This document shows, piece after piece, positions 1 through 64,000 of a stretch of DNA of 64,000 nt. This DNA comes from Letharia columbiana. Taxonomy: Eukaryota; Ascomycota; Lecanoromycetes; Lecanorales; Parmeliaceae. Within the stretch, counting starts at the first letter, position 1. Every line of letters begins with the position of its first letter. The DNA is taken from positions 372,001-436,000 of the forward strand of contig NW_023501039.1 of assembly GCF_014066305.1 (NCBI RefSeq), written 5' to 3'. A program made the position numbers and the translations under genes. Below the pieces are notes generated by a model, which was given only the letters and a program-made list of their open reading frames with translations, was not told the origin of the DNA and did no database searches.

Positions 1-3000
1 TTAAACTATTTAGAAAAATATATTTATTATATAAGTATAGATTTTTCTAATATAGTTTAGCGATATTAAGTATTATAATTTAAAGAGTAAATCTTTATTT
101 ATCGATAGCTCGCTAATATAAATTATTAATATTTATATAATAGTATAAGAAGATAGAATTATATAATATAATAATTTTACGATTCGCTTAATAGACTTAA
201 AGTGAGTATATAAATCTATAGATATAGTTATATTCTAGTAATTATCTATCTTAATAAATTAAATAATAAAGTTAATAATTATTCGTTCTAACGTTAGAAT
301 ATCGACTTCGATTAGTATATTAACCTTAAGATTATTAATAATATAAATCTCTTAAGTAATCTAAATAAAAATACGCGTATTATTTAAAAATATATCTTTT
401 ATATAGAAGATAAGAATCGCGTACTTATTAGAATAATAAATTTTAGATTTTAGATCTCGAATTAAGATCTTAGTAGTTATCTTCTTAACTTTAGTAGAAG
501 TAGAAATAAAAGTTTAATTAGCTATAGTTATAGTATAGCTAATATTAATATAAGACTTCTTCTTTTTATCTATTAGCTTTTAATTAATATAAATAATAAT
601 ATAGTAATAATTTTAAAAGATGTATTCGATTTCTAATATAGATTTAGATATTAAGAGAATAATAAGAAGCTCTATAATAGGCTTTCTAGACTCGAAGATT
701 AGAGCGTTTATAATAAGGTCTTTATTAGTGCTAATAGAAGAAGTAGTACTTATAGAAGAAGTAGTGCTTATAGAAGGCTTTTTCTAGTACTCTTCTCGAA
801 GATAATTGAAAAGCTTATTGCGAGAGGTAGTCTTATATTAATAGTACTTATATTAATAATCTATAATAAACGTCGTTTTTAAGAAATAGCCTTCGATAAG
901 ATCTTTATAATTATCGTAAGCGAAGTTATTATATACTTCGTAATTATAGTAGCTCTTAAAGCCTTTTATCGATGCTGCTTTAAGTACTTTAGATTAATAT
1001 AAAGTATAGCTGATATAAGTATCTTAACTGATTTCGTAGTCTTATGATAAGTCTAACTCATTCTTATTATCTTTCTCGATTATCGCTTAATACGCTCGCT
1101 ATAAATATAATTAAAATCTATTTTAATTCTAATTCTAGTAATTATCGCTATTTAAATAAAGCGGCTAACGATTAAACAATCTTAAATTTAATACGTTTCC
1201 TTCTACTATCGAAGGCGCTATAATTTATAATCTTATTAATAGCGCTAATAGCGAGATATAAGCGTTTTCTTAAATATTTTAATACGTTTATAAGCGTTAT
1301 TAATTACTTTAATAGTCTTAATAAATTAAGAGACGTTAATTATCTTAATAAGTATTTTTATATATAAAAGACTTTTATAGATATAAGTATTATTAATTAT
1401 TTTAATAAGCTTAAGATTAAGATTAATACTAAGACTAAGATTATTAAAATCAATATCTATAAGAATCTATTCTTCTTTACTACTACTATTAAAAATATAA
1501 AGCTTATCGCGAATAGTAATTAATATACTTTTATTATTAATACTTTTACTTATTAAGTAATTTTAGAAATTAATTATAATTAGTAATAGCGTCTAACTCT
1601 AAAATATCTCGCTAAAATTTCGTATTAAGTTTATTCTAGATAAGTAATATATAATTCTTTATAATATCTATATCCGCGTTTTAAACTACTTTTATAATCG
1701 TTTAAATATACTCTTATAACTTTTAATAACGAGTAACGTCTTATATCGAATACTTTTCTCGTAGTAGAACTATTATATCTTAAGAACGCGATAATTTTTA
1801 ACGTGCTAGTAATAAGTAATATTATTTATTTATATTATAAGTAATTAAGCGTTTATTATTCTTAGTTAGCTTAGTAGTAAATTAAGTAAATATAATTTCT
1901 CTTAAATAGATTTAGAGATTTTATTATAATAATATATTACTCTTAGCTCGTATTATATTCTTAACTTAATTAATAAAAACGTATATATCTTGAAAGAAGA
2001 TACTCTTATTAGAGTATTCTATTATCGAGATAATATTAATAGATTTATTCTTATAGAACGAATTAAAATAATTAATATTATCTAAATTAAATCGATTAGC
2101 TCTATTACTACTATTATCGCTATTTTTAATTAATTTTAATTTATCTAATAGCTCTAAATCTTCTAAAGATTTAAGTAAATCTAATATAATATAAAATTCT
2201 ATTATTATCGCCCGTAGCTTAGCGAGCTATACTTTTGTAAATTCTTATATTATAATAATAGATAGCTAAGATTCGATTAATTAATTATAAATAGCTTTAT
2301 TTATTAATATAATAATAAACCTTACTCGCGTAATTAATTTAATAAATAAAGAAATAGATTATAATAATATCGATATATTATCTATCGAGAAAGGCTTATA
2401 ATATTTAAAGAAATATTAGATAATTAATATAGCTCTAAGATTTATTATATAATCGTTAAAGGCTTTAATAGAATATCGAAGTAATAAGAGATCTATCTTT
2501 TAATATATAGAAAAAGAGCTCTTCTAATATTTATTTAGATCTTATAATTATTAACTTTAGATATATATAAATAATCGTAATATAACGGGCAGTGATTGCT
2601 ATTTTACGAGGAATCTCTTAAGCTCGATCGGTGCTTTTCGTAAATACTTAAATTTAATATATAATATATATGAGACTGCTAGTAGAATAAAGAGTAGATA
2701 AGATATTTTCGAAAGCTAGTATAATAGTAGCTATAGTGTCTAAAGAGATAGTAGAAGTTAGTTTAACGTAGCTACTAATAATAATATAATCTAAACTAAT
2801 TTAAAGAAGACGTTATTTAGAGAAAGAGGTCTAAATTAACATTAGTATTAGTGTTAATAAAATACTAAATCTACTTATAAGTATAGGCTATTAATGCTTA
2901 TAAGTAATTAGGATATTGCTATTATATTATTATAAATTAAGTTATAATGTGAAAAGAAGATATATTCTTACTATCTAGAAATCTGCTTTAGTAGAGAATA

Positions 3001-4194
3001 CTCGAAGACGCTAATATATATTTAACCTAGACTCTCTAAGCCTCTTAGACCTAGTAGAAACGACTTTACTAGAGACTTCTATAAAAGGCTTTCGTAATGC
3101 TATATTAATATATTCTTATAAAAGTATTAATAATAAAGAGTATCTACGCTAATTCCGCGAAGTCGAAATTAAGTTTTTTATAAGTTCTAAGTATTTTATT
3201 ATCGATTAAATAAGAATTATTTATTATATATAATTCTTACTAGATAATCTTAATATTTAATAATATAAGTATTATTAAATCTATAATTTAGAGAATAAAA
3301 TCTTCGAATTCTTTAAATAGTTTCTATTTAACTTAATAGCGAATTTAATAAATCGTTATCTTCTTATTTATAAGAAGTATTAATTTATTAGCTAATTATA
3401 AGATAGTTTTATTACTTAATTAATTAATATTATTTATAATTATCTTAATTATATTAAATAGCTAATTTCTATATATTTAAAATAATTCTTTATACTCTTA
3501 ATAAGAATATCGTCTAATTTAATAATTAAATTCTTAATAAATTTCTAAAATTAAGATTATTTATAATAATAGAAATTAAATTATTAATAAGAAAGATAGC
3601 TTTCTTCTATTTATTAAAATAATAAATATCTTTAAATTAATCTTACTTTTATCTTATTATTTAAAGTTAAAATAGAATTATATAATTATAATATTAAAAA
3701 ATTTAAAATTTATAATTTATATAATAGAATATATTTATAAATTAAATATATTAAATTTAAAATACTTAATTACTATATTCTTAAAGACGAATATAATAAT
3801 ATTATATATTATATATTATATATTCCTTTAAATCTATTCAATTAAAACGATTTTTATATTTTCTTTTAATATATTTAATTCTTAATTTAATTAATCTTTA
3901 ATATAATAATTAATAAATTTTAAAGTTAATTAATAACTATTATAATAGATTAATTTATATTTATATCTCGAACTCTTTAATCTTTATTTATAACTAATTA
4001 TATATAGTTTTAAATAATATATTAAGAAGATAATTTACTTAATTAACGAGATATATTTTATTAATAAGATTATTAAATAAATACTTTTTTCTTAAATAAA
4101 AGATTAAAAAGAATAATTACTTAACGATTTATAATAATAGAAGTAAATAAAGTATTATATAGAAAGTAAATAAAATTTAACTTAACTTAGAATT

Positions 4195-4235
4195 AAAGCT
4201 TTTATCTTAGAATTAAAGCTTTTATCTTCTTTATT
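4195..4235. repeat. 20-bp tandem repeat in the AT-rich block
   Basis: The unit beginning cttagaattaaagctttta occurs twice back to back, with no mismatch I can see. Identity this high inside RIP-mutated DNA suggests the duplication arose after RIP, or is too short for RIP to act on. Confidence 0.7.
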
Positions 4236-4814
4236 AATTTAATTTAAAACTAGAGTTAAAATTCGAGTAACTTAAAATAATCTAACTTTATAAATTTTAT
4301 TTATAAATCTCTACTTATATTATCTCGTAAGATAGTAAGTTATATTCTCGAGTATTAAGTTCTATAGAACTATATAAATAAAAAAGTAATATTTTATTAT
4401 TCTTTTACTACTATTAATTATAATATTTATATAATTCTATATAAATATCTTTCTATACTATACGCGTCGACGAGTATAAGATTAAGAGATTCTCGAATAA
4501 TATTAAGTAAATTAAAGACTAGAAAGCGATCTATGAAAAGCGTTCGCTATTAAATATTCTAAAAGAAATTACGAAGAATAAAGTAAAAAGCGCGTTAAAA
4601 GTTATAATATTAAGTATTTTTTCTCGAATTAAATAAGTTATCTCTAATTTAGATAATTTATATAAAGAATTAAAATAGATTACTATAGTAGTATCTAAAT
4701 TTATAAATAAATCGCTTTATTTATTATATATCTATATACATCTATAAATCTAAAAAGTTTCTATAAAATTTGAAATTGCTAATCGCGCGTTAGTCGCGGA
4801 AATTATAAAATCCG

Positions 4815-4948
4815 TCGAATTAATAAATCTAATTTAAATTTATCTAAATTCCGCCTAATTAGTAACTATAGTCTACTTTTTACACGCTATCTATCGAATT
4901 AGTAAATCTAATTAGAATTTATCTAAATTCCATCGATTTAGTAACTAT
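4815..4948. repeat. Two 55-bp direct repeats (period 79 bp), RIP-diverged
   Basis: Copies at 4815-4869 and 4894-4948 both start tcgaatta and end tagtaactat. They differ mainly by transitions (A/G, C/T), as expected if both were RIP-mutated after duplication. The second copy runs into the left arm of the inverted repeat described next. Confidence 0.7.
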
Positions 4949-5298
4949 CTTAATCTTTTTCGCTAGTTCTATTAGTTTAATAGTAATACGTATAAAAAAA
5001 GAAAAGTTCTAATAATCGACGTTATGACGATAAGATTTTACGACGATAAGTATTAACGTTAACTTAAATTTAACTATAAAATTAAACGATTTAATAAAAT
5101 TAGTCGCGTAGATAATACTCTAATATAGCGTATAATAATACGTATATTAATAATAATATATATTAATATTATATATATATAGAATAGTACTTAGAGTATA
5201 TTAGAGTATATTACGTAAAATTTTTAAAGTTGCTAAAAATTTTTAAAGTTGCTAAATTAATAGAACTGGCGAAAAGAGTTAAAATAGTTATTAAATTA
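4935..5298. mobile_element. RIP-mutated inverted-repeat element (MITE-like)
   Basis: The stretch 4935-4979 (containing ttcgctagttctatta) is matched by the reverse complement of 5254-5298 (whose plus strand reads taatagaactggcgaa) over about 45 bp. The arms differ almost only by C/T or G/A changes. The roughly 270 bp between them have no coding capacity. This is the structure of a non-autonomous DNA transposon (MITE), mutated by RIP. I cannot identify a target-site duplication, so the outer ends are uncertain. Confidence 0.6.
5217..5255. repeat. Short tandem repeat
   Basis: An 18-bp unit, aaaatttttaaagttgct, is present twice in tandem immediately inside the right arm of the inverted-repeat element. 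Confidence 0.65.
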
Positions 5299-6408
5299 AT
5301 AAAAAGGGTTAGATATAGATAAAGTCTACTAAATAAACTAAATCGTACTAAATCGTATTTATAATACGAACTCGAGGAAATTATAGAAAAGGAACTCGAC
5401 GGAAATAAAACGAAAAGGATTTTAGATTTATAGATATAGCTATATAATAAAATCTTCTTTACTCGCTTAACTAGCTCTTAATGTAAAAATCGAGAAGTAG
5501 CGTCGAAAGTCGATATTTATATAGAATTTATATTATATTAAACTTAATATTTAAGAATATAACTTATTATTTTATTAGTATATATAAAAGAATAAGATAG
5601 AGTTAAGCTTAAAAATCTTAAATTTATATATATAATTAATTATTAATTTAAATTCGCTACGCTTTTTAACTAGATTAATTAACTTATCGCGAGTAAATAA
5701 ATTAGCGTTTATAATTATTAAAATCTCGTTCTTTCGCGCCTCTCTTATTAAAAAAATAAGTATATATTATTAATATATAGAATAACTTTTTTATTTTCTA
5801 TTAAAATTTTAAAGATTTTTTTTTTAATTTTAAAACGCTATTTATACTTTTCGAATTTTTAAGAATTTTAAAATTTAGTCTTATAATTATTAAAGCGTAA
5901 GAAATTTAAATATCGCTTATTAAAGTTCGCTTATTAAAGATCGCTTATCTACTTACTCGAAAGCCCTAATTTTAAAAAAAAAATTATATAATTTAATTTA
6001 TAAACCTTTACTCGTAAGATAATAGAATAATAAAAAATAATATAAAAAGAGTAAAGAAATAAATTAGAGTTAAGATATAAGTAAGTTTTTATTTAAAGTT
6101 ATATACTAAGTACGCTAATTAAATTAAATTCGCTTATCGACGATCCTCGCTTAAACCGTCGGCCGCTACAGAACTCATAGAAGAGAGCCAACGCCTCATC
6201 ATTTTCGTCATAGCGGCAGTTGAGCCACAGTTAAGGTAATTAGATCTGCCGCTAGTGAAGGCCGCAAGTCAGGATGTCCAGGGACTCCAGGCAGTGTTAC
6301 AGTGTTACCAGGCTCTGATGAATTCTCTCACATACTTCGATTCTCCTCATTCCCAACTTAAATTTCGGATTCTGTATATTTACTTGTGATACGGAAATTA
6401 TTGCAGCT

Positions 6409-8699
<2,291 letters not shown>

Positions 8700-10143
8700 C
8701 CGATGACACATCGAGTGGAAGCATGGCGTTCAGGCGATCAACATATAGCCGTGTAACCTTACCATCGAGCTTACTTGTGAAAAGAATCATCATTCACGCC
8801 ATGCAGTGCGCAATATATTCATTTCAGTCAAGTGGATGAATACAAGGGGAATCTTGGCACTACAAGACGACAGATATATGCCCCCACTCATTCGACGCTC
8901 ACCCGTGGCTAACGTTCTGATGCTAGAGTCGCGTCATACTGTGTTTCTCTCACTTCCATTGTTGTGGCACCCTCACTTATTGGAACATCAAATTGGCACA
9001 CTCACAACCACTGTGACTTCGACTCAGAATTTTGCGGACTCGCACAACTTGTGGGAGGCACCACCAGCTATACAGCAACGGGAGGATGAAAACTGTCCAC
9101 ATCTGCTGAGCGTGAACGTGGAGATTCGAGACTACCTCGGGACTCACCCTCGGAGTTGATATGGAAATTTTAACGCGGACTCAGGAGTTGGCTCCAGGCA
9201 GTCAGTCATCTCAATCGCCCTCGGACGGTTACTATACAGCAGTTTTGTTGTATGAGAGTCCATTCGAGAGCAACAGAGGACTTCTCCAGCTGATGCCCTG
9301 GCCTACCGCGGACTATCGTGAATTTTGTGACGTCAACGATTAGGATTTGTGGTATACTGCCGCAGTCGATGCACACGTTTTAAACCTCATTGCTATATAA
9401 CATGCCCCGTGACCTGGTAGCAAGAATGTTCTATCCTACTTGAGGTCGTATGCTTGCTGCTAAGTTCCACGCAAGGCGCAAAATGGAAACCGTGGTATAC
9501 GGCAAAGGAGCATCGGCTGCCACACTTATCTAAGCTTGAACGGGGGACACATGGGTGACTATCACTTTCCTTCACACCATTCATTGCTACATAGAAGAGT
9601 ATGGGCGTTTTAGGACACGAAGGGGATCTCAGAGTACATACACTGGAAGTTCGGAAAGTTTGTTCTGGCGAGACTCCTGCGATTGGGGGGAGCAACTTCT
9701 GGGTGAGGGTATCACTCGGAAGCGCAAAGATATTTGAAGGAGTGGAGAGCGAGCACATGAACGATAGATACATAAAAAGCTTCAATTCAATATATCTTGC
9801 AAGAGCTCACCCTTTGTAAGGCTAGGATTCTGCTTGTTTGAAATGAAAGGTCAGAATAAAAGAAGAAGCTGTTAAGCACCACTCGCAAAGGGGGTTTCTC
9901 TTGACTATAAGAGTCCATGCTCCTTGCCCAAGTGCAAGTGCCGTTTGTTGATAACAAAGCCCAACAGAAAAGTCTTGGCAGATTCCAAGTCTCCTAACGC
10001 CACCCTTTCCGTCCCGAGCTAGCGCCCGCACTCATGCCATCATCCCGCCCAAGTGGCGTCGAGTGCATATCACTCACGATGCGTCAACAACATCACCACC
10101 CATCCCTCACTCTCTCCACCCTCTACAAAACCCCCCAAACCAC
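8700..10143. other. Intergenic region downstream of HSE1
   Basis: This contains the HSE1 3' UTR and the promoter of the methionine sulfoxide reductase gene. No conserved gene is recognisable. The only ORF of note is the small cysteine-containing one at 9393-9773, listed separately with low confidence. Confidence 0.6.
9393..9773 (-). CDS. Possible small cysteine-rich secreted protein
   Basis: A single-exon ORF of 126 codons from ATG 9773. The N-terminus (MYLSFMCSLSTP...IFALP) is moderately hydrophobic and ends in a plausible signal-peptidase site. The rest holds seven cysteines. Size, cysteine content and closeness to AT-rich DNA fit the profile of fungal effector-like proteins. No homologue is recognised, no intron is present and an overlapping plus-strand ORF exists, so a chance ORF is quite possible. 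Confidence 0.2.
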   Translation of the reverse strand: MYLSFMCSLSTPSNIFALPSDTLTQKLLPPIAGVSPEQTFRTSSVCTLRSPSCPKTPILFYVAMNGVKESDSHPCVPRSSLDKCGSRCSFAVYHGFHFAPCVELSSKHTTSSRIEHSCYQVTGHVI

Positions 10144-10884
10144 ATGCGCGTCCCAACCCTCCCGACCCTCATCCGAACCCTCACCCTCACCAATATCACC
10201 GCGACCCTCCCCCGCCTGCCGCAGTCGCCCTTCGCCAACGGTCGCCACCCGACCCGCCTCCTCCTCCGGTCCATGCCCAGCGTCCCCTTCCTCGGCTCCC
10301 TGTTCGGCGGTCAGCAGTCCAGAGACATGACGGACTACCCGGTCAAGAAGGGCGAGGACGAGTGGCAGGCCGTGCTGTCGCCGGAGCAGTTCCGCGTCAT
10401 CAGGCAGAAAGGCACCGAGGCGCCCTTCACGGGGGAGTACGATCGCCACATGCCGTCCGAAGGCACCTATGTGAGTCCTCTCGTCCCATCCCGCTCCATC
10501 CATCTATGTACATAGCCAAACCACCGGCCCTCAATGCGAATTGAATCAAAAAGAAGAATCGCCCCCCTTCTGTCCCTCTCTGACCCCCCACCCTCACAGG
10601 AATGCGCCGCCTGCCACACCCCGCTCTACCGCGCGACGCACAAGTTCAAATCCGGCTGCGGCTGGCCCGCCTACTTCGACTCCATCCCCGGCGCCGTGAC
10701 CCGGCACACCGACTCCACGTTCGGCATGGCGCGGACGGAGATCCTGTGCAGCAAGTGCGGCGGCCACCTGGGCCACGTGTTCAAGGGGGAGGGCTATCCC
10801 ACCCCGACGGACGAGAGGCATTGTGTCAATAGTGTCAGTTTGAAGTTTGCGAAGGAGGACCGGGAGGGGAAGTCCGGGGTGTGA
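10144..10884 (+). CDS. msrB: Peptide-methionine (R)-S-oxide reductase (MsrB)
   Basis: MsrB reduces the R form of methionine sulfoxide in proteins, using thioredoxin. Two exons (10144-10470 and 10600-10884) join in phase to give 203 aa. The zinc-binding cysteine pairs CAAC and CSKC are present, as are the family blocks GCGWPAYFD and GHLGHVFKGEG, and the catalytic cysteine lies in RHCVNS near the C-terminus. The first about 60 residues contain Arg, Leu, Pro and Thr with hardly any acidic residue, which suggests a mitochondrial targeting peptide. An upstream in-frame ATG at 10063 exists; I prefer 10144 because MRVPTLPTLIRTL begins a typical presequence. A further in-frame Met before SVPFLGSLFGG could yield a cytosolic form. 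The coding sequence is markedly GC-rich compared with its neighbours. Confidence 0.95.
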
Positions 10885-11526
10885 GATGGAGATGGTGGAA
10901 CGAAGGGGGGTGGGGAGGAAGGGGTGGGGTTGGCGTGTGTGTGGGATGGTGCAGGCAGCAAAAATTAGTAGTGGTAGAGATTCGTGAACAATACATTGTT
11001 TTCAACCCTAGAGTGTTGTGTCTGCGTCGGTTGGTTTGGATTTCAATTGAATTGAATTGAGTTGAGCGTAAAACGTCCGCTCAATGATTCTCACTCATGA
11101 CTTGTCATAATATACACAGATCCTCAGTTCGCTGAGGGTAATCATCTTCCCTCTCTCTCTCTCTCTCTCTATCCAGAAACTTCCATCGCTCACGCACGGT
11201 TCGGAAGCCACTCCAGCTTCGACGTTCTCGATCCTCAAAACGCGCTGCGTTGACATCATGAGAGCACTGAAACTGGCCCCATGTATTCCGGAAGCTCCGG
11301 CTCGCTCATGTACGACTGCGTCGATGGGCGTTGTGTATGCCCTGCCCTGCTCAGATCTTCAATCTTTGCTTTCGCGCTCTGAAAGTTGGACCGAAAAGAG
11401 CCCAGACACGTCCACTACGGACGAGCGATGAGCAATGCTGGCTACTCATCCAAAGCCTCAATCTCCGAGGTCCATCTCTCGCAATCTGTAAAACACTTTA
11501 TGCACAAACTCAACACCGAACTCATA
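10885..11526. other. Convergent intergenic region with CT microsatellite
   Basis: This lies between the 3' ends of msrB (+) and the Zds1 gene (-). It includes a (CT)n run at about 11150-11170 and a short aattg repeat near 11045. No gene is seen. Confidence 0.6.
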
Positions 11527-14500
11527 TCACCACATGTCATCATCGGCCGCCCTTCCCGGCTCATCGAATTGGCTCTGCTGGTATTGGTAAGGATTTGAGA
11601 GCTGCGGGTTGTTATATCCTTGGCGACGTTGTTGACTCCCAATTGCTTGATTTGGATGCCCATTGCCACTGTCCTGACTATGCTGACTGGCTCGCGACTG
11701 CGGGCGGTGTCTGTTATCATGGGGTAGATCTTCATGTTCGTAGTCATCCATGAAGCTATCATGTTGTTGTACTGGGGCTAATGCTGGTAGCGTCGGTACT
11801 TGGGACTGCAGAGCAGTCACTTGCGATTGGACCGACGCGGCTTGTTGCGCTTCATCTTGTTCTTGTTGTCTTTGCTGTTGCTGCTGGGTTTGTCAGAGGT
11901 GCATGCGGAGTCGACAAAGGAAGCAACGCTCACCTGCTGATACTTCTGATACTGTGCGAACTCCTCCGGCTGATCCTTCTTCTGCTGAGCCGCCTGTTGC
12001 CGCTGGGCTGCAGATTGGGGAAGTTGTGCCTGGGGATGCATCTGTTGCACCTTTGCGAGATAGGAATACCTGAAATCATTAGTCCCATTGACGAACTAGC
12101 TCTCTTCAGTGCACCTACATGAAGTTGCTAAGCAACACCTGGGAATGCAATGCGCGGCGGGGATTCGCGAGTTTGATATGCGCCATGCGGTAGATCGCCC
12201 GCTCCTCTAGAATGGAGAATCGTGTCCAGTTGTAGTCGATGTCTGGTTTCAATATTCGCATTGGTGGTTCGGGAGAGAGGTTGCGTGAGAAGTGCTTCTT
12301 CCCCTTAGACTCCTGCTCTCCCTTCTTCTTACCGCCTCCGAATATTGATGAGATGAACCCACCTTCCTTCTCTTTCTTACCTTCATTTCCACTAGATTTC
12401 CGGGAGCTCTCTTTCTTTCGTTCTTCTTCGAGCTTTAGGTCTCCGCGGTCAAGTACAATGCTTTCTCGGCCTCGGCTGCCTTCCATAGTAGTCTGCAAGA
12501 GGTCGAGTCTTGTATTGTCGTGCGACTTGTCTAATGGTTTACCGAGCCGCGCCCTTACTTTCTTTTCTTGCTTGGCTTCCTCCGCTTTTCTCTTCTCTTT
12601 TTCCCTTTCTTCATTCCCTAAGAGCGAGCCCCAACTCCAACTTGATTTCCGGCCACTATCCGCCTTTTCTTGATCGGCCTTTTCTTTAGCCTTTCTAGCC
12701 TCTGCAGACTTTTTGTCCTCGGTCAACGTAGGGATGAAAGACAAGCTGTCTGTACGCGTGTTGTTTCCAGGTAGAGGAGAAGGATGGGAAGTCATATCGC
12801 TCAAGCTCTGATTGCTCTTTATACTTTGATTTTGCCTTGACTGCGGAGTCCATTTCTGAGCTCTGGACGGACCTGCGGATGAAGAAGCTGAGGGTTGGTG
12901 GATAGGCGGCGGCTCATGTGATGTTGTTCGTTCAGGGACGAAGCCTTTTCTAGACGCCGGTCTTGCCTCTTCGGGAGGTGTTTCAATAATGTGCGGTATC
13001 CCCTTTCCGAGCGCTTCTGGGGTAACACCTAATCTCCCGTTCGAAGCAATCTGCGAGACAAAATGCCTCGTGTGCGGGGCTATACCTGGTTGGTCCCGTA
13101 ACTCTGAAGACTTGCGGTCCGTAGGCGCTTCATCAAATGACGAGGACAGCGATGTTCTTTGTGACACTCCTGGTGGAATCCCTGCACGCCTATTCATTCG
13201 TCCAGGTCGGGAGAAGTTCTCCGTAACTCGCTCTGGAGGCGGTGTAGGTTCTGTTTGGGCCCTCGAAAGTTTCTCGAAAGCTTCGTTCTGTGGAACGCTT
13301 GGTGCCGAAATCGGTGACTCCTCGCCATCTGTAGTATCTGACCTGAAGGCTGCACGTTTTGACAATGGGCCTCGTTCACCCTTACGTAGACTGCCTCCTC
13401 TTCGGTACGTAGTGCGGGTCGATCGCCTCAACGAGTTACCCCCAGATGGAGCGCCTGGTAGGATTGGTACATCGTCTCCGGGAAGTACTTCCCCACCTTC
13501 AGCTCCAGTCTCCAAGCTCAGCCTCTGCATGATCTTCTCGGGTTCGTTGACGAGAGCCTCTAGGTCTTGTAGATTTGTGATGCCTGTACTCAATACTTTG
13601 TCCCCTGACTGCGATCTCTTCCGATCTAACACCTCAGCACCATCTTGATATCCATCCGCGCCTCGCCCCCCTGAATTGTCAATCTGCCTCGACAGCATAG
13701 ATTTGCGCCTCCTAAGACTGGCGTTTGAGCCTCCCGGTTGTAAGCCATCTGGCGAAAGCGAGCTCTCCTCCGACCTCCTCTTCAGAGATTTGACCTTCTT
13801 ATCCAGGAATGTTTTGAATTCCATTGGCGCCAGTTCTGGATGCACACTTGCAGGAACCCAGTACAGTCTAGATGCATCATCCGGATCAGTATCCATTGGC
13901 GGCGCGGTAGTCATACCGAAGTTTGAGGGAAAGGATGGCAGATCCGGATCGCCAGAAGCGTTTACGTCCATAGACATCCGCCGTATAGCAGCTAGGTTGC
14001 TGAGCTCCTGAGCCACAGCATTGGGGTTGGATTCGTAGTCGATGTCGTTAAGAGGGAAATGAGTGCTTGCCGTGTCGGAGTTGGTGCGGTGCAACGAGTT
14101 GCTTGGTGACAGCTGCCCTGCCATGGTGGGTGATATTGGCCCACCCTCGCCATCGCCAGAGTTGCTCCTGCTCGCCATCATTCTACCTTGTCCGTTGACT
14201 TGTGTAGGTGTTCGCTCATTGGATATGTTCCGGACCAAAGAGTTCCGTGCGTTTCTAAGGGACTGTGGAGGAGAGGGTCCAGCTCTGGGTGGGGGTCGCC
14301 GTTGCGACTCTGATGTATTTGGTAGGTTTGCTGGGTTTGGCGGAACAAAGCCTAGAGGTCTTGAGTCTCGTCTCCCATTCTGGTATTCCCCGTACAAGTC
14401 CCCAATCGCTTCAGTTACGTGATGATTGTCGTCACTTATAGATAACTGTGGCACGTGCCCCCGCCTATTCGCTGCATGGTTCCCGTCAAATTGATAATTC

Positions 14501-14698
14501 CTGAAGGATGTCTGTGGAGAAGAATGCCCAGTAAGCTTGACACTTTCAATAACGGTTTAAACTGCTCAACGGTAGTGCTTTGTTAACGGTGATCCCGCCA
14601 TTTTACAGTCTTGGAAAGAACCGCATATGGTGCGGATAGGTATTCAGGAAAGCAATGCAAGGATTCTCAACTACCAATGACTGAGACCATACCTGCAT
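11527..14698 (-). CDS. ZDS1: Zds1/Zds2-type regulator of PP2A-Cdc55
   Basis: Zds proteins bind the B-type PP2A subunit Cdc55 and influence mitotic exit, polarity and stress signalling. My model has four exons: 14693-14698, 12119-14511, 11934-12069, 11527-11883, 963 aa in all. The family C-terminal domain is clear: a block with DYNWTRF, ERAIYRMAHIKLANPRR and QVLLSNFMYSYL, split by the second intron inside the Met codon. The N-terminal RRGHVPQLSISDD and HHVTEAIG motif is also conserved in filamentous fungi. The middle is long, Ser/Pro/Lys-rich and probably disordered; the tail after the Zds domain is Gln-rich. The frame is open upstream of GTG 14454 but has no ATG before a stop at 14557, so I infer a 6-nt first exon encoding Met-Gln. 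That exon is the least certain part. Confidence 0.9.
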
Positions 14699-15187
14699 GA
14701 CGAAGTCCAAGAATGTGAATCGCTTGTAGCGTCAAGGGCGCGGCAAAGTGAGGAGAGGTGCGGATAGTATAGCATTCAGATTCATAAAAAGAGTCATTAG
14801 AGTATCACGATAAGAATACAGTTGTATATTGAAGGCACTCTGACCGATAACACACAGCCATGTCTAATTTGTCCCATGTGAATTATGAAGTCCAAAGTGA
14901 CCAATCCTGGCCAAGCTCTTTGACCCGCTGGGTCGGATCAACTATATACCGAGGGCTGTCTATACTATTAGAGGCTAAAGAAAGGGGTGTACTCCGTAAC
15001 TCCGCCCTCTTTGATTTGGTATCATGTTAGTGGTTCAAGCTATTCCATTTGCTACATGCTTCTCGACGTATGTATCTACGCCCAAAGGCATTCAATAGAA
15101 CGTATACTGATTGCGTATAAGATCTGCAAAGATCCATCTGCTGGCATAATTCTACCTCGGCCGAGGTCAGTGGTCAGTATTGGCCCA
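14699..15187. other. Intergenic: Zds1 promoter and SLM1 3' region
   Basis: No gene seen. Both flanking genes are on the minus strand, so this holds the Zds1 5' region and the SLM1 terminator. Confidence 0.6.
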
Positions 15188-16873
15188 TCAGTATTGTCCA
15201 GGCGCTCTCTCCACCCCGGACGTTGGAGCTCCAGTAGTGGGACTGTATCCCGTGCCTGCAGACTTTACCTCGCGATTCATCTGATCATAACCTGACACAG
15301 TTCCTGCACCCGGTGTAATCGATGCGCCTTGGTATCCAGTTCCTTGTTTGGGTAGGCCTTGGGTTTGCACCTGAGCTGGTTGTTGAGTCTGCACCGGAGC
15401 TTGTTGTCTAGTATCCTGATACTGAGGCGGCGCTTGTTGCCCTGACACGTTCCTACTTTCAACAGGACTCGAAGGCACAGAGCCACCAACAGCACCCTGC
15501 CCTGATGCTTCACGGATGGTGGCCCACCATTTCTCTGCATCAGCAGGCGACTTGGCTCGGAAAGCCAACTCATGGCTCATGGCAAGTTTAGAGCCCACTT
15601 TGCCCTTGGAGGCGTCCTTGCCTTTGACATTGAACTTTTCGCCGTCGATGCCGCCAACTGTGCAGTCTGGGAGATAAAGAGAGAGTTCGGGAACAGGATC
15701 CTTTTTATAATCATCGTCGTCTTTGAATTCGTGTAAGTACTTGGCCGGTGTAACAACGTAGTAGCCAGCACTGTAGCCCTTGAGTGCCGCACGAGACTTG
15801 CGCTCAAGCGAACCAGCAATGAGCGGCCGTGTCGATGAGTGGTTTTGATTCGGGTAGGATATATTAGATACGGACCGCTTGGGCACAGAAGGGTCTATCA
15901 AAGTGTTGCTGTTGCGGTGAACGAAGCCCTTGAACTCGAAATCAGGGGGAATCCGTTGGGCGGTAGAGATGATGTCCGAGTACATAGCTTTTTGTCTCTC
16001 GGATTGTCCAGAGACGCATTGGAGGAATGCAGACATAGCTTGTTGAATTGTCTGGATGACATGAGCTTCGAACTGCATGAACGAGTCTTGCACTGCAAGC
16101 AAGTCGTTGCGATTGTTGTTTTCTTCCACCACTTGGCTATTAAGACGATGGTTTACACCACGTTGAAGGATGTAGGGGTCATTTGAAGCTTCGACCTTCC
16201 CCCCGGACGAGGCGAAAGCGGCACTGTGCTGGCCCAGGAGCTCAATGTGCTTCTGAGTTGTGTTCCTTGCCTTGTCGACTTCCTTTGAGCCCTTGGCAGC
16301 ACCCTTGGTCAATTCCTTGTTCTTGTTCTTGATTTCGGAGTGTAGACGCTCGAGTATTGGCAAGACTGAGCCTTTGAGGTTCTTCTCTGTCTCCAGATGA
16401 GAATTGGCAATGCCCTGTAGGAACGATTAGCAACGACATTGCAGGACCTTTGAATATTCTGACCTGAGTATTAGATCGTATGCTCTCGAAAAGACCGGCA
16501 ACCCCGCCCAGGCTTTGATCGAAATGATGGCCTTCTTTCAATGGGCTAGACACTGTCTGCGATAGAATCAGCACGGCCTGGTCCAACGACGAAGGGAGCT
16601 GTGCGTACCTTTAGGATCTTCTCGTACTCCTTGGCATGTGCCTTTTCCACCTTCTCTGTCTCGGTAATGTAACTCTCCAGATATCCAACAGCGTGCTTGT
16701 AGGCTTGAAGTCTTTCGAGGAGCAAACTGGATGTCTAGCCAAGATGTTAGCATGGCCGCGTTAGGCACGAAATTTGAGATATAACAAACGTCGCTAGGAT
16801 CGGTGTCAGGTACGGCTTCATCGTCAGAAACAGAACCTCCGGTTTTTTTATACGGTAGGCCTTGACTAGCCAT
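15188..16873 (-). CDS. SLM1: Slm1/Slm2-like PH-domain protein (TORC2/PIP2 effector)
   Basis: Slm proteins bind PI(4,5)P2 at the plasma membrane, sit in eisosome-associated domains and are substrates and adaptors of TORC2 and calcineurin. Four exons (16790-16873, 16609-16734, 16464-16556, 15188-16414) join in phase to give 509 aa. The first half is helical and BAR-like: ERLQAYKHAVGYLESYI, then the block LLGQHSAAFASSGGKVEASNDPY. The second half holds the PH domain (about 280-400), with GSLERKSRAALKGYSAGYYV at its start and AEKWWATIREA in the C-terminal helix. The remaining 100 residues are Gln/Pro/Gly-rich and probably disordered. The gene is conserved across filamentous ascomycetes and is probably the only Slm copy, but that cannot be judged from this window. 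Confidence 0.9.
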
Positions 16874-17463
16874 GTCTGCGGTTTTGGTATGATACTCTTT
16901 ATGTGGCGACTAGAACAATTGAACGAGTGCTGGTCTGCGTGCTCTACTGTCCTTCTATAGGCAGATGCCTAAATATCTTTGGTTGAGCGACCTCTAAAAT
17001 TAGTAAGAGCAGATGGGTACGGGGGGAGGAGGAAAAGCGCAAGACGAAGAGCATTGCATGTTGAGAAGTTGAGATGTGGGCAAGAACGTTTCGGCTAGAC
17101 GTCACCTTGCATGGGAGGGAAAGCAACATGAAGACGGTCACCTGCGAAGCTACTTCCAACGGCCAGGACTGTCCAGATGCAATTCAAGATTACGGAAGGC
17201 TAACACTATGTCGAATGACAGTCAATATTGAATGTGGTTATATAGATATAATGCTCATCTACCGAATCCAACGCAGAGGGGAATCTTCGCTGGTACATGC
17301 CCAAAACACCCTCAGCTATGCAACAATTGGACCTTCACCATGAAAGTGAAGCATGTGTAACTTTTGGAACGATACAAAGACCTTACATGCAAGTATTGTA
17401 ACTCTTTGCGTACTTCTCCAGCAGCAATCGCTTTGTCCCAAACAGCGTTTTATGCAAATCCTC
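16874..17463. other. Intergenic: SLM1 promoter and creD 3' region
   Basis: No gene or structured element recognised. Confidence 0.6.
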
Positions 17464-19395
17464 TTAAGGCTCTCTCGTAGCTTGATGAATGTGAATGCGA
17501 CTTGGCGCCTGTGGCATTGCTGGTGAGATTCGGGGTGTACAGATAGCACTTTGATACGTCGGTAGACCATCGTTGACCAGGGTTCTGGGATTGGATTGTA
17601 ACGCTGTCGTGTAGCTTGGAACCTTTGCCAGGCTTTCCGCGCTGTATTCGATGTGCTGAGGTGTCACTGGACCAGAAGTCACTTCATCCTCTTCCGAAAC
17701 TCGTCGGGAGACCGGGGCGCTAGTGCTGGGACTATGTCCACCCAAAAAGTAGCCGCCGCGAGGGAGAGAGCTTTGTAGTGTACCGGCGTCATCCGTCCTC
17801 GCAGTCTCGAAGGAACCAGGTTCTGTACCGTCGCCGGAAGTCGACAATTGCGAGCGGTCTCTCGCACCTCGATTGGAGCCCGCTACATCTAGATTGCTCA
17901 GACGAGACTGTAGTACGCTTGCGCCGAAATCACTGGCTGCAACTCCGTCCATCGATGCCAGGTTCTCGGTTGAGACGCTTCGACTTCGTGACTGGAAAGG
18001 AGTGGCCCTTCCACTGGCAGCTCCAGCAGGTGTCATGTAGCCGCTCGGATCGATGTCGCTGTAGAGTTGATCGAATTGATGTTCCCCGTACTGTGGTGGG
18101 GTAAGATCATCCAAAGCTGCGGAAGCACTCATAGTTTGTGGCCCTTGGTGTACCAGATTGTTGTTATCGTCAATGGGCATGTTTGGAGAGATGAAGATGA
18201 ACAAGGGAAGTGTTGCATGTAGCTATTACTTGTCAGCAAAATGGCTTGCTAAAATGGATTTTTCTCATCGACACTCACTTCTGATACGTGACCATCCGGA
18301 TTATGCATCTGAACATTGAAATTCAAATTATGTCGAATCTTGATCCCAAGGGCATCGACCGATTGAAGACATTTCCTTAAGCTTTGTGGTATAGCAAGGG
18401 TCCTGGAAAATAGGTATCCCTCCTGTCCTCCGATGTTCTCGGCCTCGACATCATCCGGGAGACGATGCTCATCTTTTGCAATAAGTCGAATGATTTCACG
18501 ACATTTCCTGGGTGTTCGGGGCCCCTTTATGGTCATCTCCTGTCTCTCGTTCAATTCTGTGGTTATCTTCCCAATCTTCAGTCCTTTCAGCAGAGGTATC
18601 AATCTGAAGTCGACTTGAACGGTCGTGCCAAAGATCACAGCTTTTGTAGGTGTACTGAGAGAGTAGTTGACCTTAGCCGGCCACACGTTTTCAACGGACT
18701 AATAGACATTAGTGACTGACTGGAAACCCATCGTCTTCTCGATGGGAATTACCATTGCATGGGCGAGCTCGAGAGCCCCTGTGTCGAGTGTTCGAATGAT
18801 GCGAACTTGCTTCCGAGCCACCGAGTTCTGCTGCAACATGCCTCGTTCTATTGTAGCTTTCATGCGATATACAAGCCACGTTTCTGTCAATCCCTCGACG
18901 CTCTCTGGCGTCGAACCTGGTAGGATCATGTCAAACGGGTATTCGTAGTTTCCAGCTGGGAGCGTTTCGGAAGATCGTTTGCCATTATTTTGGAAGTCCC
19001 ATGTACGTCGTAAAAATTCCTCTTCGTACTTGATGGAGCTCGCTCCGGAGCCGCTCGGCTGGAACCAGCTGCCAAGTGAGTCAGCATCCTATATGTCTCC
19101 GGCGTGTGTGTGGTCTAGGCTGACCCAAGACGCCTCTCGCCCGTGAAGCGCAATCTTATCCCTTGTATGCGTATTGGTTCGGAAAGGCAGAGGACCAGCG
19201 ATCCTTTGAGGACAACACTGGAGGCTTCGTATTCGGTTCCTCGGAGGATCAGGTTGCTCTCATTAAGCCTGGATTGAGGAGTCCCAGTCAGCAACGGCCT
19301 CGGAACTTAGCAAGCATGTGAAGTTACCTAATCTCGAAGTACTTGACGCTACTGCTCGTCTCCCTGCTGCTACTTCCAAAAAAGCTGGGTGCCAT
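17464..19395 (-). CDS. creD: Arrestin-domain HECT-ligase adaptor CreD (Rod1/Art4-like)
   Basis: CreD recruits a HECT ubiquitin ligase (HulA/Rsp5) to nutrient transporters and opposes the CreB-CreC deubiquitinase in carbon catabolite control. Five exons (19328-19395, 19125-19268, 18753-19068, 18279-18698, 17464-18222) join in phase to give 568 aa. The arrestin N-half has KYFEIRLNE, LPAGNYEYPFDMILPG and RIIRTLDTGALELAHAM; the C-half has NYSLSTPTKAVIFGT and VDFRLIPLLKGLKIG. The tail has two PY motifs for WW-domain binding, PPQY (within TPPQYGEHQFDQLY) and LPTY, and the strongly conserved STENLASM block. A Ser/Thr-rich C-terminus fits phosphoregulation. The next gene upstream in transcription order is creC. 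Confidence 0.95.
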
Positions 19396-21249
19396 GGATG
19401 CTTCGACGCTTGCTCTTGATCAGTATGTCGACACTTTTAAAAAGACGGTGAATGCAACAAGTCGACAACCATGACATTGCCATACAAGGCAACGCTCAGG
19501 GAATACTTGAGGCCAAGGTAAACGTACCAATGAAACAGGAGAATGGGGAGTCTGGGCGGACGAATTCCGCTCGGACTGGAATGGCGAACGATGTCAACAG
19601 TCTCGACAGCAAGAAGAACACTCTAATGGAAGAGACAGATGAAATGAGAGAGGATTCAAGTCCAGAGAATTGTGAGATGACAGTGATAACGAAGAAGGAT
19701 TATGTCGCTCAGGACAGGTAGATAGAGGCAATAACAAGAACAGTCATCACATAAGTTGGAACAAAGAGATGGCAACTCGCAAGCGGCAAGAAGAGTAATC
19801 TGCCGCTGCCGCTCTCAAGACACCCAGTGATTCACTTATCTTGTGACGTACTGGCTCATCAAAAAAGCATCACATAATTAATTGATTGCTTTGGAAAGGC
19901 AAATAATGGATGATTGGAAATAAGTTAAGGAAAAACAAAAAAAAATGGTCCAGTTCATAGTTTTCTTATCGGTAAATGCCGGGATGTGAGGTTGGCCGCC
20001 ACCACCGCCGAAATTGTTGCCCGCTCCCAGTTCCATTTTTTGTATTTTTTTTTTTCCTCCAGCCTGGACACCCGGTACCGCGACAGACCGCACAGCTGGA
20101 GCACCAGGGAGTGAGCTGGAGGTACGTATTTGGTTATAGGTAGTTGGTTAGGGTTTATCACCACCGCCGAAATTTGACCGCACAGACCGCACAGACCGCA
20201 CAGCTGGAAGCACCAGGGGAGTGAACTGGAGGTACATGAAACGAAACAGCAAGTGCTCCGTAACCGCCACCTGACAGATTTTGTACCACGATGAGTAGAG
20301 GACGAAGAAATCAAGGGAACTCCCTGTATGCCGCGAATTGGCAGCGTCGCACGTACCACCTACCTGGTATTCAATTTCACAATTGTCCAGCTCGCTCCTC
20401 TATCAATAGCCACCCGTCCTGTACTGCAGACCGAAATGAGCGCTCGGGTCGGAGTCAATTGTGGAGCAGGGACAACGCCTACGAATTGGCGCTCACTGGA
20501 ATCTCCTTAACGGAGACATCCATCGTGGGCTTCAGGTAACAAACAGCCTTGCGTGAGCGGCGCAACGCAACTACGCAGGCTCCTCGATTTAAGACGCTTC
20601 CTGAGTGTTGCTCTCGGCCCTTAGTCTTCGAGACACCTCCAGAAACCTTTCCTTCGGCTCCTTGCCGCACAATTCATATCAGGCCAAATGATCTGTTCAG
20701 CTCTTCTTTCCTTCAAATGCATCGAAAATGGCACATAAGGTACTTCTGCATACGAGCTAGCTCTGTCTACGATGTTAAAGTTGAGCATTCAAAGGTGCAA
20801 GAGAAGTGGCTCGTTCAGTTTTTGCATGAAGGACGAATCTGGATTATCCTAGTCATTTGTTGACAACTACAGGACACATCATTTGGCGCATTAGATGATA
20901 TTTTCCCTTCAGAAAGCTGCTAGCGCCTTCATCTTCTTGCTCAGTCTTTTCAAGATGTGCATATTTGAGATTCGGTGACCGCATGAATTATGGCTGTTAT
21001 ACAATGAGGCTACCTTCGAGCAGTCGCTGGCTTCTTGGTGCTTCCACTTGGTATCGCTGTTGCCCGCTCAATTAAGGTTGATCACTCAAGATGGGTGAGT
21101 GAACCCCAGATCAATCCAGGACTACTTCGAAAACCCCTCCTCTATTCAAAAATATCTCATTCACTCTATCCTCTCCGCCGTGCACTTTCGGAACGTACGA
21201 ATCCCCATAGAACGGAGAAATCTCTCAGCCTCTAATCAGGCGCGAGTAA
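19396..21249. other. 1.85-kb region between creD and creC
   Basis: This holds the creD promoter and the creC 3' region. An ORF at 19452-19721 (+) lacks any recognisable feature and is judged spurious. The GC-rich duplicated segment at 19999-20235 is listed separately. Confidence 0.55.
19999..20235. repeat. Imperfect duplication with 9-bp tandem repeats
   Basis: The string accaccgccgaaatt occurs near 19999 and 20159. A 40-42 bp segment starting gaccgcacagctgga and ending ggaggtac occurs at 20086-20125 and 20194-20235, with two single-base length differences and one substitution. In the second copy the unit gaccgcaca is repeated three times (about 20176-20202). This looks like a local tandem duplication of about 108-160 bp with slippage. 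No coding potential. Confidence 0.7.
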
Positions 21250-23239
21250 TCAAGGACTCAGGCAATCCTGAGGTCGTTTCCAGACCCTCACATGTCCCTC
21301 CACACACGCAGTAATAATACACTCCTCCTCAAACCCAACCCAACTCAAAGGATGTTCATCAATGGCCTTTGACATCACAGGCGGCAGCTCCGCGGTCACC
21401 GTCCTGCTCTCCACCTCATGCTCAACAAACTCATCTGCATCCACACCATCGTCATCTAAACTCGAATTTGATCTAAATCGATTCGTAGCTTGGCTCTCCG
21501 TACGGTTACGTCCAACAGGAATATTCGACGAGATACTCGCCCTGTTGCGTATGGATGCTGCCTTCGGCCGTCTCAGCATGCCAACGTTGAAATCCCACAA
21601 TAGTAGTCTGCGGTCTTCGCCTACGCTGCCGAAACGGTAGTTACCATTATCGCAGCGCCGCGGGTCGAAAGCGACAGCGGTAACCCAGCTATGGTGACCG
21701 GGGCAGCGGGCAACGATGCGACGTTCGGCGAGGGACCAGATCGAGACCAGATCGTCCTGGCCGCCCGTTAGGATGTATTTGCCGTTGGGAGACCAACAGA
21801 CGCAGTTGAAGGCGCCGTAGTAGGAGGGGTAGAGATCTGTAAGCTGTTCTTTGAGGTAATTGATGATGCGCAAAGAGCCGTCTTCCGAGACGACAGCAAG
21901 GTGGCGGCTGTCAGGTGAAAAGCCAAAGTCCGTGATGCGGTGGTTAGAGATCTTCCATGAGGCAACAGGGTTTGCCTTTTGGTTTTTCGAATTGACGGAC
22001 TTATTGATGTGGAGGGGTTTTAGGTCAGGATCAAATGGGTTGTGAGAAAGAGTTGGAGCGCCGTTGGATTCTGGAATGAAAGCGGCATCGTCGCGCTCTT
22101 TGTCATAGACTATCAAGCTGCCGTCCATATGAGCAGCGAGGAAGAGGTTTTCGGAGCCGGGAAGCCATCGAATCTGTGATACTGCTGATGTGCTGATGAT
22201 GTTCTGCGGTGGGTCAGTGTGGGGTGGGCACTTTGGCTAATACTATCTTACATTTTTATTCACGCGGACGTACTTCTGAGAGTACGCTTCGAACCATACA
22301 ATATCTCCAGTCGAGGCGCCCATTATAACATCGATGTGGTTAGGACCTTTGGTGAGCGAATTGATGTCATGGCATAGCATATGAGCTTTGGCAAAAAGGA
22401 TCTTCATAAGGGGTTGTGCCTACAACTCGAGTCAACAATATGCCTACTAAAAAACTTCATGGATCATACCCTAGCAGGGGTAGGGGATGAGAGATCAAGC
22501 CATTGATATGCCCTATCTATGTTCGCAAACACAAACATGCCCTCTGGATTATGTTCTTGCAAACGTTTATTCAGCGAATCATGTGGTATGACCCTCGATA
22601 TAAACTGCGAGTTACTTTTCACTAGATTTGTCTTCGGTTTCTTTCTCTTCACACCTTCTTTCCCAGCAACCGGAGTCAAAAGAATATTATCTTCACCAAA
22701 CACCGGAGTCCGGCCTGAAGCATTGCTAGACGGCAGCTGTGTCATCGCACCATTGCTATTTGTTTCATTCGAGCTCCTCGACTCATTTTCGCTCTCCTTG
22801 ATACTGTATGTTCCCAAATTCGACCCAGTGCTCGTAGATGTATTGACTCTATAGAGCTGCAGTGACGATTTCCGAGGGTTTGTGATACAGATTGTGAGTT
22901 TGATGCCTGCTTTTGGCGGTATAGGTGCTGTAGCAAGAGGATTGGGGTTGACCGTGGGGGCGTCTTGGGGATGGGGTGGGGGTGTTGCGAGGTGCAGGTT
23001 GTCCTGGAGGATGTATGTGCCTAGTGCATCGTGTAAGAGAGGGTGTTAGGGACAGGGTGAAGGGGACCTTGTGGATTCTAACCTTCTCCGACGGACAGCT
23101 GAAACTCGGGACCACTGGGATGGGTAAGGACATTGCTCATTTCCAGCACAGTCTGTCCATTGGTCTGTCCACTGGGGCTTGCAGTGGTTTGGGTGATAGG
23201 GTACCGAGGCGGTGGTGGTAGGACACTTTGGATTTCCAT
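21250..23239 (-). CDS. creC: Catabolite repression WD40 protein CreC
   Basis: CreC binds and stabilises the deubiquitinase CreB; loss alters carbon catabolite repression in Aspergillus. The human relatives are the WDR20/DMWD proteins. Four exons (23083-23239, 22470-23020, 22252-22419, 21250-22203) join in phase to give 609 aa. The N-terminus has [14 protein letters not shown] and the conserved [18 protein letters not shown]. The middle has [17 protein letters not shown] and [15 protein letters not shown]. The WD40 region includes [39 protein letters not shown] and [19 protein letters not shown], the signature stretch of this family. The C-terminal repeat ends [12 protein letters not shown]. 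It is encoded on the same strand as creD, 1.85 kb away. Confidence 0.95.
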
Positions 23240-23817
23240 GGTCAGAAATGATTTGCGTGCTTTGGAAAGTTAGCACTTACAACATGGTGAATTTGAACCT
23301 GTAGCTGAAACCGAGTGGGAGGACCCTGCGTCAGCTGCAAGTATGGTGGCACGGGATGGCGTTCGGGGGGGTGATGCACACTTGAGATTAGATATACATA
23401 TGAAAATGGTGCTCAAGTTCTATCAAGACATATCATGTACATGGAGACAAATAAAGCATGAAAGAGGATAAGGAGGTGAGTTTCGACGGAGGGTATCGCA
23501 GGTTTGGGGGTTGTCGACACCATTGGTGGTGTTATGTTTGGTCCCCCATGTGGGGTTAACGCTCGAGGTTTCGGGCTGCCTCGTGCCTAAACGCCCTACC
23601 CGTAGTGCCCGAGTCCCCGGGTTTGGTACCGAGCGATCCGTCGATCTTTCGGGCTCCAAGAGGTTTGGCTATGGGCATAGATAATGTATGATCTTGTCTA
23701 CCAGCGCCAAGCTTCGGAAACTTGCGCGCTCTGATAGAAGCTTGGTCAAATCAAGCACTTGCGTTCGGAGGAGTTCGTGTCGTACCTCTTGAGATTGATT
23801 AGCTATGGGGTGAAGCT
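23240..23817. other. Divergent intergenic region creC / GEM1
   Basis: Shared promoter region of creC (-) and GEM1 (+), 578 bp between start codons. No ORF of interest. Confidence 0.6.
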
Positions 23818-25777
23818 ATGGCCACAGGTAACGCAGCACTAGCCATTCATGAAAAGACATCCGCAAAAGACGAAGCTAACATCTGTTGAAGTGCGTATAT
23901 GCCTCTGTGGTGACGAGGGCACTGGAAAATCAAGTCTGATAACGAGTCTTGTGAAAGATGTCTTTGTGACCAACAAGATCCAGCCCGTCCTCCCTCAAAT
24001 CACCATCCCTCCTAGCATCGGCACGCCTGAGAACGTGACAACCACCATCGTGGATACGTCAGCGCTGCCGCAGGAGAGAACAAATTTGGATAAAGAGATA
24101 CGAAAATCCAATGTCATATTGCTGGTCTATTCGGACCACTACAGCTATGAAAGGGTGGCGCTCTGGTGGCTGCCGCATTTCAGATCACTGGGTGTCAATG
24201 TGCCGGTGGTTCTATGCGCCAACAAGTCAGATCTCTCGACAAATATCAATACGGAGCAAGTCGTCGAAGATGAGATGCTTCCTGTCATGGCCGAGTTCAA
24301 AGAGATTGACTCCTGCATCCGTACCAGCGCGAGGGAGCATCACAATATTAACGAGGTCTTCTTCCTATGCCAAAAAGCGGTCACGGACCCTATAGCACCG
24401 CTATTCGACTCCAAGGAATCCTGTCTCAAGCCAGCTTGTGTCTCTGCACTTGAACGGGTATTTTACCTTTGCGACAAAGACCAAGACGGCTACTTGAGTG
24501 ATAAAGAGGTATATGACTTCCAGACAAAATGCTTCGGCAAGTCTCTCCAAGAAGAAGATCTGGACAATATCAAACAAGCCATCTCAAAATACTCTGCCTC
24601 TGCCGTAACTCCAAAGGGTGTAACTCAAGAAGGCTTTATCCTCCTTAACAAGATCTTTGCCGAAAAGGGCCGCCATGAAACCATCTGGATCATCCTCCGC
24701 ACATTCCACTACTCCAACAGCCTATCGCTCCACTCCTCGTTCCTCCACCCCAAATTCGACGTACCCGCCAACATCTCCGCAGAGCTCTCCCCAGCCGGCT
24801 ATCGCTTCTTCGTCGACCTCTTCCTGCTCTTCGACAAGGACAATGACGGCGGTCTATCCCCTTCTGAATTCACTTCTCTCTTCGCGGCGACTCCAGGCCT
24901 ACCCTCGACTTGGTCTGACTCCGCCACTGACTTCCCGTCCTCCACCATCCGCAACGAAGCTGGTTTCATCACCCTTCAAGGCTGGCTCGCTCAGTGGAGC
25001 ATGACCACCTTTTTCTCGCCCAAAACCACGCTCGCCTATCTTGCCTATTTAGGCTACGATCCACCCGACCGACAAACCACATCCGCTCTGCATCTCACTA
25101 AACCTCGCAAACGCAACCATCGCGGTAAGAAGCTTGCGAAAACCGAACGCAACGTCCTTCTCGCCTACATTCTTGGCGCTCCTGGCTCGGGCAAATCTTC
25201 CCTCCTTGACGCCTTTCTATCACGCCCATTCAGCCCAACATATCACCCAACGATCAAGCCCCGAACGGCCGTCAACAGTGTGGAACTACCAGGTGGGAAG
25301 CAATGCACCCTCATCCTCGAAGAACTGGGTGAACTCGAACCCGCCATTCTCGAAAACAGTGCCAAGCTCGCGGCCGCAGACATTCTAGTGTACACCTATG
25401 ACTCCTCCGATCCGGAGTCCTTCGCCTATATCCTGCAACTTCGCTCCCAATACACTTACCTCGACCAGATGCCCTCTTTATACATCGCTATGAAAGCAGA
25501 CATGGACAAATCTACCCAGAGAGGCGACGTGCAGCCAGAGGAGTATACCTCCAGCTCGGGTATGGCGAAGCCGTTGCATGTTAGTGTGACGTGGGGTAGT
25601 ATCAGTGAAGTGTTTGTCCATGTTGCGGAGGCGGCTTTGTGGCCTGGAGGTGCACTGCCGAAGGGGATGGAAGGGGAGGAAGAGGTTGATTGGGTGAGGT
25701 GGTGGGTTGTGGGTGGGGCTGTTGTCGCCGTTGGAGCAGCAGTCGCTGGCATCTGGAAGAGAGCGACGAGAGATTAA
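23818..25777 (+). CDS. GEM1: Mitochondrial Rho GTPase Gem1/Miro
   Basis: Gem1 is a tail-anchored outer mitochondrial membrane GTPase that shapes mitochondria and regulates ER-mitochondria contacts. I infer two exons: 23818-23827 (ATG GCC ACA G) and 23892-25777, giving 631 aa that begin [18 protein letters not shown], which is the family's expected start. Reading from the ATG at 23849 would add an unusual basic leader. The intron has a gctaac branch point and an AAG acceptor. Visible parts: N-terminal GTPase with P-loop GDEGTGKSS and CANKSDL, EF-hand 1 ([12 protein letters not shown], about 198), EF-hand 2 ([12 protein letters not shown], about 318), C-terminal GTPase with P-loop GAPGSGKSS (about 431), and a C-terminal transmembrane anchor ([19 protein letters not shown]) followed by basic residues. 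Confidence 0.95.
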
Positions 25778-26012
25778 AAGTTTGCCATGTATTCCATGTA
25801 GTACATGTATTATGTGACGGGGTAGGATCGGGCACTTGAATGGTGTTTCTCCACTAACTCTCAGGGTATCATCGCTGAACGCCGATGCAAGCTATAATAA
25901 AGATGGCGAATATCTCCCAAGTTTCCCCCACATATTTAAAATGACGATCAAGACAAAATATGCCTGAAACATGATCAGCCGTATGACATGATCGAGGCCA
26001 GGATATTCACCC

Positions 26013-26729
26013 TCAGTGAAAACCCTTCGGGATCCTGAACTTCGGTCCCAACTCGTTAGCCATATACTCCCCCATACCCTCAGATCTCCACACCAAAATC
26101 TGAATCTTCGACGGCTTTGCCTCTTCCACTTCCTCTACCTCCTTTCCCTTCCCCTTCCCCTTCCCACTATCCTCTGAACTGCTATCCTCCCCTTCAGAAA
26201 CACCACCCCCCTGGGAAACATCCCCCCCTTGAGCAACATCACCCCCGTTGGAAAGATCAACCCCCTTGATCCCAGCGGCAACCTCATCCGTCTCCCCCAC
26301 AAACTCCTCCTTCCCCTTCAACGCCGCCAACAACGTCCCCTCCCTCACATGCGTCACCGCCCCCACCAAATCATTAACCTGCACGATCAAGCAATGCAAC
26401 CCGCTACCGTCTTCGTTGATCACGGCCTGGAGTATCGTAGTGCCGGGCGTCAAAGGGTTGACCGTACGGCCTGTCTCTTTGATGGAAATGTCGTTGTGCG
26501 CCCAGGTGTTGGCGGCGAAGGCGGCGAAGCGTTTGACGGCTTTGACGTCGGCGGCGTGGTCGTGGCCCATGATGGTGCCGGCGCGGGAGAAGAAGCTGTG
26601 GGTGTGGGGAGTCAGCTTTTGCCTAAGGGGTTATTGGGTCAGGTAGGGTAGGTAGATTTACGCAAAGTGGGAGGCGTTCTCGTCTACATTCTCGGACAGG
26701 AGGTCCTTCATCGCTGCCGCATTGAGCAT
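26013..26729 (-). CDS. Roadblock/LC7-like protein, probably LAMTOR2-type
   Basis: Two exons (26662-26729 and 26013-26595) join in phase to give 216 aa starting MLNAAAMKDLLSENV. The pattern resembles the Roadblock/LC7 fold of human LAMTOR2: an ML start with an N-terminal helix, a strand ending in GTIMGHD, a helix with AAFAANTWAHND, then TTILQAVINEDGSGLHCLIV and a terminal strand/helix. LAMTOR2-like proteins form the Ragulator/EGO scaffold that anchors Rag GTPases for TORC1 signalling at lysosome or vacuole. The fungal protein carries a low-complexity insert of about 60 residues (GGDVAQGG-type repeats, acidic, then GKGKGKGKE) before the C-terminal segment KIQILVWRSEGMGEYM. Homology is by pattern only; a structure prediction would decide. 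Confidence 0.55.
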
Positions 26730-27629
26730 GATTGTGGCGGATTCGTCGACGTAAGGACGTCGATGGAGAGGGTGATTGATGTTGTCGAGGACGTAAGTTT
26801 GTGCTGTTTTCGGGAAATGGAGGTTGAAGTTTTTGATGGCTGGTATACGAGACTCCTTTGATCCGGATCTGAAGGCATGGAGGTTAGCTCAATATGATCT
26901 TGAGATTGATAGTAGGAGATAGTGATCTTACAGAACGATTTGAAAGGACTACTCGCTAAAGGCTTTCACAAACCGAGAAATGAGGCAAGATAGCAGAGTG
27001 GAGTTATAGATAGGGAAAAGGGTGTGTATGGGTGAGAACAAGGGCTTCTCGATACTTCTTGCAGTGAACAACAAGGTAGGATACTCGCCTTCAAACAGCG
27101 TTGCACAGTATTCTTTAGTTATTTCTTGCTGCATGGATCTCAAAATTGTGCTATCAGAATTTCGATATGTCTTTTAAAGTAGACTACGGTTAGATTTAGC
27201 GCAACGAGAAGATTTCATGAGACCAGACCTTGCTGTCACCTTGGAGGGGGGGAAGTGTACATGGGGGGGGAGATGCTAAGATCTTACAACATATGCCTAT
27301 TGCACCTCTGCACAATTTTTATGCAACAGCATATCCCCTGCACAAGAGACTTTTGATACCTTACAACCTTACATACTTTAGGTATGTCGCTGCCGGGAGG
27401 ATAATAAGGTACTTTAGGCACAACCTTGCAATCATTCTCCTCCAATGAGGGTCTTTCATTTCAATAGTTTTGCCGCTTCAATTGGTCCGCTCGAGCGGCT
27501 TCCCCGCATGAAGACTAGCTGTCTTCCCGGCGCGGGACATCTTAGCATGCACGTCATGGCCATCGTCACCGATGGACTGACTGAACAGCATCACATACTT
27601 CAACTGCTTTTCGTGTACATAGAAGATTA
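26730..27629. other. Divergent intergenic region LAMTOR2-like / glyoxalase I
   Basis: This contains a probable 5'-UTR intron of the minus-strand gene (between about 26870 and 26930) and two G-runs near 27245-27272. ORFs here are short and featureless. Confidence 0.5.
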
Positions 27630-28846
27630 ATGTTTACTTTCAGCAATCTACTCAAGGCACACAAGACTTTAGGATTTCCACAATTACGAGCACCAGTCTC
27701 GGTGTATCGAGCCTACGCAGCCATGGCTACTGATCCGAAGAAGTACAGTCTGAATCGTAAGTATCCAACAATTGAGATCGCATGGTAGACCTGACCAGTT
27801 CAATAGACACGATGCTTCGTGTGAAGGATCCTCAAAGATCGAGTAAGTGTTTCCCGGTCTCTCTTTTTCTTTCCCGATGTCTGATACTTTGCCCAGTCAA
27901 GTACTACGAGCTCCTTGGCATGAAACAGGTCAACAAAATAGAAAACCCCGATGCAAAATTCGACTTGTACTTCCTTGCCTATGACAACCCCAAGAGTCTC
28001 TCCGCCGGCCAGCACTGGACCGCCCGTCAAGGCATCCTGGAGCTAACTCACAACTACGGCACCGAAAAAGACGACAGCTTCAAAGTCGCCAACGGCAACT
28101 CCGATCCAGGCAAAGGCTTCGGCCACATCTGCATCAGCGTAGACGCCATCCAAGCTGCCTGCCAGAGGATCGAAGACGCTGGCTACAAGTTTCAGAAGAA
28201 ACTAACAGATGGCCGCATGAGACATATCGCATTCGCCCTCGATCCAGATGGGTACTGGGTGGAAATAATCGCGTTCAATCCCGTTGACAAGACTGAGGAC
28301 GTCAAGGAGACAGATCCCGCCACTTACAAATTCAACCACAGCATGATCCGGGTCAAGGACCATGAGAAATCTCTCAAGTTCTATCAGGATATCATGGGTA
28401 TGTCATTGATACGGACTTCGGAGAATGAGTCCAACGGCTTCAATCTCTACTTCTTGGCGTACCTGGGAGATGAAGCCGTACCTAAAGAGTCCGCGAATGG
28501 TGTCAACCCGACCGCTGAGCGGGAGGGTCTGCTCGAGCTGACTTGGAATTACGGGACTGAGAAAGATGCCAACTTCAAGTACCACAATGGCAACGATGAG
28601 CCGCAAGGATTTGGTCATATCTGTATCGCTGTTGACGACATCGATGCGGCATGCAAGCGCTTTGAGGAGAAAGGTGTAAACTGGAAAAAGAAGTTGACGG
28701 ACGGCAGGATGAAGAACATCGCATTTGTGTTGGATCCTGATGGGTAAGCAAGGCTGAACATAGTTGATGACCGTATGCTGATATCGTAAAGGTATTGGAT
28801 CGAGGTAATTCAGAATGAAAAGATGAAGAGGACAAGCAATTGGTAG
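27630..28846 (+). CDS. GLO1: Glyoxalase I (lactoylglutathione lyase), two-domain form
   Basis: The enzyme isomerises the methylglyoxal-glutathione hemithioacetal to S-lactoylglutathione. Four exons (27630-27756, 27807-27842, 27897-28743, 28792-28846) give 354 aa. Two homologous glyoxalase domains are fused, as in yeast Glo1. Metal-ligand motifs appear in both: HTMLRVKD / GILELTHNYG / GFGHICISVD / GYWVEI in domain 1 and HSMIRVKD / GLLELTWNYG / GFGHICIAVD / GYWIEV in domain 2. There are two in-frame starts: ATG 27630 adds 31 residues rich in Arg, Lys, Ala and Ser with no acidic residue (mitochondrial presequence-like), while ATG 27723 gives the usual cytosolic MATDPKKYSLN form of 323 aa. Dual targeting by alternative start is likely. 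The last intron ends in AAAG. Confidence 0.96.
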
Positions 28847-30089
28847 GAACAAGGTTGAAAGGGGGAACGCACCAATGTTTTCTTTACTTACAAAATGAGC
28901 CACAAAAGAATGAACGCACAGCCTATTCCAATACTGCTCTTGATGTTCCTGTCAATGAGATAAAGTGATATTGCCTTCAACGTTAGAATGGTAAGAGAAT
29001 GTAGTAGAAGTCAAGCATAGAGGGAGTTTCAAACTCTCCAAACATCAAGAGAAGGGTCTAATTCTATTCATTTACGCATGAACCTGTGGATATCGACCGG
29101 AACAAATCGGCTGTTCCTACCAAACGATATCAAATCAAGAAGATTCAACGCGCATGGGAAAACTCCCCTTGCAGAAAAGACAAGGGGAAAGTCCGTGAGA
29201 ATTGTCACTTGATTCTGGCAACGTGCCTGGACTATAGAACATCAAGGATCCTAATCAAAGCTTTCGCCCATCATGCATGACTTTTGCTACATTCTCTTTC
29301 CAAGGTAAGGGCGTTCTTAAAGCTGTAGGTTTAACGAAGACTATCCAGGAACATGAGCGGTCGAAGTAACCTTGCCATGACAGATGACGCACGATCAATA
29401 CGCCGACATCAAATTCATGACGTTCCTATTACCCTTCTCTACATGTGTCAATGGCGCTCCTTTCGAGATTGGATTTCTCAAATGCGGCAGTTCGAATCTA
29501 GATATTTAGACCCTCGGACAACAGTGTTGAATTCGGTCAATAGAGCGGTGGAATAGAAGACATGCCTATCTTACGGGCCATGACTCTCGAGGAGGTCTTG
29601 AGGGTCGTTTCAGAGGTATTGGAGAGTCTTGTGAGCGAGGTTGGATGACCTGGTCGTACAACAGAGATTGGAGAAGAGGATTGCAATGCAACAGTACATG
29701 AAAATTCTATAGAAAGAAGACAGAGGACCTGGTCCGTACCGTACTCAGCGCGAGGAACTGTCAGCCCTGAACAAGTGTCTTAATATCGCGGTAGGATCGA
29801 GTGTTCCGTGGCTGTAAATGTCTATGCTGGGTATTCACTTGAGGTAAGAGACTGTACCAAAGGTTATATATATGGGGCAAAGCGTCTGAAAGGAAGTCTT
29901 CTAGTCTAGGCGCGGTGCTAGGAAAAGGTGACCCTATTCACGAACTCTTCATAAAAGATTGGTCGCTTCACCTGTGCAAGGGAATTATGTTTATTCAATA
30001 TTGTTTTAGAGAAAGACTCCATTTACTCTAGTCGGTAGTCGCAAAAACATGCGTGAATGGAAAAAGAGAAGGCATTCATCTATTGGGAA
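28847..30089. other. Intergenic region downstream of GLO1
   Basis: No gene supported. A perfect 8-bp stem hairpin (tccccttg / caagggga with a 9-nt loop) lies at about 29163-29187. The ORFs here are short and lack composition bias or known motifs. Confidence 0.5.
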
Positions 30090-30099
30090 TTGGAATTAC

Positions 30100-30361
30100 T
30101 TTCTATCCTCGGTAAACAATAGCATCTTCTCGAACTCAGGGGTTGCGAAAGTCGACAATGCTAGGGTTTGCTGAGCATCTTCGGCCGAACCGGGATCCAT
30201 GGCAGACTCGAGCCGGAAGTCTACCTAGCTGAACATGTTCGAGTGCGGCTTTCAGTGCCAGCAGTTCGCTGCACAGCAGGTTCATTTCTTTCTTCGCTTC
30301 GGAGAGACCTTGTCCAAACGTGTAGATACAACCCAGAAGTTGTTGGGTGGCTGCGAAGAGC
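30100..30361 (-). pseudogene. Relic of a Helo-like / fungal STAND-type N-terminal domain gene
   Basis: On the minus strand, after a plausible TAG acceptor, the frame from 30361 reads LFAATQQLLGCIYTFG, then EMNLLCSELLALKAALEHVQ. A second frame continues with AQQTLALSTFATPEFEKM and LLFTED before a stop near 30104. Both segments match the usual order of the fungal N-terminal domain found in front of ankyrin or NACHT regions. The two segments are in different frames with no room for an intron between them, and nothing of the rest of such a protein follows. I read it as a truncated, frameshifted remnant. The true 5' exon may be near 30564 (ATG LTLEVALNDF). Confidence 0.55.
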
Positions 30362-30639
30362 CTAATGAATTACGCTGGACCTATGCCGCCTGTTAGTCTA
30401 GGCACTCATGGAAAAGTCATTGAGCTTTGCGTGAAAGCAGTTTTCGTTCTTGCTGCAGTTTATCTGGTAGGCGCGCTAAGAGGCGTAACCTTGGCATTGA
30501 ATTTCAGCCCTACGGACTCGATGCGATGAACGAAATCATTCAAGGCAACCTCCAAAGTCAGCATTGAAGTGAATGGAGCACGGCTCGCTTCTGGTTCTTA
30601 CCTACACCTGAATCTTCGTTTGACTGAGCATCGAAAGCC

Positions 30640-32729
30640 ATGTCGAGAAGAGCGCCGCCGAACCCGGCCGCGGAGCGAGCTGCCCAGAACCAGCAGACCA
30701 TCAAGACCCTACTCAAGCTTGAAGGCAACAAGAGCTGCGCAGATTGTAAAAGGAACAAGCGTAAGTCAATTACCTCTGCGAGCCAATGTCCCATAGTCCA
30801 CGGTCTGAACGGAGCTGACATGATCGTTCCACACAGATCCAAGATGGGCGAGCTGGAATCTGGGAGTCTTCGTGTGCATACGGTATGTCTAAGGGTTCGG
30901 GAACATGCAGCATCGGTATTAATCGATTTGAAGTTGCTCTGGGATACATCGGGGAATGGGCACGCATATTAGCCGGGTGAAGTCTGTGGATCTGGATGCC
31001 TGGACGGACGAGCAGCTACAGAGCGTACTGCGTTGGGGAAACTCAAGGGCGAACAAGTCAGTCGCACATAATTAGGAAGAGCCATAGTCCAAATCTGACA
31101 TGAGCAGGTACTGGGAGGCAAAATTGGCCGCTGGACACGTACCCTCTGATGGGTAAGTCTGCAATTGCAATGAACTATACGCACTGCTGAAAGGCGATCA
31201 GAAAGATAGAGAACTTCATACGGACGAAATACGAGTCCAAGCGATGGGTGATGGATGGACCAATGCCAGACCCAGCGACACTGGACGCAGAAGGGGACGA
31301 TGATGTGGTGGGTAGACCCGGACCCTGCGGATAGAAATCGACGCTGACAACCCAATTCTAGCCTCTCAATCTTGTAAAAGAGAAAGCTCAATTGGAACGA
31401 GGAGCGTCACAGCGGGCTGCGTCTACGTCCAGTCAACCGGTCATTCCTGCGCCAAAAGCAGCCCCTCCTGTCGATCTGTTCGGCGATGTACCAGAGCCGC
31501 CTGTCAGGCCGAATACGACAGACGTCCCTGGTCGATCCGCACCTCCAAAGGCCTCCGCTCCACCCAAGCAAGCGAAAGCTGCAGACTCATTGCTTGGTCT
31601 TGACTTCTTTGGTGGTCCACCATCCGCCACGTCTGGCAGACCATCAAGCTCAGCTTCGACACCATCTGGCTCAGCAGTCCCTTCAAGGCCGGATCTCAAG
31701 CAATCAATTCTCTCGTTGTATGCTTCAGTTCCCAAAACTCAGCCTCCACCACAGCCCCAAAGGCAGCCGTCGTTCGGAGGCATGCAATCACCAGCAGCTC
31801 AACAACAGTCTAGCTTTGGTGGCCTAGATGATGCCTTTAGCGGGTTGAATTTCAACCCTCCAACATCAACACCAGCACCGAAGCCCCAGCAGCAACCCAA
31901 ATCCGACCCTTTCGCAAGCTTCAACAACGCAGCCACTCAGCGATCATCTGTCGCAGCGCCGCAAGTCACATCTCCACCTCTGGGTGGAGGCTTCTTTGAC
32001 ACAGGTCCGAAGCTAGCTTCAAAACCAGCAAACGCATCGAAACCTCCGCAGTTACCCCAAGCTAATCTGACCCCAAGTGCTTCGAATGATTTCGGCGACT
32101 TCAGCTTTGCATCTCCTCCCGCCCCTGCATCAACCAAGCCAGCCACGACGAGTACTTCAAATGATCTTTTCGACTTTTCCGAACCAACCCCACCCAGGGC
32201 TGCTCCTAAGAAAGCCCAGGCTCCAGTTCCAGCATCCCCACCGTCCGCAAATATCAATTCAGCCTTCAACCTCTCTGCGCCTGCTGCTCCTTCACAACCC
32301 ACCCCAAAACCAGCAGCATCCGCACCACCAGCTAATACTAACGCATTTTCCAGCTTCTCGAACAGTACCGACGCCTGGGGCTCTAGTGACGCATGGGCCA
32401 CTCCTGAACCTTCCGCCGCCACAACGGCTCCAAAGCCTCAACCTGCTGCCCCTGCCCGAAACCCATCGATCCCAATGTCCACTGACTTCTCTGCATGGGG
32501 CGGTACGCCTGCTTCTTCGATTGCCCAATCATCGGCGCTTGGCAGCGGTTTTGGCAGCACCTCGCGACCTACTCCAAAAGTTGCGCCTGATGAAGATTTC
32601 GGCGGCTGGAGCAGCGCTGCACCTGCAACTCCCGCTGCAAGCAATCCTCCACCTGTACAAAACAAGCCTGCTGGTGGAGGGGGTTTTGGTGGTGCTAGTG
32701 AGGATTTGTTCTCGAATGTCTGGGAGTGA
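30640..32729 (+). CDS. AGE2: ArfGAP, Age2/SMAP type
   Basis: The protein stimulates GTP hydrolysis by Arf GTPases in trans-Golgi and endosomal vesicle traffic. Six exons (30640-30760, 30837-30882, 30934-31056, 31108-31152, 31202-31307, 31362-32729) join in phase to give 602 aa. The ArfGAP zinc finger (about 25-140) shows CADC, CIRC and the arginine-finger context [16 protein letters not shown], then [14 protein letters not shown] and [12 protein letters not shown]. The remaining 450 residues are Pro/Ala/Ser/Gln-rich and disordered, with repeated DFGDFSF, DFGGW and DLF-type motifs, as found in clathrin/adaptor-binding tails. It ends DLFSNVWE, a conserved ending. Exon 3 follows an AAG acceptor. 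Confidence 0.94.
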
Positions 32730-33239
32730 ATGTTTGAAGTTTAAGTAAGGAAACCGAGCATTCGGGGCCATTAGAGGACGTACACGAGTGGGTACGGTAG
32801 AGGGAGTTCATTATGATTAAACAGCGACATGCTTGCGTAGTATCGGGAGCGAATCGAGGTGCTTTCGAGCTGTTCTCCAATTGTGCTATGCCAAAACATA
32901 TTGAACTATAATATGCGGGACCTTGTACACCAACGTACACCAACGATACTTCTCGAATCCCAAATTATACCTCGGCGGCGTATGATTCTAGCTCGACCAC
33001 TGTTTTCGTGGGACAGCTACTAGAGCTTCAAGACATTAGCGCTCTTTCAGAAATATAGACATCGCCATACACTTCAAACTCACGTCCAAATCCTCAGAAT
33101 TGCAATCATGCCACACTCAGCGTATCATGTTTGCCGTCTCTGTCCTGGCCCCCTCAAAGCCCTTCCTCGGCATTTTCTCCCTCCCCTCGTCCACACATCC
33201 TTCCCTCTCCCAAAAACCCACGACAACGAGACCACCACC
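32730..33239. other. Convergent intergenic region AGE2 / SNARE gene
   Basis: Contains the two 3' UTRs. The overlapping plus-strand ORFs at 33100-33467 are antisense shadows of the SNARE gene's last exon. Confidence 0.6.
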
Positions 33240-33718
33240 TCAAGCCTTCCTCGACCGGAACAGAAAGCTCAACCCCCACCACAGCGCAACCACCACACCG
33301 ACGATGATCCCGGCCAACTTCAGTATCGCAACTTTATTCCCCTGCTGCGCCATTCGGCCCAGACGGCCGGCGGACCCTTTGATCGAGTTCGTCATGGAGG
33401 AGAAGACTTCAGACTGTTGCGTGGGGCGGGGCCGGAATCGTTAGCAAAAGCGAGACGATCGGTGTAGTAGGCGGGTGGAGTGGAACGGGAACGTACGCTG
33501 TTGTCGATGACGTGTTGGTCTCGCGCATTGTCGTAGATGTCGACCGTGACGCCGCGGAGGGCGGAGACTTTGGAGGAGAGCTCGGAGAGGCGGGTGTTGT
33601 TTTGTCTGTGGGTTGGGGTTAGAGATTGTAAGGTGGTTGGGGGGGGGGGGGGGAAGGAGGGGACGGGGAGGGCAGGGTGTGGGTGGACGTACTGCTCGCG
33701 GTCGTATGCTGCAGACAT
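33240..33718 (-). CDS. SFT1: Qc-SNARE of the Sft1/Bet1 type
   Basis: This SNARE acts in ER-Golgi or intra-Golgi fusion. Three exons (33693-33718, 33497-33605, 33240-33413) give 102 aa. The protein has a short N-terminus (MSAAYDREQ), a SNARE helix (NNTRLSELSSKVSALRGVT, VDIYDNARDQHVIDNSSEVF) and a single C-terminal transmembrane anchor (AILKLAGIIVGVVVALWWGL) followed by a few basic residues. The central-layer residue is probably the Gln within ARDQHVIDN. Bet1 and Sft1 are hard to tell apart by eye; the RLGRMAQQGNK stretch before the membrane segment favours Sft1. Confidence 0.88.
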
Positions 33719-34152
33719 GGTGGGCGAGTGGATGTACCTAGACGGCTATAGGAGGGTGGAAGGGTTGAGTGGTGTTTGTCGAAATATGCCGCGATGTTTG
33801 CGGAAGCTGAGGTACCTCAGGTATCGAATTTACACGCTTGTTAAGTACGACTCGTATTTTATCTGTTTCACGATGAATCGATGATGAGCATTCAGATTTC
33901 CGCAGAGATAGACATAGCAGGCAAATTGGCAACAAACCAGCTCGTGAATATCAAGCCCAATGTTTTTTTTGTCATTGAAATGAATCCCAGCTCAGACAGA
34001 GCTTTCGACAGAGGAAAAATCTGCTCTTCGCAGTCATGAGTCTCGATCTTTTGGGGACCCATACAGCTACAACTGTAATTTTTTTTTGGCGGCATGCCTG
34101 CACAAATCTCTTGATTACTTGAACTTATATACTCAAACCGCAAACAGCGACA
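33719..34152. other. Junction between conserved and accessory halves
   Basis: No gene. A long G-run lies just inside the SNARE intron (about 33641-33653), and an A/T-run near 34080. From here on no gene in the window has an obvious widely conserved orthologue. Confidence 0.5.
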
Positions 34153-35628
34153 CTACATCCAAAACGAGTACCTTCGCTCCAAAGGCTGGGCATCGGGCTG
34201 TCCCAACCACCGTACTGCTGGACAGGGATCCTCCAGACGAGCGCAGATTCTTCGGTACCGCTCGATGTCCTGACGGTAGTCTTCGCGGTCTATCACGCTG
34301 ATACTGTCATTCACGTCGACCTCTTCTGCGTCCCATTCGTCTATCTCCACCGATTCGGTGTCTGATTGACTGGTGGTGTTGAGGATGTTGTCCATCCAGT
34401 CATGGATGAAACCCCAGTCGTGGGAGGAGTTATAGTCGGCGATCTTGTTCTCCGGCCAGCTCTCCTCATATTCGGCTCCATAGTAAAACTCTTGCCCGTG
34501 ATCGGAACCTATTGCGCCTAATGCTTGGGCACGTTCTCTTGCTTCCTCGAATTCCTCCTCTGCATCGATCAAGGCTCGTGTGAGTTGCTGTCCATACCGA
34601 ACTTTTCGGCGGTCGAAGTCGCTTCTAGACATGTCGATAGTACCAGCTGCGGCCATCTCCTGGTACTCAGCTAGATTGTCCTGGTAAAGGCCCCTCTGAC
34701 CGTCAAACTTCTCTTGAACTGTGTCCAAATATTGCGAACGCTCTATGAATTCCTCGTAGGCTTCCTGGCGCTGTTGCTCTTCTTGACTTGCCTCGATCTC
34801 GCTAGGATCAGATGCGACTGACGCTACTGGACTTTGTGCAGGCATCGGGTGTTCAGTAACTTCGACTTCTTCTTCCATATCTTCGGATTCTTGTTCACGA
34901 AGCAAGACAGCTGGCAACGGCTTCTCTGGTCCTAGAAGATCGGCTTCCCTCATAGCCGTCTCCAAAACCCACTGAGTATGATTTCTGGACAGTTCAAGAT
35001 TGCCCTTGACCAGGCCACGCTCCTTCTCGAGCTCATCTTTCCAACGACGGATTTTGAAAAGCTCGGATGTTTGTTTCTCCTTGATTTTCTGATGCTGCTC
35101 TGCTTCTTCTTCACTCGCTGCCGTCTCCAAGGCGTTCTGCCCTTCTTGGATTGAACGCTCAATATTTCTAAGATCCATCTTCGCATGGCAAAGTGGTCCG
35201 TCTAGAACACCGAGATCACGGTCTTCTTGGAAAAGGTCACGCAGCTTGGTGAGAAATGTTTCGTTCACAAGCAGTGCTACGCAGTCCTTTGAGCCATCCT
35301 TGGCTAAGACAAATCGAGAAGGGCCTTCCGTGAAGTACGGTTGCGGATTATCTCCTTGCTCGATGTGATCGTCGTCTTGCTCAGTATTTGCGGCTGAAAG
35401 GTCGACAGGGTCTTCGTTATTAGCTCTCAAGCTTTCTGTGTTTTGAGCCTGTGAAGCGTTCTCGGCTGCGTCAGGCGCGACGTCTTGCGATTGAGTTTGT
35501 GTGAAATTTGGCAAACCACTCTCAATGTCCCTTGGGACCTTTGCTGATAGCGTGCCCCTAGAACCCCTCCGCAAGAGACCAAATGCTGGCCTAATTTTAC
35601 TCAGAAATTTGTGTACGTGATTCTCCAT
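34153..35628 (-). CDS. Family A coiled-coil protein, copy A1
   Basis: Unrecognised lineage-specific protein of 491 aa. The frame is open to 35835, but comparison with A3 and A4 places the start at ATG 35628 (MENHVHKFLS), just after the conserved tttgcag acceptor of a 5'-UTR intron (35631-35744). Features: DIESGL near the N-terminus; a conserved block EGPSRFVLAKDGSKDCVALL at about 100; a long charged coiled coil (about 140-215); SRNHTQWVLETAMREADLL; a second helical stretch ending TRALIDAEEEFEEARERAQALGAIGSD; ESWPENKIADYNSSHDWGFI; and an acidic C-terminal part with DSISVID. No signal peptide or membrane segment, so probably cytosolic or nuclear. It is head-to-head with B1. Function unknown. 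Confidence 0.8.
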   Translation of the reverse strand: MENHVHKFLSKIRPAFGLLRRGSRGTLSAKVPRDIESGLPNFTQTQSQDVAPDAAENASQAQNTESLRANNEDPVDLSAANTEQDDDHIEQGDNPQPYFTEGPSRFVLAKDGSKDCVALLVNETFLTKLRDLFQEDRDLGVLDGPLCHAKMDLRNIERSIQEGQNALETAASEEEAEQHQKIKEKQTSELFKIRRWKDELEKERGLVKGNLELSRNHTQWVLETAMREADLLGPEKPLPAVLLREQESEDMEEEVEVTEHPMPAQSPVASVASDPSEIEASQEEQQRQEAYEEFIERSQYLDTVQEKFDGQRGLYQDNLAEYQEMAAAGTIDMSRSDFDRRKVRYGQQLTRALIDAEEEFEEARERAQALGAIGSDHGQEFYYGAEYEESWPENKIADYNSSHDWGFIHDWMDNILNTTSQSDTESVEIDEWDAEEVDVNDSISVIDREDYRQDIERYRRICARLEDPCPAVRWLGQPDAQPLERRYSFWM

Positions 35629-36207
35629 GACTGCAAAGCTGAGGCCGGTGTGATGAAAGATGCGGTGAAATATATTGGGCATAGACTGTTGAGTCGTGAT
35701 CAGAGCGCGGTTTTGGTAAATTAGATTGTAAGTGCTGTCCTTACACGGAAGATTTATGTCGCCAGAATTATTTGGAAATGGGGAAGGGACAAAGTCAATG
35801 GGTGTTGACGGTCCTTTGACGGCTTTGTCATACATACCTCTGGCACTCTCTACAATCTGGCTTTGTTAGGCACTTTGTCTCAAGTTTCTTTTTTAATCGC
35901 TACCTCTACAGGCTACGTACAAAGATCCTTAAACCCTTGTTTTTGAATCGCCCCACGCGTTATCTCTGTTGAAGCTCCAATACTGCATTGCTCTGCTTTG
36001 CTCCCTCTTTGTTATCTCGGTATGTTGGACAAAGCGGTTCTTTGTGCTGCTTGAGTGCCATTGTCCTGTGTTTAACCAATATCTAGCACTGCTGTAGTCG
36101 TATCCTCTCCATTCAGCATTCGCCTTCTCTCTAGGCAGCAAGATCGTTTTCACACTACCCACTTCATTTTTATCGCAACAACAGCTGATCCCTTATCTAC
36201 AAACAAG
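35629..36207. promoter_or_regulatory. Bidirectional promoter of pair 1 (A1/B1)
   Basis: 579 bp separate the two start codons. It includes the A1 5'-UTR intron (35631-35744, gtaagg...tttgcag). The motif gctctgctttgctcc at 35990-36004 has near-copies in pairs 2 and 3, always pointing from A towards B. Confidence 0.55.
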
Positions 36208-37488
36208 ATGTCATCCGGCCTCCAACTCCCTGGAGCACCTAGCTATGCATCAAGACTTCGAGGTGAGGCGCCCCCTCATAAATCAAGCAGAATCGGGAAA
36301 TCTGGAGGCATGCCCCCACCCAAACCACCTAGTGCGTTACAGAACATGAATAACAACGCAAACATGTCTAGCAATACGGGGAAGTATCTCCCGAGCACAC
36401 CCAGTAATCTGGGCATGTATTCGCAAGCTCATACTAAGACACAAAAGCCAGTGACTACAGATCGACGTCTTCCTAGTGACGACTCAGGGAAGGATAACGC
36501 TGCAGTACGAACCAAATCGCGACTCCCTGAGGACGGTTCCTGGAAGAATGACGCCGCAAGCACCGTACAGACCAGGTCACGTCTTTCACGCCTTCCCGAA
36601 GATGGTTCCTGGAGGAATGTCTCCGCAAAAGATCAGAATATTGCCGTAAGCTCCAAGGAAGAGTTGAGACCGAGACCAGATGGTCAGCAAGGTATTGTGG
36701 ATTCAATGGCTTCGCTCTCAATTAGTCCTTCCAAAAAGGCCGAGCCAATGCCTGTAGGAAGATGTTTGGATTGGGAGCGACCGGTCTTCACATCGAGCGC
36801 CAGCTCAAAGGTGAGCAAGTACTTACCAAGATCCGATCGCGACCATCCTAAGCCTACGCCCAGTGCGTACTCCATCTCGTACAAGCGAAGATACAACCAG
36901 ACTCCAATGGAAAAAGCCACATACCGTGAGTACCTCCCGTTTCTAAAATCCGAGTTTAAGGTAGGCATGATTATCCGCATGAACATCCATGAATCAGATT
37001 TCAAGGGGACGTCTAAGGCAGCAATTGCGCAGGCTTCGCAAGCCTCGACACTGGTCGACGGTGGAAGAGGTGACAAACGTCGCAAGGAACACCGGCATCA
37101 CGGGGACTTCGGTCCCATCTACTCCGAGAACAGGATCTTTTTTGTCGTCAACGTGGCCGAGGATGTCTTTACGGCCATTCCGCTATTTACGCATGAAGGT
37201 AAAGGTTTAGCAAACGTTCTTGACAAAAAGAGCTGGGTATCTGTTGAGGATCATCGGCAGCTCGGAAAATGCATACAACAGTCGGAGCACCAACCACTAC
37301 GCACGGTCTTCCTGAGCCCAGAATGCGACAAATTGGACCCGGTGAGCGCTGCGTGGATCCCTTATGCACTCCCTTGCAGATATGACGTGCCTGTGGCCTA
37401 CCAAGGGAAGTTGGACAAAGCGAGCGCGAGGCGATTGGTGAGACTTCACCGCGAATCATGGATCGATGAGGAAAGCTATGAAGACTAG
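36208..37488 (+). CDS. Family B protein (DUF6590-like C-terminal domain), copy B1
   Basis: 426 aa, single exon. The first about 230 residues are Ser/Pro/Asn-rich and probably disordered, with a thrice-repeated segment (RLPSDDSGKDNAA / RLPEDGSWKNDAA / RLPEDGSWRNVSA) and the family motif SMASLSISPSKKAEP. The C-terminal domain starts FLKSEFKVGMIIRMNIHESD, then GDFGPIYSENRIFFVV, AIPLFTHEGKGLA, SVEDHR, and PVSAAWIPYALPCRYDVPVA. The order (basic start, HE motif, R-F-x-V-V strand, P-x-x-T-H-x-G-x-G loop, [SV]xDHR) resembles DUF6590 of fungal proteins; that assignment is from memory. No function is known for that domain. Divergently paired with A1. Confidence 0.82.
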   Translation: MSSGLQLPGAPSYASRLRGEAPPHKSSRIGKSGGMPPPKPPSALQNMNNNANMSSNTGKYLPSTPSNLGMYSQAHTKTQKPVTTDRRLPSDDSGKDNAAVRTKSRLPEDGSWKNDAASTVQTRSRLSRLPEDGSWRNVSAKDQNIAVSSKEELRPRPDGQQGIVDSMASLSISPSKKAEPMPVGRCLDWERPVFTSSASSKVSKYLPRSDRDHPKPTPSAYSISYKRRYNQTPMEKATYREYLPFLKSEFKVGMIIRMNIHESDFKGTSKAAIAQASQASTLVDGGRGDKRRKEHRHHGDFGPIYSENRIFFVVNVAEDVFTAIPLFTHEGKGLANVLDKKSWVSVEDHRQLGKCIQQSEHQPLRTVFLSPECDKLDPVSAAWIPYALPCRYDVPVAYQGKLDKASARRLVRLHRESWIDEESYED

Positions 37489-38103
37489 CATCCATACGAG
37501 CTTCGACAGAGAATGCTGCAGGTTTGGGGCGAGAGCTGACGAAGACACGGACATGGGTCTCATACTGAGTTCAATAATTGGGGTTTCTATAGATTTCGTG
37601 GTTATGGGAGATGGGTCCTGATGCTTTGCGTTAATCTGTGAGTTAACGTTAATCTTTTTGGAATCATTGTTTTGCTGCGTCTGTTCTTAGATTTGTGATA
37701 AATTGTTGTATTTTACATATCGTTGTATCAAGATGAACTCCACTATCCCCAGAATTGTTCATGGTCTTTTGTCCGAAGAACGTTGAGTGCTACTCCTGAA
37801 TATGTTGTAGTCCAGGACCAAAACCTTGCGTACCTTCTAAATTTCCCTCTGATCAAGTGTGGCTGTAGTAAGGAGGCCGGGACTCATTTTGAATCTCGTC
37901 CTGGCATTATGGGAGTGGCAAGCTAGCATTGTGAGTCCACTGCTCAAACCATCAATATGAGCATCTTCTCTGAGATCCACACATTAGCGCAGGACAAAGT
38001 AGACAGGGTAAGCGATGCTCTGAATTTGATCTCTGCCAGCAAGCGCGTTCTCATATTTTGAATATTGATCATACAATACATCCCCTTGTCCTTTCGGTCT
38101 CTC
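37489..38103. other. Intergenic region between pair 1 and pair 2
   Basis: Convergent 3' ends of B1 (+) and A2 (-). Nothing recognised. Confidence 0.5.
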
Positions 38104-39627
38104 TCACGACCGAACCCGAGGGCTCTCACCGGGAGACTGCCTACCACGACAACTTCTCCGAGGATTCCGGCGCACATTCCCTGGCGACCGTCCCTCCCCC
38201 TCGCCTTCTCTAAAACGGCCAGAAAGCTCCTGCCACTTATCGATCTTCTTGCGATACATGTCGCAAGCAACGACGCTGACACTCTCGAATATTTCGACCG
38301 ACTTTGCTTCCCAGTCATCGCCCCCGGCTAGCTCAGCGTCCTCCTGCCTTTCAGGAACCACCACAGCAGAATCTGGAATTGATGCCATCCAAGCCTCGAT
38401 CCGCGACCGATTAACAGGGAACACCGACGGCGGGCTTCTCGTAATACGCAGCGGAAACTCGTTGTGATTTTCGCCCCAATAAAAAGCATGTGGATCTGCC
38501 AAGATGTCTCCTAGACCGAGGGCCTCCGCGTGTTGCTCTGTGCGATCGTACGCTTCTTCGGCCACAATCACCATCCTGGTAGCTTTTTGTTTCTCCTGGA
38601 GGACCTGTAAGTCGATGTCGGTTTGGGTGGTACTCGCAGGCCTGTCAGGGTATTGTTCGTGGTGATGTCTTCTGTTTGCTGCTTCTGCTTGCGCATACTC
38701 TTCCTGCATGAAAGTGAGTTTTCCTTTGCGGTAGTCCAATTCGTCCGCCGCGAATCTGAAGTGTCGAAGAGCTAGTTGGCGAGGTGTCATTTGTTCCTCG
38801 ATGTTGACGAGTGATTGCAGTCTTGTGGTGTACGAGGCCAGACTGCTGTCAGATACGTTGGACCTTTGAGTATCATGCACTGTCTCCTGGGGAACCGGCG
38901 CAGGTTCTGCTGAGTCGTCTTTATTAACTTCAGACGGCTCCTGGGGTTTGGACGTTGTTGGAATATTCAATAGGTTCTCACTGTTGAGAAGTTGCTCAAT
39001 CACGAACTGAGCAACCTCTCTGCTGTTCTCGAGTATTAGTTTTGACCATTTGTTCTCCTGCGCAAGACTATCACGTCGCCGCCGAGCTTCGACCAGCTCC
39101 GGTATTCCCGCTTCGATGTGTTCCTGCGTTTTAATGGCCTCTTCCACTGTTCTCTTTGCTGTCTCTATCCCAGCCGACTGGTTTGACGACTTGATCTGCT
39201 CGAGCTCGAGTTGTGCCTTCTGTATTGCTCCATCTCTTTCTTGTACCTCACGGCTAATGACGGCAATGCGCGTGAAGGTGTTGAGCAATGCTTTGTTGAA
39301 ACAGATTGCCGGGCAGCGTTTACCTCGCTCATCAGTGAAGACGATATGACCTGGTCCATCAACGAACTCTTGCTCCTGGGTTGGGTTCAAAATCTTCGTC
39401 ATAGGGTTTGATGGCTGCTGGGACTCTACTCGCTCACTGTGATGGTCACCGTCTAGGCGAGCACGTTTCCGTGGAGCCTCCACTTGGTCCTCCCGAAGGT
39501 CGCCTTGTGAGCGTTTGCCATTCATATTCCGCGAAGTATCGAATTTGTCGTCTCTGTAGGGAGCGGATTTACTTGCGCCCGAACGCTGGAGACTCTGACT
39601 CGAAGGGTTGGAATCTTGATGAGACAT
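38104..39627 (-). CDS. Family A coiled-coil protein, divergent copy A2
   Basis: 507 aa, single exon. It is the most diverged A member, but the layout is the same: a block DGPGHIVFTDERGKRCPAI aligned with the GPSRF block of A1, a long coiled coil, SREVAQFVIEQLLNSENLL aligned with the WVLETAMREA block, then VAEEAYDRTEQHAEALGLGD, AFYWGENHNEFP, a W-containing helix (IEAWMASIPDS) and WEAKSVEIFESVSVVACDMYRKKI. It has its own N-terminal extension with a nuclear-localisation-like APRKRARLDG, and a basic Arg-rich C-terminus, so nuclear residence is possible. Head-to-head with B2. Confidence 0.75.
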   Translation of the reverse strand: MSHQDSNPSSQSLQRSGASKSAPYRDDKFDTSRNMNGKRSQGDLREDQVEAPRKRARLDGDHHSERVESQQPSNPMTKILNPTQEQEFVDGPGHIVFTDERGKRCPAICFNKALLNTFTRIAVISREVQERDGAIQKAQLELEQIKSSNQSAGIETAKRTVEEAIKTQEHIEAGIPELVEARRRRDSLAQENKWSKLILENSREVAQFVIEQLLNSENLLNIPTTSKPQEPSEVNKDDSAEPAPVPQETVHDTQRSNVSDSSLASYTTRLQSLVNIEEQMTPRQLALRHFRFAADELDYRKGKLTFMQEEYAQAEAANRRHHHEQYPDRPASTTQTDIDLQVLQEKQKATRMVIVAEEAYDRTEQHAEALGLGDILADPHAFYWGENHNEFPLRITRSPPSVFPVNRSRIEAWMASIPDSAVVVPERQEDAELAGGDDWEAKSVEIFESVSVVACDMYRKKIDKWQELSGRFREGEGEGRSPGNVRRNPRRSCRGRQSPGESPRVRS

Positions 39628-40353
39628 CTCAAAGCCTCCTATGCAAAGATCGTAGTAATGGAAAGACCAGGTTTGAGTGCTGGCTTGTGCGACACTACGT
39701 GACGGTGCTCAAAGAGGGCCAGTTTAGCTTGCGTCGACAGGCTGCAGTTGTCGTAAATCTGGAGATGTATATAACGTTTATAGTTCGGGGGAAACCTTGA
39801 TGAAGGGGTTCAACTGGTCGTGCTGTTTTTCGATTCCTTTATGGTCGCATCCGGTTAGGATAGCTCTGGAGAAATAGGGGATCGCTGGTCGCTTTGTTGC
39901 TCTGCTGTTCCTTCTTTTTTAGTCAATCTTCGCTTGCATTAGGTAAAGATGCTCCTGGTCATAGGAGCCACCGCACCTTCTTTTATAAGATGCTAACCTC
40001 GGACTTGTTCTCAATAGTTGCTTGTTGCGTACTTGTGATCAGAGTTGAACAACATTGCTTTGAGGTTTGTTCTGTAAACAAAGAATTGAGGGCTAGACTG
40101 ATCCCACTGCTTGTCCGCTATTAGCACGTGATTGTCATGAAAGACTGTCCGTTGTCCTACGGACAGCTAGTATTGTACAATTATGAAAGAACGAAAACCA
40201 TATTCTGTCACATAGGTGGTCCACGCTTCGTTGCAACTATCAAGAATCATCTCCATTTTCTCCACGTTCAACTTGACAGTATTAGTGAACTAAAACCACG
40301 CCTTACCACTCACAAACAGCATTGACTGCTGTGAAATCCACTTTTTCTCGAAC
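39628..40353. promoter_or_regulatory. Bidirectional promoter of pair 2 (A2/B2)
   Basis: 726 bp between start codons. The motif gctctgctgttcc at 39899-39911 resembles those in pairs 1 and 3 and lies in the same A-to-B orientation. No ORF of interest. Confidence 0.45.
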
Positions 40354-41334
40354 ATGACTTCGACGGCTACGTTCACGCAAATGTCCACTCGCACGGATGG
40401 CAGGTCCACCGTGCATAGCCACTCGATCGACCATTGGTCACCAACACGCGACCGATTTTCACTGCGCCATCATTACTCATCACCTGATAAATACTCGCCA
40501 AACAAAAGGCAGCATTGCGACAGCGACCGGGACTACCCTCGAGAAGATGCTGCTCTTCATGTAATCCAAAATCGCGCCATAGCGAGGCTGAGATCGTCTA
40601 CTGCGAGTGCCATCTCAAGGGATTCTATCAGTAGTTACCAGTCACGTACGTACAATCCCAATAACCCTATTGACAAAAAAAGCCGGTCCAGAGCCGATTT
40701 CGAGATACTGGAAATTCGAAACTATCCGCTTCCGCGTATGAAGGATATCAGTGCGACTATATGTTGCCGGTTTCCTAAGGAAGAGTTCAATCTTGGAACG
40801 ATCATAAAGGCTCCCATTCATGAAGAAGACTTCAAGTGGACACCTCGGCCCCTGTCAGTGGAAGCGTCGGAAACCGCCGATGAACAAGGAAGATACTCTC
40901 ACTCCGGAATGTCAACACCACGGACTACACCCAACAAAAGGCGGCACATCACCTTTTCAAATTGGAACGATCCAATCTATACAGAAATGCGTTTCATGAT
41001 TGTCGTAGCCTTGTTTTACGACCACTATCTCGCCATTCCTCTTTACACTCACGGAGGCAACGGTCTCGCTCACAAAGATAATAAATGGGAGTACGCATCC
41101 ATCGAGGATTACCGCGAACCAAGGTCTCTTCAGGAGGCTGGGTTTCTGCTGCATACCGAGTACCTGAAGCCCGATTGTAAGCATTTACTCCCAAAGAGTG
41201 TGGCTCACATTGCCTATCCAGTCTCGCGCAAATACACTTTGCCAGTCGCGCCTCAAGGGCGTCTGCGAGAAGACTCAAAGAACGTTCTTGTGAAACTCTT
41301 TGGCCAATACATGCTGGGAATGAAGCCTGAGTAG
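40354..41334 (+). CDS. Family B protein (DUF6590-like), copy B2
   Basis: 326 aa, single exon. A shorter, Ser/Arg-rich N-terminal region (about 1-125) leads into the domain: FPKEEFNLGTIIKAPIHEED, NDPIYTEMRFMIVVALFYDH, LAIPLYTHGGNGLAHKDN, ASIEDYREP, LPKSVAHIAYPVSRKYTLPV and APQGRLREDSK. All motifs of the B domain are intact. In B1, B3 and B4 the strand before the R-F motif reads YSENR; here it is YTEMR. Divergently paired with A2. Confidence 0.82.
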   Translation: MTSTATFTQMSTRTDGRSTVHSHSIDHWSPTRDRFSLRHHYSSPDKYSPNKRQHCDSDRDYPREDAALHVIQNRAIARLRSSTASAISRDSISSYQSRTYNPNNPIDKKSRSRADFEILEIRNYPLPRMKDISATICCRFPKEEFNLGTIIKAPIHEEDFKWTPRPLSVEASETADEQGRYSHSGMSTPRTTPNKRRHITFSNWNDPIYTEMRFMIVVALFYDHYLAIPLYTHGGNGLAHKDNKWEYASIEDYREPRSLQEAGFLLHTEYLKPDCKHLLPKSVAHIAYPVSRKYTLPVAPQGRLREDSKNVLVKLFGQYMLGMKPE

Positions 41335-41564
41335 GGCAGTCTACAGGACGGTAGGTTTCAAGACCTCCTACCAATACTGACGGTGACAGCTGCTCTAGAT
41401 ATCGACGTATCGTCGCGCTGGTAAGTGTCCAGTCAGCGGGGTTTTTCTATTTAGGGATGGGAGTGCGCAAAGTTTATTGTAATTCGTATGATTTTCAGTT
41501 GCTTCAAACCTTTTGTCTTATTTCATGTCGTACTGTTATGCTATTGAACGCAAATTCACGACAT

Positions 41565-42717
41565 CTACCGAGAAGCAAGCGCATGGAGGTCTCTCCTTAC
41601 AGCTCCAGACGACGAAGAATGCTCTAGAGGCCTGGGTGGCTTCCCAATCCAACCCAAGGCTACTTGTCTGCCCGTGACATGATTGATGACATCGATAAAA
41701 GCTTCCCGGTCGTGCCCTTCATTGACAATGTAAAGCCAGAGCCCCTCAGCAATGATTGCCAGCTCAGCCCAAGCCAGATTGGCCGTAGCCCATGGCATTC
41801 TCTGTATCCACAACTGCAAGCCTCCTAAGCTCTTCGAGTACTCTGTTGAGGGTAAACGAGCATTCCTGCCATGGGCGGTGATCTCTTCTTTGATGGCAGC
41901 GCTGACGGCGACGAGAAGGCTTTCCAAATCCCAGAGATGCAAATAGGAGCCCAAATTCCCGAGGCGCAGTGTGTAGTCAGTGTGGGGGATAGGAAATTCG
42001 TCTGCCGTCGGCAAGCTCAGGGTACTCCCGTTTATGACACCAGTGGCTGATGACATAGAAGAGTATTGCACCGAAGGTGGTCGCGCAACTTCTCGCTTAG
42101 ATTCGATAGCCGACGAGGCAATGTCTTGTCTGATAGACCCCTTATTCATGATGATGGCTTTGGTAGCACCCAGATTTTGAATTACCTGGAATCGAACCGC
42201 TCGGGATCGTCTTTGGATCATGTACAGCGATAGCCCATTGATAACATTACGCAGCTCTCCCAAGCTCACACACCCTTCCAGGGAGACGGACCTACTCCAT
42301 AGTTCCAGCACTAATCCATCATCTGATGTGTAATTGTACCATCGCTCGGAAAACGCCGCATTCACGCTACTTTGGTCAATCTGATGTTGGATGTCGTTGC
42401 TCGCTTCCACGAAGAAGGATTTCAAGTCCGTAGGGTCCAAGAGGGGCCCGAATTCATGAAACTTCAGAGTCAGGACTGTCTTGGGGATGGTGAATATATC
42501 AGAGCTATGATCCTCAATGTTAGCGACTATGCCTGTGTGGGAACGTGGCTGATTACGTTGGCAGTGATAATTTCGTAGCTTGTGATAGCTTAAGAGCGAG
42601 CGAATCTTGGATGAGCGAAAGAGAGGGCGAATTCACCGGCACGACAGGCAGTGAGAACGTAAATCTCGCAAGGACTGTGAGAAAAAGATATGCTGAAAAA
42701 GTACGACTTTTTGACAT
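41565..42717 (-). CDS. Predicted secreted protein with tandem internal duplication (gene C)
   Basis: Unrecognised protein of 366 aa from two exons: 42557-42717 and 41565-42504. The intron (42505-42556) has gtaatc, a gctaac branch point and a tag acceptor, and restores phase exactly. The N-terminus MSKSRTFSAYLFLTVLARFT then FSLPVVPV looks like a cleavable signal peptide. The body consists of two homologous halves of about 115 aa. Half 1 starts FTIPKTVLTLKF and contains LDPTDLKSFFVEAS and LGELRNVINGLSLYMIQ. Half 2 starts FPIPHTDYTLRL and contains LHLWDLESLLVAVS and WAELAIIAEGLWLYIVN. Both end with a V-I-N-rich helix and a Gly turn. No cysteine framework is evident. The gene sits at the symmetry centre of the A/B array. 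Effector, cell-wall or allorecognition roles are all possible; none is shown. Confidence 0.65.
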
Positions 42718-43822
42718 TGAGGGCATTTAGGTGCGCGGATGATGCACGCTCAGCCAGGATGTGAAAGCAAATGCTATGGGGGGGCGGGTCTCAGCATCTT
42801 TAAGTACTCGCCACAGCTTGTACATATGATCCTGATGCAGGAGCGGACAGATATTTCTCATCTTCGCATGCTGGAATGCTTGCGACACGCGATAACCGCC
42901 CATCGAGGGTAGGGACGCCCCTCAACATGGCGCCCGTACGAGCACCTATCGCAAGAGGATAAGATGGGAAAAGGGTTGCTGCTGATAACGAAGGTACTCT
43001 TTAGTGGAATTAGATATCAGCATCAAGTTGATACCCATAACTTTCCCTCACTCCATTCGAAGTCACACTGACACGAGATGGACAAGTGTTCATACATCCT
43101 TTTATATCGTGATACGTATGTCCGGTCAGATAGAGGGCGTCCATGGCTTTGAGTGTTTCTGGAGACAATTGAGATGGGTGGGCGAAAAGGAGCTAACTTT
43201 ACGTTTTTATTACTAGCGGTAATAAGATCACCTCCTAAGCTTCAATGTCATGTAGTCGACGTTTTTGAGCCGGCGCTCGGTTGTTCATATGAACACGGCC
43301 TAACTGTACGCATACCAGTGATTTCAGATCTCTGAATATACTGTCGAGTGGCCTCTACAGCTTGCATTCACCGATGTTGCTGTGCGCTCGTTGTCTGGCC
43401 AGCTGTAGGATTTTAAACTGATGAAGGATTGGAGAAAATGGTCTATTGAAAGAGGACTCCGAGTATACTTACCCTAGGATTAAGTATACTCGGTGTCTCT
43501 AAGGGTCTCTTCTGGGGCTCGCTGGGGCCCATATGTGGTGAGTGTAGATCTGATTAAACATTTTGGTTTAAGGAAGACACAATACAGGGGACACTGTCTA
43601 TTTAAATACTTTCTCAGCTCCTGGAAGGAAAACGCCACTGATTGCCCACTGGCTATATCTACCTTGTCTAAGGATCTTGCTCTGGGTTCCGCTAAACAAT
43701 ATTACAACCAGATCCTAGGGAAACACTGCTGTCAGTTCAAGTACGGTACCCAGTCTTATTTTCGTCAGCAATCCTCCACACTATTAACCCTACCGTTTTG
43801 CAACTTGCAAGGAGGCCCAGCC
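42718..43822. other. Central intergenic region of the array
   Basis: 1.1 kb with no supported gene. It contains the perfect inverted repeat at 43459-43493 and a following stretch (about 43494-43800) with an open but featureless plus-strand frame. Confidence 0.5.
43459..43493. repeat. Perfect 12-bp inverted repeat with 11-nt spacer
   Basis: ccgagtatactt (43459-43470) is mirrored by aagtatactcgg (43482-43493). The spacer accctaggatt contains the palindrome cctagg. It could be a DNA-transposon footprint, a hairpin or a binding site. It lies close to the point where pair orientation flips. Confidence 0.85.
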
Positions 43823-44872
43823 TCAATGCTCCATGATCCATGTTTTGAACAAGGACACCAAGCTCTCGGTATCTTCGTCGGTCAACCTGCCTTGGTGCGC
43901 AATAGGTAACCTGTACTTTCGGGAGACTGGATTTCCTAGATGAGCTGTAGTGAACTCGTGCAAGGTTTTGACATGCTCTTTCAGCACAAGGGTACGTACC
44001 ACATCGACTCTGCCCTGTCGAATGCATTTTTCGGGCTCCCGGTGGTCTTGGACGGATACGTATTCGTCTTTTGCTTGCTTGTATGCGGTACCGGTTCCAG
44101 CGTGTGTGTAGAAAGGCAGCGCCATGTAAGTATCAGTCCCCAAGACAACAACGACCATGAATCTGTTCTCGGAATAGACCGGTCCGAAGTCCGTCATCTG
44201 CTGGTGATTCTTCGCAAAACCGCTTGGGGTGGACATATCTGAAGCAGCAATGGAAAGTTGGGAAGGAGCCGAACACGCAGCTGCAGTAGCCCCCATGTAA
44301 TCCTCCTCATGGATAGGGGCGCGAAAGATCATCCCTATCTTGAATTCGTATTTAGGAAATGTGTGATAGTCACGGTTGTCCGCGATTTCCATGGCAGGCG
44401 GAACTTTAGCGCGTTGAGTTCTTTCCGTCCAATAGCTTCCAACGCTTGAGGGCCGAGGACCCTTCCATCTACTCTCGGTTGGCTCTGCTTTTGGAGCGGA
44501 ATTAGTGGCGAGCTTTTTCATCGAGTTGGCCAAGTATTGTTGATCGTGTAATTCAGATCGGGGTGCACCTGAGGAGCTGGTGCATTTGTCACCCCAATAT
44601 TCCTCGTCTGGACCCTCATCCAAACCGCCTGATTTGGGAGGCGTAGAACGGAAGTCTGTACTCGTTTCGTTGATTGTCCCCAAGTTACTGGGCACGCAGA
44701 CCTTCCTACCCACGTTACTGGGCTGAGGGCGTCCATGCCGCGTCATTCCCACATTGATAGGAGGTTTTCCGACATTACTGGTAGTCCCTACCACAATGCT
44801 AGACTTAATTGCAACTGGGTTGTTTCTCCGTATCTTGCTGTTTGGATAGCGGCCTGTGTTGTTTTGGGACAT
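43823..44872 (-). CDS. Family B protein (DUF6590-like), copy B3
   Basis: 349 aa from ATG 44872 (MSQNNTGRYPNSKI); the frame is open a little further upstream but only through a TTG. The N-terminal region repeats short SNVG/SNLG/INVG units (TSNVG, INVG, PSNVG, PSNLG) and includes the family motif SMKKLATNSAPKAEP. The domain: FPKYEFKIGMIFRAPIHEEDY, DFGPVYSENRFMVVVVLGTD, MALPFYTHAGTGTAYKQ, YVSVQDHREPEKCI, then NPVSRKYRLPIAHQGRLTDED. All family motifs are present, so the protein is probably functional. Head-to-head with A3; the orientation is the reverse of pairs 1 and 2. Confidence 0.82.
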   Translation of the reverse strand: MSQNNTGRYPNSKIRRNNPVAIKSSIVVGTTSNVGKPPINVGMTRHGRPQPSNVGRKVCVPSNLGTINETSTDFRSTPPKSGGLDEGPDEEYWGDKCTSSSGAPRSELHDQQYLANSMKKLATNSAPKAEPTESRWKGPRPSSVGSYWTERTQRAKVPPAMEIADNRDYHTFPKYEFKIGMIFRAPIHEEDYMGATAAACSAPSQLSIAASDMSTPSGFAKNHQQMTDFGPVYSENRFMVVVVLGTDTYMALPFYTHAGTGTAYKQAKDEYVSVQDHREPEKCIRQGRVDVVRTLVLKEHVKTLHEFTTAHLGNPVSRKYRLPIAHQGRLTDEDTESLVSLFKTWIMEH

Positions 44873-45506
44873 TTTGCTGGTGGGTATTGGCTTGGTTTTC
44901 AATGGGAAAGCTTTGACTTGTTGTCAGATTAAGTCAAAATGCTGAAGGTTGTAATGGTGAACGAATTCAAATAGGAGGTGGGTGAAAGGTGAAGGAATTT
45001 AAAGCAAAGTAAGCAAAGACATATTGAAGCTTGGGTTCTGTCTTCATCTGTTTGAAATCGCACAACGCCATTCATTCGAGAGACAAAGATGCGGCATCAC
45101 GAACCAGAAAAAAGACGCGGCTGTGGGAAGACAATGGAATTGTTGTACCCCTATACGACCGGCTGTTACACACAGAGATAACAGTCGTGCTAGGCTTTCG
45201 CGATCTCGTAATCAAGGTACTGCCAAAACAATGGCCGCAGAACACAAAACGCGCCCAACAAAGCTAGAAAAATATAGTCTGGGAGCTTTTGCACAATGAG
45301 CAGCATTCAATCTAACTAGAACAAAGCAGAGCATGGGGTTCATCTAGAAGCCAGTAGAATCTCTTTTCCCTACCATAATAACACTTCTGCTGCAATCCAC
45401 ACAAATTGCGCTTTTCCAGTTGGTAAGAATCCCACGTGGAGACAGCATTAACGCACCCTCCAATACACCACCTTTGAATCTGCATACTACCCTCAACTTT
45501 GCAGAC
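44873..45506. promoter_or_regulatory. Bidirectional promoter of pair 3 (B3/A3)
   Basis: 634 bp between start codons. It includes the A3 5'-UTR intron (45423-45504, gtaaga...tttgcag) and gaacaaagcagagc at 45319-45332, the reverse complement of the pair 1 motif, again pointing from A to B. Confidence 0.5.
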
Positions 45507-47036
45507 ATGGAACGTGTGCGAGATTATGTTCATGCAAGAATCAACAAGGCATATGGCTTACTGCAAGTCTTCAAGCAAAGACTACGGCCAGAGACCACGG
45601 CTGACATTGAGAGTGGCCCGTTGGACTTGTCGCGGCAGTCCTTAGTTGACGGCCCATTAAAGGATACTCCAGAGCTCGACGATTTCCGTGTTGTGGGCGC
45701 TTTCGTAGGATCCAACGACCATCGTTTCGAGCAGGAGCAAGCACCACAGCCGAAGATGACTAAAGGACCTGCACGATTCATAACAGCTAATGATGGTTCG
45801 GAGAATTGCATGGCCTTGCTTGTCACCAAAAGTCTGATGGCGAAGCTCGGTGATTTCTTCGAGGATAAGCTGCAGCTTGAGATCAAGTCTGGACTTCTTG
45901 AACATGCGAAAATCGACGCCCGAGAAATTCACTCATCTCTTGAAAAAGCAAAAGAATCCTTGGAGAAAGCAAGAAGTCAAGAGAGAACTGACGAGCTCGA
46001 AAACTTTATTGAGCAACAACATCCCAAGCTACTTAAGGCCTGTCAGCGAAGAGACAAATTAGAGGAGGAGTATCGTCGCATTCAAAGAAGTGTTAACCTT
46101 TCGAGAGATCATACACAATGGGTCTTGGAGACGGCTATGAGAGAAGCGAATCTTCTCAAGCCGCATAGGACGCCCTCCCCAGAATTGCTCGGCGAGGACG
46201 AAAGCGATATCGGAAACACAAAATCTCCACCACAAGGCCCGATTGCTCCAGACTCTGAGAACGATGTCAAATCTCCACTCAGTGAAGCAGAGCTGGTCCG
46301 CCGAGCAGCTCTCGAAGAATTAGGCAAGAGATCGCGGACATTGGATGTCGTCCAGGCTAAATTCGATAACCGACGATGCGCATACGAGGACAATTTGGCC
46401 AAATTCCAACAGGGACTGAAAGACGGTGTTTGCAACTATTCCAGAAGTGATTTTGATCGTCGCGGTGTGGAATACGGATCAAAGATCACGCGAGCCGTGA
46501 TCAATGCCGAGGAAGCCTTTGATCAGGCAGAAGCTTACGCCAAAGCCGTTGGCGCCATCGACTCCCAGTACGGACAGCCGTCCGGCCACTATGAGGAAAG
46601 TCTGCCAGATGACCACATGGCATCCTACATAGCCACAAGAGATTGGGGATTTGTCCATGACTGGCTGGCAAACGTCCTCGACGCTGATGTGCTCCAAGAT
46701 CCAAACAGCCATAATAATCCAGGGTACACTGAAGACGGCGAGTGGAACGAAGGACAAGATGGACCAGACACTGCGAGAGGCAGCGAAGACGATGACTGGG
46801 AGGTCCCGGAAGCTGAGATACAAGACAGTGCGAGTGCGATCGATTATGGCTTTAACCGAAAAAACCTCGACCGGTGGCAGCAACTCTGCGCTCAGCCCCA
46901 GCCTGACGCTTCTCCGGAGGCCTGGGATACGTGGCCGGAGGCTATGCGTATGTGGCCGGTGAATGAAGTAGAGCGGCGACATTCATTCGGGGGTTATAGC
47001 TGTCAGAGTTGGGATGATGGTGATGAACTAACATAA
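45507..47036 (+). CDS. Family A coiled-coil protein, copy A3
   Basis: 509 aa from ATG 45507 (MERVRDYVHARINKAYGLL), chosen because A1, A3 and A4 all have tttgcag, two bases, then ATGG here. Features match A1: DIESGPLDLS, KGPARFITANDGSENCMALL, a charged coiled coil (about 125-205), SRDHTQWVLETAMREANLL, SDFDRRGVEYGSKITRAVIN and AEEAFDQAEAYAKAVGAID, ESLPDDHMASYIATRDWGFV with HDWLANVLDA, and an acidic tail with DSASAIDYGFNRK. The coding region has no frameshift. Likely soluble and intracellular. Head-to-head with B3. Confidence 0.8.
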   Translation: MERVRDYVHARINKAYGLLQVFKQRLRPETTADIESGPLDLSRQSLVDGPLKDTPELDDFRVVGAFVGSNDHRFEQEQAPQPKMTKGPARFITANDGSENCMALLVTKSLMAKLGDFFEDKLQLEIKSGLLEHAKIDAREIHSSLEKAKESLEKARSQERTDELENFIEQQHPKLLKACQRRDKLEEEYRRIQRSVNLSRDHTQWVLETAMREANLLKPHRTPSPELLGEDESDIGNTKSPPQGPIAPDSENDVKSPLSEAELVRRAALEELGKRSRTLDVVQAKFDNRRCAYEDNLAKFQQGLKDGVCNYSRSDFDRRGVEYGSKITRAVINAEEAFDQAEAYAKAVGAIDSQYGQPSGHYEESLPDDHMASYIATRDWGFVHDWLANVLDADVLQDPNSHNNPGYTEDGEWNEGQDGPDTARGSEDDDWEVPEAEIQDSASAIDYGFNRKNLDRWQQLCAQPQPDASPEAWDTWPEAMRMWPVNEVERRHSFGGYSCQSWDDGDELT

Positions 47037-47649
47037 ATACTTGAAAGCCGTCAATATTTAGGCCGTACAACTGGCCTTCAAATGCACCCATCGAGCAAGG
47101 AACCAATCAGTACTTGGAACGTAAATCACAGCACAGCCCAGTATGGGACTGATGGCGCAGACATTCTCAAATTGCGAAATAGCATTGTGTCGTCTTGTCT
47201 GATCGGACCACTGACTAAACTCAGAGCCTTGTTGATGATTCAGGTAAAAGATCAGAAAGTGTGACGGTCAAAGCGGTACAAATCAATGAAATTTTCGACC
47301 AGCGCGGCAACAAAGGCTGAAGTTTCTCGGCTGCATAACACTCTGTCTGGGGCAGTCTTTTATTGATAGGAGAACAAAACCTTTCGAGTAGACTGCGAAG
47401 ACAATTATAATCAAAGGCTACTAACAATGGCAACAATACGTGAAGCTTCTATGAACAGAGATACCAATAAACACACTTCCCTTTAAGACGTCAAGCGATG
47501 GAAAGAAAGAGTACTTGCCTTCCATTACTACGAGGTCCCACAAAAAATCACCATCAAGCCCTGTATTTGATCGATGTTGCTGAGTCCCTCGTCAGCATGC
47601 GTATCGAACGCTGCGGCTCACTTTTATCCACTCCGTTGGGATCGATACG
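47037..47649. other. Intergenic region between pair 3 and pair 4
   Basis: Convergent 3' ends of A3 (+) and B4 (-). Nothing recognised. Confidence 0.5.
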
Positions 47650-48868
47650 CTACAACTCATCACTTTCCTTACGGTCGGTCCACTTGAGATACATCGCAAC
47701 CAGGCGTTTTGTACTCTCGTCATCCAATCTTCCCTGATGGGCCACGGGTAGTCCATACTTGCGTGGAACCGCATACGAAGCATAGGCGGCACTCATGGGC
47801 AAGAGCTCGTCAACACCGTTCTTCAGCACAGCGGTGATGGGGCGATGTGCGGATTGCTGTACAACATGGCCAGGGTAACGGCCGTCCGCGACTGACACGT
47901 ACTCCTCCTTATGATGCTTCTTGGCAAGACCGTTACCTTTGTGCGAGTACACGGGTATAGCGTAGTAGTGATCCCCGGGTCGGTTGTGCACCACGATGAG
48001 GAATCGGTTTTCCGAATAGATTGGACCCCATTCTCCATGGCCGATGTGTCGGTTGTCGGCATTCGGTAGGTGCTGTTGGAGCCCTGTCTCGATTATTAGC
48101 ACTAGTAAAGTTTGTCGGAGCTTGAGACATCGCCGGGTCTGGTGTTCCCATGATGTCCTGTTCATGGATAATGCCTCGAAGGATGGTTCCTAGTACGAAC
48201 TCGTGTTTGAAGAATGGACGATAATCATCGGGCCTTGCCTCGTTCATACGTGGCTGATCGGGTGTTCGCTGGTATGTGCACGACATTACGGAAGCCGCCC
48301 CTCTGAACGGACGGTCGTTTTGACCTGATCGATGATTAGCGTTTCGCGTCAACACGGACCCTGCTCTGCCAGCTGCACAGCTTGGAACGAAGTTCTGCTT
48401 CTCACCTCGTGGGAAAATGCTTCCGGCTCGGCTAGCCGAAGGCTTCGGGAATAGGGGCTTCTCTTTATCCCGCCTCCATTCTGGAACTGTCGACTCGGTC
48501 TTTGGGCTAGGCTGCACCGTAAGTCCCGCCATTGCGGTGACAAGATCCTTCTGAGTGTCCTTTCCAGCTTTCGCTGTTGTTTTTGGATCAGCCGCTTGAG
48601 TCGCCCAGGACTCATCACCCTCAAGAAGTTCATCGACGACCCCGGACTTGCCGGATGTGCCGTCGCCCAGATTGCTAGGCCTATGGGGAGGCGACTGTAA
48701 TCTCCCCCAAACGACACTTCCTGCAAATCGTCGTGGAGCCTGATTTCCTACACCAGTGGGCGTGGGAGGAATGGGATCTCGTTTTGGAAGAATGCTGGGT
48801 GCATTTGGGCTTTGGTTCTTTCTGGGCGCATTGCTGGGTTGCCAAACGGGTCGACCGTCTCGAGGCAT
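47650..48868 (-). pseudogene. Family B copy B4, apparently frameshifted
   Basis: The start is ATG 48868 (MPRDGRPVWQPSNAPRKN). The first frame carries the disordered N-terminal region, the family motif AMAGLTVQPSPKTES, and the domain opening FFKHEFVLGTILRGIIHEQD. The rest of the domain (EWGPIYSENRFLIVV, YAIPVYSHKGNGLAKKHHK, YVSVADGRYP, MSAAYASYAVPRKYGLPVAH, QGRLDDEST) continues in another frame. The shift lies between about 48020 and 48130. I looked for an intron to reconcile the frames and found none with matching phase. Either the copy is broken by a one-base-type indel or the assembly has an error. Apart from that no stop interrupts it, so any damage is recent. Head-to-head with A4. Confidence 0.7.
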
Positions 48869-49488
48869 TCTGTGTGAGTTTAATGATGATAGTCAGTGGT
48901 GCGTGCAAACAATGACGCCGACTCGCTAAGATCTGAATTGTTTTGAAATAAGATTTACGGATGCTCAAGAGTTTTGTTAACAGCAAGCGGAGATGATGAT
49001 CGGACAGAAGATATGGCCAAGATGGTGCCTGTTGTTTCAGAGAGTGAACAATGTCGTTTTTGTGGGGGACAAAGAGGAGGTACTTTGCCTGAACAAAGAC
49101 CCAACACGAACATCTCCAATGGATCAAGATGCATGCAGTACTATTTCTGCTCACCATTGCTTTGACCTTGTTCTCTTCGGATGACAAGGCAACAAAGACT
49201 GGCTTTGAGAAACAGCCGGCTCCACAAAGCAAAGTCATGAAAGTCAGAGAACACTCTCCGGCTAGTCTCATGCAGAAGTCCTCAAAACTTATGCGCTTTG
49301 TCAATCCCGCACAATGAATCTTACAAAGAACCCAGATCCTTCCAAGCCTCTTGATCTCTTGCTCCCTTTTTCTGGTAAGACATTCGCTGCAAGCTGCAAA
49401 CTCCACCATTGCTCAGTCTAAGATACCAGGATCTATGCCCTGCTGGTATCATCGCATTTATCATCACACGTTTTTCAGGTTTGCAGGT
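48869..49488. promoter_or_regulatory. Bidirectional promoter of pair 4 (B4/A4)
   Basis: 620 bp between start codons. It includes the A4 5'-UTR intron (49375-49486, gtaaga...tttgcag). The stretch from about 49434 to 49490 is strikingly similar to the A1 leader (atgccc, catcgcat, catcacac, tttgcag). Confidence 0.5.
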
Positions 49489-51043
49489 ATGGATACCCGC
49501 GTAAAGAACTTCATCTTCAAGAAGACCGTTGGTCTACTGGAGGCCTGGCAAGGAAGGCCGCCACCAAAGGCCTCAGGTGACATTGAGAGCGGACTATTGA
49601 ATGCTACAAAATCTCCGCCAACTAACAATAAATCCCAAGACAGCCCAGACCGCGATAGAAGCGAAGATATAACGGGAAATGTAGGAGGCAACAATACGTA
49701 CCCTCAGGGTACTCCCCCAACATCAACTAGACCCATCGACCTAAGTCTCAACCAGCAACCACAGTTTACTGAAGGCCCAGCTCGATTCGTCGTTGTCAAT
49801 GATGGTTCAAAGGACTGTCTGGCTCTACTAGTCACGGAAGTCTTTGTCGCAAAATCTCGTGATCTTTACGAAGACAGTCATCACTTGTCGGGCAAACAAG
49901 GACCGCTTCAACAAGTACGGCGAGATGCTCGCAATGCCGAAGCCTATATGAGTCTTGTCAGAGAATCCCTGGAGATGGCGCAGAATCAAGAACAAGCCGA
50001 CGAGCTCGGAGAACTCTCCCAGAAGAGAGAAACTGAGTTGATCGAGGCTCGTCAGCGAAAGAAGTGAGGTCGAAAAAGGCGCAAAACTCCTCGAAAGCAG
50101 TGTCGCAGCGTCCAGGGCGTATACACAATGGGTGCTGGAGACAGCCATGGAGGAAGCTAATCTACTCGAACCACACAGGCCTCTCACACCGTTCATAGAG
50201 GCCGACAGCGAGGAGGATGAGAATTCCAACGAAATCTACAATCAACCACCCAACGAAAATGCCAACAATGAAAACGAGGTCCAGAATACAGTACGCGGTG
50301 CAGACGTTTCTAGGCAGCAGCCAGTGGTTTTGGCAATCGACGCAGAAGTTCCAGCCAGCTCAGACGAAGTTCCAGCTGATGAGGATTCTGTTCGTCAAGC
50401 GGCTTGGGAGGATTACAATGACAAATTAGAGACCTTCCACAAAGTTCAAGACATATTTGATGATCGACAGCAAGCGTACGAGACGAACTTGGCAAAGTTT
50501 CAGGATGGCATCAAAACAGGTATTTACAACATGTCTCGCAGCGAATTTGATCGCAACAGGGTCCGGCATGGCCAGAAAATCACTCGAGCCTTGATCGATG
50601 CCGAGGAAGCCTTCGATGGCGCAAAAGCATACGCTCAGGCTGTCGGTGCAACTGGATCCGACTATGAGCAGACGAATTACTTTGGCAATTATGAGGAAAG
50701 CATGCCGGAGAATCAAATGGCTTTGTACAATGCTTCGAAGGACTTCAGCGACATCTATACTTGGATGGCCAGTGTTCCCGAGACGGGTGATCCGGAAGAG
50801 TTCGAACCAGTCGACGTTGATGATTGGGATTCAAAGGAAGTCGACCAGACGGACAGCATCAGCCAGATAGACTTCGAGGAATATCGCAAGCCGATCGACC
50901 AGTGGCAGTACGAATGTGCTCTCGCTCGCGGTGACGGCCCGGAGGAGTATTATTTAGGACCTGTAAATATAGAATTCCTGGAGCGTCGGCACTCAGTTTC
51001 GCTAAGCCGTTCTAACGTTGGCGAATCGGACGTGGGTATATAG
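49489..51043 (+). pseudogene. Family A copy A4, apparently frameshifted
   Basis: The start is ATG 49489 (MDTRVKNFIFKKTVGLLEA). The first frame encodes DIESGLLNATKSP, EGPARFVVVNDGSKDCLALL and the first coiled coil, then meets TGA at 50065-50067 after EARQRKK. The homologous sequence continues one base out of frame: EVEKGAKLLESS, YTQWVLETAMEEANLL, SEFDRNRVRHGQKITRALID, AEEAFDGAKAYAQAVGATGSD, ESMPENQMALYNASKDFSDI, DSISQIDFEEYRKPI. A single extra base near 50064 explains the break. No other stop occurs over about 1.5 kb, so it is a very young pseudogene or an assembly error. No gt..ag pair near the break solves it. Head-to-head with B4. Confidence 0.7.
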
Positions 51044-51434
51044 GTCGGGTAAGATTAGCATTTATCTTGGATAAAATCTCAAGCTTGTCCGATTGAGCCC
51101 TCGCGTATGAAAGTGAATGAATGCGCTGAACCAAATCAACTCACCTAATGCTCACAGGACTGTCTATCCGGTCAGGATGCCAGTGATAGCTGTACATGGG
51201 TATTTTATAGAATGAATCGTTGGCAGGCAAACTATAAAGAAAAGTGGCAGTCTGGGTTATTTCAACATATGATCAACGCGTAATTCGGGAGTCGGGAAAC
51301 TGGAAAGTTCATGAGAAGGTTTCAACGCTGACGGTGTTCAAAACCCTCTAACAGGCTTAGCGCGTCTGAGCCGCCAAGCCTGCTCCTTCTCGCGGCATCA
51401 TTTCTGGGGATCATTGCGGGATCATTGATTATTC
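51044..51434. other. Intergenic region A4 / HET relic
   Basis: Nothing recognised. The 5' half of the HET gene, which would be expected here, is missing. Confidence 0.5.
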
Positions 51435-52779
51435 GTGACTGACATCGCTCGGAACTGGTGTATACTCTACACTTCAGAAACGTCTGTAGAGATGGCTTTG
51501 GAAGTTGTGGAATTACTGGACTATATCACTTCTGATAAGTGGTGCACGAGGGCATGGGTCTTCCAAGAAGACTACCGCTCGGCAGTGAAGATCAACATCC
51601 TCATCCCCCATTCACTATGTCTGAGCGATCAACAAGCTAAAGAAAAGTGGTGCGGTGTCCCAGGTGAACTGCAAGTGAATTCGGCCTACTTCCATGAGGA
51701 GTCCACGCTATTTTGCCGAGCTTTCCGCCGGAAAGAAGGACATGAATGGCAGACAGGTTGCGCTAGGTGTGAAGATATATTGAAGAGGGCGGGAAGATAC
51801 AACATCCTATGCAAGCATGGGGACTTGGCCAGCAAGGCAATGTCGCCCTTCATATTCGCAGACATCGGAAGCAAAAATATTTCAGTAGCCTCGGATCTTC
51901 TGGCTATTGCCGCTAATTGTTGCGACTATTCCGCCCGACTGAATACCAAGATTCTGAAGGGTAACTCTTGCAGTTTGAGCATATCTGTCCTTGCTTTCTA
52001 TCTGCTCAATGGTGAAATAATTAATGAGCCGTGAGCATGATAACAACCCGCTTTCCGAGAACATATTCGATTACCTGCGGCTGCTCGCCTTGGACAGTTT
52101 TGACCCTCCTGTCGAGAGCAAGGAACCAACATTCATCAAAAGCTGTCACCTGGTCGACGTTCGGCTCTCCCCAGAAGGCATCGTGACCAGTGGTCGGCTC
52201 TGGAAATTATACAAAGCGATTGATACTGGGACCTTTGCCTCTGAAAATCCATCGGAAAAGAAATCCCTCAATGGCACGAACGCGTATCAGAGGAAACGGC
52301 TGCGGCAACTCTCTGTTGAGTTGCAAGTACGAGGCCACGAGAGGCTTGCAGTCGATCTTGAAGGTTATCTGGACGAGGACGCTAAGGGCAAGCAATACCC
52401 GTCGAAGCAGTACGAAGACTTGATGGTCGAGGAAGTTGTGGAAGCCATCAGGGATCGTAAGACGCTTTACCTGAGCTGTCTAGAAGGCACTAATCCATAC
52501 CGTGGATGTTTTGTAACTGATGCTGCTCTGGAACTGCCATCTCATGTCTTCACAGCCTGGACCCAGGCTAAATCTGGCGGTAAGGCGCTAGATGATATAT
52601 ATGCAGAAAGGCTTTTGAATAAGATTGTTTCATTGGAAGTCGATATTACAGGACACACCTTCAAAGGCCTACCTCGACTGGAAGCGGAAAGATGGGTCAA
52701 CGGATTGTGTTTTTTTGATGGAGGTCCAGCGCGAGATGTATGTTTCAACTACCCGAGCTCACTTACACAAAAGTGTTGA
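51435..52779 (+). pseudogene. HET-domain (heterokaryon incompatibility) gene, 5'-truncated and frameshifted
   Basis: HET proteins trigger cell death when genetically different hyphae fuse. The first frame (51435-52034) has LLDYITSDKWCTRAWVFQED, the typical C-terminal part of the HET domain (W-x-R-A-W-x-x-Q-E), and continues to SISVLAFYLLNGEI. The second frame (from about 52024) carries on with NPLSENIFDYLRLLALDSFD and a C-terminal region of about 230 aa with HLVDVRLSPEGIVTSGRLWK and ETLY-type strands. The frames differ by one base near 52025. Upstream of 51435 the first half of the HET domain (the usual YxALSYxWG block) is absent. It is therefore a relic unless an unseen exon lies upstream. 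Confidence 0.75.
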
Positions 52780-53086
52780 AGGACGGTGAGTAGCTTACGT
52801 ACGAAAAGGCCACTGAAAAAAGTGCAAGCGTATCGGGCATGGGCATTAGTATCTGCTCCATGGACACAGTCTTTCCTTCAACAGCACTGACTCACAGCAA
52901 AAAGACTCTGCCGCCGCTGTGCTTATGCCTCACGTGAGGGAAACGCCGAAAAATTGGTGGAGAAGAGTTGTATACAACATCCTCCTAGCATAACCAATGC
53001 CTTACCCCATTGTCCCTTAAATGATCTCAAACGACACTGCAGCACACTCAAGACGTCAAATGTACCGTTCAAGTCACCTGGTCCCG
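52780..53086. other. Intergenic region
   Basis: Nothing recognised. Confidence 0.5.
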
Positions 53087-53866
53087 CTATGGTCCAAGAT
53101 CACGAATTGGCAATGTCATCAACTCGCCTGACATCGACATCGCCTCATCCCTTTCCGGAATGTCCTCTTTGCCCTGTGAAGGGCTGAGTCCTCTCGTCTT
53201 TCTTTCAGCAAAATCCCTTCCATCAACCTCAGACACCTCCAGCCCCGCACGCAAGGAGCATCCTTTCGGCTGCTTCACGGTACGATGCAGTCGCCGCCGC
53301 TTGGAACCACTAGGATTGCCGACAACCGAGGAGTCGCTCTGATCCTCATACCTCCGCCGTTTCCGCGACGCTCGCTCATTTCGCGTGTTCGGTGATCGTG
53401 GTCTCCGCGCTGAGCTCTTCGGGAGTTTCCTAGATTGAGGACGTGGATGACTGCGTTCGGCTCTCCACATGCGTCTATACCACTTGATGCATCGGTGCGA
53501 AAGGCCGGTTCTGGACTCGATTTCTGCCTTTTTGTCTCCCTGGTCCATGTAGGTGAAGATCTGGTTCTTCACCGAGCGCTGCGCTAATACCAGCCGGAGA
53601 GGTAGGGCGAATTGTTCTCCAGGTCTATAGCTTGACCGAGCGGGAAGTGCGTCGTCGGCGATGGACATGGCCCTGGCATCTCTCGTACGCTTTCGCACCA
53701 ATTCCGAGAATCCTGTCTTTTGGATACCAGGCCCTGAGCGACACATATCAAGCCTTGGCGTCTGGGTTTTGCCCGACACTCTGGGGTCGAGCCCAGGATC
53801 TGACGCCACTTCAGCTCCGAACAGCATCGGATTCGGCAAATACTCTGGGCCGGGTGAGGGATCCAT
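53087..53866 (-). CDS. Orphan basic protein with possible helix-turn-helix
   Basis: 259 aa from ATG 53866 (MDPSPGPEYLPNPMLFGAE); the frame is open to ATG 54034, but the extra 56 residues look non-coding. The middle has FALPLRLVLAQRSVKNQIF, DQGDKKAEIESRTGLSHRCI then KWYRRMWRAE, a helix-turn-helix-like stretch. It is followed by clusters of basic residues (RKRRRYED, SKRRRLHR) that could be nuclear localisation signals. A DNA-binding role is inferred from this pattern only. No homologue is recognised. The plus strand opposite is also open, so part of the signal could come from base composition. Confidence 0.45.
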   Translation of the reverse strand: MDPSPGPEYLPNPMLFGAEVASDPGLDPRVSGKTQTPRLDMCRSGPGIQKTGFSELVRKRTRDARAMSIADDALPARSSYRPGEQFALPLRLVLAQRSVKNQIFTYMDQGDKKAEIESRTGLSHRCIKWYRRMWRAERSHPRPQSRKLPKSSARRPRSPNTRNERASRKRRRYEDQSDSSVVGNPSGSKRRRLHRTVKQPKGCSLRAGLEVSEVDGRDFAERKTRGLSPSQGKEDIPERDEAMSMSGELMTLPIRDLGP

Positions 53867-54881
53867 TGGTGCCTGGAGATGGAACAGCAGAGCAGAACGA
53901 AGAGCGGGCGAAGAAGCAAGAAAGGACCCATACTTGAGGAAAAGGACTCGAGATCGACAGCAGGGTAAACTGCTGAAACCCGCGAAGGCAGCGCTATGAC
54001 TTCTTGCAAGAATGTGATATCGCAAACAAGGCATTGCGGGCTAAAAGTGAAGATCCATGCATGTAGCCGTACGGATTGGTGGACTGACGGCTTGGGTGCA
54101 CTAGCGTATGCGGCTATGCATGCAAGCTGAAAGGGGTGCAGAAGCAAAATCCCGCAGCGAGCGATCAGACTATTCTTTTGCGTATTTACCTATCCGTATC
54201 AACCGGCCCCTCTTCATATCTCTTCACCTACTTTTACATCGTCAAATGAGAGCTGTCTTTCAAACAAGCCTAGGGGCAAGCTAAAGCAGTCGGTGCATTA
54301 GCTCTGAAGGCGACCAGTGTCATCGATAAGGCTTTCAGAGCTTATCGGGTGGAAGATCGGGTTTCGATAGATTCCGTGGACCGAAACTTTGTGTAAAGCT
54401 GGCTGAACAAGACTGACGACTCCGGAGTACGATGAGCTAGTCGACATCGACGAGTGGTACGCGAAACTTGTGGAGCTGCGAGATAGCTTCAGTATGGTCG
54501 ATGATCATCGTTACGTCGCGAGATTGGAAGCTGGAAGAAAGAGTGCAATTCGCTCCAGAAGGAGGAGATTCCTGTAGGAGATACAGTCGGCGAGACTGAA
54601 GAGGAGTAGCCAACGGTAACAGCATTGAGGAAACGACATAGGAGCCCAAAGAGATTCAGTGGAAGAAGACAAAGTTCGAGTGGTAGTTGCTATGACAGGA
54701 TTGGGGGCAAAGCCAGTACGAGAGGAATCAGCCTCGAAGCTAGAGCACTTTTCAAATGCTTTGGTGTTCAAATTGTTCCACATCATCAGTAACGGGCAGA
54801 TGAACGCAAGAGAAGCCTCTGAGGTAGGATCTAAAAATGACAATCACACCATGGCACATGCACCACGACTGTTACCCAGAA
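53867..54881. other. Intergenic region
   Basis: About 1 kb with only short, featureless ORFs. Confidence 0.45.
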
Positions 54882-55806
54882 TCAAGAAGCAAAACGAAAC
54901 TCGCTCCAACCCACCAAGACCAGCCTGCTGAATGTCAAGATCCGATATCCGTTCAGGGAGGTGACCTGAACCACAATTGCAGTCAAGGCTGTACATCCTT
55001 TGAACGTGAGCTTGTTTGTCAAATGTGATTTGGCGATGTCCAGCGGCTTCTTGTCGGAGTCTTTTGTAAGATGGCCGTGGTATTCCACCTTCAGGGAGTA
55101 ATTCCTCGCCACAATATGATTCATTGAGATGCGCCGCACTCTTTGGACGGTAATGCGGGATCCTGGTTTGGAGATCGATAGCGGCGTCAAGATGCCGGTC
55201 CTTCCTCTGTTTCAAAGGCCGTCTGCTCACGCGATACTTGTCATGCACATACACAAATCCATCTTGGTTCGGCTTCCGATTGAGACCGTTGTCGTCGTGA
55301 GTGTATGGGGGGATAGCTAGGTAGTGGTAGTGGTATTCGGCCAAGACGATCAGAATGCGCTTTTTGGTGTGCGCGAAGTTGTAGTCGCATCCCGAAATGT
55401 ACTTGCTTTGATAGTTCGCACCGCCTTCGTAGTCTTCTTCGTGTAGGGGCGCGCGGATGACCCATCCTGTTCCATATGGGTCTGTGTGAAAGACACCGCG
55501 TACTACTTCGCGGAGAGGGGGACCGCCTGGTCTGACCTTTGGGTACCTCGATGGTCGGTCTGTCTTCTTGGAGATGCGTGGTTGGAGGATCCTGCTCGCG
55601 GCCATACGCGGTATTACCGACGGTATTGTTGTTGGCCGAACGTGCTCTCTGAGATCCGTACATGTTTGGGGAACGTATTCGTATTGAAAACCTTGGGTAC
55701 TATACTGGATGGGATGATGATGAAAAGCTGTAGGGGTCAACGATTTTGGTGTTCGGAGTGTAGACGTCGCATAGGAGACGTGCGTGATTAGGGAATGATG
55801 CACCAT
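54882..55806 (-). pseudogene. Solitary, frameshifted family B copy (B5)
   Basis: ATG 55806 opens a frame with a short N-terminal region and a diverged B domain: TGWVIRAPLHEEDYEGG, HTKKRILIVLAEYHYHYLAI, PPYTHDDNGLNRKPNQ, YVHDKY, then HYRPKSAAHL. After that, the family's C-terminal stretch appears in another frame as NHIVARNYSLKVEYHGHLTK then DSDKKPLDIAKSHL, which aligns with the SRKYTLPVAPQGRLREDSK region of B2. The shift is near 55130. The S/N-E-N-R motif is also degraded (TKKRI). No A partner lies beside it, and its divergence from B1-B4 is greater than theirs from each other. It is probably an old, dead copy. Confidence 0.65.
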
Positions 55807-58551
55807 GACCCTTGTTGTTGGCGGTTCATGTCAACTGTAATTCTGTAAGCATGACAGGGAGAATTCTTTTTCCGGGTGATCAAAGGTCGCATTGGCCTCA
55901 CTCAAAAGAAGGTTCTACACTCTGACCTGACTCAAACGATAAAGAATCGCTTGATTTGTCGACTGAATTGGTAAAAAAGATTCTCTTTCATAAATCTGCT
56001 ATTGAGGGCGAATGGAAAGACATGCAGGTCACTCAGACTTCTGTTCTCTAGATTACAAAGCTTACGAGCGTGAGGTCGGCATCTGGCAGGAGCGTTGCAG
56101 GGCTCTGAGGGAAGGTTTGCAGGTCCACAGCCACAGACAGACAACGTATGGGCTGTAAACATGATCTCTCTTTTAGCATCCATCTTTGGTCTCGGACCAG
56201 CGTCAGGGTCTTTTCTCGCGCAGATTTGGCTTTTCGACGATCGAGCTCGCAAGTGTTTCTCTGGTAGGCGCGTCGTTTTGCGGCCCGATCGCTCGTGTTC
56301 GTGGCCTCGATGGTCAAGATCAGCTCAGATTCTGATGGGCTTATCTTGCTTATCGAGGAAGTCGAAGAGTACATGGTCCGTAATTGCTTGGCCCGGTAAT
56401 GCCCCGCTGAGCACGTTCTTCGATTCTACTGTAAGCTCGATTTTGTTTGTAACACCTACTGAAACTTTCTCCTGGCCAGTGGGGCCTTCTTCTGAGTATC
56501 AGGGAAGTCATGTTCAATTTCCGAAGCCGTCACATGAGCTCGCTTGAGATGACTGATGAAAAGGTCGCGGTTGCTCTAAGCGAGATCTACTCTTTCTGGA
56601 GGTCATACCTCGGTTGATAGGCTTTATGAGCCGCGGGAGATGGTGGAAATAAGATAATTGAGGATAGGCTCGCCGACGAGAGACTTGTTGGGGAGGAGCT
56701 TGCTGGCGAGAGGTTTCAGAAGAGGTAGCCATTGGAAAAGGAGTTGCTGAAGTAGAAATCGCGGGTGTGGAGAGCGGTGAGTTTACAACGACTTGGAAAC
56801 ATGTCATGACAATTGCAGTGGTCGATGTACTAAACTTAATACATGGGGCCTGAAAGACCAGCAAAGCTGATTTCTGTGTGTAGTTGTGAAGAGGCACAGG
56901 GGTTGGATAGCTCCCTGGGCTAGGGTCATCATATTGAGCCGGCACGGTGTATGAGACAGGGTTTCTTATTTGTCTTCATTGAACGCGAGCCGCCGGCTGT
57001 GAATTCTGACGTGAGATTGTATCCATGATGTACTATAAAGGTGGCGGTCCCTATACCACGAATCCACTCGAATTAGAGTCCAGACGAGAAACATGCATGG
57101 GTAGGGATGCATGAACAATCTCTTATATGGCACCTACTACGGTTTGCTGTGTGAGATCAAAGGCAATTGATACTTGGCAGAGCTGCCCACCTTGCGTATA
57201 CGGACCGGAGCCATGCAGAATTGGAGGTGGGGAGATAGCAAGCCATATATTGCGGAGAAGCTGTGCTTCAAAGCATGAGCGTAGGGAGAACGATGAAAGC
57301 ATCACTAATATTAGGAAAAAGACTTCGGTCTAATAGACTAATGCGAAGAATCCATTTGACAGCGTACGTGTATTGACATGGGTTTGCACGTAAAGCTTTT
57401 CCCGAAGGAATTGAAAGGGTGTCGGACGCCAGCACGGCAGTGCTACATGATTCTGGAGACGGAACGAGACTGGAAACAAACAAAGGGATATGGAAAGGTT
57501 GCAGGCCAATCAGAGAGGCCAAAAATACCTAATTATAGCAAAGCCTGCACGGATCGTGAGCAAAGTTGCCCATATTTTGAGGACCAAACAGTGCTTGAGG
57601 TTGGAACGTGCTGAGGACTCGAGACCAAGAAGCATGAGAGACCGTCCGCCATCAAGTCTGCGTCTTAGACAAAAAGTGTCTCCATTTTCTTGTGCAGCGG
57701 TACGAAATTACCAAGGTTTCAATTCTTCACAAGCACTCCGTGCAACGGCGTCCTGCTTGTAGCATCTAGCGCACAAGCTTTAAGGTACTTCCGCTCTGAT
57801 TGGCTAGCTGGCAGAATTGCTGACTCCTCAAGACCTCCGCATCCAATCCTCGTCTTCTTTCCTATTGGTTGCGCTAAGCCTGTGCATGAGAGACCAATAT
57901 TTTGGGGAGTGAGTACCTCCAATGATATGCCGTCTCCTCCCCACCGGAGGGTATTATCTGTCTTGCTACTGTATGGATGTGAGGAAATCGTCGAGTCTAC
58001 GCCGGTACATCACGGGATCACGCCCTCAACTCCAGGTTACCATTGATTCAAGACATCTATGCTGAGGACTGAGATTGAAATCTTGAATGGTAAACACATT
58101 TATCTCTCACGTCTCTGGTCAAGTAATGACAATCTCACCAAATCTGTAGTCTGGCTGGCGGGGCACACTTCGATTAGTGAGGCTATCGTTGCTGGCGTAC
58201 GAAGCATGAGGCAGCCTCTTAGCAGCCTCCACTCGCAAATCTTGTGTTAGGCATACATACATTTTACCAACGGAAAATTGCCGCACCTCCTTTGCTTATG
58301 CAAATATGATTTGCTGGCTGACCAGTGTCTACGCCATGTCATGCATGGCATGCGCCTTGCAAGCTGCAGGCTGCAATGCTGCAAGGCTGCAAGGCTGTGT
58401 TGCTTCGACATCTTTTTTGCCACCTCTCAATTCCCACTCCCTTTAAACTGCTTTCGACCGCACATCCTAGATCAGATCTCAACAGGCAGAGACTCAACGA
58501 TTTCTGATGCCAAAAACAACCCATAGACGCCTCAGGTCACCGTGACCCGCG
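55807..58551. other. 2.7-kb region with possible gene relic
   Basis: No complete gene is supported. On the minus strand near 56330-56470 one frame reads GVTNKIELTVESKNVLSGAL then PGQAITDHVLFDFLDKQDK, which looks like real protein, but stops and frame changes surround it, so it may be a decayed gene. Near 58355-58400 the motif gctgcaag/gcaaggct is repeated several times. Confidence 0.4.
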
Positions 58552-61500
58552 ATGGACCCTCTCTCGTTTACCGCCAGCCTTATCACCGTGGTTGGACTCG
58601 TTGCCGCGAGCTCCAAGAAGATCTACGACCTCCGGGAAAAGTTTCATAACGCTCCAAAGGATGTGGAAGACCTCTTGGGGCAACTTCGGACCTTCGAAAG
58701 CCTTCTTACAGAACTGAAGACGCAGTTGCGAGATCACCAGAATTCTGCTCCACCGCAAGAGACGCTTCAGCAATTGTGGGGAAGTTCACTCGCACAGATG
58801 CAGCGAGACGTGCAGAGCTTACAAAGCGTCCTCTCTAAAGTTGAACCTCTGCTGAAGAAAAAGTCGAAGAGCTCGAAAATGCTGGTGCTAGCTCGTCAGA
58901 TACTTAGTGAGAAGGAGGTTGAAAAATATCGAAGGAAGATCGATACACATTGTGTCACTTTGACGAGCATACAAGCGATGGTCTGTGGGTGAGTGATATA
59001 TCATTCTTGCGAAGCATACTCGGAGTCTGACATTCTACGCTTGGAAAGCGGAAAGCTCGACAAACTCTCCCAAAGTATCATCCAACTTGGCGACGAAGGT
59101 AGGACTGGCTTCCGGACCGTCTCCTCGCAACTTTCACAATCCACGAGTCAACTAGGTGCTGAGGTCAATGATGGCTTCTCAAAGGTGTCGTCTCAACTTA
59201 CCGGTACCGAGTCGGCGAATGAAGTAAGACATCAGACGGTTCTCGCTCACTTTGACGGTCATGCCCGATATGATGAGCTCAATACTGAGAAAATGGATGA
59301 AGTCTTCCAGCAACAGGTCAGGTCCATCGATATGAATGAAGCAGGCTTTCAAGCCGTGCAGTCCAGCCTGACCGCCACATCATCATCCAATTCGAAAGAT
59401 CACAACACAACTCATGCTATGCTCAGTCAATGTCAGGGCCACTTACAGCAAATACTCAGAGATCACATCACCTTCGGAACGGTTGAACGTAGCGTACATT
59501 TGCCGTCATCACGCCCTAAAGCCTCGGATTCTGCCACTTCAGAGACTACAGTATTCTGGAACTACCGATTCCTCCGCTTGCCGATCGGAACGCTGCGAAT
59601 CCGTTTGAATCAAACTCGGCAAACTAGGAATTCGAGACGTTCGACTCCACAGGTCTGCACAAAGTCAGAAATCGCGGTGGAGTTTGTGCCACCACGGTGG
59701 CTGTCAAGTGCCGTCATCAGATACAGTATAGAGATGAGTTGCGATTTGATCGAGAGCCAGTGGCGCTGGGGGGCGACTTTGGAGCCTCTGACGGTCAACT
59801 ATAACTCATATTTTATCGATGCAGTTAAAAACTGTGATGTTGAGGGTGTGCGAAAATCGTTCGCAGAAGGTTTAGCGAAACCGACGGATTACATAATAGG
59901 TTACTTTGGTCCCAACCATTGGGTTGTGGTTCGTCTCGAGTCTGCCTTCAATAGTGACGTGCTAAACTCGTCTCGCAGTTCATCTGGTCTTGGGGTCCTA
60001 GTGATGATCATCAATTATCTTTGATGTTCGACTTCCTGGTGGAAAACCGTCATCCGGGCCAGTAAGTGGTTTCCAGGTGCATATCACGTCAAAATGAAGT
60101 GCCTAAAATCGTCCAGGGAATTTTGCTTGTCTGTATCACGGGCACTGGTGCGGGACCTCGCCGAGCAAGACCTTCTACGAAACGATATGAACAACTACGT
60201 AAAACATGGTGGCCAAATATTGACGGCGCAATCAGAGGTCTTTATGCGTTTCTTTATCGATGATCCACGTGGCCGTATTGACTGGATTCCGGATCTCTTA
60301 TTCAACTCATCGGAACCATGGCTGATAGATGACTTCTCGTCACTACAAATATGTCTCATAGGCACCTTAGCCCATGTAGACGCAGTCTTTCGTAATCGGC
60401 TAAAAAGAGAATTGGCTAGCTACCGTTCACCGGCTTCATTAGGTCGAACACCTTTTGCGGACAATCTGTTTGAAATTACCTTCGGTACAGCTTCCATCGA
60501 AAGCCACTTTCGTACATTAGATGAGTATCAGCGGATTAGACTTTTGTTACTGTTATGCAGAACAGGCTCAATTTCGATGATGAAAATGTTGATCGACCTT
60601 GGGGTTGATGTCAATGGAGGTAACGGGCGGAAGAACTTACTGGGATCTGCTGCAGCAGCCGAGAACATGGAAATTGTTTGTATGCTCCTTGAAGCCGGTG
60701 CGAATGGCTCTTTAGCCTTCAAGACCTTCCTGGATGAAAGCGCGCATCTCTCCGATGCACTGTTCAGGCGACTTCTTGGAATGCTAGTGGAAAATGCTCG
60801 GCCGGCATCATTTGAGCCGGTGGAAGACCCTTTGCTTAGTATCTTAGCATCGCGCAGGGCGCTCCATTTCTACCCTCAGGCGCCAGAGATCCTTCTCAAC
60901 CGAAAAGTGTTTAGTGACATAGGTTTCGGAGGAGGAACCATCAAACAAGCAAATTACATGTATCGTGCTATCTCAGGAAAAAGATCTTCCACGGTCGACC
61001 TTCTCCTACAGAATGGAGCACATGCCAACGCTCGAATATCACACTCCGTTGATTGCAATGGGGATTGGTTCAAATCATGTACATGGTTAACATTTTCCGT
61101 AATGTGCGGTGCGGCATCTTGTGCTGACATTCTCGTTCAACATGGGGCAGATGTCACTGCTTTGGATGGAGCTGGCAGGTCCGCAGCCCAGTTGGCTATG
61201 ACTAACGCATTTGCTGAACATCCTCGCTTTCGAGAGACCTGGCGAGATCATTTGAGCTACAGTTGGGACCCGCCTCTGTCCGTCACAGCCGAAGAAGACG
61301 CAGAGATTTTAGCCGTGGTGGAGCGTGCCTTCAACCTGAAATTTCGGGGCTCGCGGAGCCTAGAAGACTGTATTCAACTCAGCAACGAACCCACTCTTCA
61401 ACCTCCCCCCCGGCAAGACGAACCTGTATCAATAATTCGAAAGACGCTGGAAAAGGCTCTTGGTATCGTTCTCACTCCAACTCAAACACAGTTCCTCTGT

Positions 61501-61779
61501 GACCGTCTCAGGGTTCTCTATCTTGATATCAGAAAACTTTGGTCCCTGCCGTTCTACGAAGCCTTACTCATGAGATTGATCTACGTCTTTTCATACATCA
61601 TACTTCTTGCTTTGGAGACATTCGCGTTCATCAAAGGGCACAAGCGCATCCCAATGCCATCTAGGTCTCTCCTGTCCGCGGCCGCGGTGCTGATGCTGGC
61701 TCTTGTCTGGGGCTCTTCGCAAATGGGTGTCTCCTGGGGGGCAATCACTGCTGGTTCAAAGTCTGAGACGGATTCTTGA
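58552..61779 (+). CDS. Helo-like N-terminal / ankyrin-repeat / membrane protein
   Basis: Four exons (58552-58988, 59049-59928, 59979-60061, 60117-61779) join in phase to give 1020 aa. The N-terminus MDPLSFTASLITVVGLVAAS, then KKIYDLREKFHNAPKDVEDL, matches the fungal N-terminal domain of STAND/NLR-like proteins (Helo-like). In relatives of this kind the domain acts as a cell-death or membrane-targeting effector. Next comes a Ser/Gln-rich region of repeated helices (about 150-280), then ankyrin-type units (LLCRTGSISMMKMLIDLGVD, VDLLLQNGAHANAR, ADILVQHGADVTALDGAGRS). The end has two hydrophobic segments (IYVFSYIILLALETFAF and LLSAAAVLMLALVWG), suggesting a membrane anchor. No NB-ARC or NACHT P-loop is visible between them. 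Intact frame and clean splice phases argue for an active gene. An incompatibility or immune role is inferred from architecture. Confidence 0.8.
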
Positions 61780-64000
61780 AAACTTGGCTGTACGTGAGAG
61801 CCTTTGATAGCGGTCCGCGGACTCGGTGTGCAAACTCAGAAGGAATTGCAGATCGAGCAGACTACGCAGGCGGGGATGCTGGGTCGGGGGCCTCGGGAAA
61901 TCTAACACCGGTTTTGCAAGAGAAGAGATGGAAGCACAAGCACTGCTCGATTAGAAATTGAAAACCAAGAAGCTCAGGCGGACGTTCACATGGCGCATGT
62001 CGGGGGCCTTAGTATGAAAAGCTGGGAGCTGATATTGAGGCTTCCATCGACCGTCGACGAAATCTATGAGTTCTTCCCTTCAGGCTGTGGTGCAGCTGCT
62101 TCCAAGTCTGCGAGCGAGACCGCTGTGGGGGTGGCAGCTGCCTTTCCAGTCGTGCCTTGTCGCCAAGCCTATGCACCTAGCTAGCTAGCTTCAACATTTG
62201 TCCTCGTAGTTAGGAACCAATCGTCTTTGAACAACGTACCCTTCACCGCTCTGACCAATGGCGGCCGCGGCAAATACCGCAACGACCAACAATCTTCTGA
62301 ACGTTTGTGAATCGCCTTTTCGGCTACCCTAGCTGTATGCGTGCTGGAGCAGCAGGTGCATCAGCGGCCGTGGTAGCCTCAATGAACGCCGCAGACGCTG
62401 CGGTAAGCTCAGCAACATTGTCGTCATCATTGGCCTCACTCTCATCCTTCTCCTCGTCTCTTTCATCAGCGACGGCGTCTTCCATCCTGTTCAGCGTGGT
62501 GTCAAAACCGACCACTACCTTGCCTTCCACACCTAATAACAAGCCGCAAGATCATGTCACAGAGCAAAAATTGGCTAGTGGCATCGCAGTCCCAACAGTC
62601 GTGATTGCAGCTACCTTTTTCAGAGTGTGGGCTGGGCAGAATTCTCACAAGAGGAAACGGGGTACGGTCGTGGAGGCGACGCCCCCCGATGAAAAACAGA
62701 TTTGAGGCTGAGAGAATTCAACCAGTGGGGCTGAGTCGGCATAGATGTGGTTGCCTCAAAAAGCCTCCACTTGCATCATTGAGTCGTAAGCGAGCCAATA
62801 CATCTCGTTACCATCGAGGCCTGCAGAACCTCTTAACTACCTACTCTCAGCCATTGATCGACAGCAACGCGAGACAATGCTTCGCCCTGTCGTAAAAATC
62901 CGTCGCAGAATCTTGGGTTTGTTGGCATATTGAATCGCGCTTGGTAGTTCAAGTGGTCTTTTTACTTTTGGAGCTGTGCGCAGGCCAGGCGTTATCAAGT
63001 ATGTCGACCAATCCACTAGGCGATCTAGCCGGTAAGTCCCAATATGGCTCTTTGAGACTCTCATGGGCTGACTTGTCTGGCTGATCCATGTTTGAGCGGT
63101 TGCGCAGTTGCCGCGGCCGAATCTACGACGACAATTCTATACGTACGAACAGTCGACGATAGAGGGTCTAGTTCAATCCGGAGACTACCGTACCATCATC
63201 GTTATATTTTATTTGACGTTCTCTCGTAGTGTTTCCAACTCTGACGTATTCCTAGTATTCTCAGCGTACCAGACTACTACCACGTCCGCCAGCGGCAATG
63301 GTGACTGCGTTACGGTGCAGGGCCTACCGATAACCCTGCCATCCCAATATCCTCTCACTAGTCCACCGGCTGTCGATGATGGTGCGCTTCAGTACAATGC
63401 CACGACGTCCCTTGTCGATTTTCTAGGATTCACGAGCCGTACCCCCGTACTCCATTTTTGCTTTTCCATGCCAACAGCGCCTCATCCAAGTCACGGCCGC
63501 CACACCCAGTAGGAATCGGCCCAAGCCGAGGAGACGAGAAAACACGAACTGCATGCGGACGAGCAGAGGTACGAATTCGCGGAAGAGACCATCCTGAGAT
63601 GCAGGACGGAGATCATGATCATGGAACACTCACAGAAGGCAGACCTCGCTCGGAGCAACGCACGAATTGAAACGTGCAGAGCATTCGAAAAAAGCTCGAA
63701 GCGCGCGAGCACTTCTACTGATTCCAGACATTCCCCACCTATCGCAGCACGACCCTTTCCAATGCCGGGATCAACGCAGTCATGGACCCAAACGTGCCAA
63801 CGAACCGTGACCGATCGCAGAGTCGGCGCCATATTTCTGGAAAAAGCGGATGATTGTCACAGATGGGAGCGGAGTCCACACAGGATATTCTGCGACGGAG
63901 ATGGCGCCGGCTGGTGAACAGTTCGAACTACCTTACTTTTCATACTAGGCCGGACATGAGGATTCTCGACCGATGCGGCATCCCGATGGCTTGAACGAGA
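61780..64000. other. Right end of window, no convincing gene
   Basis: Several ORFs of 60-134 codons exist. One at 62307-62705 is Ala/Ser-rich and ends with a hydrophobic stretch and basic residues (ASGIAVPTVVIAATFF ... KRKRG), recalling the stalk and membrane part of Ser/Thr-rich fungal surface proteins. At about 63260-63440 there is another secreted-protein-like fragment (DCVTVQGLPITLPSQY). They may be pieces of one decayed or multi-intron gene; I cannot build a model. Confidence 0.35.

Follow-up and report, generated by a model that had tools for sequence, protein, structure and literature searches.

Divergent A/B gene pairs of Letharia columbiana as a candidate toxin-antidote-like module with a predicted MazF-like fold

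When two unrelated gene families recur side by side in one genome, it is necessary to ask whether they act together or were merely copied together. This question was raised by a 64,000-nucleotide stretch of the lichen-forming fungus Letharia columbiana (contig NW_023501039.1, positions 372,001 to 436,000), hereafter the window. An earlier note on this DNA had described four divergent pairs of an A and a B gene at 34153-51043, with 579-726 bp between start codons, and had proposed that A and B act together. The pairing was examined at the levels of gene layout, promoters, other genomes, and predicted protein folds.

The pairs and their common upstream regions

All eight genes were confirmed at the coordinates and on the strands described earlier, and the four pairs were head-to-head. 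The start-to-start gaps, 579, 726, 634, and 620 bp, were measured between chosen ATG starts, the listed open reading frames of A1, B3, A3, and A4 beginning further out than the starts adopted here; the Letharia lupina relative of B3 starts at the ATG that was chosen. Besides the four pairs, a fifth B beside an A relic (54.4-55.8 kb) and another cluster had been overlooked. The features of the window are as follows.

34153-35628, minus strand: A1, acidic coiled-coil protein, pI 4.5 (open reading frame; A profile E 1.4e-210)
35629-36207, no strand: upstream region common to A1 and B1, 579 bp, eight ACAAAG/CTTTGT sites
36208-37488, plus strand: B1, DUF6590 (PF20233 E 2.9e-6, 27.8 bits, cut-off 27); MazF-like fold predicted through kinship with B3
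38104-39627, minus strand: A2, strongly diverged A protein, pI 5.7 (open reading frame; tblastn against A3 E 6.5e-22)
39628-40353, no strand: upstream region common to A2 and B2, 726 bp, two sites
40354-41334, plus strand: B2, DUF6590 (PF20233 E 3.8e-9, 37.2 bits)
43823-44872, minus strand: B3, DUF6590 (PF20233 E 1.9e-7, 31.6 bits); AlphaFold model of 43826-44455 with a MazF-like fold
44873-45506, no strand: upstream region common to B3 and A3, 634 bp, three sites
45507-47036, plus strand: A3, acidic coiled-coil protein, pI 4.8 (open reading frame; 41 homologues; structure model)
47650-48868, minus strand: B4, DUF6590 in two overlapping frames, 47650-48165 and 47933-48868 (C-terminal piece PF20233 E 1.3e-11, 45.2 bits)
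48869-49488, no strand: upstream region common to B4 and A4, 620 bp, six sites
49489-51043, plus strand: A4, acidic coiled-coil protein in two frames, 49351-50067 and 50042-51043 (open reading frames, tblastn, A profile)
54407-54574, plus strand: A relic, C-terminal motif only (A profile E 8.5e-5)
54844-55806, minus strand: B5, diverged B (PF20233 18.2 bits, below the cut-off of 27; tblastn against B2 7e-11)

In this assembly, A4 and B4 are each broken across two reading frames; relatives with full-length frames are present in other lichens.

The regions between A and B had one enriched 6-mer in common, ACAAAG/CTTTGT, with 19 sites over the four pairs. It ranked first of 1327 in enrichment, which was found after looking and which also holds in the second cluster, unused for motif discovery. 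Upstream of B5 no enrichment was observed (one site in 600 bp), and the 446 bp between the A8 relic and a B relic contained none. The form (A/G)ACAAAG fitted 15 of the 19 sites, and the full (A/G)ACAAAGAA consensus only one. Fungal HMG-box mating regulators act through a site whose core is ACAAAG. PMC3730723 places HMG-box-type sites in mating-regulated genes. The enriched motif common to the pair promoters lends new support to the proposal of joint action.

Pairing within the genome and in other lichen fungi

Since neither a search with the DUF6590 profile nor one with B3 picked up B5, the proteins B5, B6, and A5 were also run as queries. The second A/B cluster, partly decayed, was located on the same contig (C4) about 65 kb further on, at 492.7-498.9 kb. 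It comprises an A relic (minus strand) head-to-head with an intact B6 (plus strand; 51.3 bits against PF20233, exceeding the gathering cut-off), an intact A5 (minus strand), and more relics, the weak ones being an A piece (L030:5826-6305, E 0.0015) and a B piece (L030:9382-9633, E 0.008). Two other gene families are likewise duplicated between the first and second clusters. Every B found near these clusters adjoins an A or an A relic.

Six protein queries of the whole genome returned no A or B family member beyond this contig at E<=0.001; of the B5, B6, and A5 queries, only A5 had matches outside it, two in all (E 0.027 and 0.41), which were taken as chance. The DUF6590 profile gave a single decayed match outside the contig, on C115, with two stops, and the A profile detected no A relic within the surrounding 10 kb.

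In the case of other species, 15 contig sizes recurred between the 41 A and 49 B homologues, against a control mean of 0.01, and the recurring sizes included 5.4 and 7.9 kb. The rows with no matching contig (26 of 41 for A and 32 of 49 for B) are neutral, as clustering at 90% and the limit on the number of contigs reported can hide partners. In Pseudevernia consocians, A and B homologues occur under the adjacent tags Q9161_007915 and Q9161_007916. For 14 linked pairs, the distance matrices of A3-type and B3-type proteins agreed (Mantel r 0.90, reached in 0 of 5000 permutations), an agreement obtained without a control gene and equally expected from common descent along the species tree. The paralogues of the array, by contrast, do not mirror each other, as A2 is extreme while B2 is ordinary, and this speaks against joint action. 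The earlier interpretation was partly supported, with A and B homologues sharing contigs across lichen fungi. These results support the conclusion that the A/B pairing is ancient and no accident of a single local duplication.

The B and A protein families

DUF6590 (PF20233) is a fungal family to which no function is assigned, and no paper found by the literature search named it. The resemblance of B to this family, proposed earlier, was confirmed because B1, B2, B3, and the C-terminal piece of B4 exceeded the PF20233 cut-off; moreover, 53 of 53 rows of the B alignment matched the profile at E<=10. The B paralogues, as proteins or pieces, were 24-38% identical to B1. B is a basic protein with the DUF6590 domain at its C-terminus and a long, disordered N-terminus, and its pI contrasts with that of the acidic A.

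A feature of B that had gone unnoticed is its predicted fold. The B3 domain model matched the MazF-type barrel in Foldseek searches and was placed within that fold, with weak E-values (best 0.049 in the PDB and 0.012 in a viral library, none <=0.001). On this model, the B domain is predicted to be shaped like a bacterial RNA-cutting toxin of the MazF/PemK type. No link was found at the sequence level. PF02452 (PemK_toxin) matched none of the 53 B rows at E<=10 and had no match in the genome, and the profile-profile comparison of B with 21 MazF sequences gave a probability of only 5-6%, with both ends in register; its score of 21.8 was above that of all 60 column shuffles, the highest of which was 18.5. 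Against 36 single proteins, ChpB ranked first and E. coli MazF seventh, the latter in the wrong register. The B profile had one chance match among PDB sequences (E 1.2) and B had no match in NCBIfam, PADLOC, or PHROGs, while the 27 pattern matches in bacterial/archaeal contigs and 24 in viral contigs included no confirmed B relative.

R98 and T/S117 were invariant in 55 of 55 B rows, and an Asp was invariant too. In the modelled domain, these three residues may make up a site at which RNA is bound or cut. As T/S117 lies one place off the MazF Thr when the Pro is aligned, this active site is a candidate only.

The A proteins, 400-560 aa in length, are strongly acidic coiled coils with a disordered tail. 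The A paralogues, as proteins or pieces, were 24-44% identical to A1, the best match being A1 with A3 (tblastn E 2.8e-88). The GP-x-RF, DGS-K-D-C, and TQWVLETAM blocks previously ascribed to the A proteins were present in A1, A3, and A4 and absent from the much more diverged A2, by far the most diverged A in the tree (end branch 3.9). The homologue searches each scored only the 8000 or so candidates sharing most words, and 41 homologues were found; the A profile search added one short protein to this list. The A model, of poor overall quality (pLDDT 62.6, pTM 0.31), consists of long helical hairpins, and its fold search returned generic coiled coils only (best E 0.057). No known antitoxin or DNA-binding domain matched A in Pfam at a meaningful score. 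Weak matches of A in PADLOC, PHROG, NCBIfam, and Pfam were judged to be coiled-coil noise.

A candidate module, its rivals, and known systems

The preferred reading, given somewhat less than an even chance, is that A and B form a co-regulated toxin-antidote-like module of lichen-forming fungi with a MazF-fold B. The gene pairs, their linkage in other species, the fold prediction, the charge contrast, and the common motif come from computation, and RNase activity, toxicity, A-B binding, HMG-box control, and a sexual role are inferred. An ancient two-gene module would have multiplied into the array. Its divergent promoter, with ACAAAG clusters through which an HMG-box mating regulator would act, would turn on A and B together. 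In the most likely mechanism, A would bind B and restrain it as antidote or regulator, and B freed from A would cut or bind RNA; this release might occur during the sexual cycle or upon cell contact. The bolder form, in which DUF6590 is a eukaryotic MazF-fold branch with an acidic coiled-coil antidote, arrayed as an HMG-box-controlled toxin-antitoxin and serving as a killer or self/non-self system, is considered unlikely.

A possible, if doubtful, alternative involves no killing: B would be a noncatalytic MazF-fold RNA binder and A a scaffold in HMG-box-controlled sexual development. The motif-rich divergent promoters common to the pairs, the age and conservation of the pairs, the modelled helical hairpins of A, and the T/S117 register, which is not exactly that of MazF, would suit such a complex. 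However, the growth of the array, its several decayed copies, and its diverged paralogues are more typical of conflict genes, and the Arg, Thr/Ser, and Asp of B stay invariant.

It is improbable that the array belongs to a conflict-gene island in which A/B variants set compatibility between individuals, as in allorecognition or fungal immunity. A HET fragment lies nearby (51435-52034; weak, E 0.055, below its cut-off), a PigL_N/SesA domain with an ankyrin open reading frame lies alongside (58546-61779), and diverged copies are numerous; however, the Pfam search of A and B revealed neither a HET (PF06985) nor an NLR domain, and orthologues among Letharia relatives show no hypervariability, with 95-97% identity. 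A meiotic driver with B as poison and A as antidote, in separate but tightly linked genes, is more improbable still. The HMG-box-type sites resembling those of mating-regulated genes, the tight linkage, the predicted toxin-type fold of B, and the decaying copies would agree with it, but the known fungal drivers considered here are mostly single genes, and A/B is spread over many species rather than patchy. Duplication of one segment that happened to hold two unrelated genes was already disfavoured and is very improbable indeed: all copies lie on a single contig and two other families were duplicated between the clusters too, but A and B are linked across many other species, no intact B is unpaired, and the promoter motif is common only to A and B.

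To our knowledge, no toxin-antidote-like system of this kind is known from fungi, and the mating and compatibility genes of lichen fungi are poorly known. If the preferred module is real, an unexplained fungal domain family gains a structural and functional hypothesis, a MazF-like fold, with its partner named; a eukaryotic MazF-type two-gene toxin-antidote system becomes testable; and lichen fungi gain a specific candidate module together with a putative regulator. Should B prove not to be toxic, the pairing and the assigned fold can still be put to use.

MazF, PemK, and Kid (PF02452) are mRNA interferases, the toxins of type II toxin-antitoxin systems. B resembles them in its predicted fold and its basic charge, and, as in type II loci, it adjoins the gene of an acidic partner in four pairs. 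An invariant Arg and Thr/Ser come in a similar order along the strands, with T/S117 one place off in the Pro register. Unlike these toxins, B is eukaryotic, lacks a match at the sequence level, has a long disordered N-terminus, and carries a long insert behind its first strand. Furthermore, A and B are divergent instead of forming a co-directional operon, and A is a coiled coil of 400-560 aa instead of a small antitoxin of the AbrB or RHH type. In the case of HET/NLR allorecognition, remains of such genes lie near the array, but their domains are absent from A and B. PMC9972908 describes Spok as a single protein that combines a nuclease and a kinase domain, and wtf drivers are described as one gene. 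Pfam found no Spok-type nuclease or kinase domain in A or B. Spok and wtf are single genes with other domains; as a putative killer pair, A/B would follow the same poison-antidote logic and, like them, be expressed in the sexual phase.

Array of divergent pairs and further copies

The four head-to-head pairs of an acidic coiled-coil gene (A) and a DUF6590 gene (B; PF20233) that the earlier note had described at 34153-51043 were all found (A1/B1, A2/B2, B3/A3, and B4/A4), and the start-codon spacing, claimed as 579–726 bp, was measured as 579, 726, 634, and 620 bp in that order. That the A and B genes are paired is hardly in doubt. Among the A proteins, A1, A3, and A4 formed a close group and A2 was the remote member. 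B3 had 97% identity with a protein of Letharia lupina, which suggests that the DNA comes from a lichen-forming fungus in or close to Letharia (Parmeliaceae). In this assembly, A4 and B4 were each split over two frames, which may be due to pair decay or assembly error; full-length relatives of both occur in other lichens. A second A/B cluster was located on the same contig (C4:492.7-498.9 kb, stretches L030 and L031), ~65 kb beyond the first, where an A relic (-) stood head to head with an intact B6, followed by an intact A5 (412 aa) and more relics. The further features of the window were as follows.

1-6500: very AT-rich block, GC 16–32% (2-kb windows) vs about 50% elsewhere; likely RIP-degraded repeat DNA
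41565-42440 (-): additional ORF, no Pfam family, in the gap from pair 2 to pair 3; the second cluster has a weaker paralogue of it at L031:3204-3512 (tblastn E 5.8e-8)
51435-52034 (+): possible HET-domain gene end (PF06985 E 0.055, below cut-off)
52024-52779: ORF after this possible HET gene end, without Pfam family
53087-54034 (-): ORF with a 54-residue segment that shares 56% identity with a segment of the second cluster (L031:2236-2691); a further family duplicated along with the clusters
54844-55806 (-): B5, a diverged B, 18.2 bits to the DUF6590 profile, below cut-off
270 bp from B5, tail to tail: A C-terminal relic
58546-61779 (+): adjoining ORFs with PigL_N/SesA and ankyrin repeats, a domain combination as in NLR-like or immunity genes of fungi

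When the 52.2 Mb genome was searched with six queries (B3, B5, B6, A2, A3, and A5), no match at E<=0.001 lay outside the two clusters; as scoring was confined to the best candidates and B5 escaped two of the searches, strongly diverged A/B copies could go undetected. The DUF6590 profile gave one extra match, decayed and with two stops (C115:73384-73644, in stretch L032), and no A relic was found within the 10 kb read near it.

Pairing in other lichen fungi

With A3 and B3 as queries, the protein search returned 41 and 49 homologues, respectively; the named genera among them, all lichen fungi, were Letharia, Pseudevernia, Alectoria, Usnea, and Lecanora. The two lists had 15 contig sizes in common, compared with 0.01 on average, and at most 1, when sizes were shifted by 1–50 either way. 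Such contigs held 15/41 A rows and 17/49 B rows, and 14 of the 26 rows grouping with A3 shared a contig with a B3-type row. As the smallest common contigs were 5.4 and 7.9 kb, the A and B genes are near neighbours, and in Pseudevernia consocians they carry consecutive tags. Thus, the view that the pairing exceeds a local accident was borne out by both the common contigs and these tags. A B2-type or B4-type gene also lay on two common contigs (20,160 and 55,747 bases), which indicates that the array itself is in part old. In quick trees with long branches flagged, A1, A3, A4, and B1 to B4 each grouped with relatives from other species; accordingly, the duplications predate these species. No close relative of A2 appeared in the list retrieved with A3 as the query. 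Separately, L096, a stretch titled Euryarchaeota MAG, contained a cyanobacterial-type psbA (84% identity), probably a binning error.

Promoter motif of the pairs

The four pair upstream regions (2559 bp in total) contained 19 ACAAAG/CTTTGT sites (8, 2, 3, and 6), against 1.5 expected when 16.8 kb of noncoding DNA from this genome served as the control, and a mean of 2.6 (maximum 9) in 500 dinucleotide shuffles. The motif ranked first among 1327 6-mers, and tail-to-tail and other array gaps held 0 or 1 site. In the second cluster, which was left out of motif discovery, the gap between the A relic and B6, taken with the region upstream of A5, had 6 sites vs 0.94 expected; 1 site lay upstream of B5 and 0 in the A8-relic gap. 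According to the excerpted text of one study, the Podospora anserina HMG-box regulator PaHMG5 binds (A/G)ACAAAGAA in mating-gene promoters, a site matching the Ste11 TR-box (PMC3730723). Of our 19 sites, 15 agree with (A/G)ACAAAG and 1 with the complete consensus. An HMG-box-type factor may bind the pair promoters; the genome gave 10 HMG-box matches, some being exons of one gene.

Predicted proteins, proposed mechanism, and known systems

Modelling of the B3 domain indicates that B very probably adopts a MazF-like fold. Arg98, Val102, Ala112, Pro114, Gly122, Asp137, and Gly189 were invariant in 55 aligned B sequences, position 117 was Thr or Ser in 55/55, and His49-Glu50 occurred in all 54 rows with letters there. 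MazF uses its Arg and Thr for catalysis. Judged by the order of the strands, Arg98 (SENRF) of B falls at the place of the MazF Arg (RP), and Pro114-x-x-Thr/Ser at that of P-x-T/S, with the Thr one place off in this register. Given this offset, an RNase activity of B is inferred. In the case of A, no Pfam family was found, and the model consists of two long helical hairpins, at about residues 109-214 and 261-348, its ends being disordered. All 41 A homologues were acidic (pI 4.4–5.5), while the 49 B homologues had a pI of 7.2–9.8. This contrast, expected of an inhibitor and its RNA-binding target, is by itself weak evidence because many coiled-coil proteins are acidic.

A and B would be expressed together, and they probably act together. 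A would bind B at its basic MazF-fold domain and hold B back, binding being slightly favoured; when A is lost, or on mixing with a partner without A, B would be freed to bind or cut RNA, and action on RNA has an even chance. A role in the sexual phase falls a little short of that, and killing or arrest relieved by A is less likely still. These gradings of the steps are judgements.

The literature searched, mostly without subscription papers, mentioned DUF6590 nowhere and yielded no report of a fungal MazF-fold pair. In the available portions of two surveys, no eukaryotic sequence satisfied all the toxin-antitoxin pair criteria of the 2008 one (PMC2446400), and MazF was treated as prokaryotic in that of 2009 (PMC2701414).
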